64,000 nt of DNA from Hemileia vastatrix (taxonomy: Eukaryota; Basidiomycota; Pucciniomycetes; Pucciniales; Zaghouaniaceae), in the NCBI GenBank assembly GCA_030280995.1, contig JASXTE010000014.1, positions 29,110,150-29,174,149 of the forward strand, read 5' to 3'. Under the pieces are notes generated by a model, which saw nothing but the letters and a program-made list of their open reading frames with translations, was not told the DNA's origin and ran no database searches. Within the stretch, counting starts at the first letter, position 1. Every line of letters starts with the position of its first letter. Positions 1-64,000 of the stretch are shown piece after piece. The position numbers and the translations under genes were made by a program.

Positions 1-579
1 TATCTTTCCCTGATTGATCCACCTACTATCACCATTCCAAAATCTTCAGAAGTCCAAATTCTGGCCACTTACAAATTTTATGAGCTTCCAATCTGTAAGT
101 ACCACATTAATTCATCTAATTTCTTCAACAAAAATAATTACTGATCCAATTTTTCTTGTCTAGTTGGCACCCCTCCTCCAGAATCTACTATTGGAGTTGG
201 CCAACCTCTAGAAACTTCTTTGACCCTGGATTATGGGGACATAAAACAACACCTCAGCACCATGTGTTCAAACATGCTGAATGCCTTTGCCCTCCATGGA
301 CCTTTAAATGACTTTGAGAAAACCTTGAGGAAACAACTATTGGACGACCACTGGAAGATTTCTAGGATCATTAAGCACACCTTCATAAAATCCATTCCTG
401 CCTCTTCTTATTCCTCTTCTGAACTTCCATCCAAACCCATTCCTGCCCATTATAATCCATATAATCTCTCCAGCAGGATGCACTTCAAAGAACACAGTGC
501 TTCCCACAACCCCAACAAAAAACAAAAACAACATCATAATCCGGACCAGCCTCCAGAAACTTCATCATCCAGATATTGA
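1..579 (+). pseudogene. AO2 antisense accessory gene, 3' exons, element A (partial)
   Basis: This is the end of the second antisense gene of element A, opposite in strand to its gag-pol. Exon 1-94 encodes an acidic/proline segment (SLIDPPTITIP...) ending in YELPI. A 69-nt intron follows (95-163: GTAAGT donor, ACTGAT branch-like site at 140-145, TCTAG acceptor). The last exon, 164-579, is fully open. It encodes FGTPPPESTIGVG, then the conserved block CSNMLNAFALHGPLNDFEK, WKISRIIKHTF, and a Ser/Lys-rich tail ending TSSSRY. Splicing joins the reading frames exactly. I do not recognise a family for the C-terminal domain. What is visible is intact, but the N-terminal zinc-cluster exon is outside the window, so its status is unknown. 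Confidence 0.7.
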
Positions 580-746
580 CCTCCTGCAAAAAGATTAAAA
601 ACAGAATAATAAAAAAAATAAAGAAAATTAATAACTATAAATTCTAATTTTTATTTTTTTACAGTCTACTAACATACTAATATTAAAAATTGATAAATAA
701 AATAAAAATAAAAGAAATAAAATAAAAGATATAAAATAATACAAAG

Positions 747-824
747 GGTATCCCCCAGCCCATTGATGAGCTGATCCCTTGACACCTTACCCACATCCAA
801 GTGCACCTTGATGTGGATAAACCT
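747..824 (+). repeat. Structured repeat SR-a (element A)
   Basis: About 78 bp, one of five SR-a copies. It has an outer pairing GGTATC...GACACC (one pair decayed here; GGTATC/GATACC in other copies). The loop core is CATTGATGAGC in this copy, CAATTGATGAGC in most others. A second stem, CCACATC(C)AAG with CTTGATGTGG, has a bulged C. Its partner SR-b lies at 945-1020. Confidence 0.7.
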
Positions 825-944
825 TAAATAATTTTAATAATTTGAAATAAGAAACATAAATTAAGGTTAATAATGAGAATAAAAAATAAAAAATGTTATT
901 AATGAAAATTAAAATAAATTAAAATAAAATAAAATGATAAAATA

Positions 945-1020
945 GCATTGCCTGGCTAATTGATGAGCCTTTCCCCACCAATGCTTGCCCACATCTAGGT
1001 GACCCTGATGTGGTAACACC
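945..1020 (+). repeat. Structured repeat SR-b (element A)
   Basis: This is a sister of SR-a with different stem sequences but the same loop core. The outer stem is GCATTG/CAATGC around AATTGATGAGC. The second stem pairs CCACATC with GATGTGG (here CCACATCTAGG and CCTGATGTGG), so stem bases differ from SR-a while pairing is kept. Confidence 0.7.
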
Positions 1021-1401
1021 CTATATTTCTGAATTTAAAATTTTAACAACCCCCATAAAAAATTAAAAGAAAAAAAGAGAAAAAAGAAAATAATCTGAAA
1101 CTACTATCTAGCAAAATCATAAATCATAAATCAAAGAAAGTCCAGCTCCATGGATGGTCCAGATTAAGAGAACATCCAGTAAGAGAAAGTCCAGTCCATA
1201 GAAATGATCACTGGGTAGGCTCCCTCCAATAAGTAAAAATGATGGGAGACCACCAGTGATCCACCACCAACCCAAAAAAACCAAAGATAAAGAAGCCAGT
1301 CCCAAACCAGTTTAAAGTCATAGTGGACATGAAAAATGAATAATAAACAAAAGAACTAGAATTCAACTAGGAAAAACAACAGACTTGAGACAGACATTCT
1401 A

Positions 1402-1702
1402 GGGTAACTATTCTCCAGAGCAGCCAGCTCATCAGTTACCCCCACACTTGCCAAAATAAAATCTAGAAGCCCCCCCTGGGTACCTTCTAACAAAAACACA
1501 AAATTCAACACAATAAACCAAAACCAATAAGAGTGAAGAGTCCAGCACTTGAAAACCAAAAGAAATTCCAATTTAAAGTCATAGAGGACTAAAACCTGTG
1601 AAAAGAAACCAATACTAGGTTTCAACCAAATTAAGAGAAAGGGTTGGAAACAAACAATCTGGGGTAACTGTTCTACAGAGCAGCCAGCCTATCAGTAACC
1701 CC
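1402..1702. repeat. Two GGGTAACT hairpin repeats (element A)
   Basis: Two copies (1402-1443 and 1661-1702) of a motif in which GGGTAACTG and CAGTTACCC form a stem around a loop of about 22 nt that contains GAGCAGCCAGC. Each copy has one or two stem mismatches here. Each is followed by CACTTGC and an AAATCTAGAAGCCCC block. Confidence 0.7.
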
Positions 1703-4700
1703 TACACTTGCTAAGATCAAATCTAGAAGCCCCACCCATGGGTACCTTCTAACAAAAAGTTTCCAACACAAAAATCGCTCTGCAACACCAAATATTACAA
1801 AATTTTAAGAAAGTTCCATAGTTTATTCCCACTGCGGAGTCAATCTTCTTCATGTCTAGTGCCTCTGGGATAAAACCTCTTCACCTGATCTGCAGAAACT
1901 CTCTTCTTTAAGACTGCACCATCCAACTCTTCCAAAACAAAAGAACCTCCAGACACCTGACATATGACTCTTTAAGGTCCATTCCATCTGTCAGCAAATA
2001 TTTTTCCCCACTGACTCTTCAAACTTCTATTATAAACCAAAACCAAACAACCAGGTTTCAAGGGATTCCTGAGTCTATGAGAAAATTTCTTGTGCTAGTA
2101 TTTGACTGATTGATTCCTAATCTTCATCATTCTAGAGTATGCCTTCTCTTAACATTACTCTCTACATTCCAACTGTTGCATCCTGGCACAGAGCAATTCT
2201 TCTGTTGAGTGCACCTCATCCCAATCAATTCCAAGATAAGAGACAGCTTCCAAGTCCACTGTTAGAATAGCTTTCTGACCAAACATTAACACATAAGGAG
2301 AATAGCCATTTGTCCTCTTCACAGTGACCCTATCAGCAAATAACACCAAGGGTAAATAATGAATCCACTTTTCAGCACTATCCCACACATCTTTACCAAA
2401 GCATTCTTGATAAATTGATGGCATCTTTCAACCATGCCTTCAGCTTCAGGATAAAAAGGTTTAGCCACTCTAACTTTTGAACCCACACTAGCCACAGCTT
2501 CTTAAAATTCAGCACCAAACTCTGGCCCACCATCAACAGTCACCAACTTCATCAACCCATACCTATAAATCCACACCATCTTCAAAAGCTATACCACATT
2601 CTTGGCAGTCAAATTGACCAGAGGCACTGCCTCAAACCAACCAGACAAATCATCCCTGGAAAAAATTAAGTATTTATACCTACCCTCTTTAATATGGACA
2701 GCATTTAGACTTACTCTTCCAAAAACATTTGTTTCACCAGTATCACGGCCAACCTCTTTAGGTTTCAAGTGAATTCTTCTTTGAAATTCTTCACAAGATT
2801 GAACCCAACCCTGCACAGCCAACTTCATACCTGGCCACCAAAATCTGTCAGCTACTCTTCTATAAGTCTCCCCAAAGCCTCTATGACCAAGGTCTTTATG
2901 CAAAGACTTCAACAAAACTTCTTGACCCTTCTTCTGAGTCACAGCAACTTGAGGATTAGGATGTCTCCTCCTCATCAACCTTCTTCCTGACACATAAAAT
3001 CCAGGACTCTTCTTCTTGATTGCCAACCAAGTTTCATCATTGCAACTATCTGGCCTATCCAAGGTCAACAGATATTCCACCATAATAACATAAAACCCAG
3101 ACTGACCCTAGGTCTCATCTTCAAAATCCAACAAAACAACATCCAAGGGTACAACTCTGTCATCAAAATCAGCAGTGTGAACATGAGAAAATTGGCCAGC
3201 CCAACCAAGATACCAATCCTTAAATTTTGGCACATACTTCTCTTTCCACTGAATCTTGTGAGAATCCAGTTCACTAACAAAAACACCATTTTCCAAACTT
3301 GAGCTGTCCCAAAAAACAACTCCATCTTCATCAAAAAAAACATCCTAATCACCAGAATCAAGATCAGATCCAGCCAGTTTAGCCTTTTGGGGGAGGTAAG
3401 AAAAGTATTCAGCACCCTTTGTGCTGGCCCTAACCACTGGAACACCTTCATTAAACTCTTCAGCCTCAGAATCTTCATCTGTAGTTGGCCTCCTTGATAA
3501 TCCATCAGGCATTGTAAAAGTTTTGCCTGGTTTGTGTACCAGGTCAAATGAAAAATGTTGAATAAATGCCACCCACCTAGTCATTGGAGCATTTGGAAGA
3601 CTAGGTGTATTGATCATCTTAACCAAATATTTTGCATCCACCTGCAGCTCAAAATGGTGCCCCCACAAAACAGTCTGTAGCTTCTTTAAAATTTTTGCTA
3701 CACCACACAATTCCAACTTAGGTTGAGAATACGTAGATTCCACTTCATTAAAAACCACAGACTCATATCTTACTGGCCTGACCCTCCCAGTGTTATCTTC
3801 CTGACACAAAACAGCACCAGCAGCAATATAGCTTGAGTCCACTTCCAGATAAATTTTTCCAGCACCAACACCATAATCCAACTTGTGAAGAACAATATCT
3901 TCCCCAACAACTTTTTTCAACTTCTGAAAATCCTCTTCACACTCTTCAGTCCATTCCAAATCTGCATCTTTCCTGGTCAACCTCCTTAAAGGTGAAGCCA
4001 ACAAAGAAAAATCATTAATAAAAATCCTGACATATACACATACACCCAAAAATCCCCTGACTTCAGTGGTATTTTTAGGCCTTGGCCATGACTGAATTTT
4101 ATTAATCTTTTTCTTTGCCATAATCCTTCCCTCTCTACACACTACATGACACAGAATTTACAAAGCAGGAACACAACAACAAAACTTTGACCCTTAAATG
4201 ATCAAACCAGCCTCTTCAATCCTAAACAATACTCTCTCTAGAGTTATTGCATATTCCCAAACAAAACTCCTTATGTCAGGGTTCTTTGTTAACACCTCAT
4301 TATTATATTCAGTGGATGGTCCTTTAGTTCAACCATCATCAATAAAAATACCTGCATGAGTAGATACCTCATCCTGAAAAATTCAAGCCATCGGTGTTTT
4401 ATATACTGCTACTGAATTACTTGCTCCTTGAGGCAACCTAGTGAGCTGAAATCTTCCCAAAGGAGTCTCAAAGGTTGTGAGAGGCCTTGAATCTGTATGA
4501 AGTTCCTTCTCGTCATAACCACCCATAATATCACCCAAACCATAACACACCCTTCTAGAAAAAGCTTTCACAAAATCCTCTGAACTTGGTGGAATACCAG
4601 CATCCTTGATAGTGACTCTATTCAAGGTTCTAAGATCATGAACCACCCTCAACTTTCCATTCTGCTTCTTCAAACAGAAAAATGGACTTGAGTAACTGTA

Positions 4701-5220
4701 TACCAATTGTTTGTATAACCCACTCCTGACTCTTCCCCTAATAATCTTCACAAAATCCTCTCTGATAGCAGCTGGGATTGGAATAGGTTTGATTTGCCAA
4801 GGTTCATGACAAAACACAGGAATCAAGTAAGGTTCCCCATAAAAGTGCTTCAACACACCTCTTTCCACCTCAACAAAAGCCACAGCTTTTTCTCTTAGCA
4901 CAATAACATGCAACAACAACTTCTTTTCTTCTTCAGACAACCACCAATCAGGACCAAAATAAACAACTTTCAACCTTTCCACAGTAGCCCTAGTCATCTC
5001 TAAAAATTCTGGAGGATTCTTCACCAAAGGAGTACAGTACGGATATCTTGACAAAGGAAGTCTCTTCAAGGGCTGATTCAAACCCACAGGCATAGGCTCA
5101 TTGACAGGCCTAATCTTCTGTGCTACCTTCTTATACTTTGCCGCTCGACCTTCAACTTGAGGGATCTTCAGGAAATCTTCACCACCAGACCTGGAACAAA
5201 AACCAAGGGTTTCCCATTGC

Positions 5221-5780
5221 TCACAAGTGTGGCCAAGGTAATTCTTTTGAAAGGTGTAGAAGAAACCCTAGCGGTGCACAATTGGGAGGAATTACTTTTA
5301 GACCCCAATCTCACCACTCCAAAACTTTTCCGCAATTCCAAATCTTCATCTTCACTTCCATCTTCCAAATCTTCAAATCTTGATTCATCTTACGAATCAA
5401 CTCTCTTAAAATTGTGCAATTTAACCTCATGCTGGAGGCCCAAAAATTGATCTTGATGATCTTCTTTCTTTATAATTTTCTGAAGTTTGAACTCATGCTG
5501 GAGGCCCAAAAATTGATCTTGACTTTTTTCACAAAAAAATTTTGAATCTTCTTTCTTCATAATCTTCAGATTTTTATTTTTATTTTTTTGAATTACCTTG
5601 AAATTTATATCATCTTTTCTTGAGTTTTCTTCTGACCTACAAAAATAACCAGGGGTTTCCCCAATGCTCACAGGTGTGGCCCAGGTAATGTTTTTGAAAG
5701 GTGTAGAAGAAACCCTAGTGGTGCACAATTGGGAGGACTTACTTTTAGACCCCAATCTCACCACCCCAAAACTTTTCCGC
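5221..5780 (-). repeat. Direct duplication in the pol linker (element A)
   Basis: Two 113-bp direct repeats (5221-5333 and 5668-5780) encode KSFGVVRLGSKSKSSQLCT followed by RVSSTPFK. The same pair is present in B (34810-34922, 35256-35369) and C (60222-60333, 60668-60779), so the duplication predates the divergence of these copies. Short repeats around DQFLGLQHE lie between the two units. Confidence 0.75.
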
Positions 5781-6022
5781 ATATCTTTCAATAAAGATAT
5801 ATAACTAATCTTCTTCCTTGAGCTTGAATTAAAAATAATTGAGAATCTTGGGACAGAAAAAGAAACTTGATAAAAAACTTGATGAATACTTGCAGAGAAG
5901 AGAAAAATTAAAAAGAGAAAGTTGAAAATCCACTTGGTATATCTCCAAGGGATCTGACCTACTACAACCTGGGATTTCCTCATCTTGGGGAGAGGTTGTA
6001 GCACTAGGGTGATCAGACCTTC

Positions 6023-6026
6023 TCAT
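6023..6026 (-). promoter_or_regulatory. gag-pro stop / pol start overlap (ATGA)
   Basis: On the minus strand the gag-pro stop TGA (6025-6023) overlaps the pol ATG (6026-6024). C and B have TAATG at the homologous place. This layout is typical of termination-coupled reinitiation rather than a ribosomal frameshift within a long overlap. Confidence 0.55.
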
Positions 6027-8404
6027 TCTAAAAAAGACAGACCCTCACTAGAGCCTGAGCCACACTCTAAAAAACCAGAGGCAGAACCCACTTCTCTTCT
6101 TCTCCTACAACAATCCATGCACTGGCACATTGAAGATAAACCAGGCCTGGTCTCCCAACTATCCTCTCCAGGGGATGATAACCTCATGTGAAGTCTCCTT
6201 TCATCTTCACCAGTCAACTCCAAACTGATTCCCAAATCAAATTGACAACCAATTCTTGCCTGAAAATCCATCAAGAATGGCCCACCCAAAACAGCTTTAA
6301 CTGTTCCCTTAGCAATATAAAAATGAACCTTCCCTGATGCTCCACCAACATCTAACTTCACAAACTAAGAATTTCCAAATAATTCAGTGACATGGCCACC
6401 AATCCCTCTCAAATTCCCACCAATACCAGTTTTGATGGGGAGGACCAAATGAGGAGACTCAAACAAAGAAATCAGGTTCATCTGAGAGCCTGAATCCACC
6501 AATTCCCTTGCCTCCCTGCCATTCAGAGTGACATTGACATACCCCAGAGGAGCAGAAAAATGAGTTTCCAACCCCTCACCAAACTTTTCAGCAGAATCAC
6601 AAGTGTATTCCACCTCCCCAGAAGAAACTATTCTCCTGGTGAACAACTTTTTCTGTCTATCAGCCAACCCTGGACTGATAGCATACAATTCCCCATAAGA
6701 AATGGAAACCTGACCCTGATTCATCCTTTCAAGAACATATTCAATAACATTAGATTTACCAGAAACCACTGGCCTTTAAAAGGGAGCCCTTGGCTTTACT
6801 ACCTTGCTCCTAGAAGCTTCTTGAGGACCAGCACTACAAACAGATTTACCATCAACAGGAGACAAACCAGATCCCTCACCAGAACCTCTAATTCCAGCAG
6901 GCTTTGGAAATGAAGCCAAAGGGACATCCTCCTCAGAGTCAGAATCAACCTCCATTGGCATTGGCTCACCATTCATGTCCAATGCACCAAAACTAGGGGG
7001 ACCCATGTCATCCATACCCTTCTACATCTTTTACAGCTCCTCATTGCTGTACCTCTTCCTAGCTGCACTCAGCTTAGGATCCACCTTTGAAGCATTTGAA
7101 TTTGGTTGGGCCTTAGAACTGCTCTTAAGCCTTCCAACCTTCCCTGCTTCAACATCATAAACACCAGCTAAGAATTCTACACTTGACTGTCCACCACAGG
7201 AATACAACTCCAAACCACCAAAGGAAGTAGAAAAAGTGACCTTATTGACCTCCTTCCCCTTTCCCTTGACATCATCATCCTCCTTACCAGAAGACTTCCC
7301 ATGATCAGGAATCTTCTCAAACCTTGGCATCCTTTGATTGAGACCACCCCTTCTCCTGGACAAATCAACAGGAGACTGCCCCTCACTGGGCTTCAAAAAT
7401 GAACCATCAGGGAACTTGAAAACCCTGCCATCAAATTCTACTTTTCCTTCAGACATATCCCTGTTCAATGCCCAAAAATCATTGGACCTGTTTCCCCTCC
7501 TGCTGCAATAAGAGCAGACCCAAGAATCACTCCTACCAGCCCTCCTATAAAAATTTCCAGGTTGAGAAGGTGTCTTATTGACCTTCTTAGCCTCCTGAAC
7601 AAAAATATGCAGCTGCTTTGTGAGATCAGCCAGCTGCTCCACCACTGGGTCCCTCTCCTGTTTGGGAACCTGCACCATATTCTTCTCCTTCTTCTTCACC
7701 CTAACTTCCTCTTCAGCCAGAGCCTCACTGACTTCGCTGACATATTTGGCACACCCCTCCTGATAGGTGTCCACAGCCAATAACTTCAAATCGGCCTCAA
7801 TAGCCTCCTTCAACTTATCCAAGGTAGGAAACTTCTGGTCCCCATTAGAAAGAGTCTTCATCAAGTCTTTCCTTGACAGCTCCTTCAAAACATCCATCCT
7901 GACATCTCTAGCCAGGGAAGACCAAAAAACATCCTTGGCAGCATTTTCATGTTCCAGCTCCTCCACTTCCACCAATTATTCCACCACAGGATCAAACTGT
8001 AGCAGAAACTTTCTGTAACTATGCAAGTTACCAACACCACCATAAGATTGCCATTCACTGACAACCTTGTTCAGATCCACCATAGTGAACCTGACACCCC
8101 ATCTATCTACCATCTCCCTACACAATAACTTCCAATCCCTCTTCTTGTAGCCAGACATGGCCACAATTTCCTTCTCCAATGTCCTATCACCAATGAAGAA
8201 GATAATCTGCTTAACCTTGTCCAGGTAAGAAGCACCATACACTCCAGCAGCAGTTTCATACTTCTCCAGAAACCACTTGACATCCTCCTCATTAAACTTG
8301 GTACAATCCCAAGTTTCAATACTAACACATTCCTTGAACATCACAGCAAGAGGACAATCTCCCCCACTGAAAGTCACCACATGAATAGAGGAACCAGAAG
8401 CCAT
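6023..8404 (-). pseudogene. gag-protease of element A, disrupted by in-frame stops
   Basis: One reading frame of 794 codons from MASGSSIHVV at 8404, chosen because the same MASGSS start occurs in B and C. The capsid-like domain (residues 1-300) includes DVKWFLEKYETAAGV, YKKRDWKLLCREMVDRWG and LSRKDLMKTLSNGDQK. A zinc-knuckle site follows near residue 300, decayed here (CSYCSRRGNRSNDF; His and last Cys lost). An acidic linker (DSDSEEDVPLAS) precedes a retropepsin-like aspartic protease with active site LVDSGSQMNLIS (about 6520-6450) and FLMDFQARIG downstream. In-frame stops lie at 7978-7976, 7033-7031, 7024-7022, 6778-6776 and 6367-6365. Function if intact: virus-like particle protein plus maturation protease. 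Confidence 0.85.
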
Positions 8405-8470
8405 TCCTTCAGACCAAAACACCAAAAAGAGCCAACCAAAAAAAAGATTCCAAAGACCTAGCAAGTTCTT

Positions 8471-8487
8471 CCCCACGTTGGGCACAA
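8471..8487 (-). other. Primer-binding site of element A
   Basis: On the sense strand, TGCCCAACGTGGGG lies a few bases after the end of the LTR. C has the cleaner TGGCGCCCAACGTGGGG and B has TGGCACCCAACATTGGG. The leading TGG fits pairing with a tRNA 3' CCA end. I cannot name the tRNA. Confidence 0.6.
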
Positions 8488-8491
8488 GAAA

Positions 8492-9581
8492 TGTAGACAA
8501 TCCTATAGTACTAGCTATAGGCCTTAACCAAGGGAGTTGGGGAAAAACCAGAGAGAAAATCCCCTGTCCCTTTAGAAAAATAGAGTGAGATTTACTTGCT
8601 AATGTAAGTTGGTTCCTGTTTGCTAAAGCCCCTTTTTCAACACACTTGACTGCTTCATGAGCCAAGAAAGTAGTCCCCAGACAGACTACCAGACCAAAGA
8701 AATGAAATGTAGACCAATGTCCACACCAGAGAAAGCAAAGATACTTGATGTAGGATGCAAATCTACACCAGAGACAGCAATAATACTTGATATAGCTTGC
8801 AAGACTATACCAGAGAACCTGTTGCCAAAGTTGAGTTAAATGAAGAACTAACCTTGCAAAAACCACAGCCAATTGTGGCCAAAAAACAGTGAAAACTGAG
8901 TGAGTAACAAGGATATCACCTCCAGATTGTTGTATGATAATTAAAGTTGCCCCAAACTGTCTTATTCCCTATGTACACACAGACCACTATCTAAGAGCCC
9001 ATGCACACCAACAAATTTGGCACCTGTACCAGCCAAATTGAATAAAAACCTTCCAGAAGCGATCCCCAACCTTCTAAAACAGAGGTGGGCATGCCGCCTG
9101 ACGTCGGAGGTGTCACCTGAAGCAGTATGGTCTCCTGAATCCAGAAAACCAATAAAAACACCTAATCTACTTAGAAAAATTCACTACAACTACTAAAACC
9201 CTTAAAACACAAAATTATGCTATATTAAAATTTAGACATGAAATATAGAGCTAAATTAGCCCTATCTAATGGTACTAAGCACTTAACCCTAAGACTTAAT
9301 GTTAGCCCGTAATCCAGGAAAAACAAAATTAAATAGCTATCTTTTATAACTGAAAAATGAGGAAATGACACCTTAAACTTAGAGTATGAAAAATATTATC
9401 AAGACATGAAATATAGAAAAAAACTGGGGCTATTCAATGATAGTACCCAAATACTTGGAGTCCCAATATTCACGGAATAAATCCAGAAAAACACCGAATT
9501 CTTCAACAGATGCCAATTAAAACATGCACAAACAGGGCCAAACAACACAACAATGGCCCCTTCCAATGTTGGAAGACCACA
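8492..9581 (-). repeat. 5' LTR of element A (1090 bp)
   Basis: On the plus strand it runs from TGTAGACAATCC to GGAAGACCACA; on the sense strand it is TGTGGTC...GTCTACA with TG/CA ends. It matches the LTRs of B and C along its length. It contains a 42-bp tandem repeat (8723-8806 plus a partial third unit) and a short sense ORF ending GVHGLLDSGLCVH. Confidence 0.9.
8723..8816. repeat. 42-bp tandem repeat within family 1 LTR
   Basis: Two 42-bp units (8723-8764 and 8765-8806) begin ACACCAGAGA and share ATACTTGAT.TAG..TGCAA, followed by a partial ATACCAGAGA. Equivalent units occur in the other family 1 LTRs (for example around 33682, 52120 and 63700). They could be enhancer-type repeats; that is inference. 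Confidence 0.65.
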
Positions 9582-9831
9582 ACGGCTATCTTTTAGAATT
9601 TAAAAATGAGAAAATGAACCCTTAAAGCTTGGAATATGAGAAATTTCACGAAGACATAAAATATAGAGAAAAACCAGGGGTCTCCAATGGTAGCACCCAC
9701 ATTCCCACAGTCCCAATATTCACTGAATAAAAGCAGAAAAACACCCATTTTTTCAACCAATGTCAATTAAGACATACCAAAGCAGTGCCAAACAGACCAA
9801 CAAAGGCCTCTGCCAATGTTGGAAGACGACA
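9582..9831 (-). mobile_element. Truncated family 1 LTR fragment hosting element A
   Basis: A 250-bp piece matches the last quarter of a family 1 LTR as read on the plus strand, from GGCTATCTTTTA to GGAAGACGACA. It abuts the right edge of A, consistent with A having inserted into this LTR and the remainder lying left of the window. The next 54 bp (9832-9885) have no recognisable feature. Confidence 0.65.
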
Positions 9832-9885
9832 GCGTAATTTGAGGAGAGTAAAAATTTTGAACTATAACCTAAGGAATTTTGCCCT

Positions 9886-10986
9886 TGTAGAAAATCCCTA
9901 TAATACTAGCTATAGACCTTGACCAAGGGAGTTGAAGAAAACCCATAGGGAAAGTCTTCTGTCCCCTTAGAAAAAAAAAGTGAGATTTACCTGCTACAGT
10001 AAATTTGTTCCAGTTTTATAAAGCCCCTTTTCCAACACACTTGACTGCCTGATCAGCCAAGAAATTAGTCTCCAGACAGACTACCAAGCCAAAGAACTGA
10101 AATGTAGACCAATGTCCACACCAGAGAAAGCAATTATACATGATGTAGGTTGCAAATCCACACCAGAGACAGCAATAATCCTTTATATAGCTTGCAAGAC
10201 TATACCAGAGAAACCAGTTGCCAAATTAAGTTAAAGAAGAACTCACCTTGCAACAAGCACAGCCAATTGTGGCCAAAAAACAGTGAAAACTGAGTGAGGA
10301 ACAATGATATTACTTCTGGATGGTTGTATGATAATTAAAGTTGCCCCAAACTGTCTTATTCATTATGTACACACAGACCACTATCTAGGAGCCCATGGAA
10401 ATCAAAGAATTTGGCGTTCTTGAGTGCCAAATTGTATAAAACGCCTCTAGAAATGCTTCCTAGCCTTATAGCACTAAGGTGGGTGGGCTGCCCAACATTG
10501 GGAGGCCTTCCTGAGGTGTTTGAACATCCCTGAAGGCACAAAACCATTAAAAACCACCAAAAATACTCAAGATACTTAGAAATATCTACTATAACCACTA
10601 AAACCATTTAAAACACATAATTAGGCTATAACAAATTCAAGAAATTAAATTTAGAGAAAAATTAGCTCATTCTAAAGGTACTAAGCACTTAACCCTAAGA
10701 CTTAAGGCTAGCCTGTAAAACACAAAAACAAATTTAAATAGCTATCTTTTTAAATTAAGAATGAGAAATTTTCCCTTTAATATTTAAAATCTGAAAAATA
10801 TCATCACAACATAAAATATAGAAACAATGCGGGGCTATCCAATGGTAGTACTCACATACACACAGTCAAAATATTCACTGAATAAAAGCATAAAAACACC
10901 CATTTATTCAACCAATGTCAATTAAGACATGACAAAACAGTTCCAAACAGACCAGCCTAGGCCTCTGCAAATTTTAGAAGAACACA
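9886..10986 (-). repeat. 3' LTR of G1 (1101 bp)
   Basis: On the plus strand it starts TGTAGAAAATCC and ends TTAGAAGAACACA, directly followed by TCCTCCCTC, the complement of the polypurine tract. It is visibly more diverged than the LTRs of A, B and C. It contains a sense-strand short ORF (10607-10356) ending FHGLLDSGLCVHNE. Confidence 0.85.
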
Positions 10987-11033
10987 TCCTCCCTCAGATT
11001 GAGAATTTCCACATTCTCCTTCTCCAAAACTAC

Positions 11034-11659
11034 TATGTTCACACATTTTTCAAAATCAATCTCTGAAATGGGTCCCTGTCAATACTGTATTGAACATAAC
11101 CTCATCTGAACCATATCAACACCAATTCATCTATACAGAACAGCTTGTGATGCCTGCTATTCCAGAAATAAATTGTGCTCCAGACCTGGTCCATGATCAT
11201 CTAAAACAGATTCATCTCCCCCTCAACTTGGTCCTTCTTCCATCAAAACCAAAAGACCTAGGCCTTCCATCTTGATACCCAGATTAATCAAAAAGTTACA
11301 CCCTTCCAAAAAGAGTGCCAACACCACTATAACCACTAGCTCTACCATACCAGGTCCTTCTGATGGTAAAACCAATACTTCTTCAAACTAAAATTTAAGC
11401 TGATGAATTTTCAGCTCATTCCCATCCAGACAGTGATGATGATAATGTGGAAACCATTGAAACACCACCACCCAATCAATTTCCCACCATCAAGGACAAA
11501 TTCCAACAACACTCTTCTCAACAAAAACATCTCATTCTAAACTACTTCCAATTCACTCCTACCAATGATCCACAGGAAATTGAGAAAAGAAGACACCTTA
11601 TCCACCAGTTCAAGACTAATGCAGAACACTTTGTTTCATCTCTTGATTCTCTTCTGTAA
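11034..11659 (+). pseudogene. AO1 antisense zinc-cluster gene, G1 copy (disrupted)
   Basis: It starts at ATG 11034, 48 bp inside the LTR edge as in B and C. Exon 1 (11034-11365) encodes MGPCQYCIEHNLI, then a TGA replaces the third Cys; further on come CDACYSRNKLC and RPGP with more stops and a 1-nt length change. A 49-nt intron (11366-11414, GTAAAA donor, TTTTCAG acceptor) leads to exon 2 (11415-11659). Exon 2 encodes DSDDDNVETIE, then KFQQHSSQQKHLILNYFQ and RRHLIHQFKTNAEHFVSSLD. The exon 2 frame is intact; exon 1 is not. Confidence 0.7.
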
Positions 11660-12389
11660 TTGTGTCTTGCCTGAAATACTTGATTTAGAAATAAAGATTA
11701 AAAAATTTCCTCAGTTTAAACACTTGGGGGACTTATCCACAGTTTAAGTCTTGGAGGACTTACAGCCCTCATTTTTTAGACTTGGGGGAGTCAAAAACCC
11801 TCAGTTTTTAGTCTTGGGGGACTCAGAACCTAAATCAGAAAGACAGAAACAGAGATAAAACCATTAAAGACCAAAGAAAATATACTAACATTCTGGGGTA
11901 ACTGATCTACAGGGCAGCCAGCTCATCAGTTACCCCCACACTTGCCTAAACTAAATTCAGAGACTCCCCCTTTGGATGCCCTATTGCAGAATCACACCAA
12001 CATCACATTATCAGTTTATAGTCCTGAAGGACTCACCCATCAAACCATCCTCAGTTTATAGTATTGGGGGACTATACCATTCTTCAGCTTAAAGTCTTGA
12101 TGAACTGACCACAGTGTTCAGTTTAAAGTCTTGAAGGATTCCCAAGTGTTCAGTTTAAAGTCTTGACAGACTAACCACAGTGTTCAGTTTAAAGTCTTGA
12201 GGGACTTCCACAGTGTTTATTTTAAAGTCTTGACTGACTAAAACACATTTTTCATAAAAGGGCAAAGTAAGCTCCATGCACAATGCTCTCATGCTCACCT
12301 GCTGAACTTCCACCCTCCCTTCATCATCTACCATCACTTATAAAATTCTCTTTCCTCTCTTTTCTTTTTATTTTTTTCCTTCACAGATC
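11660..12389. other. AO1-AO2 spacer with AGTTTAAAGTC array and hairpin (G1)
   Basis: No ORF. About ten variants of AGTTTAAAGTCTTGGGGGAC occur between 11713 and 12240, spaced about 30-45 bp. They are interrupted by one GGGGTAACTG hairpin (11895-11937) and a short TTCAGAGACTCCCCC block. Just before the AO2 ATG is a pyrimidine tract ending TTCACAG, which looks like a 3' splice site, so AO2 may have an upstream non-coding exon. Confidence 0.65.
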
Positions 12390-13944
12390 ATGGCTGAATC
12401 CCCAGACTCTGACCCATCAGACCTCCCTTTATTCACTGCTCCAAAAGAGTATGCTTGTAAACAGTGCATCCACATGTGCAGGCCTTGTACTTTCACTCTT
12501 CCTACTCATCAGGCCAAATTCTATAAAAGAGCCAGTGATTCTTGCAACTCTAAAAAGTAAAGATGTTACAGAAACCCCAACTATCTAATACCTCTGCATT
12601 CACCTTCTCATTAATATATTTCTAGATTTCCTACCAGGTCACCAGAACTTGTACCTTCTTCCTCTTCTTTATCATCCACTCCTTCCAGAAGATCACACCG
12701 TTCTATTCCTGAACAACTCCCTAAGAGACCTGCTTTATCTTCTCAAGAATCACCTTCTACCTCAGAAAATTTAGCCAAAACAGCTTTGAAATTTGCTCCC
12801 AGGCTTCTAGACCACGTTCAGGCAGCCCGCACAATTGCCAGAAAGCAAACTTCAGGCTCAAAACTTCCAAATTCACCCAGATAACAGCCAAAATTCACTA
12901 TTAATCCCCAAAATATCTGCACAACAACCTCCTAGTGCTCCCAGGGAGATGCCTACACACACAAATCTTTCATTTAACAACACCAAAAACTCAAATATCT
13001 CTGAAGGTCTGACAGAGGACCTCCTGAAAACACCAGAGCACGCAACACTTCTCCCAAACAAAAACCTCCTATTCCACAATGAAGAACTAACTACAACTCT
13101 CCTCTGGCTGCAAATTATTCCTCTTATAGTTCCCTTTCTTCTACATCTTCATCTAACAGATCAAAATCAGCTTCTAGGTCACCTTCTCCTGGTCCTTCCT
13201 TCAACAACCCTGGTACTCCACCACCAGTTTCCAACCCAACTGGGCCAAGAAATAATAATATCCACAACAACAACAGTGGCCCTGCTGCTCCAACAAGGGC
13301 ACAGGAGCACCCTCCTTCTAGTCCATCTTCCCAACACCATTTAGAGAATGATCATGATAATCAATACCTCTATCAGTCTGATCCTCCTTCAACATCCATT
13401 CGACATTCTTCAACAGTCCAGATTTTGGAAGCATACAAATTTGAAGAGCGCCCAATCTGTAAGTACTAAAATAATAAATCCAATTTCTTTAATAGAGAAA
13501 AATTACTGATCCAATTCTTAAGCATAGTTGGAGACCTGAATTCTAAAACTACAATTGGGATTGTCCAAAATATAGAAACTACCTTAATGCTGGATTATGC
13601 ACACATAAAACAACAACTAAGCATAATGTCTTCAAACATGCTTAAGGCCTTTGATCTACACGGTCCGTTGAATGAGTTTGAAAAGTATCTGAGGAAAAAG
13701 CTCCTTAATTACAACTGAAAGATTTCTAGAATAATCAAACACACCTTCCAACACTCTATCCCTGCTTCTTCCACTTTTTCCCAAAAATTACCTTCTACTC
13801 TGGTCCCTGACCATTACAACCCATATATGCTTTCCAGCTTCCTATATCACAAAAAACACAGTTCTTCCTCCAATCCTAACAAAAAGCAAAAAAGGCCACC
13901 ATTATCAAGACCAACTGCCAGAGGCTTCTTCTTTCAGACATTAA
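12390..13944 (+). pseudogene. AO2 antisense zinc-cluster gene, G1 copy (disrupted)
   Basis: ATG 12390 begins MAESPDSDPSDLPLF, then CKQCIHMCRPCTF, and a degraded second half (SDSCNSKK, then a stop, RC). After a Ser/Pro-rich segment (about 12580-12830) the frame is broken, with stops around 12880-13080. It recovers as a Ser/Asn/Pro-rich segment (about 13098-13458: SKSASRSPSPGPSFNNPGTP). A 69-nt intron (13459-13527, GTAAGT...CATAG) precedes the last exon (13528-13944), which has a TGA replacing the Trp of WKISRIIKHTF. Length and exon order match the B copy. Confidence 0.7.
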
Positions 13945-14047
13945 AATAAAAAAGGAAATTAATAATTCACTAACTAGAAAGACCAATAATAATTAGCAGA
14001 TATATATAAAAAAGTTGTTTAATTTTAATTTTAATTTTAATTTTAAT

Positions 14048-14315
14048 GGTATCCCTCAGCAAATTGATGAGCTGATCCCTTTATGTCTTACCCACATCAA
14101 GGTGCACCTTGATGTGGATACACCATTAAATAATTTTTAAATGAATTAAGATAAAAAATAAATTAAGAAAAATAATATCAAAAAAGAAAAGATGAATGAA
14201 TAGAAATTATATAAATAATAAAAAAGTGAGATAATGAAAAAAAGGAAATAGAATTGCACAGCCAATTGATGAGCCTTTCCCCAACAATGCATTCCAAAAT
14301 CCAGGTGACCCTGAT
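14048..14315 (+). repeat. SR-a and SR-b of G1; SR-b split by element E
   Basis: SR-a spans 14048-14124 and has lost its outer stem (GGTATC against a changed partner) but keeps CCACATC/GATGTGG. SR-b starts at 14251 and is cut at 14315 by E; it resumes after E with GTGGTGGCACC at 22838. The CTGAT of SR-b is the duplicated target. Confidence 0.7.
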
Positions 14316-15116
14316 TGTTAAGGGGTCTTTCAAGTCTTGAAGTTTTTATAGGGAGGTCCAATGGAGGTAACAACGGTTTTTAAGGGATTCAAACTCAGGT
14401 ATGTATTTTCCTATCTTAAAGATTATTTACTCAATAATAAGAGTTAAAGAGTTGGATTATTATTAAAATTAATGGATTAGAATTACGATTAATGTAAATA
14501 CTAATTTAACAATAATAATAAAAGAATTGTAAATATTTGTAATAAAATAAGTAAGTAATGAATGAATAAAAAACAACCAAAAGAGTGGCCTTATATAGGC
14601 AAAGGAGGGACAAACCACGGCAATGAAGTTCTAAAAACAGTAGTATGAGAGAGAGAAAAATAATATTCCAGAAGGAGAATTTTCAAATAGCAAAATTTTT
14701 CTAAAAAGAAGGTGTCAACAAGATGTATTTTAAAGATGTTACAACAGATTATGTCAGAAATACATAGATTTATTTAATATTTACTGTAGAAGTCAATTCT
14801 AAATGAGAAATTTGAATTTTTTGTATATATTTATTTTTATTTGAATATTAAAATTTTTTCTTAATTTCTAATCTATTTTTTAATATAAAATTTTATTTCT
14901 TCTAACCTGTCAATGAGCACGGGAGAATAAAAAAATAAGGGACATTTTATATTTGATTTTAATTATTCATTTAATTTTACCATTCTGTAATTAGTTAATT
15001 TATTACAGGTAATTTTAATGTAACTAACTTAATTATATAATTAAAATAATAAGGCATGGATTCATCCAGTAAATAATTACTTATTTTACTGGGTAAGTCT
15101 AGTAGCCTGGCTGACA
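14316..15116 (-). repeat. 3' LTR of element E (801 bp)
   Basis: It is paired with 22022-22832. A TATATAAGG-type TATA box is present on the sense strand (within 14591-14600). Small indels and substitutions separate the two LTRs, so the insertion is not recent. Confidence 0.9.
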
Positions 15117-15128
15117 CTCCCTCACTCT
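15117..15128 (-). other. Polypurine tract of element E
   Basis: The sense strand reads AGAGTGAGGGAG immediately upstream of the 3' LTR TGTCAGCC, the expected place and composition for the plus-strand primer. Confidence 0.75.
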
Positions 15129-15149
15129 AAAAAAAACAATAAAAAAATG

Positions 15150-15401
15150 CTATGATTTTTTCTTTTTATATTTCTTTAGCAGAGTAGGAAGATTGGATAT
15201 TTCCTTCCCAGTTATCCAAGAATCATTTTCAGAAGATTTATTCTTGAATCTCAATAAGTATTCTGTACCTTTTTCAGAAGTAACTATTCTGTCATTTAGA
15301 ATCTTATCAATTTCTGCTGACTCAGTGATTTCATTAGGGGTCTTTTTTGGTCTTCCCCTTCTTTTAAGAAATAAATCACTATTGGATGTGTAAGGTTTCA
15401 A
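15150..15401 (-). other. AT-hook and chromodomain tail of element E integrase
   Basis: An 83-residue open segment begins KPYTSNSDLFLKRRGRPKK. KRRGRPKK is an AT-hook core. It is followed by a chromodomain-like fold pattern: IDKILNDRIVTSEKGTEYLL, RFKN, then W and ISNLPTLLKKYK. Chromodomains at the integrase C-terminus direct some Ty3 elements to particular chromatin; the AT-hook would add minor-groove binding. D has the same pair. Confidence 0.75.
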
Positions 15402-18400
15402 AAGAGATATTTGAAAACAAGATGTTTTCTGTCATATGGAGAATACAAAATAACTTCAACTGCATTGCCACCAACAATTTTTCTTAAAACAAATGGACCA
15501 AAAAATGGGTCTTTCAATTTGTTATTACCTTGTAAATTGAAGTGGACTGTAGAAATAAACACTTCATCACCCTTTTTAAAAGTTTATTCTTTATTGGATT
15601 TGTCCCATCTCTTCTTCTCATATTCAAATTATTTTTCAATACATTTTTGAGCATGACTTCTGCAAAGTTGTTGCATTTGAAGAAATTATTTTTCACCAGG
15701 ATGTAAATCCTATTTAGGTATTTTATTATTGAGAATTTGGGCAGGAGTATTTGGAACATATCCAAGCCAGAGCTCAAAAGGCTTTCTTTGAGTAACAGAA
15801 TGAACAGTGCTATCATAAGCAAATTCAAACCCAGGCAGTAAGGTAACCCAATCATGAGTGAATCTGTCATTGTCTTTATACTCAAGGCCAAAGGCACAGT
15901 ACCTTCTTATCATGTCCACTAGAGCCTGAATCATTCTTTCAGCTAATCCATCTGTCTGAGGTTGATGGGCAGTAGATAGTTTCAGATCACAACCACAAAC
16001 ATCCATCAGAGACATCCAAAATTCAGAAGTAATTTTAGGGTCTCTGTCAGAGACTATGGCTTTAGGAAAACCAGCAGTATTAAACATATGAGACCACCAT
16101 AAGAAATCTAATTCCTTAGTGGAAATATTCTTGTGAGTAGGGATAAATTTACACATTTTTGTGAATCTGTCCACAATAACCCAACAAGAGTTATAACTGT
16201 CTTTTTCAGCAATAGGTAATCCTGTTACAAAATCCATGTTTATTATCTGCCATGGTGCATCAGGAGGTTCAATATGTTCCATTAATCCAGTTTTCTTACA
16301 AGTCAATCTTTTTGATCTTTGGAAAGAATCACAAGATTCAACATAAAATTTGGTGTCTTCAGACATATTAACCCACTAAGAAGTGTTTTTAATTCTGATA
16401 ATTGTTTTTTCAAGATCAAAAGGTCCAGCTAATATTTCATCATGAAAAATTTTCAAGATAATTTCTTTCATAGAAGGAGGAATAACAATAACATTACTCA
16501 ACTTTCTTCTATAATATAGATATTCTTTGTCAATTGAAAATTTACCTTTCTCCAAAGCCTTATGGTACTTTGTTGGAAGGGTTTTAATTAATACTTGTAT
16601 TGAAGCATTCTTTAGATCATTTAATATGGTGCATAACCTTTTTCAAGTCAGTGTCCTTATCATATGAATACAGAATAAGCTGTAATAGCTCTTCCTCCAT
16701 ATCAACCACATATATCCCATGAATATGAATAATTTCATCCTCATGATTATAAGCAGGATTAGAGTCATCATTTGGTAAAGGTAACCTTGATAACATATTC
16801 ATATTTTAGTGAACAATACCAGCCCTATGAATAATTTTCATTCTCCCTCTGTATTCTTGAACAGCTAACTGCCATCTGAACATATGTCTGTTAGGTGTTT
16901 TCAAGTTTAAAAGGGATTTAACTGCACTGCAGTCAGTAACAAGTTCAAATTTCCGGTCATCTAGGTAATAATGTAGCTTTTATAGAGCCCACACTATGGC
17001 TAATCATTCAAGCTGAGTGGCACCATATTTCAAATCACTATTTCTCAAGTTTCTTGAAATATACCAAATTACTACTTCTGATACTTTATCATTCATCATT
17101 TGTTTTTGATGGAGGGCAGCACCAAGACCAATAAAACTGGCATCAGTGTACAAACCAAATGGCTGATTAAAGTTAGGTAAAGCAATAATTGGTGCTGAAA
17201 TCAAACAGTGTTTCATAGTGTCAAAAGCTCTCTGTCTTTCACTATTCCAGACAAAAGAAACATCCTTTCTAGTTAGTTGGGTAAGGGGTAAAGATATGAG
17301 TTGGTAATTTTTAATATACTGTCTATAGTATCCACACATTCCCCAAAAACTCTGGAGCTCTCTAACTGTGGTAGGAGCCTTCACCTGCTGTATTGCTGCC
17401 ACTTTATTTTGGTCAACACATATCTGTAACCCTGAAACATCATGATCCAGCACTTTTAAGGAATGAAAACCAAATTTACATTTCTTCAAAGCAAGTGTAA
17501 TACTTATTTCATCCATTTTGTGGAACACTTTAAACAGGTGGTTGAGATGGTCCTCAAATATTTTTGAGAATATAATGATATCATCAATATAAACCATCAG
17601 TCATCCTTCAATTATCTCCTAATGAAATGTGTTATTCATAACATTTTAAAAACTGAAGGGGAATTTTTAGGGCCAAATGGCATCCTTATATACTTATAAA
17701 GACCCATATGAGTAGCAATCATCAGAAAATTCTGGGAATTCTTCTCAACAGGTACCTGGTGATATCCCTTGTTACCATCCAAGCAGCTTATATATTTAGC
17801 ACCTTGTAAGGTAGCATGTATAGAGCTAATTCTAGGTAAAGGGTAGATATCATCAACAGTATGAGTATTTAATGCTCTATGATCACCACATAACCTGGCT
17901 TTGTCTTTCTCATCAGAAATTTGGACAGGTAAGATAACACAATATTTAGGTGTTTCAACTACCTTTTCAATAATATTCATTTTCAAAAGGGTAGAGATAT
18001 TATCCTCAATATCTTTTCACTTTGTGGGACAAGCAGGATAAGGCTTCTTCTTCAAACTAGGTGGTATTTCAGTTAATGGACAAGGTAATTAAAGTTTTAT
18101 TTCTTCATTAACTAATCCTAGTTCTTGTGACACATGAGCAAAGGCCATAGGAAAAGATTTTATCATTTAGTGATGGAATCTTTATCCTCACCAGAAAGGT
18201 GTTCTCCAAAAGTAGCATTGTCAATTTCAGACATAAGAGCATGCATTTACTTCGTAGACCTTCCTGTATATTAAATCACAGAATTACATGTTTTCAATTC
18301 TGGTTTTAACAATTTTTTGGGGGAGGAAATCTTAACTTTTCTCTTCCCATTCATTCCCATTGTGAAGCATTGGTTTGAAGGATCTTATTTTATGCCATAT

Positions 18401-18690
18401 TTGGTTAAAATGTCACTTCCTATGATAAACCAACTGTTTAAATTATCATTTTTCATGACAACAAAATCACAAATAGCTCTTACAAAACCATGGTTATATT
18501 TAAAAAACACTGTGGCTTTGTATTTACCAATGGGGGACAAAACAGAGCCATAAACTCTCCAATTTTCAGAAATGATAGGAATCAGTTTTGATTTATAGTC
18601 TTGATCCACTAAATCAAGTTCTTTTTCAGATACTACACTTCCTCCAGCTCCAGAATCCAGAACAACTTCAATTCTGGTTCCATTGATCAA
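15150..18690 (-). pseudogene. protease-pol of element E, disrupted
   Basis: Protease (18690-18385) has active site VVLDSGAGGSVVS and a downstream FIIGSDILTKYGIK. Reverse transcriptase (about 18080-17200) has LCGDHRALNTHTVDDIYPLP, DGNKGYHQVPV and an intact MVYIDDIIIFSK box (17597-17560). The RT is split by stops and a frameshift near 17600-17636. RNase H (about 17200-16800) begins GLYTDASFIGLGAAL and includes TDCSA and RHMFRWQLAVQEY. Integrase (16500-15700) has a degraded HHCC finger (CDSF) and an intact-looking catalytic core: NMDFVTGLP, SDRDPKITSEFW and TDGLAERMIQ. A GPY/F-like and chromodomain tail follows. Stops at 17003, 16800 and 16616 break the frame. Confidence 0.85.
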
Positions 18691-18939
18691 TATTGGTGCT
18701 TTGAGAGGGGCAATAACAATTGAGCTATCCTCAATGTTCCTTATGATCTCAGCATCCTAAACTGTAGATAAATCATTATTATAAATATCAATAGTATTTA
18801 AATAATGAATATCTTTGTCCAGAATCAAGATTTCTTGTTGAGATTCATATGAAATATTGCTGGAACAATCACTTGAAGTATCATCCAGTGCTATTGTGTC
18901 ATCAGCCTGCTCCTCAGTTTGTTCAACAAGATTTATCCT

Positions 18940-20510
18940 TTTGTCACAAACATGGCCTTTCTGTCAAGTATTGTTGCACTTGAAGCAAGTATTTGTTGCA
19001 TACTTTTTAGGGGAAACAGGGGCAGAAGGTTTACCAACCTTTTCCAGATTTTCTGCTGGTAAGTGGAGGATTTCTCCTAAGGGTTCCTAGGAATGAATCT
19101 TCTGGAATAATACTTGTTGTTTAGTAGCATCTTATTACAAGTATTAATGAAGGAAGAAGGTTCTCTTGAGAACTTAGTCCTGGACACTATTAAGTCTCTC
19201 AAAGACATTGGTAGTTTAGAAAGGATCCTGTCCTTCCATAACTCAAACTCCATATTTGGGTCCATTTCCCTCAAGATTTTTACAATTTTCATTAAGAACT
19301 CAATAGGTTTATTAGTAGAAGAGCTATATCTAGTTTCCTCATACTGCCTTTGTTGAGCCATCCTAAACTTGGAGCCACCAAATTGTGCTTTAATCAATTT
19401 TTTCCAATCTTCCCATGAGTAGTCATTCCTATCCAGGAGAACAGATTCAGACCACATTAGGGCAACAATGGTAAAAAAAGAAATTAACTTGGACACAATT
19501 TCCTCATCTGGGAGTTTGTAAGAATTTTTTAAGTTATCAATTCTGCAAATGAATTGCTGCCAATCAGAAGAAAAATCACCATCAAATGTTGGGTACTGGT
19601 CAAGTTTTGGCCAATTCTTTTGATTTGAAGGAGCCTCCTTAGTATTAGCTTGTTTCTGAGTAAGAAGCAGCTGTAACTTCTCCAATTGTGCAGTAATCTC
19701 ATTGTTTAATACTTCTGTAGAAGATGCTGGTGTATCATCAATTTTTGATGGAAACTCAGTGGTATCAAAAGGAATTTCTGAATCTAATTTTACTTTAGAT
19801 GAACTAGCAACAGGTAAACTTGGAGCATCCTGTACCATATGTTCCTTAAAAGAGGTTTCAGAATATTTTTGATCATTAAAAAATGAATTTAATTTTTCTT
19901 CAATGGTTGTTAGTCTGGTTTTCACTCTTGGAAGACTAGATAAACTCTCATTGATTGTTGCAAAAAGATAACTGGATTTTATTTTGAAAAGATGAATAAT
20001 AATCACTCAATCTTTTCAGGTTCATCTTATCTACCTCTAGCTCCAGGCAACAGGTAGATACAGTATCTTGCAGTTTAGACAAATCATTTTTGATATTTTT
20101 CCATAAAGCAACTTTCTTTTCATGGGTTGCTTTGTAATGAAACAAATCATCAGAAACTCTCTGTAACTCATTCCTCAATGCTTGATAACCCTTTTCAGTT
20201 AACAAACTATTTAATTTTTGATTTAATTGCATATTTTTCATTATATGATTTTGTTTAGAAATAATATCCCTCAAATATTCATCATTAATGTTAGCTACAT
20301 CTGGAGTGTTTCTCAATAAGGAAACAGAGTAACTTTCCAGATTCTCATAAAACTCAGGCTCAAGTGTTTCATCAATAATAGCCATATCAGTATTTATCAT
20401 TGAAGTAGCAATTAGAACTAAAGGATTAGATACGTTTGAAATTTGAGCAATTTGTCTACTGTTCTCAGCCTCTACATGTTTCACAGTCTCATCTCCTCTT
20501 CCAGAATTAC
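18940..20510 (-). pseudogene. gag exon 2 of element E (capsid and zinc knuckle), disrupted
   Basis: It starts after the 58-nt intron with NSGRGDETVKHVEAEN, in frame with exon 1. The first part (20510-19950) is a predicted coiled coil (Leu/Lys/Asn/Gln-rich, for example LSKLQDTVSTCCLELE). A frameshift near 19950-20006 leads to the capsid region with WPKLDQYPTFDGDFSSDWQ, FGGSKFRMAQQRQYEE and LSKLPMSLRDLIVSRT. The zinc knuckle (18987-18946) reads CFKCNNT, stop TGA, QKGHVC; D has a stop at the same codon. This would form the particle and package RNA. Confidence 0.8.
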
Positions 20511-20568
20511 CTGAAGGAACTTAATCAGTTACAAGAAATGGTACTTGAGATTAAATAGAGGGGCTTAC
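20511..20568 (-). other. 58-nt sense-strand intron in gag of element E
   Basis: The donor is G|GTAAGC, a branch-like AACTGATTAA lies 20 nt before the acceptor, and the acceptor is TTCCTTCAG. Removing it joins the exon 1 frame (...SPSHG) to exon 2 (NSGRGDE...) in phase. Unspliced, exon 1 runs into a stop. D has a candidate of identical length at the same place (45873-45930). Confidence 0.7.
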
Positions 20569-21186
20569 CATGGCTTGGGGAAGATTTGGATGTGGTTTTT
20601 CTTTCTCCTTCTTCCTCCTTGATAGGGATGAGGAGGTGTTGGATTGAACTGATTTGTTCTTGAAGGACCTGCCTGAGGTGCTTGTTTCTGTTGATTTTGG
20701 GACAGATAATCCCACTGGGTGCTCAGCCAATCCCTCTGCTACTTTGAGACTTCCACCTTTTCTTGTTGCTGGGGGGCCAGTTGTGGAAGGGCTTTTGGAG
20801 GAGAAGGTCTCATCTTCTCTTGAAGAAAAGACTCTATGTTTCTTACCTTGTCTTCTAGACAGTCTATTCTTGACCTCATCTTGAGACTTTCAGTCCTCAA
20901 CTCCTTGATGTGAGTAGAGAGATTTTTTACCTGCTGGTTTAAGGGCATCTTTTTTATCTTGAAGCCTTTGGAAAGTTCTTCTGGGGGGTTTATTGAAGGT
21001 TTTTGTTCCTGGGCATTTGTCTCTACCAGAATCACCACTTCCTCCATTTCCACATCCTGATTAGTTCAATGATTTATTAATTTGAGCTAAGTTTGTAGAT
21101 AAAGAAGAACTCACAGAAGTAGCCTCATCATAATCAATCAGATCCAGTTCATCCTCACGTGCAGCAGAAAAACCTTGGTCAGTCAT
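20569..21186 (-). pseudogene. gag exon 1 of element E
   Basis: The likely start is ATG 21186 (MTDQGFSAAREDELDLIDYD). The frame shifts near 21065 into EMEEVVILVETNAQEQK, a coiled-coil-like stretch (LNQQVKNLSTHIKELR, RIDCLEDKVRNIESFL) and a Pro/Gln-rich part. Two stops (around 20736 and 20720) precede the basic tail EEEGERKTTSKSSPSHG at the splice donor. Just upstream of the ATG, CCCTCACTTCAG resembles another 3' splice site. No domain family is recognised. The D homologue is also coiled coil followed by a basic tail. Confidence 0.6.
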
Positions 21187-22021
21187 TGTTTTAAATTTAA
21201 CCTGAAGTGAGGGAAAAAAACAATAAGATGAATCAGTTTTATTTTTGCTTTATAAAAGAAAAATAAATAAATAAAAAAGAATATAAAATTCTTCAGGATA
21301 AAAATCAACTGAAAATAATAATCAATTATTTATTAACTAAAAATAATCTTATAACCAGGATTTACAGGAAATCAACTGAAGAAAAAAAAATTTTAATTTA
21401 ACAAATAAATTTATGATGATTATCAGGATTTAAATCAACTGAAGGATATTTAATTACCAGGACTCAATGTCAACTGAAATAATTTACTATAGTTTTTATT
21501 TTTTATTAATTAAAATTTTTATTGTAAGGAAAATTTGTCAACTGGAACAAAAAAAAATTTATTAATTTATCATGAAAAAGTCAAATGAAAATTAAAATTA
21601 ATTTTTAAAAAAAATAAAAATTTATTACTTCTAGGACTAAGATACCAATTGCTCTATTTTTTTCAACTAGGAAAATAAAAAAAAATCAATTTACCAGACA
21701 CCTCACCCTGAAAAATGAGCAAATTAATTCCACTTACAGAGTGCTAAGTAAAAGGAAATATGTAGAGTATGAAGAGTGCAAAGTGACCCACAAATAGTAA
21801 TCAATAATTACCACAAAATATATAACTATTTTTTAGTATATAAGCCTAAGTTTTGGAGTGTGGTTTGATTCCTGCTCGCAGCAAAAAATAAGTCAGTGAT
21901 ATATGACATTTGTTGTTTTTGTTGTCTACTTGTCCTTATAGGTACCTCGATGGCAAAGGTCCGACGGTCTCCAGTCATCAAGGTAACAATGCGCTGTCTA
22001 CTATTTGGAAAGTTTCCCAAC
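21187..22021 (-). other. Leader of element E with repeated TCAACTGAA motif
   Basis: AT-rich with no gene. Five spaced copies of a plus-strand motif like AGGATTTAAATCAACTGAA lie at 21291-21314, 21355-21380, 21424-21444, 21457-21479 and 21526-21548. The LTR-proximal end (sense strand GTTGGGAAACTTTCC after the LTR) is where the primer-binding site should be; I cannot assign a tRNA. Confidence 0.55.
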
Positions 22022-22832
22022 TGTCAAGGGGTCTTTTAAGTCTAGAAGGTTTTATAGGGAGGTCCAATGGCGGTAAAAATGGTTTTTAAGGTATTCAAAC
22101 TCAGGTATGTATTTTCCTATCTTAAAGATTTTTTACTCAATAATAAGAGTTAAAGAGTTGGATTATTATTAAAATTAATGTATTATAATTATGTTTAATG
22201 TAAATAATGATTTAATAATAAATAGTAGTAAAAGGATTGTAAATAGTTGTTATAAAATAAGTAAGTAATGAATGAATAAAAAACAGCCAAAAGAGAGGCC
22301 TTATATAGGCAAAGGAGGGAAAAACCACAGCAATGAAGTTCTAAAAACAGTAGTATGAGAGAGACAGAAAAATAATACTCCAGAAGGAGTATTTTCAAAT
22401 TACAATGTTTTTCTAAAAAGAAGGCATCAACAAGATGTATTTTAAAGATGTATTTACAGAATATGTCAGAAAACATAGATTTATTTAATATTTACTGTAG
22501 AAGTCAATTCTAAATAAGAAATTTGAATTTTATATATATATATTTTTTTATCTGAATATTAAACTTTTATTTTAATTTAAAATCTATTTTTTAATATAAA
22601 ATTCTATTTCTTCTAACCTGTCAATGAGCACAGTGTTAGAGAATAAAAATATAAGGGACATTTTATACTTGATATTAATTATTCATTTAATTTTACCATT
22701 CTGTGATTAGTTAATTTATTACCGGTAATTTTAATGTAACTAATTTAATTAAATAATTAAAATAATGAGGCATGGCTTCATCCAGTAAATAATTAATTAT
22801 TTTACTGGGTGAGTCTAGTAGCCTGGCTGACA
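22022..22832 (-). repeat. 5' LTR of element E (811 bp) with TATA box
   Basis: It starts TGTCAAGGGGTC and ends GCCTGGCTGACA (plus reading), followed by the TSD CTGAT. The sense-strand TATATAAGGCC at 22299-22308 is a plausible core promoter and is conserved in the other LTR. Confidence 0.9.
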
Positions 22833-23270
22833 CTGATGTGGTGGCACCATATAATATTTTTTTGTGATTTTTCCCTCTTTATATCCTAATAAGCCCCATA
22901 AAAAATTGAAAAAAAATTGAAAAAAGAAAATAATTGAAAACTTCTATCTAACAAAGCAAACCTAAAAAGAAAAAAGAAAAAGTCAGGCTCCATAGAAAGT
23001 CCAGTCCAAAGAAATGAACACTGGGTGGGCATCCTCCAATAATTAAAAATGATGGGAGACCACCAGTGATCCACCACCAATCCAATTATACCAAAGAAGC
23101 CAGTCCAAGCCAGTTAGCCAGTTTAAAGTCATAGTGGACTTGAAACCTGAATAACAAAAACCAGAACTAGGATTCAAGTAAGACTAAAAAAATACTTGAA
23201 ACAGACATTATAGGGTAACTGTTCTACAGAGCAGCCAGCTCATCAGTTACCCCCACACTTTCCAAATTTT
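22833..23270. other. Remainder of the G1 non-coding region after element E
   Basis: It resumes SR-b (GTGGTGGCACC) and continues with the same order seen in C (AAGTCCAGTCC...GGGAGACCACCAGTGATCCA, an AGTTTAAAGTCATAGTGGAC motif at 23110) and a GGGTAACT hairpin (23212-23252). It ends at a junction, CACTTTCCAAA, where homology switches to AO2. No gene. Confidence 0.7.
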
Positions 23271-25294
23271 GGCTTCTTTAAAAATTGGATGAGCTTCCAA
23301 TGTGTAAGTACCAAATTAATTAATCCAATTTCTTCAACAGAAAAAAAATTTCTGATCAAATTAGTTTTATTCATTTGGAACCCCTCCTCCTGAAACTACC
23401 ATTTGCGTTGGCCACCCTATTGAAACCTCATTAACCCTGGATTATGCAGATATGAAACAAAACCTAGGTATGATTTGTTCCAACATGTTTAAGGCCTTTA
23501 CTCTTCATGGGCTACTGAACTAATTTGAGAAGAACCTGAGTAAGAAACATCTTGAAAACCACTGAAAGATGTCCAGGATAATTAAGCACACCTTCCAACA
23601 TTCCATCCCAGCCTCTTCTGCTTCAACCCAAAATTACCTTCAAAACCAGTTCCAGACAATTTTAACCCATATCATCACTCCAGTAGGATGCACTTCAAGG
23701 AGCACTGTGTTTCCCACAATCCCAACAAGAGACCAAAATGCCAAAATAATCCTGAAAACCCTCCAGATGCTTCATGTCAGGCTAAGGTCAAGTACAAGGA
23801 CGTGAACTAGCTTTAATAGTCAGTTGTCTAGAAGATTTTAATGGTCCTATATGAAAACTGTAGTTCTAATCCACTAAGTTGTAAAATATAATCAAATATA
23901 AAGGTCTCAGTAATATAATTCTCACTATTCTTATATATGGCTTACAATCTTTATAGTTGGTAGAAAAATAGATTATATAAATTCAGATACTATTCAAAAG
24001 TCTTATAAAAGTACTAATTGATATGTATTGTAATTGATTTGGTTATATTGGTTAAATTGTAATGATAAAGTATGAAGAAATACAACCCAAAAACCTCCTC
24101 CTTTTATACACACTGAGTTCCCCAATGATTCCCTTGATGTACTACCCAATACACAGTTAATCACGCCTCTAAACAACTAATAGACATTCCCATCAACATT
24201 CCCAGTGACCCATGACATAATTAGAAGAGTAATAGCCGCCAAAATCCTGAAATAATAAGGGAAATCCATTAAAATTAAAGAAAAAGACAAAAAGAGAGTA
24301 TATGCGTATAAAACAATAATATTAAGGACTAAAGGAGACTTTTTAAGGTTAATAATAGCTTAATAATAAGGGGGATTGACTGTAGAAATAATGGGGCTAA
24401 TCCTGACATTATCTACGTGAAATTCCCATTCAAAAATAGCCAAAATTGACTGAGAAACCACCCAAAAACTTAAAAAAGAGCGTGAGATGTGGGGTAACTA
24501 CATGCAGTTCTTGGCAGGCGCTTGCACGGGTAAATCCTTGACTAAAATTAGGCGAATTTAAGCGTGGTGATGAAATAAAGTGCCAAGAGTGAGGTTATTA
24601 ATGAAATTAGTGCATATAAACAGGGTCAATGCATTATTAATTAAGCTAGGACACTAAATAAGCGCCTGTCGCCTATTTTAGTGTGTTTCCCCACAGTGGG
24701 CGTAGAATGTGGGGTAATTATAGTGTGAAAAAGCTAACTTTGCTAAAAATGAAGCTATTCACACGGGAAAAAAGCAGGCAGTATGTGGCCAGTACACAGA
24801 AGCCATTTCTGGCATAAAAAACACCAAATTTGAAAAGTGTTATTTTTATGCATTTAAATAGCCAAATCAATAGTTCTAAATGAGCCCAATTGATCTGTCA
24901 AAGCGCAATTTTGATATTCTCAATTTTATAGCGCATATAGTCAACTTTTAAGTGAAATAAAGCGCATTTCTTGTTTTTTGCATAAAACAATGAATATAAC
25001 AGCTTTAAGTGTACTTAAAAATTATGCAGCCTTATACTTAAGGTTCTTAAGATTACCCTAACATATTCCAACTTAATATTAAGTACATAAGACCTATAAA
25101 AGGTGGATATATGTGTGTATATAAGGTGTTATAATGGCATATTTTGTGTATTATCATAATTTTACTTATGTATACTATTTGTGTACTCTTATTTATTATT
25201 CCCATGTATAGTTCATGTGTTTAACATAACTTATATGTACTTTTTACTCAGTCCTGGAGATATACAGGCTGACACTTCATTATCCAGACATTGA
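23271..25294 (+). pseudogene. AO2 3' exons, G2 copy, split by a solo LTR
   Basis: It begins in the exon just before the conserved intron (GATGAGCTTCCAATGT|GTAAGT, donor at 23304). The acceptor AG has become AT (TTCATTTGG). The last exon (about 23375-23774) encodes TPPPETTICVGHP, CSNMFKAFTLHG-like residues and RIIKHTFQHSIPASS, with stops (for example a TAA in the LNEFEK-like block). It is interrupted at 23774 by a 1500-bp solo LTR and finishes at 25280-25294 (...SRH, stop). Confidence 0.65.
23775..25274 (-). mobile_element. Solo D-type LTR (1500 bp), TSD CTTCA
   Basis: It runs TGTCAGGCTAAGG...CAGGCTGACA on the plus strand, with both ends inverted copies of TGTCAGSCT. It is flanked by a perfect 5-bp duplication CTTCA (23770-23774, 25275-25279). 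It matches D's LTR in reverse orientation along its length. The sense strand has TGTATAAAAG (24110-24101) as TATA box. No internal sequence remains, so it arose by LTR-LTR recombination. Confidence 0.95.
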
Positions 25295-26505
25295 GTTCCT
25301 GAAAACAAAAATTATAATAATAATAATAATAATAATTAATAATTAATAATTAAACATTCTAATTATTTTTTTACTTAACCATCTAAACTACTAACATACA
25401 TAAAAAAACTCAAAAAGGGAGAAAAATAAATAATACAAATGGTATCCCCCAGCCAATTGATAAGCTGATCCCCTGATACCTCACCCACATCCAAGTGCAC
25501 CTTGATCTGGATACACCTTTGAATAATTTTATAATGATTTGAGATAAATATAAATTAAGAATAATAATCCAAATAAAGATGAAATGAAATGAATAGAAAT
25601 TAAATAAAAAAGTAATATGAAATAAAGATAAAAAAGTAAATAGCATTGCCCAGCCAATTGATGAGCCTTTCCCCACCAATGCTTGCCCACATCCAGGTGG
25701 CCCTGATGTGGTGACATCATATAATATTAATTTTTGTGATTTTTCACTCTTTATATCCTAATAAACCCCATAAAAAATTAAAAGAAAAAAAGAGAAAAAA
25801 GAAAATAATCTAAAACTTCTATCTAATACAACCATTGCCAGAAAAATCAAAGAAAGAAAATAAAAGTCCAGCTTCATAGAAGATCCAGTCCAAGGAAATG
25901 ATCACTGGGTGGGCACCCTCCAATAAGTAAAAATTGTGGGAGACCACCAGTGATCCACCATAAATCCAAATAGAAAAAATATAAAGAAGCCCTTCCCAAG
26001 CCAGTTTAAAGTCTAAGTGGACTTGAAACTTGAATTACAAAAACCCAAACTTGAATTCAACTATGACAAACAAAATACTTAAAAAGGAATTTATGGGGTA
26101 ACTGTTCTACAGAGCAGCCAGATCATTAGTTAACCCCACACTTTCCAAAATAAAATCTAGAAGCCCCCCCTGGGTACCTTCTAACAAAAAACACAACATC
26201 CAGCACAATGAACCACAACCAATAAGCATAAAGAGTCCAGCACTTGTAGACCAAAAGAATTTCCAGTTTAAAGTCATAGAGGACTAAAACCTGTGAAGAG
26301 TAACCAATACTAAGGCTCAAAAAAATTAAGAGAAGGGTTGTAACCAAAAAATCTGGGTTAACTGTTCTACAGAGCAGCCAGCTCATCAGTTACTCCTACA
26401 CTTTCCAAGATCAAATCTAGAAGCCCCACCCATGGATACCTTCTAACAACAATCAAGTTTCCAACAAATCAGATGCACAGCATCACCGAAATCTAAAATT
26501 TAAAG
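25295..26505. other. Convergent non-coding region of G2
   Basis: It has the same motif order as 580-1839 in A: AT-rich tracts (a TAA microsatellite at 25315-25345), SR-a, SR-b, AGTTTAAAGTC motifs (about 26005 and 26270), and hairpins at 26095-26137 and 26355-26397. Each hairpin is followed by a TCTAGAAGCCCC block. No gene. At about 26505 sequence normally followed by pol is replaced by a fragment of the RNase H-integrase linker. Confidence 0.7.
25441..25720 (+). repeat. SR-a and SR-b pair of G2
   Basis: SR-a (25441-25517) pairs GGTATC with GATACC. SR-b (25643-25720) pairs GCATTG with CAATGC. Both keep the CCACATCC...GATGTGG-type second stem (SR-a has one change, GATCTGG). Confidence 0.75.
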
Positions 26506-28660
26506 AGAATCCAGTTCACTAACAAAAACACTATTTTCCAATTTTGAGCCGCCCCAAACAACATCCCCTTATTCATCAACAAAAATATCCTGATTACCAG
26601 AAGCAAATCAAACTCTGCCAGTTTAACATCTTGATGGAGGTTTAAACCTTCATCAGAAACACAATTATCAACAGCCAGTATAACCTCTTGGGGGAGGTGA
26701 AAAAATCTTCCATTTTAGCCTCATGGAGGAGGAGAAAAACCTTGCTTATCTTCACAAAAATAATTCTTATCTTCTTTCTTTATCATTTTCAGATTTTTTT
26801 TCAATTATCTTGAGTTATCTTGAAATTTTTCTTTTCTTTTCTTGAATTTTCTTCTGACCAAACAAGTATTTTATCCTCATTTTGGAAGAATCAGATTCTT
26901 AAAACCTTCTGGTTTAAACCAATAAGCTTTCCCCATGAACTACAAAAATCTAAGCCTGTCTTCTAATTCTGATATCCAATAATCAGACCTCCAAAAAAAA
27001 TCCCCATCCTTCTCCATACACTGAATTTACCATCAATTTCATTCTCAGTGTCCATCAACCCTATATCATTTGAAACAGAGAAATCTACAACATCAATAAT
27101 TTTATCCTCCTTTCTAAAAAACCTTCTCCAGTTGAAGAAAAAAGGTGAGAGTTTACTGTCTCTAACTCCAAATAAACAATCACAAAATTATACTGAAATT
27201 TAAAAAAATCCTCCAAAACAGGACCCAGAACACTAAAAGAATCATCTTCCCCCAAGCATCTATCTTCTGATCTTGGGGAACCAGCTTGGAATTATATTCC
27301 TCCAAAAAACATACATCTAGAAAATAATCATTCTCAAGATCCAAACTTTCTATAGATAGATTGTCACCACTTCTTTAATCCTCTGAACTTGAAAATTAAA
27401 ACTGAGAATCTTTTTCATTGGGCTTCAAATCATTGAGCTAAGAATTACTCTGAGAATACAAAAGATTCTCCAGAATAGAATCCATAACTTCAAAATTAAC
27501 ATCCTCCTCCAAGCATTCATCTTTTGAACTTAAAGGAGCACCTAGAAAAAGTCTTCCTCTAAGAGCAATAGATCCAAAACAGACTCTTTCTGGCTATCAA
27601 CAGATCTTAACAAAACATTTTCATACAAAAATCCATTGTCTAAACATGAAGAAACCATATCATCATGAACATCCAATTTTTCCTTCCCACAGAGCTCATC
27701 CACTTTTGAAAAGATACACTGATCATCCAGTGTGTATATATCTAAAACATCAAATGAAGCACATACTTGAGATCCATTGACATCATCTGTTAAAGAAATA
27801 TAAATTTCTGAAACATCACAAACATCATCATCTCCCAAAGTGGGTGATTCCAAAATTTTCACTGTAGCTTAATTTTCTGCCACTTCTTCCTGAACCTTTC
27901 CATCCATTAAATTTTCATTTTCAGGTTGCACCTCTTTAGAAACTAGGGTTTCAAGATGGCCCAGAATAGCCTTCTTCAAAGCACCTATAGAAGGAATCCT
28001 ACTTTCTCTATTTAAAAGTTTCTTCATCAGGCCAGCCTTTTACAGAAATCCCTGAACCTCCTTTTTGACCTCCAGACCCATGGCACTCCAAAATAAACTC
28101 TCGGAATCCATTTCATGAGAAAAAATACCATTATAATCTAGATAATTCATAACCTCTTCAAATTCCTCCATATATTTACCATACTGAACCAGAGAAGTTA
28201 CACCACCATCCATTTCCCATTTCCTAGAAATGCCATATATATCATCCATTGAAAACACAGTGGTCCACCTCCTGATCATCTCCATCCTTAACTTTCCCCA
28301 ATCGTGAATCCTATATCCCTCCATCCTAAGAACTTCCTTCACCACCTCTCTATCATCAATGAAGAAGATCACCTGCTTAACCCTATCCAAATCAGAATCC
28401 CCATCCACATCAGCTGCAGCTTCAAAGATCTACAAAAATAGCCTTGCCTCCTCTTCAAAGCAAATTTTCCCTTTCCATGACTTTATCCTGACCATCATAA
28501 CAATTTCCAATTTCACCTCCCCAGATTTCCACCACAGATAGCCAAGGTCCCCCCAATAGCCTTCAGAGGTTGGGAGGGACCAAATCCAACTAGAGAGAAG
28601 ACCCCCTAGACCAACCACAGAGAGATTCAGCATCAAAAATATAAAATCCACAAAGAGTCC
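26506..28660 (-). pseudogene. Divergent gag and linker remnant of G2
   Basis: Read on the minus strand from about 28651, VRIKSWKGKI, then VKQVIFFIDDREVVKEV, DWGKLRMEMIRRW and YMEEFEEVMNYLDY align by eye with the family 1 gag (VRIKTWDGTKF, VKQIIFFIGDRSVEKEI, DWMLLCREMVDRWG). Stops occur at 28437 and 28040. Downstream is an unusual acidic region (27862-27542: LGDDDVCDVSEIYISLTDD) with no match in A, B or C. Further on (26900-26510) fragments resemble the pol linker and the LLPQEAKLD-type linker. There is no protease, RT or integrase core. Confidence 0.55.
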
Positions 28661-28736
28661 ACAAAAGAAGAAATTGCAACAGTAACAGAGATTCCAACAG
28701 ATAGCACATCCTTACCCCATGTTGGGCACCAGAAAT

Positions 28737-28973
28737 GTAGACAATCCTATAGTACTAGCTATAGGTATTGACCAAGGGAGTTGGAGTAAAACTGGAGAGA
28801 AAAACCCCTGTCCTTTTGAGAAAACCCAGGTGAGATTAACTTGCTACAGAAAATTAGAGACTGTTACAATTCCACCCTCCAAACAACTCCTTGAATGCTT
28901 TACAAGTCAAGACAGTAGCCAATAGCAGATCACTGGGAGCCAAAGAACCAGAAAACCTGAAATGCAGAGAACG
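28737..28973 (-). repeat. 5' LTR of G2, truncated by D
   Basis: It starts TGTAGACAATCCTATAG, identical to other family 1 LTR ends, preceded by a primer-binding site (sense TGGTGCCCAACATGGGG, 28716-28732). From about 28850 it diverges from the other LTRs. It stops at 28973 where D's LTR begins. Confidence 0.65.
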
Positions 28974-29943
28974 TTTCAGCCTAAATATTCCCAGGACTGA
29001 GTAAAAAGTACTTATAAGTTATGTTAAACACATGGACTATACATGGGAGCAATAAATTAGAGTACACAAATAGTATACATAAGTAAAATTATGATAATAT
29101 ACAAAATATGCCATTATAACACCTTATATACACGCATATATCCACCTTTTATAAGTCTTATTTACATAATATTAAGATTGAATATTTTAGGGTAATCTTA
29201 AGAACCTTGAATATAAGGCTATATAATTTTTAAGTACACTTAAAGCTGTTATTTTTATTGTTTTATGTAAAAAAAAGAAATGCGCTTTAAATCACTTAAA
29301 ATTTGATTATATGCACTATAAATTTAATAAGACTAAAAATGAGCTTTGACAGATCAATTTGTCTTAATTAGGACTATTGATTTGGCTAATCAAATGCATA
29401 AAAATAACACTTTTAAAATTTGGTTTTTTTTATGCCGGAAATGGCTTTTGTGTACTGGCCACATACTGCCAGCATTTTTCCCGTGTGAATAGCTTCATTT
29501 TTAGCAAAGTTAGCTTTTCCAAACTATAATTACCTCACATTCTATTCCCACTGAGGGGAAACACACTAAAATAGGCAACAAGCACTTATTTAGTTTCCTA
29601 GCTTAATTATAAATGCATTGACCCTCTTTATATGCACTAATTTCATTAAAATCCTAATTCTTGGCGCTTTAATTCACTAACATTCTTGAATTTTCCTAAA
29701 TTAGTCATGGATTTACCCATGCAAGCTCCTGAAAAGGACTACGTTTAGTTACCTCACATCTCACGCCCTTTTCTGGGTTTTTTGGTGGTTTCTCAGTCAA
29801 TTTTGGTTATTTTTGAATGAGGATTTCACATAGTATAATGTCATGATTAGCCCTAAAATTTCTACAGTTAATCACCCTAATTATTAAATATTTATTAGTT
29901 GTATTTTTCCCTTTTTGGCCTTTTATATTAATGTATAATATGC

Positions 29944-31034
29944 TGTGGTCTTCCAACATTGGTGGAGCCCTTTGTTGGTCTGTTTGGCGTTGTTTTGATA
30001 TGTCTTAATTTGCATTGTTCAATAATTGGGTGTTTTTCTGGAATTATTCTACAAATATTGGGACTGCGCCAATGTGAGTATTACCATTGGATAGCCCCGG
30101 GTTTTCCCTATATTTTATGTCATGTTGAAATTTTTCATATTCTAAGTATTTGAGGGATTATTTCTCATTTTTCATTTCAAAAGATAGCTGTTTAATTTTG
30201 TTTTCCACATTTTACAGGATAACCTTAAGTCTTAGGGTTAAGTGCTTAGTATTATTAGAACGGAATAATTTTTATCTACATTTCATTTCCCAACGTTGTT
30301 GTAGCTTAATTATGTGTTTTAAAGGTTTTAGTAGTAGTAGTTTATTTTTCTAAGTATTTTGGGTGTTTTTAATGGTTTTCTGGCTTCAGGGCGGTCCTGC
30401 TGCTTCAGAAAGACCTCCCGACTTTGGGCAGACCGCCCACCTCAGTGCTAGAAGGCTGGGAAGCGTTTCTAGAGGGGTTTCATGCAAGTTGGCACTCAGA
30501 AATGCCAAATTTGTTGGTGTGCATGGGCTCTTAGATAGTGGTCTGTGTGTATATAGTGAATAAGACAGTTTGGGGCAACCTTAATTATCATACAACCATC
30601 CAGAGGTAATATACTTGTTCCTCACTCAGTTTTAACTGTTTTCTGGCCACAATTGGCTGTGTTTTCTGCAAGGTTAGTTCTTCATTCAACTCAACTTTGG
30701 CAACTGTTTTATCTGGTGTAGTCTTCAAAGCTATATCAAGTATTATTGCTGGCTATGGTGTAGATTTGCAACCTACATCAAGTATCATTGCTTTCTCTGG
30801 TGTTGACATTGGTCTACATTTCAGTTCTTTGGTTTGGTAGTGTGTCTGGAGACTACTTTTTTGGCTGATCAGGCAGTCAAGTGTATTGGAAAAGGGCTTT
30901 AAACAGCAGGAACCAATTTACTGTAGCAGGTAAATCTCACTTATATTTTTCTAAAGGGACAGGGAATTTTCTCTCTGGTTTTTCTCCAACTCCCTTGGTC
31001 AAGGCCTATAGCTAGTACTATAGGATTGTCTACA
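29944..31034 (+). repeat. 5' LTR of element B (1091 bp)
   Basis: TGTGGTCTTCCAACATTGG to GGATTGTCTACA. It holds a short ORF (30363-30563) ending GVHGLLDSGLCVYSE that recurs in B's 3' LTR and in the G1 LTR. Confidence 0.9.
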
Positions 31035-31038
31035 TTTC

Positions 31039-31055
31039 TGGCACCCAACATTGGG
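31039..31055 (+). other. Primer-binding site of element B
   Basis: TGGCACCCAACATTGGG starts four bases after the LTR end. It is related to TGGCGCCCAACGTGGGG in C with three changes. Confidence 0.6.
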
Positions 31056-31126
31056 TAGGAACTGCTAGCTCCTTGGAATCTCTGTTGTCTTTAGTTGGTC
31101 TTTTCAGGTGATTTTGTTCTGGAAGA

Positions 31127-34100
31127 ATGGCTTCTGGTTCATCTATTCCTGTGGTGACTGTCAGTAGTGGGGAAGGCCCTCTTGCTGTGATGGTTAGGGG
31201 ATGTGTAAGGATTAAAAACTTAAGATGTTACCAAGTTTAATGGAGATGATGTGAAGTGGTTTACGTAGAAATATGAAACTGCTGCTGGTGTAGATGGTGC
31301 TTCTTACTGGGACATGGTGAAGCTGATCATTTTCTTCATTGGTGATAGTTCAGTGGAGAAGGAGATTGTGGCCATGTCTGGCTACAAGAAGAGAGATTGG
31401 AAGTTGTTGTGCAGGGAGATGGTCGATAGATGGTGTGTCAGGTTCACTATGGTGGATCTGAACAAGGTTGTCAGTGAATGGCAGTCTTATGGTGGTGTTG
31501 GTAACTTACTCAGTTACAGAAATTTTCTGCTACAGTGTGATCCTGTGGTAGAATATTTGGTGAAAGTAGAGGAGCTGGCACATGAAAACGCTGCCAATGA
31601 TGTTTTTTGGTCTTCCCTGGCTAGAGATGTCTGGATGGATGTGTTGAAGGAGTTGTCAAGGAAAGACTTGATGAAGACTCTTTCTAATGGGGACCAGAAG
31701 TTGCCTGCCTTGGACAAGGTGAAGGAGTCTGTGGAAGCCCATTTGAAGCTGTTGGCTGTGGACACCTATCAAGATGGGTGTGCCAAGTATGGCAGAAAAG
31801 TCAGTGAGGCTTTAGCTGATGAGGAGAGTAGGGTAAAGAAGGAAGAGAGGAATATGGTGGAGGTTTGCAAGCAGGAAAGGGACCAAGTGGTGGATCAGTT
31901 GGCTGATCTGACAAAACAGCTTTATATTTTTGTTCAGGAGGCTAAGAAGTTCAATAGGGCTCCTTCTCAGCCTAGATATTTTGACAGGAGGGCTGGTAGG
32001 AGTGACCCTTGGGTCTGCTACTATTGAATTAGGAGGGGGCACAAGTCCAATGATTATTGGGCACTGAACAGAAATGAATCAGAAGGAAAGGTGGAGTTTG
32101 ATGGCAGGGTGTTCAAATTCCCCAATGGCTCATTTATAAATCCCAGTGAGGGGCAGGCTCCTGTGGATTTGTTCAGGAGAAGAAATGGTATCAATCAGAG
32201 GAGGCCAAGATTTGAGGAGATTCCTGATCAGGGGAAGTCTTCTGCTAAGGCAGATTAAGATGTCAAGGGAAATAGAAAGGAGGTCAATAAACTCTCTTTT
32301 TCTACTTCCTTTGGTGGGTTGGAGTTGTATTCTTGTGGGGGACAGTCAAGTGGTGAATGCTTGGCTGGTGTCTATGATGTTAGAGCTGGAAAGATGGGAA
32401 GGCCTTAGAGCAGTTCTCAGGCCCAACCAAAGCCTAAGGCTTCAAAGGCGGATCCTAAGCTGAGTGCATCTAGGAGTAAGTACAGGAAAGAGGAGCTGTA
32501 CAAGATGCAGAAGGGGATTTCTGATATGGGCCCCCCCAGTTTTGGTCCATTGGACATGAATGGTGAGCCAATGCCAATGGATGTTGATTCTGACTCAGAG
32601 GAAAATGTCCCTTTGGCTTCATTGTCAAAGCCTGCTGGATTTTGAGGTGCTGGTGAGGGATCTGGTTTGATTCCTGTTGATGGAAAATCTGTTGGTGGTT
32701 CTGGTCCTCAAGAGATTTCTAGGACCAAGGTATTGAAGCCAAGGGCTCACTTTGAGAGACCAGTAGTTTCTGGCCAATCTAATGTTATGGATTTGGTTCT
32801 AGAAAGAATGAATGAGGTTCAGGTATCCCTTTCTTATGGGTCATTGCATGCTATCAGTCCTGGATTGGCTGATAGACAAAAAAAATTGTTGACCAGGAAA
32901 AGGGTTTCTTTTGGGGAGGTGGAATACATCTGTGATTCTTCTGAGAAGTTTGGTGAGGGGTTGGAAACTCATTTTTCTGCTCCTCTTGGTTATGTCAATG
33001 TCATTCCGAATGGCAGGGAGGCCAAGGCATTGGTGGATTCAGGCTCTCAGATTAACCTGATTTCTTTGTTTGAGGCTACTTATCTGAGCCTCCCCATCAA
33101 GACAGGAATTGGTGGTAATTTAAGAGGGATTGGTGGCCATGTCACTGAGTTAATTGGGACATCCAAATTTGTAAAGCTGGATGTCGGTGGAGCCTCCAGA
33201 AAGGTTCATTTTTACATTGCCAAAGGTAATGTGAAGCTTTTTTGGGTGGACCATTCTTGATGGATTTTCAAGAAAGAATTGGTTATCAGTTTGACATGGG
33301 AATCAGTTTGGAGTTGACTGGTGAGGATGAGAGAAGGCTTCACATGAGGTTGTCATCTCCTGGAGATGATGGTTGGGAGACCAGGCCAGGCTTGTCTTCA
33401 ATGTGCCAGTGCATAGATTGTTTCAGGAGATGGAAAGAAGTGGGTACCACTGTAGACAATCCTATAGTACTAGCTATAGGCCTTGACTAAGGGAGTTGGA
33501 GAAAAACCAGAGAGAAAATCCCCTGTCCCTTTAGAAAAATAGAGTGAGATTTACTTGCTAAAGTAAGTTGGTTCCTGTTTTGCTAAAGCCCCTTTTCAAC
33601 ACACTTGATTGCTTGATGAGCCAAGAAAGTAGTCCCCAGATAGACTACCAGACCAAAGAACTGAAATGTAGAACAAAGTCCACACCAGAGACAACAAAGA
33701 TACTTGATGTAGGCTGCAAATTCACACCAGAGACAGCAATAATACTTGCTATAGCTTGCAAGACTATAACAGAGAAAACAGTTTCCAAAGTTAAGTTAAA
33801 TGAAGAACTCACTTGCAACAAACACAGCCAATTGTGGCCAGAAAACAGTGAAAACTGAGTGAGGAACAAGTATATCACCTCTGGATGGTTGTATGATAAT
33901 TAAGGTTGCCCCAAACTGTCTTATTCACTATGTACACACAGACCACTAACTAAGAGCCCATGTGCACCCACCAATCTGGCGCCTGTACCCACCAAATTGA
34001 ATAAAAAACCTCCTGAAGCGCTCCTCAACCTTCTAAAACAGAGGCGGCCCGGCCTCCCTGAAGCAAGAAAACCAATAAAAACAAATAATCTACTTAGAAA

Positions 34101-34567
34101 AATTAGCTACAACTACTAAAACCTTTAAAACATGGAATTTCACTATAACAACACTGAGACATGAGATATAGAGAAAAATTAGCTCTATCCAATGGTACTA
34201 AGCACTTAACCCTAATACTTAAGTTTAGCCCGTAAAACACAAAAAACAAAATTAAACAGCAATCTTTTATATATGAAAAATGAGGAAATGACCCCTTAAA
34301 ACTCAGAATATGAAAAATGTCTACAAGACATAAAATATAGAGAAAAACCAGGGTTATCCAATGATATTACCCACATACCTACAGACCCAATATCAACGGA
34401 ATAAAACCAGAAAAATACCCAAATCCTTAACAGATGTCAGTTAAGACATGCACAAACAGCGCCAAATCACACAACAAAGGCCCCTGCCAATGTTAGAAGA
34501 CCACACTGCCTCTGGTTTTTTGGAGTGTGGCGCAGGCTCTAGTGAGAGTCTGTCTTTTTTAGAGTAA
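31127..34567 (+). pseudogene. gag-protease of element B, split by a solo LTR
   Basis: MASGSSIPVVTVS begins at 31127. A small insertion near 31215-31225 shifts the frame; the capsid is then open from 31314 to 32027 (VKLIIFFIGDSSVEKEIV, YKKRDWKLLCREMVDRW). The zinc knuckle is near 32010-32070 (CYY, stop, RRGHKSNDY), damaged. Acidic linker and protease (32667-33260) have active site LVDSGSQINLIS. A frameshift near 33240 precedes the C-terminal part, which is broken at 33450 by a 1055-bp LTR and ends ECGAGSSESLSFLE with TAA at 34565-34567. Confidence 0.8.
33451..34505 (-). mobile_element. Solo family 1 LTR inside gag-pro of element B
   Basis: It runs from TGTAGACAATCC to TTAGAAGACCACA on the plus strand, opposite in orientation to B. 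B's protease tail is contiguous across it (GAAGTGGGT before, CTGCCTCTGG after), as seen by comparison with A and C. It is closer to C's LTRs than to B's own, so it arrived after B. The flanks do not show a clean 5-bp duplication: ACCAC lies just before it, and CTGCC just after. Confidence 0.85.
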
Positions 34568-37500
34568 TGAGGGCTGATTGCCCTAGTGCTACAACCTCTC
34601 CCCAAGATTAGGAGATCCCAGGTTGTAGTAGGTCAGCTCCCTTGGAGATATACCAAGTGGATTTTCAGCTTTCTCTTTTTAATGTTTCTCCTCTCTCCAA
34701 GTATTCTTCATGTTTTTTTATCAAGTATATGTTCTCTCTCAAGATTTTCAATTATTTTTAATTCAAGTTCAAAAATGAAGATTGGTTATATATCTTTGTT
34801 GAAAGATATGCAGAAAAGTTTTGGAGCCGTGAGATTGGGGTCTAAAAGTAAGTCCTCCCAATTGTGCACCGCTAGGGTTTCTTCTACACTTTCAAAAACA
34901 TTACCTTCGCCACGTCTGTGAGCATTCGGGAAGCCCCTGGTTATTTTTGTAGGATGGAAGAAAAGTCAAGAAAAGAAGATGAAAATATTAAGATAACTGA
35001 GGAAAAGCAAGAAAAAAATCTGAAGATAATTAAAAAAGAAGAAAAGAATTTTTTTTGTGAAGCTCATCAAGATCAATTTTCGGGCCTCCAGAATGAGGTT
35101 AAACTGCACAAATTTTTGAAGAATGATGATTTTCAAGATCAATTTTTGGGCCTCCGGCATGAGGATAAACTGCATAATTTTAGAAGATGTGATTCAGAAG
35201 ATGAATCCAGTTTTGAAGATTAGGAAGATAAAAGTGAGAATAAAGATGTGGAATTGCAGAAAAGTTGTGGAGTGGTGAGATTGGGGTCTAAAGAAAGTCC
35301 TCCTAATTGTGCACCTCTAGGGTTTCTTCTACAACTTTCAAAAACGTTGCCTTGGCCACACATGTGAGCAATGGGGAAACCCTTGGTTTTTGCTCCAGGT
35401 ATGGTGGTGAAGACATCCTGAAGATCCCTCAAGTTGATGGTGGAGCCACAAAGTACAAGAAGGTAGTGCAGAAGATTAGGCCTGTCAATGAGCCTATGCC
35501 TGTGGGTTTGAATCCTCCTATGAAGAGGCCTTTGTTATCAAGAGATCCTTACTGTACTCCTCTGGTGAATAATCCTCCTGCTTTTGTGGAAACTGCTTGG
35601 GTGACTGTGGAAAAGTTGAAAGTTGTTAATTTTGGTCCTGATGGGTGGTTTTCTGATGAGAAAAAGAAGTTTTTGTTGCAAATTATTGTGCTCAGGGAAA
35701 AAGAGGTGGAATTTGTTGAAGCAGTAAGGGGTGTGTTGAAACACTCTTATGGGGAACCTTACTTGATTCCTGTGGTTTGTCATGAACCTTGGCAAATCAA
35801 ACCTATTCCAATTCCAGCTGCTATTAGGTACAATTTTGTGGAGATTGTTAGGGAAAGAGTCAGTAAAGGATTGTATGAACAATCAACTTCTAGTTACTCA
35901 AGTCTGGTTTTCTGTGTTAAGAAACAGGATGGAAAGTTGAGGGCGGTGCATGATCTTAGGGCCTTGAATAGAGTCACTATCAAGGATGCAGGGATGCCTC
36001 CAAGTGTGGAGGACTTTGTGGAAGCCTTTTCTGGAGGGGTATATTATGGTTTGGGAGATATTATGGGCGGTTATGATGAAAGGGAAATTCACACTGATTC
36101 ACGGCCACTCACAATGTTTCAGACTCCTCTAAAAAGATTTCAGCTCACTAGGTTGCCTCAAGGAGCAACTAACTCAGTAGCAGTATATCAAGCTCAAATG
36201 GCTTGGATTTTACAGGATAAGTTTCTGACTCATGCTGGTATTTTTATTTATGACGATGGAATTAAAGGACCCTCCACTGATTATAGAAATGAAGTGCTGA
36301 AGGAGAACCCAGGTATGAGGAGATTTGTTTGGGAATATGCAATTACTCTAGAGAGAGTATTGTATAGGATTGAAGAGGCTGGTTTGACCATTTCTGGGTC
36401 AAAGTTCTGTTGTTGTGTTCCTGCTCTGGAAATCCTGGGTCATGCTGTATGTAAGGAGGGAAGGATTATGGCAAAGAATAAAGTTAATAAAATTCAGTCA
36501 TGGCCAAGGCCCAAAAATACTACTGAAGTTAGGGGATTTTTGGGAGTTTGTGTGTACGTCAGGATTTTTATTAAAGATTTTTCTTTGTTGTCTTCATCCT
36601 TAAGAAGATTGAGCAGGGAAGATGTGGAGTGGAAGTGAACTGAAGAGTGTGAAGAGGCTTTTCAGAAATTGAAGAAGGTGGTAGGTGAAGATATTATTCT
36701 TCACAAGTTGGATTATGGAAGAGAAACTGGAAAAATTTATGTGGCAGTGGACTCAAGTTATATTGCTGCTGGTGCTGTTTTGTCTCAGGAAGATATAGCT
36801 GGGAAGGTCAGGACAGTATGGTATGAGTCTGTAGCTTTTAATGAGGTTGAATCCAGGTATTCTCAGCCAAAGTTGGAATTGTGTGGTGTAGCAAAAATTT
36901 TGAAGAAGCTACAAACCGTTTGGTGGGGGCAGCATTTTGAGCTGCAGGTGGATGCCAAATCTCTGGTTCAAATGATCAACACACCTAGTCTTCCAAATTC
37001 TCCAATGACTAGGTGGGTGGCATTTATTCAACATTTTTCTTTTGACCTGGTGCACAAGCCAGGTAAGACTTTTACAATTCCAGATGCATTATCAAGAAGA
37101 CCACCCACACATGATGATTCTGATTCTGAAGAATTTGATGAAGATGTTCCAGTGGTTAGGGCAAGGGCAAAGGGTGCTGAAGATTTTTCTCTCCTCCCCC
37201 AAGAGGCTAAACTGGATTATTGTTCTCGCCTCCACCAAGAGGTTAAACTGGATGGTTCTGATCTTTATTCTGGTGATCAGGATGTTTTTGTTGATGAAGA
37301 TGGGGCTATTGTTTGGGATGGCTAAAAATTGAAGAATGGTGTTTTTGTTGGTAAACTGGATTCTCTTAAGATTAAGTGGAAGAAAAAGGCAGTGCCAAAT
37401 TTTAGGGATTGGTGTCGTGGATGGGCCAGTTGTGTTGCTCATGTGTACACTGGAGATTTTGATGACATGGGTTGTACCCTTGGATGCTGTTTTGTTGGAT

Positions 37501-38786
37501 TTTGAAGATAAGAACTAAGGTCAGATTGGGTTTTATTTAATTATGGTTGAATATCTGTTAACCTTAGAAAGGCCAGATACTTTTGATGATGATACTTGGG
37601 TGGCAATCACGAAGAAGAGTCCTGGCTTTTATGTGTCAGGAATGAGGTTGATGAGGAGGAGACATCAAAATCCTCAAGTGGTGGTGACTCAGAAGAAGGT
37701 TCAAGAATTGGTTTTTAAGTCTTTGCATGAAGACCTTGGTCATAGAGGCTTTGGGGAGACTTATAGAAGAGTAGAAGATAGATTTTGGTGGCCAGGTATA
37801 AAGTTGGCTGTGCAGGGTTGGGTTTAATCTTGTGAAGAATGTCAAAGAAGAAGTCACTTAAGACCTAAAGAGGTTGGCTGTTCTACTGGTGAAACAACTG
37901 TTTTTGGAAGAGTCAATTTGGATGCTGTCCATATCAAAGAGGGCAGGTATAAATACTTGATTTTTGCTAGGGATGATTTGTCTGGATGGGTTGAGGCGGT
38001 GCCTCTGGTGAATTTAACTGCCAAAAATGTGGCAGAATTTTTGAAGAAAGAATGGGTGTTTAGGTATGGATTGATGAAGTTGGTGACTGTTGATGGTGGG
38101 ACAGAGTTTGGGGCTGAATTCAAAGAAGCTGTGGCAAGTATTGGTTCTAAAGTTAGAGTGGCTACACCTTATTATCCTGAAGCAGAAGGAATGCTTGAAA
38201 GAGGCCATCAAGTTATCAAAAATTCTTTTGTGAAAATGTGTGGAGATAGTGCTGATAAATGGAGGCATTATTTACCCTTGTTGTTATTTGCTGATAGGGC
38301 CACTGTAAAAAGGACAACTGGCTATTCCCCTTATGAGTTAATTTTTGGTCAGAAAGCTGTTCTACCGGTGGATTTGGAAGCTGTCTCTTATCTTTGAATT
38401 GATTGGGATGATATATGCTCAACAGAAGATTTGCTTTGTGCCAGGATGCAACAGTTGGAATGTAGAGAGGAATGTCAAGAGAAGGCATACTCTAGGATGA
38501 TTAAGATAAGAAATCAATCAGGCAGATACTGGGAAAAGAAGTTGGCTCATAGACTCAGGAATCCCTTGAAACCTGATTTTTTGGTTTTGGTGTATAATAG
38601 AAGTTTGGAGAGTCAGTGGGGAAAGATGTTTTCTGACAGATGGAATAGACCTTACAGAATCAGATATCAGGTGTCTGGAGGTTCGTATGTTTTGGAGGAG
38701 TTAGATGGAGAATTCTTAAAGAAGAGAGTGGCTGCAGATTAGGTGAAGAGATTTTGTTCTAGAGGCATGAAAAGTGAAGATGATTG
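34567..38786 (+). pseudogene. pol of element B, disrupted
   Basis: ATG 34567 overlaps the gag-pro stop (TAATG, 34565-34569). The linker contains the duplicated KSFG.VRLGSK unit and FCEAHQDQFSGLQNEVKLH. Reverse transcriptase is in a 443-residue open stretch (35307-36638) with HDLRALNRVTIKDAGMPPS, YYGLGDIMGGYDEREIHTD and the catalytic box read as AGIFIYDDGIKGP, where the first Asp of IDD is replaced by Tyr. RNase H (36669-37325) has VAVDSSYIAAGAVLSQED and QPKLELCGVAKILKKLQ. The integrase finger is HEDLGHRGFGETYRR...CEECQRR; the core has LDAVHIKEG, TVDGGTEFGAEF and AEGMLERGH, then a PYRIRYQVSGG tail. Stops or frameshifts occur near 34918, 35221, 36636, 37323, 37516, 37826, 38395 and 38740. Confidence 0.85.
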
Positions 38787-40107
38787 ACTTTGCAATGAGG
38801 ATAAACTATGGACCATTGTTTAATTTTGTATTTTGGTGATGCTGTGAATCTGTTTTGTTGGAAACTTTTTGTTAGAAGGTACCCATGTGTGGGGCTTCTA
38901 GATTTTATTTTCGCAAGTTTGGGGGTGACTGATGGGCTGGCTGCTCTCTTAAAGGTTACCCCAGATTTTCTGTTTCCAATCTCTTCTCTTAAATTGGTTG
39001 AACCCTAGTATTGGTTTTTCTTCACATGGTTTAGTCCTCTATGACTTTAAACTGGAAGTTCTTTTGGTCTTCAAGTGCGGGACTCTTCACGCTTGTTGGT
39101 TTTTGTTTAATGTGTTGGATTTTGTCTTTTTGTTTGAAGGCACCCAGGGGGGGCTTCTAGATTTTATTTTTGCAAGTGTGGGGGTAACTGATGAGCTTGC
39201 TGCTCTGTAGAACAGTTACCCCAAAATTTCTGTTTCAAGTATTTTTGTTTGTCCTAGTTTAATCCTAGTTCTGGTTTTTGTTATTCAGGTTTCAAGTCCA
39301 CAATGACTTTAAACTGGCTTACTGGATTGATACAGGCTTCTTTTGTCTATTTGGTTTAGTGGGAAATCACTGGTGGTCTCCCATCATTTTTACTTATTGG
39401 AGGGAGCCCACCCAATGATCATTTCTTTGGACTGGACTTTCTATGGAGCTGGATTTCTTTTTCTTTTTCTTTTCTTTAATTTTTGTGTCTATGTTTAGAT
39501 AGTAGTTTTACATTATTTTCTTTTTTCTCTTTTTTTCTTTTAATTTTTTATGGGAGTTATTAAGATATAAAGAGGGAAAAATCACAAAATTATATTATAT
39601 GGTGTCACCACATCAGTGTCACCTGGATGTGGGCAAGCATTTGTTGGGAAAGGCTCATCAATTGGCCGGGAAATGCTATTTTCCTTCTTATTCTTATTAT
39701 TCTCTCAATTTCTATTTATTTCATCTTTATTTTTATTTCAGTTCATTTAAAAATTATCAAACAGTGTATACACATCAAGGTGCACTTGGATGTGGGTAAG
39801 GTATCAGGGGATCAGCTCATCAATTGGCTGGGTGATACCATTAGTAACTATTATTTGTCTCATGTTATTATTATTATCCATTTCATTTTAATTTTTTAAC
39901 TCTCATATTTTTGGTTAATTTTGTTATTTATTTTCAAGTTTTTTTAGTATGTTAGTAGTATAAAAAAAATAAAGTAAAGTAAATTAAATTAAATTAAATA
40001 AATAAATAAAATAAAAATAAAAATAAAACAAATTTTATATATATATTTCTGTTAATTATTATTGTTCTCTCTATTTATTTATTTATTAATTTCTCTCTTG
40101 TTTATTT
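38787..40107. other. Convergent non-coding region of element B
   Basis: Mirror of 580-1839: TCTAGA blocks, hairpins at 38921-38963 and 39181-39223, AGTTTAAAGTC motifs on the minus strand (about 39040 and 39310), SR-b (39601-39676) and SR-a (39764-39839), then AT-rich simple sequence (39960-40080) up to the AO2 stop. No gene. Confidence 0.7.
39601..39839 (-). repeat. SR-b and SR-a pair of element B
   Basis: SR-b (39601-39676) has an outer stem GCATTT/AAATGC where C has GCATTG/CAATGC, a paired change that keeps base pairing. SR-a (39764-39839) has GGTATC/GATACC intact, with loop GCTCATCAATTGGC on this strand. Confidence 0.75.
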
Positions 40108-41681
40108 TTAATGTCTGAAAGAAGAAGCCTCCGTCAGTTGGTCTGGATTATAGTGGTGTATTTTCTTTTTGTTAGGATTGGAAGAAGAAATGTGTTTTTT
40201 GCGGTGTAGGCGGCTGGAAAGAGTATATGGATTGTAATGGTTGGGTACCCGAGTGGAAGGTAATTTTTGGGAAGAAGTGTAAGAAGTGGGGATCGAGTGT
40301 TGGAAGGTGTTCTTGATTATTCTAGAAATCTTCCAGGTGTCATTAAGGAGCTGTTTTCTCAGATTCTTTTCAAACTCATTCAATGGACCATGGACAGTAA
40401 AGACCTTAAGCATGTTTGAACACATCATGTGAAGGTGTTATTTCATGTAAGCATAATCTAGTGTTAAGGTAGTTTCTAGAGGTTGGCCAATCACAATTGT
40501 AGTTTCAGGAGGCAGGGCTCCAACTACACAGAATAATTGGATCAGTAATTGTTCTCTGTTAAAGAAATTGGATTTATTAATTTAGTACTTACAGATTTGG
40601 AGCTCTTCAAATTTTTATGTGGCTGGAATCTGGACTGTTGAATAATGTTGAATTGATGTTAAAGGAGGATCAACCAGATAGAGGTATGGATTCTCATGAT
40701 AATTCTCTAAATGGTTTTGGGAAGATGGACTAGAAGGAGGGCATTCCTGTGTCCTGGTTGGAGCAGCAGGGCTGCTGTTTTTGTTCTGGATATTATTGTT
40801 GCTTGGCCCAGTTGGTTTGGACACTGGTGGTGGAGTACCAGGGTTGTTGAAGGAAGGACCAGGAGAATGTGACCTGGAAGCTGATTGTGGTCTGCAAGAT
40901 GAAGATCTAGTAGAAAGGGAACTATCAGAGGAATAATTGGTGGCCATAGGAGAGGTGTAGTTATTTCTTCTTGGTGGAACAGGAGGTTTTTGTTTGGGAG
41001 CAGTGTTGCGTGCTCTGGTGTTTTCAGGAGGTCCTCTGGCAGGCCTTCTAGAGATGTTGGAATTTTTGGTGTTTCCAGTGAAGTACTTGTGTGTGTACGC
41101 ATTTCTCTGAGAGCACTAAGAAGTTTTTGCGTAGAGTTTTTGGTGTTTAATGGTGGATTTCAGCTGTTATCTGGCTGAATTTGAGAGTTTTGAGCCTGAT
41201 TTTTGCTTTCTGGCATGGGGGGCGGGCCACCCAACATTGGGAGTGCCACCTAAACACGGTCTAGCAGCCTGGGAGATGATTTTGAAGCTGATTTGGCTAT
41301 ATTTTCTGAGATAAAAGCAGATTTTTGAGAAGATAAAGCAGGTCTTTTAGGAAGTGTTTTGGGAATGGAAGGGTGTGATCTTATGGAAGGAGCAGAAGAG
41401 AAAGAAGAAGAAGCAGGTCCAAGTTCTGGTGACCTGGTAGGAGATCTGAAAATATATTTGTGTGAAGGTGAAGGCTGAGGTATTGGATAGTTGGGGTCTC
41501 TGTCACATCTTTTCTTTTTAGAGCTGAAAGAATAACAGGCTCTGTTATAGAGCTTGGCTAGAGGAGTAGGAAGAGTGAAGGTAAAAGGTCTGCACATGTG
41601 GATGCACTGTTTACAAGCAAAGTCCTTTGGAGCAGTGAAAAAGGGAAGGTTTGATGGGTCAAAGTCTGGAGATTCAGCCAT
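40108..41681 (-). pseudogene. AO2 antisense zinc-cluster gene, element B
   Basis: Exon 1 from ATG 41681 to a stop at 41250 encodes 143 residues: MAESPDFDPSNLPFF, ACKQCIHMCRPFTF, RACYSFSSKKKRCDRD (two cluster Cys are now Phe), then a Ser/Pro segment ending PRLLDRV. A second open segment (about 40970-40593) is Ser/Pro/Asn-rich (QSASRSHSPGPSFNNPGTPP). The join between them is unresolved because the frames differ, so an intron or a frameshift lies near 41250-41100. A 69-nt intron (40592-40524, GTAAGT...TGTAG) leads to the last exon (40523-40108), with one stop (TAA for Gln) and the CSNMLKVFTVHGPLNEFEK block. Just upstream of the ATG is TTCTTCACAG, a 3' splice-site look-alike. Confidence 0.7.
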
Positions 41682-42372
41682 GATCTGTGAAGAAAAAACA
41701 ATGAAGAGAAAAGAGATGAATGAAAATTTTTTCAGTGATGTGTAGATAATGAAGAAAGAATGGAAGTTCAGCAGGTTTGCTGTGGAGAACTATGCATGGA
41801 GGTGGCTCTGCACTTATATGCAAAATGGGTTTGAGTCTGTCAAGACTTTAAACTGAACACTGGTAGTCTGTCAAGGCTTTAAACTGAACACTGGCAGTCC
41901 ATCAATACTTTAAACTGATAAATGGTACAGTCCCCCAAGACTATAAACTGAGGATGGTTGTTGGTTGAGTCCTTCAGGACTATAAACTGATAATGTGGAT
42001 TTGGTGTGATTCTGGCAGAGTGCATCCAAGGGGGAGTCTCTGAATTTTGTTAAGTCAAGTGTTGGGGTAACTGATGAGCTGGCTTCTCTGTAGAACAGTT
42101 ACCCCAGAATGTTAGTTTGTTTCTTTGGTCTTGAATGTTTTGATCTCTGGTTCTGTCTTTTTGATTCAGGTTTTGAGTCCCCCAAGACTATAAACTGAAG
42201 GTTTTGAGTCCCCCAAGACTATAAAATGAGGGTTGTTAGTCCCCCAAGACTTAAAAATGAGGGTTGTTAGTCTCCCAAGACTTAAAAATGAGGATTGGTC
42301 CCCCAAGACTTTAAAATGGGGAGTTTTTTATTTATTTTTATTTCTAAATCAAGATTTTCTGGCAAGAAGTAA
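41682..42372. other. AO1-AO2 spacer with AGTTTAAAGTC array and hairpin (element B)
   Basis: On the minus strand at least nine units of the AGTTTAAAGTCTTG..GGACT type lie between 42320 and 41840, around one GGGGTAACTG hairpin (42064-42106). No ORF. The arrangement matches G1 and C. Confidence 0.7.
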
Positions 42373-42997
42373 TTACAGAAAAGAATCAAGAAATGTAACA
42401 AAATGTTCAGCATTGGCTTTGAACTGGTGGATGAGGTTTTTCCTTTTTTCAAGGTCCTGTGGGTTTGTGGCAGGAGTGGATTGGAAGTAATCTGGGATAA
42501 GATGATTCTGTTGAGAAGAATGTTGTTGAAAGTTGTTTTTAATGGTTTGCAATGGATTAGGTGGGGGTTCTTCAAGGGTTCCCACATTGTCATCATCACT
42601 GTCTTGATTGGAATGAACTGGAAATTGGTCAGATGGAATTTCAGTATGAAGAACTATTGGGCTTACCATTAGAAAGACCAGGGATGGAAGAGCTAGTGTT
42701 TGTAGCAGGGTTGGAACTCTTTTTTGAAGGGTGTAATTTGTTGAGCAGTCTGGGGGTCAGGATGGAGGGTCTGTATCTTTTGGTGCTGGTGGAAGGTGGA
42801 TCAGGTTGTGGAGGAGAAAAAGATGTTGAAGAGGAGAATGGACCAGGTCTGAAACAAGTCTTCTTCCTAGAGTGACAGGCATCATAGGAGGTTCTGTAGG
42901 GATGAGCTGAAGATGTTATGGTATAGATGAGATTAATGTCAATGCAGTATTGGCAAGGGCCCATGTCATTAGCAGATTTGGAGAGGAAGCTGAACAT
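42373..42997 (-). CDS. AO1 antisense zinc-cluster gene, element B (open, two Cys lost)
   Basis: The chosen ATG is 42997 (MFSFLSKSANDMG), which aligns with the C copy; an in-frame ATG at 43027 is also possible. Exon 1 (42997-42667, 331 nt as in C) encodes PCQYCIDINLIYTITSSAHP and YDACHSRKKTCFRPGP. A 49-nt intron (42666-42618, GTAAGC...TTCCAG) follows, then exon 2 (42617-42373) with DSDDDNVGTLEEPPP, NNFQQHSSQQNHLIPDYFQS and LIHQFKANAEHFVTFLDSFL. Spliced product 191 residues with no stop, although gag-pol of the same element is badly broken. The third and fourth cluster Cys are Tyr here, so metal binding would be impaired. No recognised full-length family. Confidence 0.65.
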
Positions 42998-43035
42998 GTT
43001 GGTTGTGATGAAGGAGAATGTGGACATTCTCTATT

Positions 43036-43045
43036 AGAGGGAGGA
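43036..43045 (+). other. Polypurine tract of element B
   Basis: AGAGGGAGGA lies directly before the 3' LTR TGTGATC. C has GGAGGGAGGA in the same place. Confidence 0.75.
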
Positions 43046-44135
43046 TGTGATCTTTCAACATTGGAAGAGCCCTTTTTTGGTCTGTTTGGTGTTGTTTTGA
43101 TATGTCTTAAATGGCATTGTTCAATAATTGGGTGTTTTTCTGGAATTATTTGACAACTATTGGGACTGCGGGGATTTGGGTATTACCATTGGATAGCCCC
43201 GGCTTTTCCCTATATTTTATGTCTTGATGACATTTTTCATATTCTAAGTATGTGAGGGATTATTTCTCATTTTTCATTTCAAAAGATAGCTGTTTAATTT
43301 TGTTTTTCCGTTTTATGGGCTAACCTTAAGTCTTAGGGTTAAGTGTTTATTATTATTAGAACTGGCTAATTTTTCTCTATGTTTCATGTCCCAATGTTGG
43401 TGTAGCTTAATTATGTGTTTTAAAGGTTTTAGTAGTCATAGTTTATTTTTATAAGTATTTTGGGTATTTTTAGTGGTTTTCTGGCTTCAGGGCAGTCCTT
43501 TCACTTCAGGCAGGCCTCCTGACATCGGGCAGACCACCTTCCTCAGTGCAAGAAGGCTGGGAAGCGTTTCTAGAGTGATTTCATGCAATTTGGCGCTCAG
43601 AAATGCCAAATTTGTTGGTGTGTATGGGCTCTTAGATAGTGGTCTGTGTGTATTTAGTGAATAAGACAGTTTGGGGAAACCTTAATTATCATACAGCCAT
43701 CCAGAGGTGATATCCTTGTTCTTCACTCAGTTTTCACTGTTTTTTGGCCAAAATTGGCTGTTTTTGTTGCAAGGTTAGTTCTTCATTTAACTCAACATTT
43801 GCAACTGTTTTCTCTGGTGTATTCTTGCAAGCTATATCAAGTATTATTTCTGTCTCTGGTGTGGATTTGCAACCTAAATCAAGTATCATTGCTTTCTCTG
43901 GTGTGGACATTGGTCTACATTTCAGTTCTTTGGTTTGGTAGTCTGTCTGGAGACTACTTTCTTGGCTGATCATGCAGTCAAGTGTATTGGAAAAGGGCTT
44001 TAAACAACAGGAACCAGTTTATTGTAGCAGTTATATCTCACTAATATTTTTCTGAAGGGACAGGGGAGTTTCTCTCTGGTTTTTCTCCAACTCCCTTGGT
44101 CAAGGCCTATAGATAGTACTATAGGATTGTCTAAA
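43046..44135 (+). repeat. 3' LTR of element B
   Basis: It starts TGTGATCTTTCAACATTGG and ends near GGATTGTCTAAA. It is the partner of 29944-31034. The short ORF 43473-43664 (ending GVYGLLDSGLCVFSE) matches the one in the 5' LTR. Confidence 0.85.
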
Positions 44136-44661
44136 ACACATATACTCTCTTTTTTGCTTATTCTTTATTTTTGATGGATTATCCCTATTACTTCAGGATT
44201 TTGGCGGGTAATATCATTCTAATTATGTTACTAGTCACTCTTTTTGGTTCTGAGAATGTATATTTGCTTGAATGAGGCGTCATTAACTGTGTATTGAGCT
44301 GGTAAATAATAGTGGTCATTGCGGAAGTAATTGTGTATAAATGGAGGAGGTTTTGGTCTTATTTTCTTCATTCTTTATCATTACAATTAAACATATAGCC
44401 AATACAATTACAATACATATCAATAGTACTAATAAAGTCCTTTAATAGTATCTGAATTTATTAAATCTTTTTTTCTACCAACTGTAAAGATTGTAAGCCA
44501 TATATAATAAGTGAGATTAGAATTACTGAGACCCTTATATTGAGTTTTATTTTAATACTTATTGGATTTGCACTACAGTATTCATATAGGACCATTAAAA
44601 TCTTCTAGAAAACTGACCATTCAAGCTAGTTCACGTCTTTGTACTTGACCTCAGCCTGAAA

Positions 44662-45426
44662 ATTGGGGGCCTTTCCTCAAGAATTCTGTTGGTTATCTTC
44701 CAGTAAGTAAAAATTCAAAAAAAAGGCTGCAAGTAAATAAAATCCCTATAGAAATATTTGGATAATTACAACAGGTTGGGGTCACTTATATAGTTGTTTC
44801 AGTAAAGGAAGCCCTGTTATATAATAAAATTGTGATATTGAATCAACAATTTTACCACTAATTTAACATATAATTGTTATTGGTGAAAGTCTTTCAATAG
44901 ACCAATTAATTTTGTTATCTTTGCAGTAAAAATTTTTACCACTAATTTAAAATAAAAATGTTATTCGTGGGAGTCTGTCAATAGACCAATTAAATTTGTG
45001 ATCTTTGCAGATGATAAACCAATTAAACTGAATAATTGTTTTCTTTTAACAGGACTCTTAATCCCTTTTTATTGGTTTGTAAAATGCATTTAATATTTAA
45101 AAAGAATCTTACTGACAGATTTTCTTATTTAAATATAAAAACACGGCTACATATTGTAGATCAGTTTAATCAAGTGACCACATAATATCATATTTGACTT
45201 TTGGCACATATAAATTCACTTCATACCTACAAGTAAGTATTAAAATTGTCTGCAGTGGTATTGATAAATACTGATAAAACACCTTTTTGAAGTTTTCAGA
45301 TCTTAAATTTCAATTCTTTGATTAAATTCCACGTAAAAATGTGTGAAAACAATGATATTGTGAGTAATAAGGCAAAACCTTAAAGCATAAGACCTATAGC
45401 TGAAAGACCTTTTACGGGACATTCAA
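44662..45426 (+). other. Leader of element D with a 76-bp direct repeat
   Basis: TTGGGGGCC at 44663-44671 is near the expected primer-binding position. Two 76-bp copies (44851-44926 and 44935-45010) begin TTTACCACTAATTTAA and each ends ATCTTTGCAG, which looks like a 3' splice site. The rest is AT-rich with no ORF of note. Confidence 0.55.
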
Positions 45427-45872
45427 ATGGAGGGCCAGGATTCCCCCACAAACAGCAACACTCCACAAATGTCTCTGGAGGAAAAGGAAAAACCATTAAA
45501 ACAGGTATCAATAAAGAAAACAAGAAATACCTTACAAGAACAAATTCACTTCCTCTCCACTCTACTGAACACATTGACTATAAGAGTTAAGAATATAGTG
45601 GACCAGATAAACAATCTGGAGAAAAGAGCAGCTCAGGGTTTTGTAGAAGTCAATCAATCTCTAGTAGAAAAAAAGGCTCAACCACCAACAGTAGCACCCA
45701 ACAGTTCCATAGCAACACCTCCAGCCCAAGAGGAGTACCAAAAAATTACTGTAAGAAAATTGAAGTTAGATTGGTACGCCCAAAACTACAACAACCCTCA
45801 ACAGCAGGGCTCTAGAAGTCACCTTTATAGGGAAAAGCCAAGGAGAGGCTGGGGAAAGGGAATAAGACCTTG
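45427..45872 (+). CDS. gag exon 1 of element D
   Basis: From ATG 45427, 149 residues if unspliced (stop at 45874-45876). The N-terminus is polar (MEGQDSPTNSNTPQMSLEEK), followed by a coiled-coil-like stretch (IHFLSTLLNTLTIRVKNIVD, QINNLEKRAAQG), a Pro/Ala linker and a basic tail (REKPRRGWGKGIRPW). The last codon sits on a GTAAGT donor. The position and general build match exon 1 of E. Function unknown; it could be the N-terminal part of gag or a separate small protein from unspliced RNA. Confidence 0.55.
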
Positions 45873-45930
45873 GTAAGTCATCTATCTTCTCAGGATCAAT
45901 TATATAATCCTAACAATGAATTAATTATAG
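45873..45930 (+). other. Candidate 58-nt sense-strand intron in gag of element D
   Basis: GTAAGT donor, CCTAAC branch-like site (45909-45914), TTATAG acceptor, followed by GTAATGAATTTG; E has GTAATTCTGG after its intron. Length is the same as in E. With the exon 1 frame as it stands the join is one base out of phase, so either exon 1 has a late frameshift or the call is wrong for D. Confidence 0.5.
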
Positions 45931-47412
45931 GTAATGAATTTGATAGAGAGTTATTGGATATAATTGATAAGGATTTAAAAAATTATTCATTTGAAAATAA
46001 CATGTTAAACTTGTCTTTAAATGAGGACAATGTACATAGTTTTATTGACCACCAGGAAAATGCTATTAATACAAAAATGGAACCAAATGAATTAAATCTT
46101 GAACCTGATGATGAGTCTTCTGAATTGGAAACAGAAAAAATTGAATATTTTCTAAAAGAAAATCCAATGGAATCAAGAATAATTAGTAAATTATTATTAA
46201 GAATTGAAAAATTGGAAGAATTCTCTAGAGAGTCAAACAATAATACAGAAAGTGTATTATTAAACCTCACACAATCATTGAGTAAAACAGCCAATAGGTT
46301 AAAAATTATTGAGAATTCAAATAATGAATTAATCAATGAAAGTAAAAGATTAAACTCTGAGATTAAAAATTTAGAAATTAAATTAGAACATTCTCAGAAT
46401 ATTATGGCTACCATAGAGGGACATGTAAAATTGTCTTTTTCAGATGTGAATGATACCTTGACTCATGTATCTGTAATAAAAGATAGGCTAAAAAGAGTAT
46501 AAATTGAAATTTCTAACATTTTGAGAATACTGATAAAGTATAAGATAATACCTCTTATGTGGAAAGATTACCAGTTTTTATGAAACACTCAGATGATAAA
46601 CCAATGATTGAACATGAACATAGTGTCATGGGCTCTGAGAATACAAAATCAGTAAAGGATGAAATAAATGATCATCTTTCTAAAGTAAGTGAATTACTCA
46701 ATATTCCTCAAGTTAGGGAAGAAAAAACTAGCCAAAAGAACTGGCCTAATTTAGATCAGTACCCTTCTTTTGACGGGGATTCAAAATCTGATTGGAAACA
46801 ATTCATTCAAAGAATTGATAACTTAGAATTTTCATACAAATACCTGATGAAGAAATTACATTAAAATTTATATCTTCATTTACAGATGTGGCCTTATTAT
46901 GGTTTGAATCTGTATTGAGTGAGGGAATTAACTACTCCTGGAATGAATGGAAGGCACTAATTGAAAGACAATTTGGTGGCCCAAAATTCAGAATCACTCA
47001 ACAAAGATTGTATGAAAGAGCCAGATATAATCCAAATGCTGGAGATAAACCCATAGTCTTTTTAATGAATTTAATAAAAATCATGAAAGCTATGGATCCA
47101 AAAATGGATTATGATGAGTGGAAAGAGAAAATAATATACAAGTTGCCTATATCAGTTAGAGAAATTATTGTAGCTAGAACTAAAACCATCAGAGATACCT
47201 CTGGGTTCATTAATATATGCAATGAAAAAATTTTAAACCACAAATATGAAACCAAGTATAATAATTAAAAACAAAGTGTTGACGTAGTAAAACCTACTAC
47301 AAGTAAATTTCCAGTAGGGAAGAAAAAACCTTCAGCTCCCCTTGTCCCTAAAAGACAAGAGAATAACACTTGTTATAAATTTAATGAACCTTAGGTTAAG
47401 GGTCACATGTGT
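45931..47412 (+). pseudogene. gag exon 2 of element D (coiled coil, capsid, zinc knuckle), disrupted
   Basis: An open segment to 46502 is acidic then coiled-coil (LLLRIEKLEEFSRESNNNTE, SEIKNLEIKLEHSQNIM). After stops near 46500-46558 the capsid part follows (46559-46864, 46888-47268): NWPNLDQYPSFDGDSKSDWK, FGGPKFRITQQRLYERARY, IIYKLPISVREIIVARTK. The zinc knuckle (47371-47412) reads CYKF, NEP, stop TAG, VKGHMC: second Cys lost and a stop at the same codon as in E. Confidence 0.75.
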
Positions 47413-50400
47413 AAGAAGAGAATAAATTTTATTGAAACCTCACAAAATTCTGAACCAAGTAATCATGAAGATGAGAACGTGGAATCCAGTGAGGATTGTA
47501 AAAGTAACATATCTTACAGTGATTATGAACATGAGATATTTGTATTAGAACAGGATATTATCTTCCTGAATGATGCTATACCTCATACAGACACATCTTT
47601 AAATTCCATTGAGGAAGCTGAAATAATTAAAGATGTATCTCATGATACTTCAAAAATTACACCTATCAGAGCACCTGTTATCATATGTGGAAAAGTAATG
47701 AATTTCATTCTTGACACTGGGGCTTCAGTTAGTGTAGTTTCAATTAATACATTAATGAAAATTGACAGTAAGTACAAAGAAAAACTAGAACCCGTTCAGA
47801 CAAAGAACTGGAGGGGTTTTGGTTCAGTTTTAAATCCAATTGGCAAATACAAAGCTGCTGTATTCTTTAAAGATAATAATGGTTATGTTAGAGCAGTGTG
47901 TGATTTGTTGTAATGGATAATAATAATTGTAGTGATTGGTTTATTATTGGCAATGATTTATTGACAAAATTTGGCATTAAACTAGATCCTGCAAACAGTT
48001 GCTTCACTATAGGTGTGAATGGTAAGAGAAAATTCAAAATATGTTCTGAAAATTCAGTGTATGCCATTTCTCCTAAAGAAGAACAACTGCAAGGTGGAAG
48101 AACCACCACTGAAGTGGTTGATTTGGACAATGAAATACAAAAGGCCTCTTTCAGTCCTCAACTCTCAAAAATTGAAGAAGAAAATATTTTGAGATTGATT
48201 AAATCATATCCTATGGCATTTGATCATGGTTCAAATGAACAAGGATTGGTCAAAGACCATGAGATGAAAATCTCTTTAAGTTGTGATTTGGATAATATTC
48301 CTGGCAACTTGAAAAAAAAACATTACCCAGATTCTCCTGCAAAAGTTAAAGATATTGAAGATAACATAAAAATGTTGTTGGAAATGGGTATTGTTGAAAA
48401 AGTGGCACAACAAATAAGTATTGTGTCATTTCACCAGTATTGATCACTTATGAAAAGGATAAGGCAAGATTATGCAGTGATTATAGAGCTCTGAATACAT
48501 ACACTGTATATGATATTTACCCTCTACCAAGGATAGCTTCTATCCATGCTACTTTACAAGGAGAAAAATATATTTCCTGTCTATATGGAAACAATGGTTA
48601 CCACCAGATTCCTGTGGAAAGACATTCTAAAATTACTTATTAATAACCACACATATGGGTATATATAGGTATGTGAGAGTGCCATTTAGCCCAAAGAATG
48701 CGCCTTCAGTCTTCCAAAAATTAATGGATAGTGTTTTCCAACAGGAAATGGTTGAAGGATGGCTTTTGGTCTATATTTATGACATCATAGTGTTTTCAAA
48801 AACATATGATGAACATTTAAATCACCTGAAAAGAGTCTTTCAAAGGATGGATGAAATAAATATGACAATTGCAATAAAGAAATGTAAGTTTGGATTTCAA
48901 CCCTTGAAAGTACTTGGACATGTTGTATCTGGATTAGAAATTTGTGTTGACCAGAAAAATGTGGCAGCAATTAAAAACATTGGTATACCTAAAAATGTAA
49001 AAGTGGTTCAAAGTTTTTCGGTATGTGTGGATATTATAGACAGTATATTAAAAATTACCAATCCATTTCAGCTCCTTTAAAATTATTAATCAAGAAAAAT
49101 GAGGCTTTCATTTGGAATAATGAAAGACAACATGCCTTTAATAAATTAAAGGAATGTTTAATGTCAGCTCCAATATTGGGACTGCCAGATTTCACCCTAC
49201 CTTTTATCTTGTACACTGATGCAAGCTTCATAGTTTTGGGTGCTGCTTTACAGCAGAAACAGATAATAAATGGAAAATTATCTGAAGTATTTATCTGTTA
49301 TATATCCAGAACCTTAAGAGAAACCTAATTAAGGTATGGTGCCACACAGCTGGAATGTTTAGCCGTGGTGTGGGCTTTGGAGAAACTTCATTACTATCTG
49401 GAAGACCAGAAGTTTGAACTTATAACAGATTGCAGTGCAGGAAAATCATTACTAAACAAGAAAACCCCTAATAGGCACATGTTTAGGTGGCAACTAGCTG
49501 TACAAGAGTACAGGGGAAGAATGAAAATCACTCATAGAGCAGGAACATTGCATTCTAATGTGGATTTATTATCCAGAAGTCTTTGCCAAATGATGCTGAC
49601 ACCCCAGCTTATATACCTGAAAATGAGGTTATACATATATTTGGGATATATATAGTAGATTTAGAGGAGAGTTTATGCAAACTATATTGGAAAATTATTA
49701 ATCTTATGAAGATTTACTAAACTATCTACCATTCTAAATGATCCAACTAATGCCTCCATGAGTGCATTAATTAAAACCTTGCCTCCAAAGTATAGAAATG
49801 CGTTGGAAAAAGGTAAAATGTCGATTGAAGATGGATATATATATTAAAGGAAAACGTTAAGTAATGTAATAGTGATACCACCTTCTATGAAAGAGTTAAT
49901 GTTTAGTACTTGTCATGATGACATCTTAGCTGGTCATTTTGATTTTAACAAAACATTAACCAGAGTTAAAAATACAGCCTGGTGGATAAACATGAAAGAA
50001 GATGTACAAAAATACATTGAAGCATGTGACTCTTGTCAGAAATCTAAAAGATTAACTGGGAAGAGAGCTGGGTTGTTGCAACAAATAGAGCAACCAAAAG
50101 CTCCATGGGAAATTATAAACATGGAATTTGTAACTGGCTTGCCATTAGCAGGAAAAGAATGTTTCAATTCTTTCTGGGTAATAGTAGATAGATAAACAAA
50201 AATTTGTAAATTTATCCCTACCCATAAAGAGGTATCTGCAAAACACTTGGCATTACTATGGTAGACTCAGATGATGAGTACTGCTGGGTTCTCCAAATCC
50301 ATAATCTCTGACAGAGACCCTAAATTCACTTCCGAGTTTTGGACATCCTTGATGGAAGTATCAGGTTGCCAATTTAAGTTGTCTACAGCACACCATCCAC

Positions 50401-51202
50401 AAACTGATGGCCTGGCTGAGAGGATGATACAAACTCTAGAAGACATGATCAGAAGATATTGTGCCTTTGGATTAGAATACAAAGTCAATGAGAAATTCAC
50501 ACATGACTGGGTAACATTAATTCATGGCCTTGAATTTACTTATAACAGCACAACTCATTCTGTAACAGAGAAAAAACCATTTGAACTCTGGCTGGGATAT
50601 GTACCAAATACCCCAGTAAATCATTTAAATAAATTACCAAGGTTAGATATACACCCTGGTACTAAATCCTTTATTCATATGCAACAAATGTGAAGAAAGC
50701 ATGCAGAAGAATGCATCCAAAAAGCATTTGAATATGAAAAAAAAGGTGGGATAAATATCATAAAGAATTTGAATTCAAAAAAGGAGATGAAGTCCTAATA
50801 TCAACACTACATTTTAACTTATGAGTTAATGTTAAATTAAAGGATCCCTTTGTAGGACCTTTTTTAGTAATTAAAATGGTTGGTAATAATGATGTGGAAG
50901 TCATATTATATGCCCCATATGTTAGAAAACATCCAGTTTTCCCTATCTCATTATTAAAACCTTACCATGCAAATGATCCTGACTTATTTCCAAAAAGAAG
51001 AGGAAGGCCTAAAAAGCAACGTGAAGAAATTGTGGAAAAGGTAAAGATTGAAAAAATACTCAAGAAAAGACTTCTTACTAAAGAGAAGGGAACTGAGTAT
51101 TTGTTAAGATTTATGGGGATATCAAATGAATTTGATAAATGGATACCTGAAAAAGAAATTTCTAATTTATCCACCTTCCTTAAAAAATTTAAACATGAAT
51201 AA
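47413..51202 (+). pseudogene. protease-pol of element D, disrupted
   Basis: An acidic spacer leads to protease with FILDTGASVSVVS (about 47704-47742) and, after a stop at 47913, FIIGNDLLTKFGIK. RT (about 48300-49080) has LCSDYRALNTYTVYDIYPLP and a catalytic box VYIYDIIVFSK, where YIDD has lost its first Asp. RNase H (49190-49580) has LYTDASFIVLGAAL and RHMFRWQLAVQEYRGRMK. Integrase (49872-50693) has the finger H...HFDFNKT...CDSCQKSK intact and a core with NMEFVTGLP (Glu where E has the catalytic Asp), SDRDPKFTSEFW and TDGLAERMIQ. The tail is GPFLVIKM...HPVFPISLLKPYHAND. At least eight frame breaks. Confidence 0.85.
50994..51202 (+). other. AT-hook and chromodomain tail of element D integrase
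   Basis: KRRGRPKK (50994-51017) is followed by IEKILKKRLLTKEKGTEYLL, RFMG, DKWIPEKEISN and LSTFLKKFK. The aromatic/Trp spacing fits a chromodomain, and the pair has the same layout as in E, in a copy that is otherwise decayed. Confidence 0.75.
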
Positions 51203-51368
51203 ATTTTTGTTTCACCAGCTGAGGGGTAAAAACCAGTACTCATAATATTTTATTTTTTTTTATTTCTTTAAAGAATAATCTTAATGCTACAGAATTAATC
51301 TGAATACCTGAAAATTAGCAAAAAAATAAATAAAATGTATAACTTATCATTTTTATTGTTTTTTTTTT

Positions 51369-51378
51369 GGTGGGCGAG
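51369..51378 (+). other. Polypurine tract of element D
   Basis: GGTGGGCGAG immediately precedes the 3' LTR TGTCAGCC, after a run of T. It contains one pyrimidine pair, acceptable for an old copy. Confidence 0.6.
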
Positions 51379-51890
51379 TGTCAGCCTGTATATCCCCAGG
51401 ACTGAGTAAAAATTACTTATAAGTTATATTAAACACATGAATTATACATGGGAACAATAAATGAGAGTACACAAACAGTATACATAAGTAAAATTATGAT
51501 AATACACAAAAAATGCCATTATAACACCTTATATACACGCATATATCCACCTTTTATAAGTCTTATTTACTTAATATTAAGATGGAATATGTTAGTGTAA
51601 CCTTAAGAACCTTAATTTTAAGGCTACATAATTTTTAAGTATACTTAAAGCTATTATTTTCATTGTTTAATGCAAAAAACAAGAAATGGGCTTTATTTCA
51701 CTTAAACGTTGATTATATGCACTATAGATTTAAGAATATTTAAAATACACTTTGAAAGTTCAATTTGTTTCATTTAGGACTATTTATTTGTCTACTTAAA
51801 TGCATGAAAATAATAATTTTCAAATTTTGTGTTTTTTATGCCAGAAATGGTTTCTGTGTACTGGCCACATTCTGCCTGCATTTTTCCCGT
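51379..51890 (+). repeat. 3' LTR of element D, left part, cut by C
   Basis: TGTCAGCCTGTATATCCCC onward matches 28974-29490. It stops at ATTTTTCCCGT where C's LTR starts; the continuation GTGAATAGC seen at 29487 should lie beyond C, outside the window. Confidence 0.9.
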
Positions 51891-52965
51891 TGTAGACAAT
51901 CCTATAGTACTAGCTATAGGCCTTGACCAAGGGAGTTGGAGAAAAACCAGAGAGAAAATCCCCTGTCCCTTTAGAAAAATAGAGTGAGATTTACTTGCTA
52001 AAGTAAGCTGGTTCCTGCTTTGCTAAAGCTCCTTTTCAACACACTTGACTGCTTGGTGAGCTAAGAAAGTAGTCCCCAGATAGACTACCAGACCAAAGAA
52101 CTGAAATGTAGAACAATTTCCACACCAGAGACAGCAAAGATACTTGATGTAGGCTACAAATACACACCAGAGACAGCAATAATACTTGCTATAGCTTGCA
52201 AGACTATAACAGAGAAAACAGTTGCCAAAGTTAAGTTAAATGAAGAACTCACTTGCAACAAACACAGCCAAATTGTGGCTAGAAAACAGTGAAAACTTAG
52301 TGAGGAACAATGATATCACCTCCGGATGGTTGTATGATGATTAAGGTTGCCCCAAACTGTCTTATTCACTATGTACACACAGACCACTAACTAAGAGACC
52401 ATGCGCACCCACCAATCTGGCGCCTGTACCCACCAAATTGAATAAAAAACCCTCCTGAAGCGCTCCCTAACCTCCTAAAACAGAGGCGGGCGGGCCGCCT
52501 GAAGCGGCCTGGCCTCCCTGAAGGCAGAAAACCAATAAAAACAACTAATCTACTTAGAAAAATTAGCTACAACTACTAAAATCTTTAAAACACACAATTT
52601 CACTATAACAACATTGAGACATGAAATATAGAGAAAAATTAGCTCTATTCAATGGTACTAAGCACTTAACCCTAAGACTTAAGGTTAGCCTGTAAAGCAT
52701 GAAAAAAAAAATTAAACAGCTATCTTTTATAAATGAAAAATGAGGAAATGACCCCTTAAAACTTAGAATATGAAAAATGTCTTCATCACATAAAATATAG
52801 AGAAAAACTGGGGCTATCCAATGATAGTACCCACATATCTGCAGACCCAATTTCCACGGAATAAAACCAGAAAAATACCCAATTCCTTAACAGATGTCAA
52901 TTAAGACATGCACAAACAGCGCCAAATCACGCAACAAAGGCCCCTGCCAATGTTGGAAGACCACA
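51891..52965 (-). repeat. 3' LTR of element C (1075 bp)
   Basis: TGTAGACAATCC to TTGGAAGACCACA on the plus strand, followed by TCCTCCCTCC. The antisense gene AO1 starts 48 bp beyond its edge, so this LTR probably supplies or flanks the antisense promoter. Confidence 0.9.
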
Positions 52966-52975
52966 TCCTCCCTCC
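52966..52975 (-). other. Polypurine tract of element C
   Basis: Sense strand GGAGGGAGGA immediately before the 3' LTR TGTGGTC. Its complement is in the 5' leader of AO1. Confidence 0.75.
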
Positions 52976-53013
52976 AATTAAGAATTTCCACATTCTTTCT
53001 TCATCAAACCACC

Positions 53014-53654
53014 ATGTTCAACCTTCCTCCCAAACATGCCTCTGAAATGGGTCCTTGCCAATACTGCATTGACAATAATCTAATCTGCACCATCACACCT
53101 TTTGTCCATCCATACAGAACGTCCTGTGATGTCTGCCAACCCAGAAAGAAGACCTGCTACAGACCTGGTCCATTATCTTCTGCAAAAGATTCACCTCCAC
53201 CACAACCTGGTCCATCTTCTACCAGCACCAAAAGATCTAGGCCATCCATCCTTATACCAAGATTAATCAAAAAGATTCACTCTTCCCAGAAGAGTTCCAC
53301 AACCCATAAAACAACAAGTTCAACCATCCCTGGTCCATCTGATGGTAAAGAACATTCATTTCTTCCTTCAACTTTAAAACTGATGACTTCTCAGTTCCTC
53401 CATCTTCTGATAGTGATGATAACAATGTAGGATCCATTGCACCACCAATGCCAAACCACTTGCCCGCTATCAAGGCCAAGTTCCAACAACACACATCTCA
53501 ACAGAAACAACTTCTTCTTCACTACTTCCAATCCACTCCTGCTAGAGATCCACAGGACATTGAGAACAGAAGACACCTTATTCACCAGCTCAAGGCTAAT
53601 TCTGAACACTTCATTTCATCTCTTGATTCCCTCTGTAATTCCACTAGTACTTGA
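53014..53654 (+). CDS. AO1 antisense zinc-cluster gene, element C (intact)
   Basis: ATG 53014. Exon 1 53014-53344, intron 53345-53394 (50 nt: GTAAAG donor, ACTGATG branch-like site, TTCTCAG acceptor), exon 2 53395-53654. The frames join exactly to give 196 residues with no stop. Cysteines at 15, 18, 25, 38, 41 and 48 give CX2CX6CX12CX2CX6C, the spacing of fungal Zn2Cys6 clusters, but the basic half (CDVCQPRKKTC) is second rather than first. After it come RPGP, a Ser/Pro-rich hinge, RSRPSILIPRLIKK, an acidic patch (DSDDNN) and a polar C-terminal block (KFQQHTSQQKQLLLHYFQ, LIHQLKANSEHFISSLDSL), possibly helical. I infer a small DNA- or RNA-binding protein; no family match is known to me. Confidence 0.75.
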
Positions 53655-54329
53655 GTTTGATCAAGAAAAGAAAAATTGACCACACCCTCTATAGGATGTA
53701 ACCACAAAACAACCCTCAGTTTTAAGTCTTGGGGGACCATCCTCATTTTATAGTCTTGGGGGACTCAAAAACCCTCAGTTTAAAGTCTTGGGGGACTCAA
53801 AAACCTAAATCATAAACCCAGAACCAGAGATCAACCACATTAAGACACAGAGAAAAAACTAACATTCTGGGTAATTGTAAATAGAGCAGCCAGCCCATCA
53901 ATTACCCCCAAACTTGCCTTTGCTAAATTTGGAGGCTCCCCCTGTGGATACCCTCCACCAATCTTTCAAAACCAACTCCAACAACAAAACTCATTCCTTA
54001 GTTTATAGTCTTGGGGGACTCAACCAACAACAATCCTCAGTTTAAAGTCTTGGGGGACTAAAACAGCTTTCAGTTTAAAGTCTTGACAGACTAGTCTTGA
54101 TAAAATCTTGAAACCAGCCAGTTTAAAGTCTTGGTGGACTAACAGAAACCAGATTTCAGTTTAAAGTCTTGATGGACTGACGGAAATTTGCATAAAATAG
54201 ACGCAGCCAATTTCATACAGAGCACCGCTACAGCCAACCTGCGGAACTTCCACCTTCACTTCATCATCTACCCATCACTGACAAAAATCTCCTCCTATCC
54301 CTTTCCATCATCTTTTCTCACCACAGATC
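53655..54329. other. AO1-AO2 spacer with AGTTTAAAGTC array and hairpin (element C)
   Basis: Eight or more units of the AGTTTAAAGTCTTGGGGGAC type (about 53718-54180), three before and five after a decayed GGGTAA hairpin (53869-53910). Later units read GATGGAC or GACAGAC instead of GGGGGAC. The segment ends in a pyrimidine tract and CACCACAG before the AO2 ATG. No ORF. Confidence 0.7.
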
Positions 54330-55661
54330 ATGGCTGGATCTCCTGATGTTAACCCTTCTACTCTCCCTTGCTTCACTGCTCCCAAGGACTATGCCTGCAA
54401 ACAGTGCATCCACATGTGCAGACCTTGCACATTCACTCTTCCAACTCTTGAAGCCAAATTCTACAACAGGGCTTGTGATTCTTGCTATTCCAAAAAGAAA
54501 AGATGTGACAGAGATGTCAACTAACCTATTCCTCCTCCTTCACCTTCTCATAAATACATCTCTAGATCCCCTACCAGATCCCCAGAGCTTGGTCCTTCCT
54601 CCTCCTTATTATCTTCAGCACCTTCCAGAAGATCCAGAAGCTCAGCTTCCAGAACTCTTCCCAAAAGACCATCCTTAGCTTCCCAAGAAACTGCTTTTAT
54701 CTCTGCTAAATTAGCTCCAAAAGCATCAAAATCAGCTCCTAGGCTTCTAGACCACGTCCAGGTGGCCGGCCTGCCTCACTAGACAGTGAAAATCAGGCTC
54801 AAAACCTCCAAAAACAACCAGAAAACAGCCAAATTCAATCAATCAACGAAAACAACTCTACGCAATCACCTCCCACTGCTCCCAGAGCAATGCAGGCAAC
54901 CCTTCCAAGTTCCAAAAACTCCAAATTTTCCCAATTTTCTAGGAGACCTGCCAGAGAACCCCAAGAAGAAACCAGAGCACCCAACAATGCACCAAAGCAA
55001 CAACTTCGTCCCCAGTTAAGACAACAAAACTACACCTCTCCTCTGTCAGCCAACTCACCACACAATATGGGGGGCGGACTTGCTAGCAAGTCCGCAACCT
55101 TGGACCCAAACTCACCATAGTATGAACACACATTGAGCTATTGATAAAGGAACCATACAATCAGGGATGAACACCACTCAGTAGAACAGTTTTAGGTGGG
55201 TGTTCAAGTAGAGTTCAGTATGGGTTCAGTATGAGTTCAGTCTGAGTTCCATCTGAGTTCCATCTGAGTTCAGGTTGAGAACTTGCTAGCAAGTCCACCC
55301 CCTATATTGAGTAGTGACTATTCTTCTGAAAGTTCCATTCCTTAAAAAGCTCCATCCAGAAGAGATCAATCTGCTTCCAAATCACCCTCTCCTGCTCCAT
55401 CTTTTAACCACCCTGGTACTCCATCACCAGCACCTCCTCCAGCTGAATCTAACAGAAATAACAACCACAACAACAACAACAATCCCACTGCTCCAACTAA
55501 GCCCCAGGAACATCAGCCTCCTAGTTCACCTTCTCAAAATCTTTCAGAGGAAGACCATGAGAATCCATATCTTTCCCTGGTTGATCCACCCACATTGACC
55601 ATTAAAAAATTGTCAGAGATCCAAATTTCGGCTGCTTACAAATTTGATGAGCTTCCAATAT
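54330..55661 (+). pseudogene. AO2 antisense zinc-cluster gene, element C (stop, MITE insertion, last exon deleted)
   Basis: ATG 54330. Residues 1-64 are open: MAGSPDVNPSTLPCFTAPKD, then Cys at 23, 26, 33, 49, 52 and 59 (CX2CX6CX15CX2CX6C, with an extra Cys at 30) and the basic KKKRCDRD. A TAA (54522-54524) replaces a Tyr codon. The frame continues through RSPTRSPELGPSSS to a stop at 54775-54777. The next coding segment is in another frame (from about 54886: SQFSRRPAREPQEE). A 261-bp MITE interrupts it at 55055. After it the Ser/Pro/Asn-rich part and the GTAAGT donor (55662) remain, but the last exon found in A, B and G1 is deleted; sequence goes straight from ATTACTGA into AT-rich DNA. Confidence 0.7.
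55056..55316. mobile_element. CACTA-like MITE (261 bp), TSD ACT
   Basis: The left end CACCACACAATATGGGGGG and the right end (reverse complement) CACTACTCAATATAGGGGG form terminal inverted repeats of about 38 bp with five mismatches, including the palindrome GGACTTGCTAGCAAGTCC. A 3-bp duplication ACT flanks it (55053-55055 and 55317-55319). Removing one ACT and the insert restores the AO2 reading seen in B and G1. Six 11-bp GAGTTCAGTAT-type repeats lie inside (55211-55276). CACTA ends and a 3-bp duplication point to the CACTA (CMC) superfamily. It has no coding capacity. Confidence 0.85.
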
Positions 55662-56841
55662 GTAAGTACCAAATCAATTATCCCATTCCTTCAACAAAAA
55701 TAATTACTGAAATGAAATAAAATAAAATAAATAAAATAAAATAAAATATAAAAAATAATACAAATGGTATCCCCCAGCCAATTGATGAGCTGATCCCCTG
55801 ATACCTTACCCACATCCAAGTGCACCTTGATGTGGATACACAATTAAATCTTTTAAATGATTAACAGAAATCAAAAATCAAAAAATTTAGAAATTCAGAA
55901 GATAATAAAAATAATGAAACACAGAAACACATGAAATAAATAATAAATAAAAAAAGAAAATAGCATTGCCCAGCCAATTGATGAGCCTTTCCCCACCAAT
56001 GCTTTCCCACATCCAGGTGACCCTGATACAATAACACCCTAAATTTTTGATTTTATAATTTTAACAACCCCCATAAAAAATTAAAAGAAAAAAAGAGAAA
56101 AAAGAAAATAATCTAAAACTGCTATCTAGCAAAAACATAACTGCAAAATAAAAAAAAGTCCAGCTCCATAGATGGTCCAATAAGGGAAAGTCCGGTCCAT
56201 AAAAATGATCACTGGGTGGGCTCCCTCCAATAAATAAAAATGATGGGAGACCACCAGTGATCCACCACCAATCTGAAAGAACCAAAGATAAAGAAGCCAG
56301 TCCCAAACCAGTTTAAAGTCATAGTGGACTTGAAACCTGAATAATAAACAACAGAACTAGAATTCAACTAGGAAAAAGAAAAGACTTGAGACAGACATTT
56401 TGGGGTAACTGTTCTACAGAGCGGCCAGCTCATCAGTTACCCCCACACTTTCCAAAATAAAATCTAGAAGCCCCCTCTGAATACCTTCTAACAAAAACAC
56501 AACATCCAACACAAAAAAAACAAAACCAATAAGAGTGAAGAGACCAGCACATGAAAACCAGAGGAAATTCCAGTTTAAAGTCATAGAGGACTAAAACCTG
56601 TGAAAAGAAACCAATACTAGGGCTCAACCAAATTAAGAGAAAGGGTTGGAAACAGACAATCTGGGGTAACTTTTGATAGAGCAGCCAGCCCATCAGTCAC
56701 CCCAACACTTGCCAAGATCAAATATAGAAGCCCCACCCATGGGTACCTTCTAGCAAAAAGTTTCCAACACAAAAGCTGCTCTGCAACACTAAAAAATTCC
56801 TAAACAAAAAGAACGTTTCATAGTTTATCCTCATTGCGGAG
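55662..56841. other. Convergent non-coding region of element C
   Basis: It starts at the orphan splice donor of AO2. Then come AT-rich DNA, SR-a, SR-b, AGTTTAAAGTC motifs (about 56310 and 56573), hairpins at 56402-56443 and 56663-56704, and TCTAGAAGCCCC blocks, up to the pol stop. No gene. Confidence 0.7.
55766..56039 (+). repeat. SR-a and SR-b pair of element C
   Basis: SR-a (55766-55841) is the cleanest copy: GGTATC/GATACC outer stem, AGCCAATTGATGAGCT core, CCACATC(C)AAG/CTTGATGTGG second stem. SR-b (55963-56039) has GCATTG/CAATGC; its second stem has lost the 3' strand (GATACAATAACACC). Confidence 0.75.
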
Positions 56842-59800
56842 TCAATCTTCTTTATGCCTAGTGCCTCTGGGATAAAACCTCTTCACTTGGTCTGAAGCCA
56901 CCCTCTTTTTCAAGACTGCACCATCCAACTCTTCCAAAACATAAGAACCTCCAGAAGCCTGAGATCTGACTCTTTAAGGTCCATTCCATCTGTCGGCAAA
57001 CATTTTCCCCCACTGACTCTTCAAACTTCTATTATACACCAAAACCAAACAACCAGGTTTCAAGGGATTACATAGTCTATGAGCCAACTTCTTGTCCCAG
57101 TACCAGACAGATTGATTCCTAATTTTCATCATTCTAGAGTATGCCTTCTCTTGACATTCCTCTCTACATTCCAACTGTTGCATCCTGGCACAGAGCAATT
57201 CTTCTGTTGAGTGCACATCATCCCAATCAATTCCAAGATAAGAGACAGCTTCCAAGTCCACTGGTAGAACAGCTTTCTGACCAAACATTAACTCATAAGG
57301 ATAATAGCCAGTTGTCCTCTTCACAGTGACCCTATCAGCAAATAACAACAAGGGTAAATAATGCCTCCACTTTTCAGCACTATCCCCACACATCTTTACC
57401 AAAGCATTCTTAATAACTTGATGGCCTCTTTCAACCATGCCTTCAGCTTCAGGATAATAAGGTGTAGCCACTCTAACTTTAGAGCCAACACTAGCCACAG
57501 CTTCTTTAAATTCAGCACCAAACTCTGGCCTGCCATCAACAGTCACCAACTTCATCAACCCATACCTATAAATCCACTCCTTCTTCAAAAACTCTGCCAC
57601 ATTCTTGGCAGTCAAATTAACCAGAGGCACTGCCTCAACCCAACCAGACAAATCATCCCTAGCAAACATCAAGTATTTATACCTGCCCTCTTTAATATGG
57701 ACAGCATCCAGACTGACCCTTCTAAAAACAGTTGAATCACCAGTAGCACGGCCCACCTCTTTAGGTTTCAAATGACTTCTTCTTTGACATTCTTCACAAG
57801 ATTGAACCCAACCCTGCACAGCCAACTTCATACCTGGCCACCAAAATCTGTCTGCTACTCTTCTATATGTCTCCCCAAAGCGTCTATGACCAAGGTCTTC
57901 ATGCAAAGACTTCAAAACCAATTCTTGACCCTTCTTCTGAGTCACCACCACTTGAGGATTAGGATGTCTCTTCCTTATCAACCGCCTTCCTGACACATAA
58001 AATCCAGGATACTTCTTCTTTATTTCCAACCAAGTATCATCATCACAACTATCTGGCCTCTCCAAGGTCAACAGATATTCAGCCAAAATAAAATAAAACC
58101 CAGACTGACCCCAGGTCTCATCTTCAAAATCCAACAAAACAACATCCAAGGGTACAATTCTGTCACCAAAATAACCAGTGTGAACATGAGCCAATTGAGC
58201 AGCCCAACCAGGACACCAATCTTTAAATTTTGGCACGTCCTTCTCTTTCCACTGAACCTTGTGAGAATCCAGTTCACTAACAAAAACACCCTTTTCCAAA
58301 TTCGAGCTGTCCCAAACAAAAACTCCATCTTCATCAACAAAAACATCCTGATCACCAGAATCAAGATCAGATCCAGCCAGTTTAGCCTCTTGGGGGAGGT
58401 CAGAAAAATCTTCAGCACCCTTTTTGCTGGCCCTAACCACTGGAACATCTTCATCGAACTCTTCAGCCTCAAAATCTTCATCTGTAGGTGGCCTCCTTGA
58501 TAATCCATCAGGCATAGTAAAAGTTTTACCTGGTTTGTGTACCAGGTCAAAAGAAAAATGTTGAATAAATGCCACCCACCTAGTCAATGGAGCATTTGGA
58601 AGACTAGGTTTATTGATCATCTGAACCAAAGATTTTGAATCCACCTGCAGCTCAAAATGCTGCCCCCACAAAACTGTCTGCAGCTTCTTTAAAATTTTAG
58701 CTACACCAAACAATTCCAACTTAGGTTGAGAATACCTAGATTCCACCTCATTAAACACCACAGACTCATATCTTACTGGACTTACCCTCCCAGTCTTATC
58801 CTCCTGAGACAAAACAGCACCAGCAGCAATATAACTAGAGTCCACTGCCAGATAAATTTTTCCAGCACCAACACCATAATCCAACTTGTGAAGAACAATA
58901 TCTTCACCAACCACCTTTTTTAACTTCTGAAAAGCTTCTGTACACTCTTCAGTCCATTCCCAATCTGCATCTTTTCTGGTCAACTTCCTTAAAGGTGAAG
59001 CCAACAATGAAAAATCATTAATAAATATCCTGACATATACACATACACCCAAAAATCCCCTGACTTCAGTAGTATTTTTGGCCTTGGCCATGACTGAATT
59101 TTATTAATCTTCTTCTTTGCCATAATCCTTCCATTTTTACATACCACATGACCCAGAATTTTCAAAGCAAGAACACAATAACAGAATTTTGACCCTGAAA
59201 TGGTGAAACCAGCCTCTTCAATCCTAAACAACACTCTCTCTATAGTTATTGCATATTCCCAAACAAACCTCCTTATGCCAGGGTTCTCTGCTGACACCTC
59301 ATTACCATAATCAGTGGATGGTCCTTTAATTCCACCATCATCAATTAAAATACCAGCATGAGTAGGAACCTCATCCTGAAAAATCCAAGCCATCTGTGCT
59401 TGATAAACTGCCACTGAATTAGTTGTTCCTTGAGGCAACCTAGTGAGCTGAAATCTTCCCAAAGGAGTCTCAAAAGTTGTGAGAGGCCTTGAATCCATAT
59501 GTAGTTCCCTCTCATCATAACCACCCATAATGTCACCCAAACCATAACACACCCTTCCAGCGAAAGCTTCAACAAAATCCTCTGCACTTGGTGGCATACA
59601 AGCGTCCTTGATAGTGACTTTATTCACGTCTCTAAGATCATGAACCACCCTCAACTTCCCATTCTGCTTCTTTACACAGGACACCACACTTGAGTATCTG
59701 GATGTCGATTGTTTGTATAACCCAGTCCTGACTCTTTTCCTAACAATCTCCACAAAATCCTCTCTAATAGCGGCTGGAATTGGAATAATTTGATTGGACA

Positions 59801-61021
59801 AGGTTCATGTCAAACCACAGGAATCAAGTAAGGTTCCCCATAAGAGTGCTTCAATACACCCCTTTCCTCCTCAAAAAAAGCCACAGCTTATTCCTTAGCA
59901 CAATAACGTGCAACAACAACTTCTTTTCTTCTTCAGACAACCACTCATCAGGACCAAAAATAACAACTTTCAACCTTTTCACGGTCACACTAGCCGTCTC
60001 TACAAATTCTGGAGGATTCTTCACCAAAGGAGTACAGTACGGATCTCTTGACAAAGGAGGTCTCTTCAAGGGCGGATTCAAACCCACAGGCATAAGCTCA
60101 TTGAGAGGCCTAATCTTCTGCGCTACCTTCTTATACTTTGCCGCTCCACCTTCAACTTGAGGGATCTTCAGGAATTCTTCATCACCAGACTTGGAACAAA
60201 AACCAAGGGTTTTGCCATTGCTCACATTGTGGCCAAAGTAATGTTTTTGAAATGTGTAGAAGAAACCCTAGTGGTGCACAATTGGGAGGACTTACTTTTA
60301 GACCCCAATCTCACCACTCCAAAACTTTTCCGCAATTCCAAATATTCATCCTCACTTCCGTCTTCCAAATCTTCAAATCTTGATTCATCTTCAGAATCAA
60401 CTCTTCTAAAATTATGCAGTTTATCCTCATTATGGAGGCCAAAAGATTGATCTTGATGATCTTCTTTCTTCATAATTTTCTGCAGTTTAACCTCATGCTG
60501 GAGACCCAAAAATAGATCTTGATGATCTTCACAAAAATATTTTGCATCTTCTTTCTTCATTATCTTCAGATTTTTTTCTTGATTTTCCTGCATTATCTTG
60601 AAATTTTTATCTTCTTTTCTTGAGTTTTCTTCTGACCTACAAAAATAACCAGGGGTTTCCCCAATGCTCACAGGTGTGGCACAGGTAATGTTTTTGAAAG
60701 TTGTAAAAGAAACTCTAGCAGTGCAAAATTGGGAGGACTTACTTTTAGAACCCAATCTCACCACCCAAAACTTTTCTGCATATCTTTCAATAAAGATATA
60801 TAACCAATATTCTTCCTTGAACTTGAATTAAAAATAATTAAGAATCTTGAGAGAGAACAGAGACTTGATAAAAAACTTGATGAATACTTGCAGAGAAGAG
60901 AAACATTAAAAAGAGAAAGTTGAAAATCCACTTGGTATATCTCCAAGGGAGCTGACCTACTACAACCTGGGATTTCCGCATCTTGGGGAGAGGTTTTAGC
61001 ACTAGGGTGATCAGCCCTCAT
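56842..61021 (-). pseudogene. pol of element C (RT, RNase H, integrase), nearly intact
   Basis: ATG 61021 overlaps the gag-pro stop (TAATG). The N-terminal linker (61021-60220) has the duplicated KSFG.VRLGSKSKSSQ unit and a 1-nt deletion near 60760. RT (59801-59100): HDLRDVNKVTIKDACMPPS, YGLGDIMGGYDERELHMD, LTRLPQGTTNSVAVYQAQMA, AGILIDDGGIKGP. A frame change follows near 59090. A 705-residue open stretch (59091-56974) holds RNase H (YLAVDSSYIAAGAVLSQED) and integrase with finger HEDLGHRRFGETYRR...CEECQRR. The catalytic triad is LDAVHI, TVDGRPEF and AEGMVERGH. A TAA at 56976-56974 in the GPYRI-like motif is shared with A. Natural end is the TGA at 56844-56842. Confidence 0.9.
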
Positions 61022-61023
61022 TA
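61019..61023 (-). promoter_or_regulatory. gag-pro stop / pol start overlap (TAATG), element C
   Basis: TAA of gag-pro and ATG of pol share one A. The same five bases occur in B (34565-34569). TAATG junctions are known to support stop-restart translation in some viruses and retroelements. Confidence 0.6.
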
Positions 61024-63380
61024 CTCTAAAAAAGACAGACTCTCAATAGAGCCTGAGCCGCACTCCAAAAAACCAGAGGCAGCACCCACTTCCTTCCTTC
61101 TCCTGCAGCAGTCCATGCACTCGCACATTGAAGATAAACCAGGCCTGGTCTCCCAACCATCCTCTCCAGGGGATGAAAACCTCATGTGAAGTCTCCTTTC
61201 ATCTTCAACAGTCAACTCCAAACTGATTCCCAAATCAAATTGATAACCAATTCTTGCCTGAAAATCCATCAAGAATGGCCCACCCAAAACTGCTTTTACA
61301 TTACCTTTAGCAATGTAAAAATGAACCTTCCCTGATGCTCCGCCAACATCTAACTTCACAAACTCTGTAGTTCCAACCAATTCAGTGACATGGCCACCAA
61401 TACCAGTTTTGATGGGGAGGCCTATATGAGTTGCCTCAAACAAAGAAATCAGGTTTATCTGAGAACCTGAATCCACCAATGCCCTCGCCTCCCTGCCATT
61501 CAGAGTGACATTGACATATCCCAGAGGAGCAGAAAAATAAGTTTCCAACCCCTCACCAAACTTTTCAGCAGAATCACAAATGTATTCTACCTCACCAGAA
61601 GAAACTCTTCTCCTGGTCAACAACTTTTTCTGTCTATCAGCCAACCCTGTAATGATAGCATACAATTCCAGATAAGATAGGTAAATGTGACACTGATTCA
61701 TCCTTTCCAGGACAGAGTCCATAACATTAACTTGACGAGACACTGCTGGCCTCTCAAAGTGAGCACTTTGCTTCACCACCTTGGTCCTAGAAGATTCTTG
61801 AGGACCAGCACCACCAACAGGTTTACCATTAACAGGAACCAAACCAGATCCCTCACCAGAACCTCTAACTCCAGCAGGCTTTGGCAATGAAGCCAAAGGG
61901 ACATCCTCCTCAGAGTCAGAATCAACCTCCATTGGCATTGGCTCACCATTCATGTCCAATGCGCCAAAAATTGGGGGCCCATGTCAGCCATACCCTTCTG
62001 CATCTTTTACAGCTCCTCTTTGCTGTACCTCTTCCTAGCTGCACTCAGCTTACGATCCACCTTTGAAGCATTTGGCTTTGGTTGGGCCTGAGAACTGCTC
62101 TTAGGCCTTCCCTCCTTTCCTCCTTCCACATCATATACACCAGCCAAGCATTCACCACTTGACTGTCCACAACAAGAATACAACTCCAAACCACCAAAGG
62201 AAGTAGAAAAAGAGACCTTATTTACCTCCTTCCCCTTTCCCTTTCCATCCTCATCCTCCTTACCAGAAGACTTCCCTTGATCAGGAATCTCCTCAAACCT
62301 CGGCTTCCCTTGATTGAGACCTCCCCTTCTCCTGACCAAATCAACAGGAGCCTGCCCCTCACTGGACTTAACAAAAGAACCATCAGGGAACTTGAAAACC
62401 CTGACATCAAATTCAACCTTTCCTTCAGACACATCCCTGTTCAATGCCTAACAATCATTGGACCTGTGCCCCCTCCTGCTGCAATAAAAGCAGACCCAAG
62501 GATCACTCCTACCAGCCCTCCTATCAAAATCTCTAGGCTGAGAAGGTGTCTTATTGACCTTCTTAGCCTCCTGAACAAAAATATGCAGCTGCTTTGTAAG
62601 ATCAGCCAACTGCTTCACCACTGGGTCCCTCTACTGTTTGGGAACCTGCACCAAATTCTTCTCCTCCTTCTTCTCCCTAACTCCCTCTTCAGCCAAAGCC
62701 TCACTTACTTTGCTGACATACTTAGCACACCCCTCCTGATAGGTGTCCACATCCAATAACTTCAAATGGGCCTCAAAAGCCTCCTTCACCTTATCCAAGG
62801 CAGGCAACTTCTGGTCCCCATTAGAAAGAGTCTTCATCAATTCCTTTCTTGATAACTCCTTCAACACATCCATCCTGACATCTCTAGCCAGGGCAGACCA
62901 AAGAAAATCCTTGGAAGCATTTTCATGTGCCAGCTCCTCCACTTCCACCAAATATTCCACCGCAGGATCAAACTGTAGCAGAAACTTCCTGTAACTATGT
63001 AAGTTACCAAAACCACCATAAGATTTCCATTCACTGAAAACCTTGTTCAGATCCACCATAGTGAACTCGACACCCCATCTATCCACCATCTCCCTACACA
63101 ATAACATCCAATCCCTCTTCTTGTAGCCAGACATGGCCACAATCTCCTTCTCCACTGACCTATCACCAATGAAGAAGATAATCTGCTTCACCATGTCCAG
63201 GTAGGAAGCATAATCCACTCCAGAAGCAGTTTCATACTTCTCTAGAAACCACTTGACATCCTCCCCATTAAACTTGGTACCATCCCAAGTTTTAATCCTT
63301 ACACACTCCCTAACCATCACAGAAGGAGGACCATCTCCCCAACTGACAGTTACCACAGGAATAGAAGAACCAGAAGCCAT
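61021..63380 (-). pseudogene. gag-protease of element C, few defects
   Basis: MASGSSIPVVTVSWGDGPPS begins at 63380. The capsid-like domain runs to about residue 230 with WFLEKYETASGVDYASYLD, DWMLLCREMVDRWGVEFTM and YLVEVEELAHENASKD. A stop at 62633-62631 breaks VPKQ.RDP. A good CCHC zinc knuckle, CFYCSRRGHRSNDC, ends just before a TAG (about 62447-62445; Trp in A and B). An acidic linker has a stop at 62009-62007 and a 2-nt deletion near 61970. The protease (about 61510-61220) has LVDSGSQINLIS and AVLGGPFLMDFQARIGYQFD. The end SLSFLE meets the pol ATG. Confidence 0.88.
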
Positions 63381-63449
63381 TCTTCCAGTCCAAAACACCA
63401 AAAATGGTCAACCAAAGAAAACAGAAATTCCAAAAAACTAGCAAGTTCA

Positions 63450-63466
63450 CCCCACGTTGGGCGCCA
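63450..63466 (-). other. Primer-binding site of element C
   Basis: Sense strand TGGCGCCCAACGTGGGG, four bases from the LTR end. It is the best preserved example in the window. Confidence 0.7.
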
Positions 63467-63470
63467 GAAA

Positions 63471-64000
63471 TGTTGACAATCCTATAGTAATAGCTATAGG
63501 CCTTGACCAAGGGAGTTGGAGAAAAACCAGAGAGAAAATCCCCTGTCCCTTTATAAAAATAGAGTGATATTTACTTGCTAAAGTGAGTTGCTTCCTGTTT
63601 TGCTAAAGCTCCTTTTCAACACACTTGACTGCTTGGTGAGCCAAGAAAGTAGTCCCCAGAGAGACTACCTGATCAAAGAACTGAAATTTAGAACAATTTC
63701 CACACCAGAGACAGCAAAGATACTTGATGTAGGCTGCAAATCCACACCAGAGACAGCAATAATACTTGCTATAGCTTGCAAGACTATAAAAGAGAAAACA
63801 GTTGCCAAGGTTAAGTTAAATGAAGAACTCACTTGCTACAAACACAGCCAAATTGTGGCCAGAAAACAGTGAAAACTGAGTGAGGAACAAGGATATCACC
63901 TCCGGATGGTTGTATGATGATTAAGGTTGCCCCAAACTGTCTTATTCACTATGTACACACAGACCACTAACTAAGAGCCCATGCGCACCCACCAATCTGG
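63471..64000 (-). repeat. 5' LTR of element C, truncated by window end
   Basis: It starts TGTTGACAATCC (plus reading) and follows the 3' LTR 51891-52965 closely for its 530 visible bases, including the 42-bp tandem units. Confidence 0.9.

What the first reader, a model, noticed from the sequence alone, without database searches (positions are those of the whole stretch)
52966..55661. Two-gene antisense module (AO1, AO2) carried by a family of Ty3-type LTR retrotransposons
Seen: in A, B, C, G1 and G2 the segment between pol and the 3' LTR holds genes on the strand opposite to gag-pol. AO1 starts about 48 bp inside the 3' LTR in C, B and G1, and AO2 follows on the same strand. The order is the same in every copy. 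Known: extra antisense ORFs occur in some plant Tat-lineage elements such as Grande. I know of no described fungal element with a two-gene, intron-containing antisense module. Inference: the module helps the element, for example through transcriptional control or silencing defence, and is expressed from a promoter in or near the 3' LTR.
Basis: partly seen in the sequence, partly recalled or inferred. Interest (0 to 1): 0.88.

Follow-up and report, generated by a model that had tools for sequence, protein, structure and literature searches.

The report
Antisense zinc-cluster genes in rust retrotransposon
A family of jumping genes in what is likely a rust fungus carries, on the strand opposite to its own genes and just inside its last repeat, two extra genes with predicted introns, whose protein sequences show the mark of selection in changes passed on between copies but not in changes private to one copy; they likely make zinc-binding proteins that regulate the element, much as some retroviruses do with antisense genes.

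Summary
In a Ty3-type family, the segment between pol and the 3' LTR carries two genes on the strand opposite to gag-pol. AO1 is 191-196 aa with a 49-50 nt intron in the window; AO2 is 500 aa in one unbroken genome copy, with a 68-69 nt intron. In 81 AO1 copies of three subfamilies from the window's own genome (747.6 Mb; pol relatives point to Pucciniales), 44 have a full spliced frame and 79 have GT..AG intron ends. Variants private to one copy show neutral N:S (561:184, about 3.0). Variants shared by three or more copies show 78:55, and dN/dS between subfamilies is 0.25-0.33. So the proteins were selected while elements moved, and drift after insertion. AO1 and AO2 share a six-cysteine domain that resembles the fungal Zn2Cys6 cluster, apparently with its halves in swapped order. 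The module's non-coding parts hold 28 AGTC-N6-GACT dyads (0.7 expected in the window), most of them before AO2. I infer an antisense regulatory module that works like HTLV HBZ and may read its own dyads. Expression, DNA binding and presence in other species are untested.

The parts
51891..52965 (-). 3' LTR of the element that carries the named module (TGT...ACA; element on the minus strand)
   Evidence: self-BLAST boundaries and 95.8% identity to 63471-64000; sequence
52966..52975 (-). purine-rich tract (on the element's sense strand) abutting the 3' LTR, likely the polypurine tract
   Evidence: sequence; the ten letters found exactly near the start of 28 of 39 copies
53014..53344 (+). AO1 exon 1 (cysteine cluster, proline/serine linker, basic stretch)
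53345..53394 (+). AO1 intron (predicted), 50 nt, GTAA...CTGAT...CAG
   Evidence: GT..AG in 79 of 81 copies
53395..53654 (+). AO1 exon 2 to the stop codon
53660..54329 (+). AO1-AO2 spacer with 7 exact AGTC-N6-GACT dyads (53752-54178) and one inverted repeat (about 53868-53910)
54330..55661 (+). AO2 exon 1; broken here by a stop at codon 65, a frame change and an insertion
55069..55302 (.). insertion within AO2 exon 1 with inverted ends (likely a small DNA transposon); not seen at this site in the other 38 copies of the subfamily
56149..56710 (+). second repeat block after AO2, with 2 further dyads (56317, 56579) and 2 inverted repeats
56974..63407 (-). gag-pol of the same element in pieces (protease 61021-61983, RT 58989-59804, RNase H and integrase 56974-59100; gag region by position only, no gag family matched)
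   Evidence: Pfam
42667..42997 (-). AO1 exon 1 of the 29944-44133 element (exon 2 42617-42373; full 191-codon spliced frame)
40593..41681 (-). AO2 exon 1 of the same element (stops inside); intron 40592-40524; exon 2 from 40523
11035..11365 (+). AO1 exon 1 of the element with LTR 9886-10986 (premature stop at codon 25; intron 11366-11414)
12390..13458 (+). AO2 exon 1 of the same element (stops inside); intron 13459-13527; exon 2 from 13528
5..577 (+). AO2 exon 1 end, intron (about 95-163) and unbroken exon 2 of an element cut by the window start
23255..23775 (+). AO2 3' fragment, acceptor AG lost, stops inside

Best explanation
The segment is an accessory module of a Ty3-type retrotransposon: two related antisense genes, AO1 and AO2, whose proteins were under purifying selection while the element moved, and which likely act as zinc-cluster DNA-binding regulators of the element itself. 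Predicted course: an antisense promoter in the 3' LTR drives AO1, whose start codon lies 48 bp from the LTR edge; the transcript is spliced; AO1 and AO2 would bind as dimers to dyad sites such as the AGTC-N6-GACT array between the two genes, and so set AO2 output and the balance between antisense and sense (gag-pol) transcription, as HBZ does in HTLV-1. Shown here: reading frames, intron signals, conservation, selection, relatedness of AO1 and AO2, the six-cysteine motif and the dyad array. Inferred: promoter, splicing in the cell, zinc and DNA binding, identity of the site, direction of regulation.
For: Gene models with fungal-type intron signals (GTAA..CTGAY..CAG) in all three window copies that hold AO1; codon periodicity that switches phase across the intron and vanishes in the spacer; AO2 exon 2 third-position excess in 5 of 6 pairs of four copies. 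Own genome: AO1 full frame (ATG, at least 185 codons) 44 of 81, GT..AG 79 of 81. N:S of single-copy variants 164:54, 211:67, 186:63 against a random expectation near 3.0; shared by three or more 28:27, 30:17, 20:11, pooled Fisher p 1.3e-4. AO2 first 130 codons 125:49 single, 25:31 shared; exon 2 137:40 and 41:30; spacer read as codons 226:63 and 43:13 in one frame, 214:70 and 44:13 in another, no depletion (Fisher 3e-4, 0.003 and, first spacer frame, 0.86). AO1 and AO2 cysteine domains align (hhalign 94.6%, E 6.5e-8; BLASTP 38% over 39 aa, E 5e-4). Zn_clus matches 27 of 27 AO1 pieces given (best E 9.6e-5), over Pfam's cut-off in 6 of the 20 whose bits I looked up, and 13 of 16 AO2 pieces (best E 0.019). 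28 exact AGTC-N6-GACT dyads in the window, 0.71 expected, all 28 in module non-coding DNA; 4-8 per spacer in all 39 copies of the named subfamily.
Against: No RNA or binding data. The Zn_clus matches cover about half the profile; 14 of 20 AO1 pieces, the window's AO1 (17.3 bits) and the AO2 copy shown (14.4 bits) are under the cut-off of 21. Scanned alone, the second AO1 half matched Zn_clus in 0 of 3 and the first AO2 half in 0 of 2. AO1 pieces were chosen for an intact cysteine motif. AO2's middle loop is 15 residues, longer than the Zn2Cys6 range I recall. Cys41 of AO1 is Phe in 11 of 81 copies and Cys48 is Phe in 5. Structure models are poor (mean pLDDT 53.4 and 52.9). Dyad cores lack shared variants (0 in 56 sites), but the test against the rest of the spacer is only suggestive (median p 0.087 over 39 reference copies). 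No exact dyad lies in the window's LTRs, so direct control of the sense promoter is not supported. AO2 has a shortened, mostly frame-changing patch in 30 of 35 readable copies (my reading), and the C-part of its exon 1 shows no significant depletion (p 0.32).
Confidence: 0.55

Rival explanations
1. AO1 and AO2 are nuclear accessory proteins of the replication cycle (nucleic-acid chaperones, nuclear import or integration targeting) that use the cysteine cluster to hold nucleic acid or partner proteins, and do not regulate transcription.
For: Same selection data; both proteins are rich in proline and serine and have more K+R than D+E (22 vs 13; 66 vs 42); a nuclear role in transposition is one proposal for plant antisense proteins (passages of PMC7264820).
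Against: Does not explain the dyad array in the module's own non-coding DNA, nor why the genes sit antisense beside the 3' LTR.
Confidence: 0.25
2. The antisense transcript itself matters (double-stranded RNA, small RNAs or interference with sense transcription) and the reading frames ride along.
For: Antisense transcripts of other LTR elements may act as RNA, as discussed in PMC7264820 (passages).
Against: Selection acts on codons: AO1 single-copy N:S 561:184 against shared 78:55, third-position excess at fixed differences (52 of 92, 44 of 82, 44 of 79), none in the spacer.
Confidence: 0.06
3. A captured host gene fragment or an old gag-like remnant that is decaying.
For: Many copies are broken; Zn-cluster domains are common in fungal host genes (recalled; 13 host-genome matches listed).
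Against: dN/dS 0.25-0.33 between subfamilies; present in three subfamilies with the same AO1 intron and order; no similarity to the rest of the window outside the module (tblastn).
Confidence: 0.03
4. The module counters host defence, for example by suppressing silencing, without binding its own DNA.
For: Nothing here excludes it.
Against: No positive evidence; the dyad array together with a cysteine cluster fits a regulator better.
Confidence: 0.11

Closest known systems
Boty-like Ty3 elements of Botrytis (antisense gene brtn)
   Same: Fungal LTR retrotransposon with an extra antisense gene between pol and 3' LTR (passages of PMC7264820; also PMC8365987; PMC4227169)
   Different: One gene named there, function not known; here two related genes with introns and a cysteine cluster. 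The original paper was not held, so I could not compare sequences.
Retand lineage of plant Ty3 elements (antisense ORFs with TRP28, tandem repeats)
   Same: Long pol-3'LTR region with antisense ORFs, predicted DNA binding of TRP28, and tandem repeat arrays in about half of the elements (abstract and passages of PMC11963269)
   Different: Plants; no TRP28 match here; here selection during movement is measured and the array is built of dyads.
Grande gene23, RIRE2, PvRetro13 (plant)
   Same: Antisense gene between pol and 3' LTR; Grande protein reported nuclear and transcribed from a promoter upstream of gene23 (passages of PMC7264820)
   Different: No cysteine cluster or intron mentioned in the passages seen.
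HTLV-1 hbz
   Same: Antisense gene, promoter in the 3' LTR, spliced transcript, nuclear bZIP protein that lowers 5' LTR expression (abstract and passages of PMC10186651)
   Different: Retrovirus of people; no sequence kinship claimed; promoter and effect untested here.
Fungal Zn(2)-Cys(6) transcription factors (PF00172)
   Same: Cysteine spacing of AO1 (CX2CX6CX12CX2CX6C) and half-domain matches
   Different: The first AO1 triad matches the second half of the profile (20 of 20) and the second AO2 triad the first half: apparently swapped order.

Membership tests
LTR retrotransposons with conserved antisense accessory ORFs | Extra ORF antisense to gag-pol, between pol and 3' LTR | tested here: met
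   Window copies; best pol hit on the opposite strand in 30 of 39 copies, same strand in 0, no hit in the fetched stretch in 9
LTR retrotransposons with conserved antisense accessory ORFs | Kept in many copies of the family with protein-level constraint | tested here: met
   Full AO1 frame 44 of 81 best-scoring hits; N:S and dN/dS
LTR retrotransposons with conserved antisense accessory ORFs | Antisense transcription | not testable with these tools
   no RNA data
Retand lineage | TRP28 domain (PF04195) in the antisense ORF | tested here: not met
   No TRP28 match among the Pfam results for AO1 and AO2 N-parts and for other AO pieces
Zn(2)-Cys(6) transcription factors (PF00172) | Six cysteines CX2CX6CX5-12CX2CX6-8C (recalled) | tested here: inconclusive
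   AO1 fits (X12); AO2 has X15 in the middle
Zn(2)-Cys(6) transcription factors (PF00172) | Score over Pfam's cut-off (21 bits) | tested here: inconclusive
   Over it in 6 of 20 AO1 pieces (21.4-22.8); under it for the window's AO1 (17.3) and the AO2 copy shown (14.4)
Zn(2)-Cys(6) transcription factors (PF00172) | Both halves in the family's order in one stretch | tested here: not met
   Best stretch covers profile 16-35 only, with the first triad, in 20 of 20 AO1 pieces; AO2 matches with its second triad to 1-17
Boty/brtn | Sequence kinship with brtn | not testable with these tools
   original paper not held; brtn sequence not at hand
HBZ-type antisense regulators | 3' LTR antisense promoter, nuclear regulator of LTR activity | not testable with these tools
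   only the position is consistent (48 bp from the LTR edge)

The most novel reading that the evidence does not exclude
A fungal Ty3 element has evolved, independently of retroviruses, a self-contained antisense gene circuit: an LTR-driven first gene, a duplicated second gene, both encoding a zinc cluster with its two halves in swapped order, and a private array of dyad operators between them that the two proteins read to switch the element between sense (copying) and antisense (quiet) states.
Probability: 0.3. Interest if true: 0.88.

Novelty: new variant of a known kind. Interest (0 to 1): 0.74.

Why it matters
Antisense genes near the 3' LTR have long been noted in plant elements, once that I found in Botrytis, and in retroviruses, but the plant reviews I saw passages of call their role undetermined. 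Here the large number of copies allows a clean test inside one genome: changes private to a copy are neutral, changes handed on through transposition are filtered at the protein level. That makes the old question, do these antisense proteins matter to the element, answerable with a count, and the same test can be run on Retand, Grande and Boty. If the dyads are the proteins' own operators, it is a case of a retrotransposon carrying its own transcription-factor circuit.

Tried and rejected
Protein search for AO1 (52 candidates, none at E 1 or better) and for AO2 (7989 candidates scored, none at E 10 or better) found no relatives; low-complexity words may have crowded the second list, and transposon genes are often left out of annotated protein sets (recalled), so absence elsewhere is weak evidence. 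Two viral-contig scans gave none. PDB searches gave nothing useful. AlphaFold models were too poor to use, so no fold search was run. RNA hairpin idea for the inverted repeat: 90.3% of cells pair in 12 copies, but covariation does not exceed shuffles. AO1/AO2 as gag or pol derivatives: no similarity in the masked window at E 1. Antisense RNA only: disfavoured by codon-level selection. Papers: search listings and passages showed me no fungal element with two antisense genes; I read no paper whole, and subscription papers are mostly not held, so this is no proof that none is in print.
Full report
What is there. The window is a nest of Ty3-type elements. One family has LTRs of about 1.08 kb and carries, between pol and the 3' LTR, about 3-4 kb that another Ty3 element in the window lacks: the element at 14316-22834 has only some 36 bp between its pol homology and its LTR. 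In three window copies the order from the 3' LTR inward is the same: LTR edge, 48 bp, AO1, a repeat-rich spacer, AO2; in the named copy a second repeat block and then the end of pol on the other strand follow.

Gene models. AO1 has two exons and a 49-50 nt intron with GTAA, CTGAY and CAG in all three copies; the spliced frame is 196 codons in the named copy and 191 in the 29944-44133 copy, while the copy with LTR 9886-10986 has a stop at codon 25. AO2 has a long first exon and a 68-69 nt intron. In the named copy AO2 is broken: a stop at codon 65, an insertion and loss of the second exon. One genome copy has AO2 open over 500 codons as it stands. In 30 of 35 readable copies of the named subfamily a patch of AO2 with short direct repeats is in a shorter form, most often by 19 nt, which changes the frame (my reading of the list; 4 of 39 copies have other or no sequence there).

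Is it coding? Aligning the three window copies, substitutions peak at the third codon position of the proposed antisense frame, the peak shifts phase across the AO1 intron, disappears in the AO1-AO2 spacer, and returns in AO2 in its own phase. Between about 54750 and 55050 the signal is weak. The second AO2 exon shows the same excess in five of six pairs of four copies (for example 30, 16 and 55 changes at positions 1, 2, 3); the closest pair (20, 22, 25) shows none.

Selection. I fetched 38 of the 39 other listed hits of the named piece (one lay near a contig end), 20 of the 55 other listed rows of the 43046 copy and 20 of the 69 other listed rows of the 10987 copy, making 81 AO1 copies with the window's own three. 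These are best-scoring hits, so they lean to well-kept copies. Full frames (ATG and at least 185 codons): 30 of 39, 8 of 21 and 6 of 21, two of them (L025, L039) with a shifted tail; GT..AG: 38, 20 and 21. Changes seen in one copy only, which arose mostly after insertion, have N:S of 164:54, 211:67 and 186:63; random change predicts about 3.0. Changes seen in three or more copies have 28:27, 30:17 and 20:11. Changes seen in exactly two copies were dropped, as were codons covered in under 80% of copies. Pooled, Fisher p is 1.3e-4. Differences fixed between subfamilies fall at positions 1, 2, 3 as 24/16/52, 23/15/44 and 22/13/44. NG86 dN/dS between subfamilies, full-frame copies only, is 0.246, 0.331 and 0.250; within subfamilies 0.43-0.58; a codon model over the whole tree, neutral tips included, logged 0.561. 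In the named subfamily AO2 behaves likewise in its first 130 codons (125:49 single, 25:31 shared) and second exon (137:40, 41:30); codons 130-362 are weaker (shared 52:26, 41:21, 32:17), and the C-part of exon 1 is not significant. The spacer read as codons shows nothing (226:63 and 43:13; 214:70 and 44:13). The 3' part of pol shows 660:152 and 389:150 (tests). So AO1, the AO2 N-part and its second exon were filtered at least as strongly as that part of pol while elements moved, and not afterwards; pol copies were read in one frame, broken ones included, so that yardstick is rough.

What the proteins look like. AO1 has CX2CX6CX12CX2CX6C, AO2 CX2CX6CX15CX2CX6C, and the two domains are related. 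Both match the fungal Zn2Cys6 family: 27 of 27 AO1 pieces (the window's plus 26 of the 29 full copies with an intact motif; 12 full copies without it were not given) and 13 of 16 AO2 pieces. Of 20 AO1 pieces looked at singly, 6 pass Pfam's cut-off of 21 bits (21.4-22.8), the others have 13.3-20.4. In all 20 the best stretch is the first triad against profile positions 16-35; in 5 of 20 a second stretch passes, whose place is not shown. AO2 matches with its second triad against positions 1-17. Scanned alone, the first AO1 half and the second AO2 half match as before; the second AO1 half (0 of 3) and the first AO2 half (0 of 2) do not. I read this, by combining the two genes, as a zinc cluster with its halves in swapped order; that is inference, and I do not file the proteins as members. 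Across 81 copies five of six AO1 cysteines are kept in 71 to 77; Cys41 is kept in 66 and Phe in 11. Structure prediction gave nothing usable.

The repeats. The spacer before AO2 and the block after it hold a 20-22 bp repeat whose best-kept parts include AGTC and GACT six bases apart. The window has 28 exact AGTC-N6-GACT sites, 0.71 expected: 20 in the three AO1-AO2 spacers and 8 in post-AO2 blocks, none elsewhere. Each of 39 spacers has 4-8. One 22-letter form occurs 4390 times in the genome (2207 and 2183 on the two strands; 0 and 0 for the reversed control); I did not check where these lie. In the named subfamily the dyad cores carry 22 single-copy and 0 shared variants over 56 sites, other spacer sites 211 and 45 over 397; with every copy used in turn as reference the test is only suggestive (median p 0.087, range 0.02-0.60; adding nine bases upstream, a choice made after looking, gives 0.006). 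A longer inverted repeat occurs 12 times, without covariation beyond shuffles. The spacer is also where subfamilies exchange parts: many copies that match the 10987 module at 88-91% up to the array before AO2 match it at 73-85% beyond.

How it likely works, and what it is. The closest parallels are plant Retand elements, Boty of Botrytis, and HTLV hbz. The position 48 bp from the LTR, the introns, the cysteine cluster and the dyad array together point to an antisense regulatory gene set expressed from the 3' LTR. Only the first links are shown; promoter, splicing in the cell, binding and effect are inference. No exact dyad is in a window LTR, so if the proteins act through dyads they would first regulate the module itself.

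The host. The species is not known to me.

Noticed in passing
window 55069-55302: An insertion with inverted ends and tandem 11-bp units sits inside AO2 of the named copy, and not at this site in the other 38 copies; it looks like a small non-autonomous DNA transposon.
   Followed up: partly
window 9336-9831: A 250-bp tandem duplication, 80% alike, at the end of one LTR (8492-9581 copy).
   Followed up: no
L009-L046, AO2 exon 1 (window equivalent about 54740-54780): Short GC-rich direct repeats in AO2 look like a deletion hotspot; 30 of 35 readable copies have a shorter patch, a few lost other blocks of similar size.
   Followed up: partly
window 12051-12240 and genome hits: The dyad-rich spacer is a mosaic breakpoint: the AO1 side and the AO2 side of the module have different histories among subfamilies.
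   Followed up: partly
G000 contigs C472, C511, C313, C446, C632, C698 and others: 12 of 13 listed canonical Zn_clus hits lie at low coordinates on contigs from which I fetched no element, 1 on C34; this may reflect introns in host genes, the capped scoring (150 of 3258 candidates), or foreign contigs.
   Followed up: no
protein P0008: A pol fragment filed under a Sphingobacteriaceae metagenome-assembled genome is 56% identical over 54% of this fungal Ty3 pol piece, likely a binning error.
   Followed up: no
window 1421-1442, 56422-56443 and ten more sites: An inverted repeat GGGGTAACTG...CAGTTACCCC recurs 12 times, in the same blocks as the dyad repeats; its role is unexplained.
   Followed up: partly
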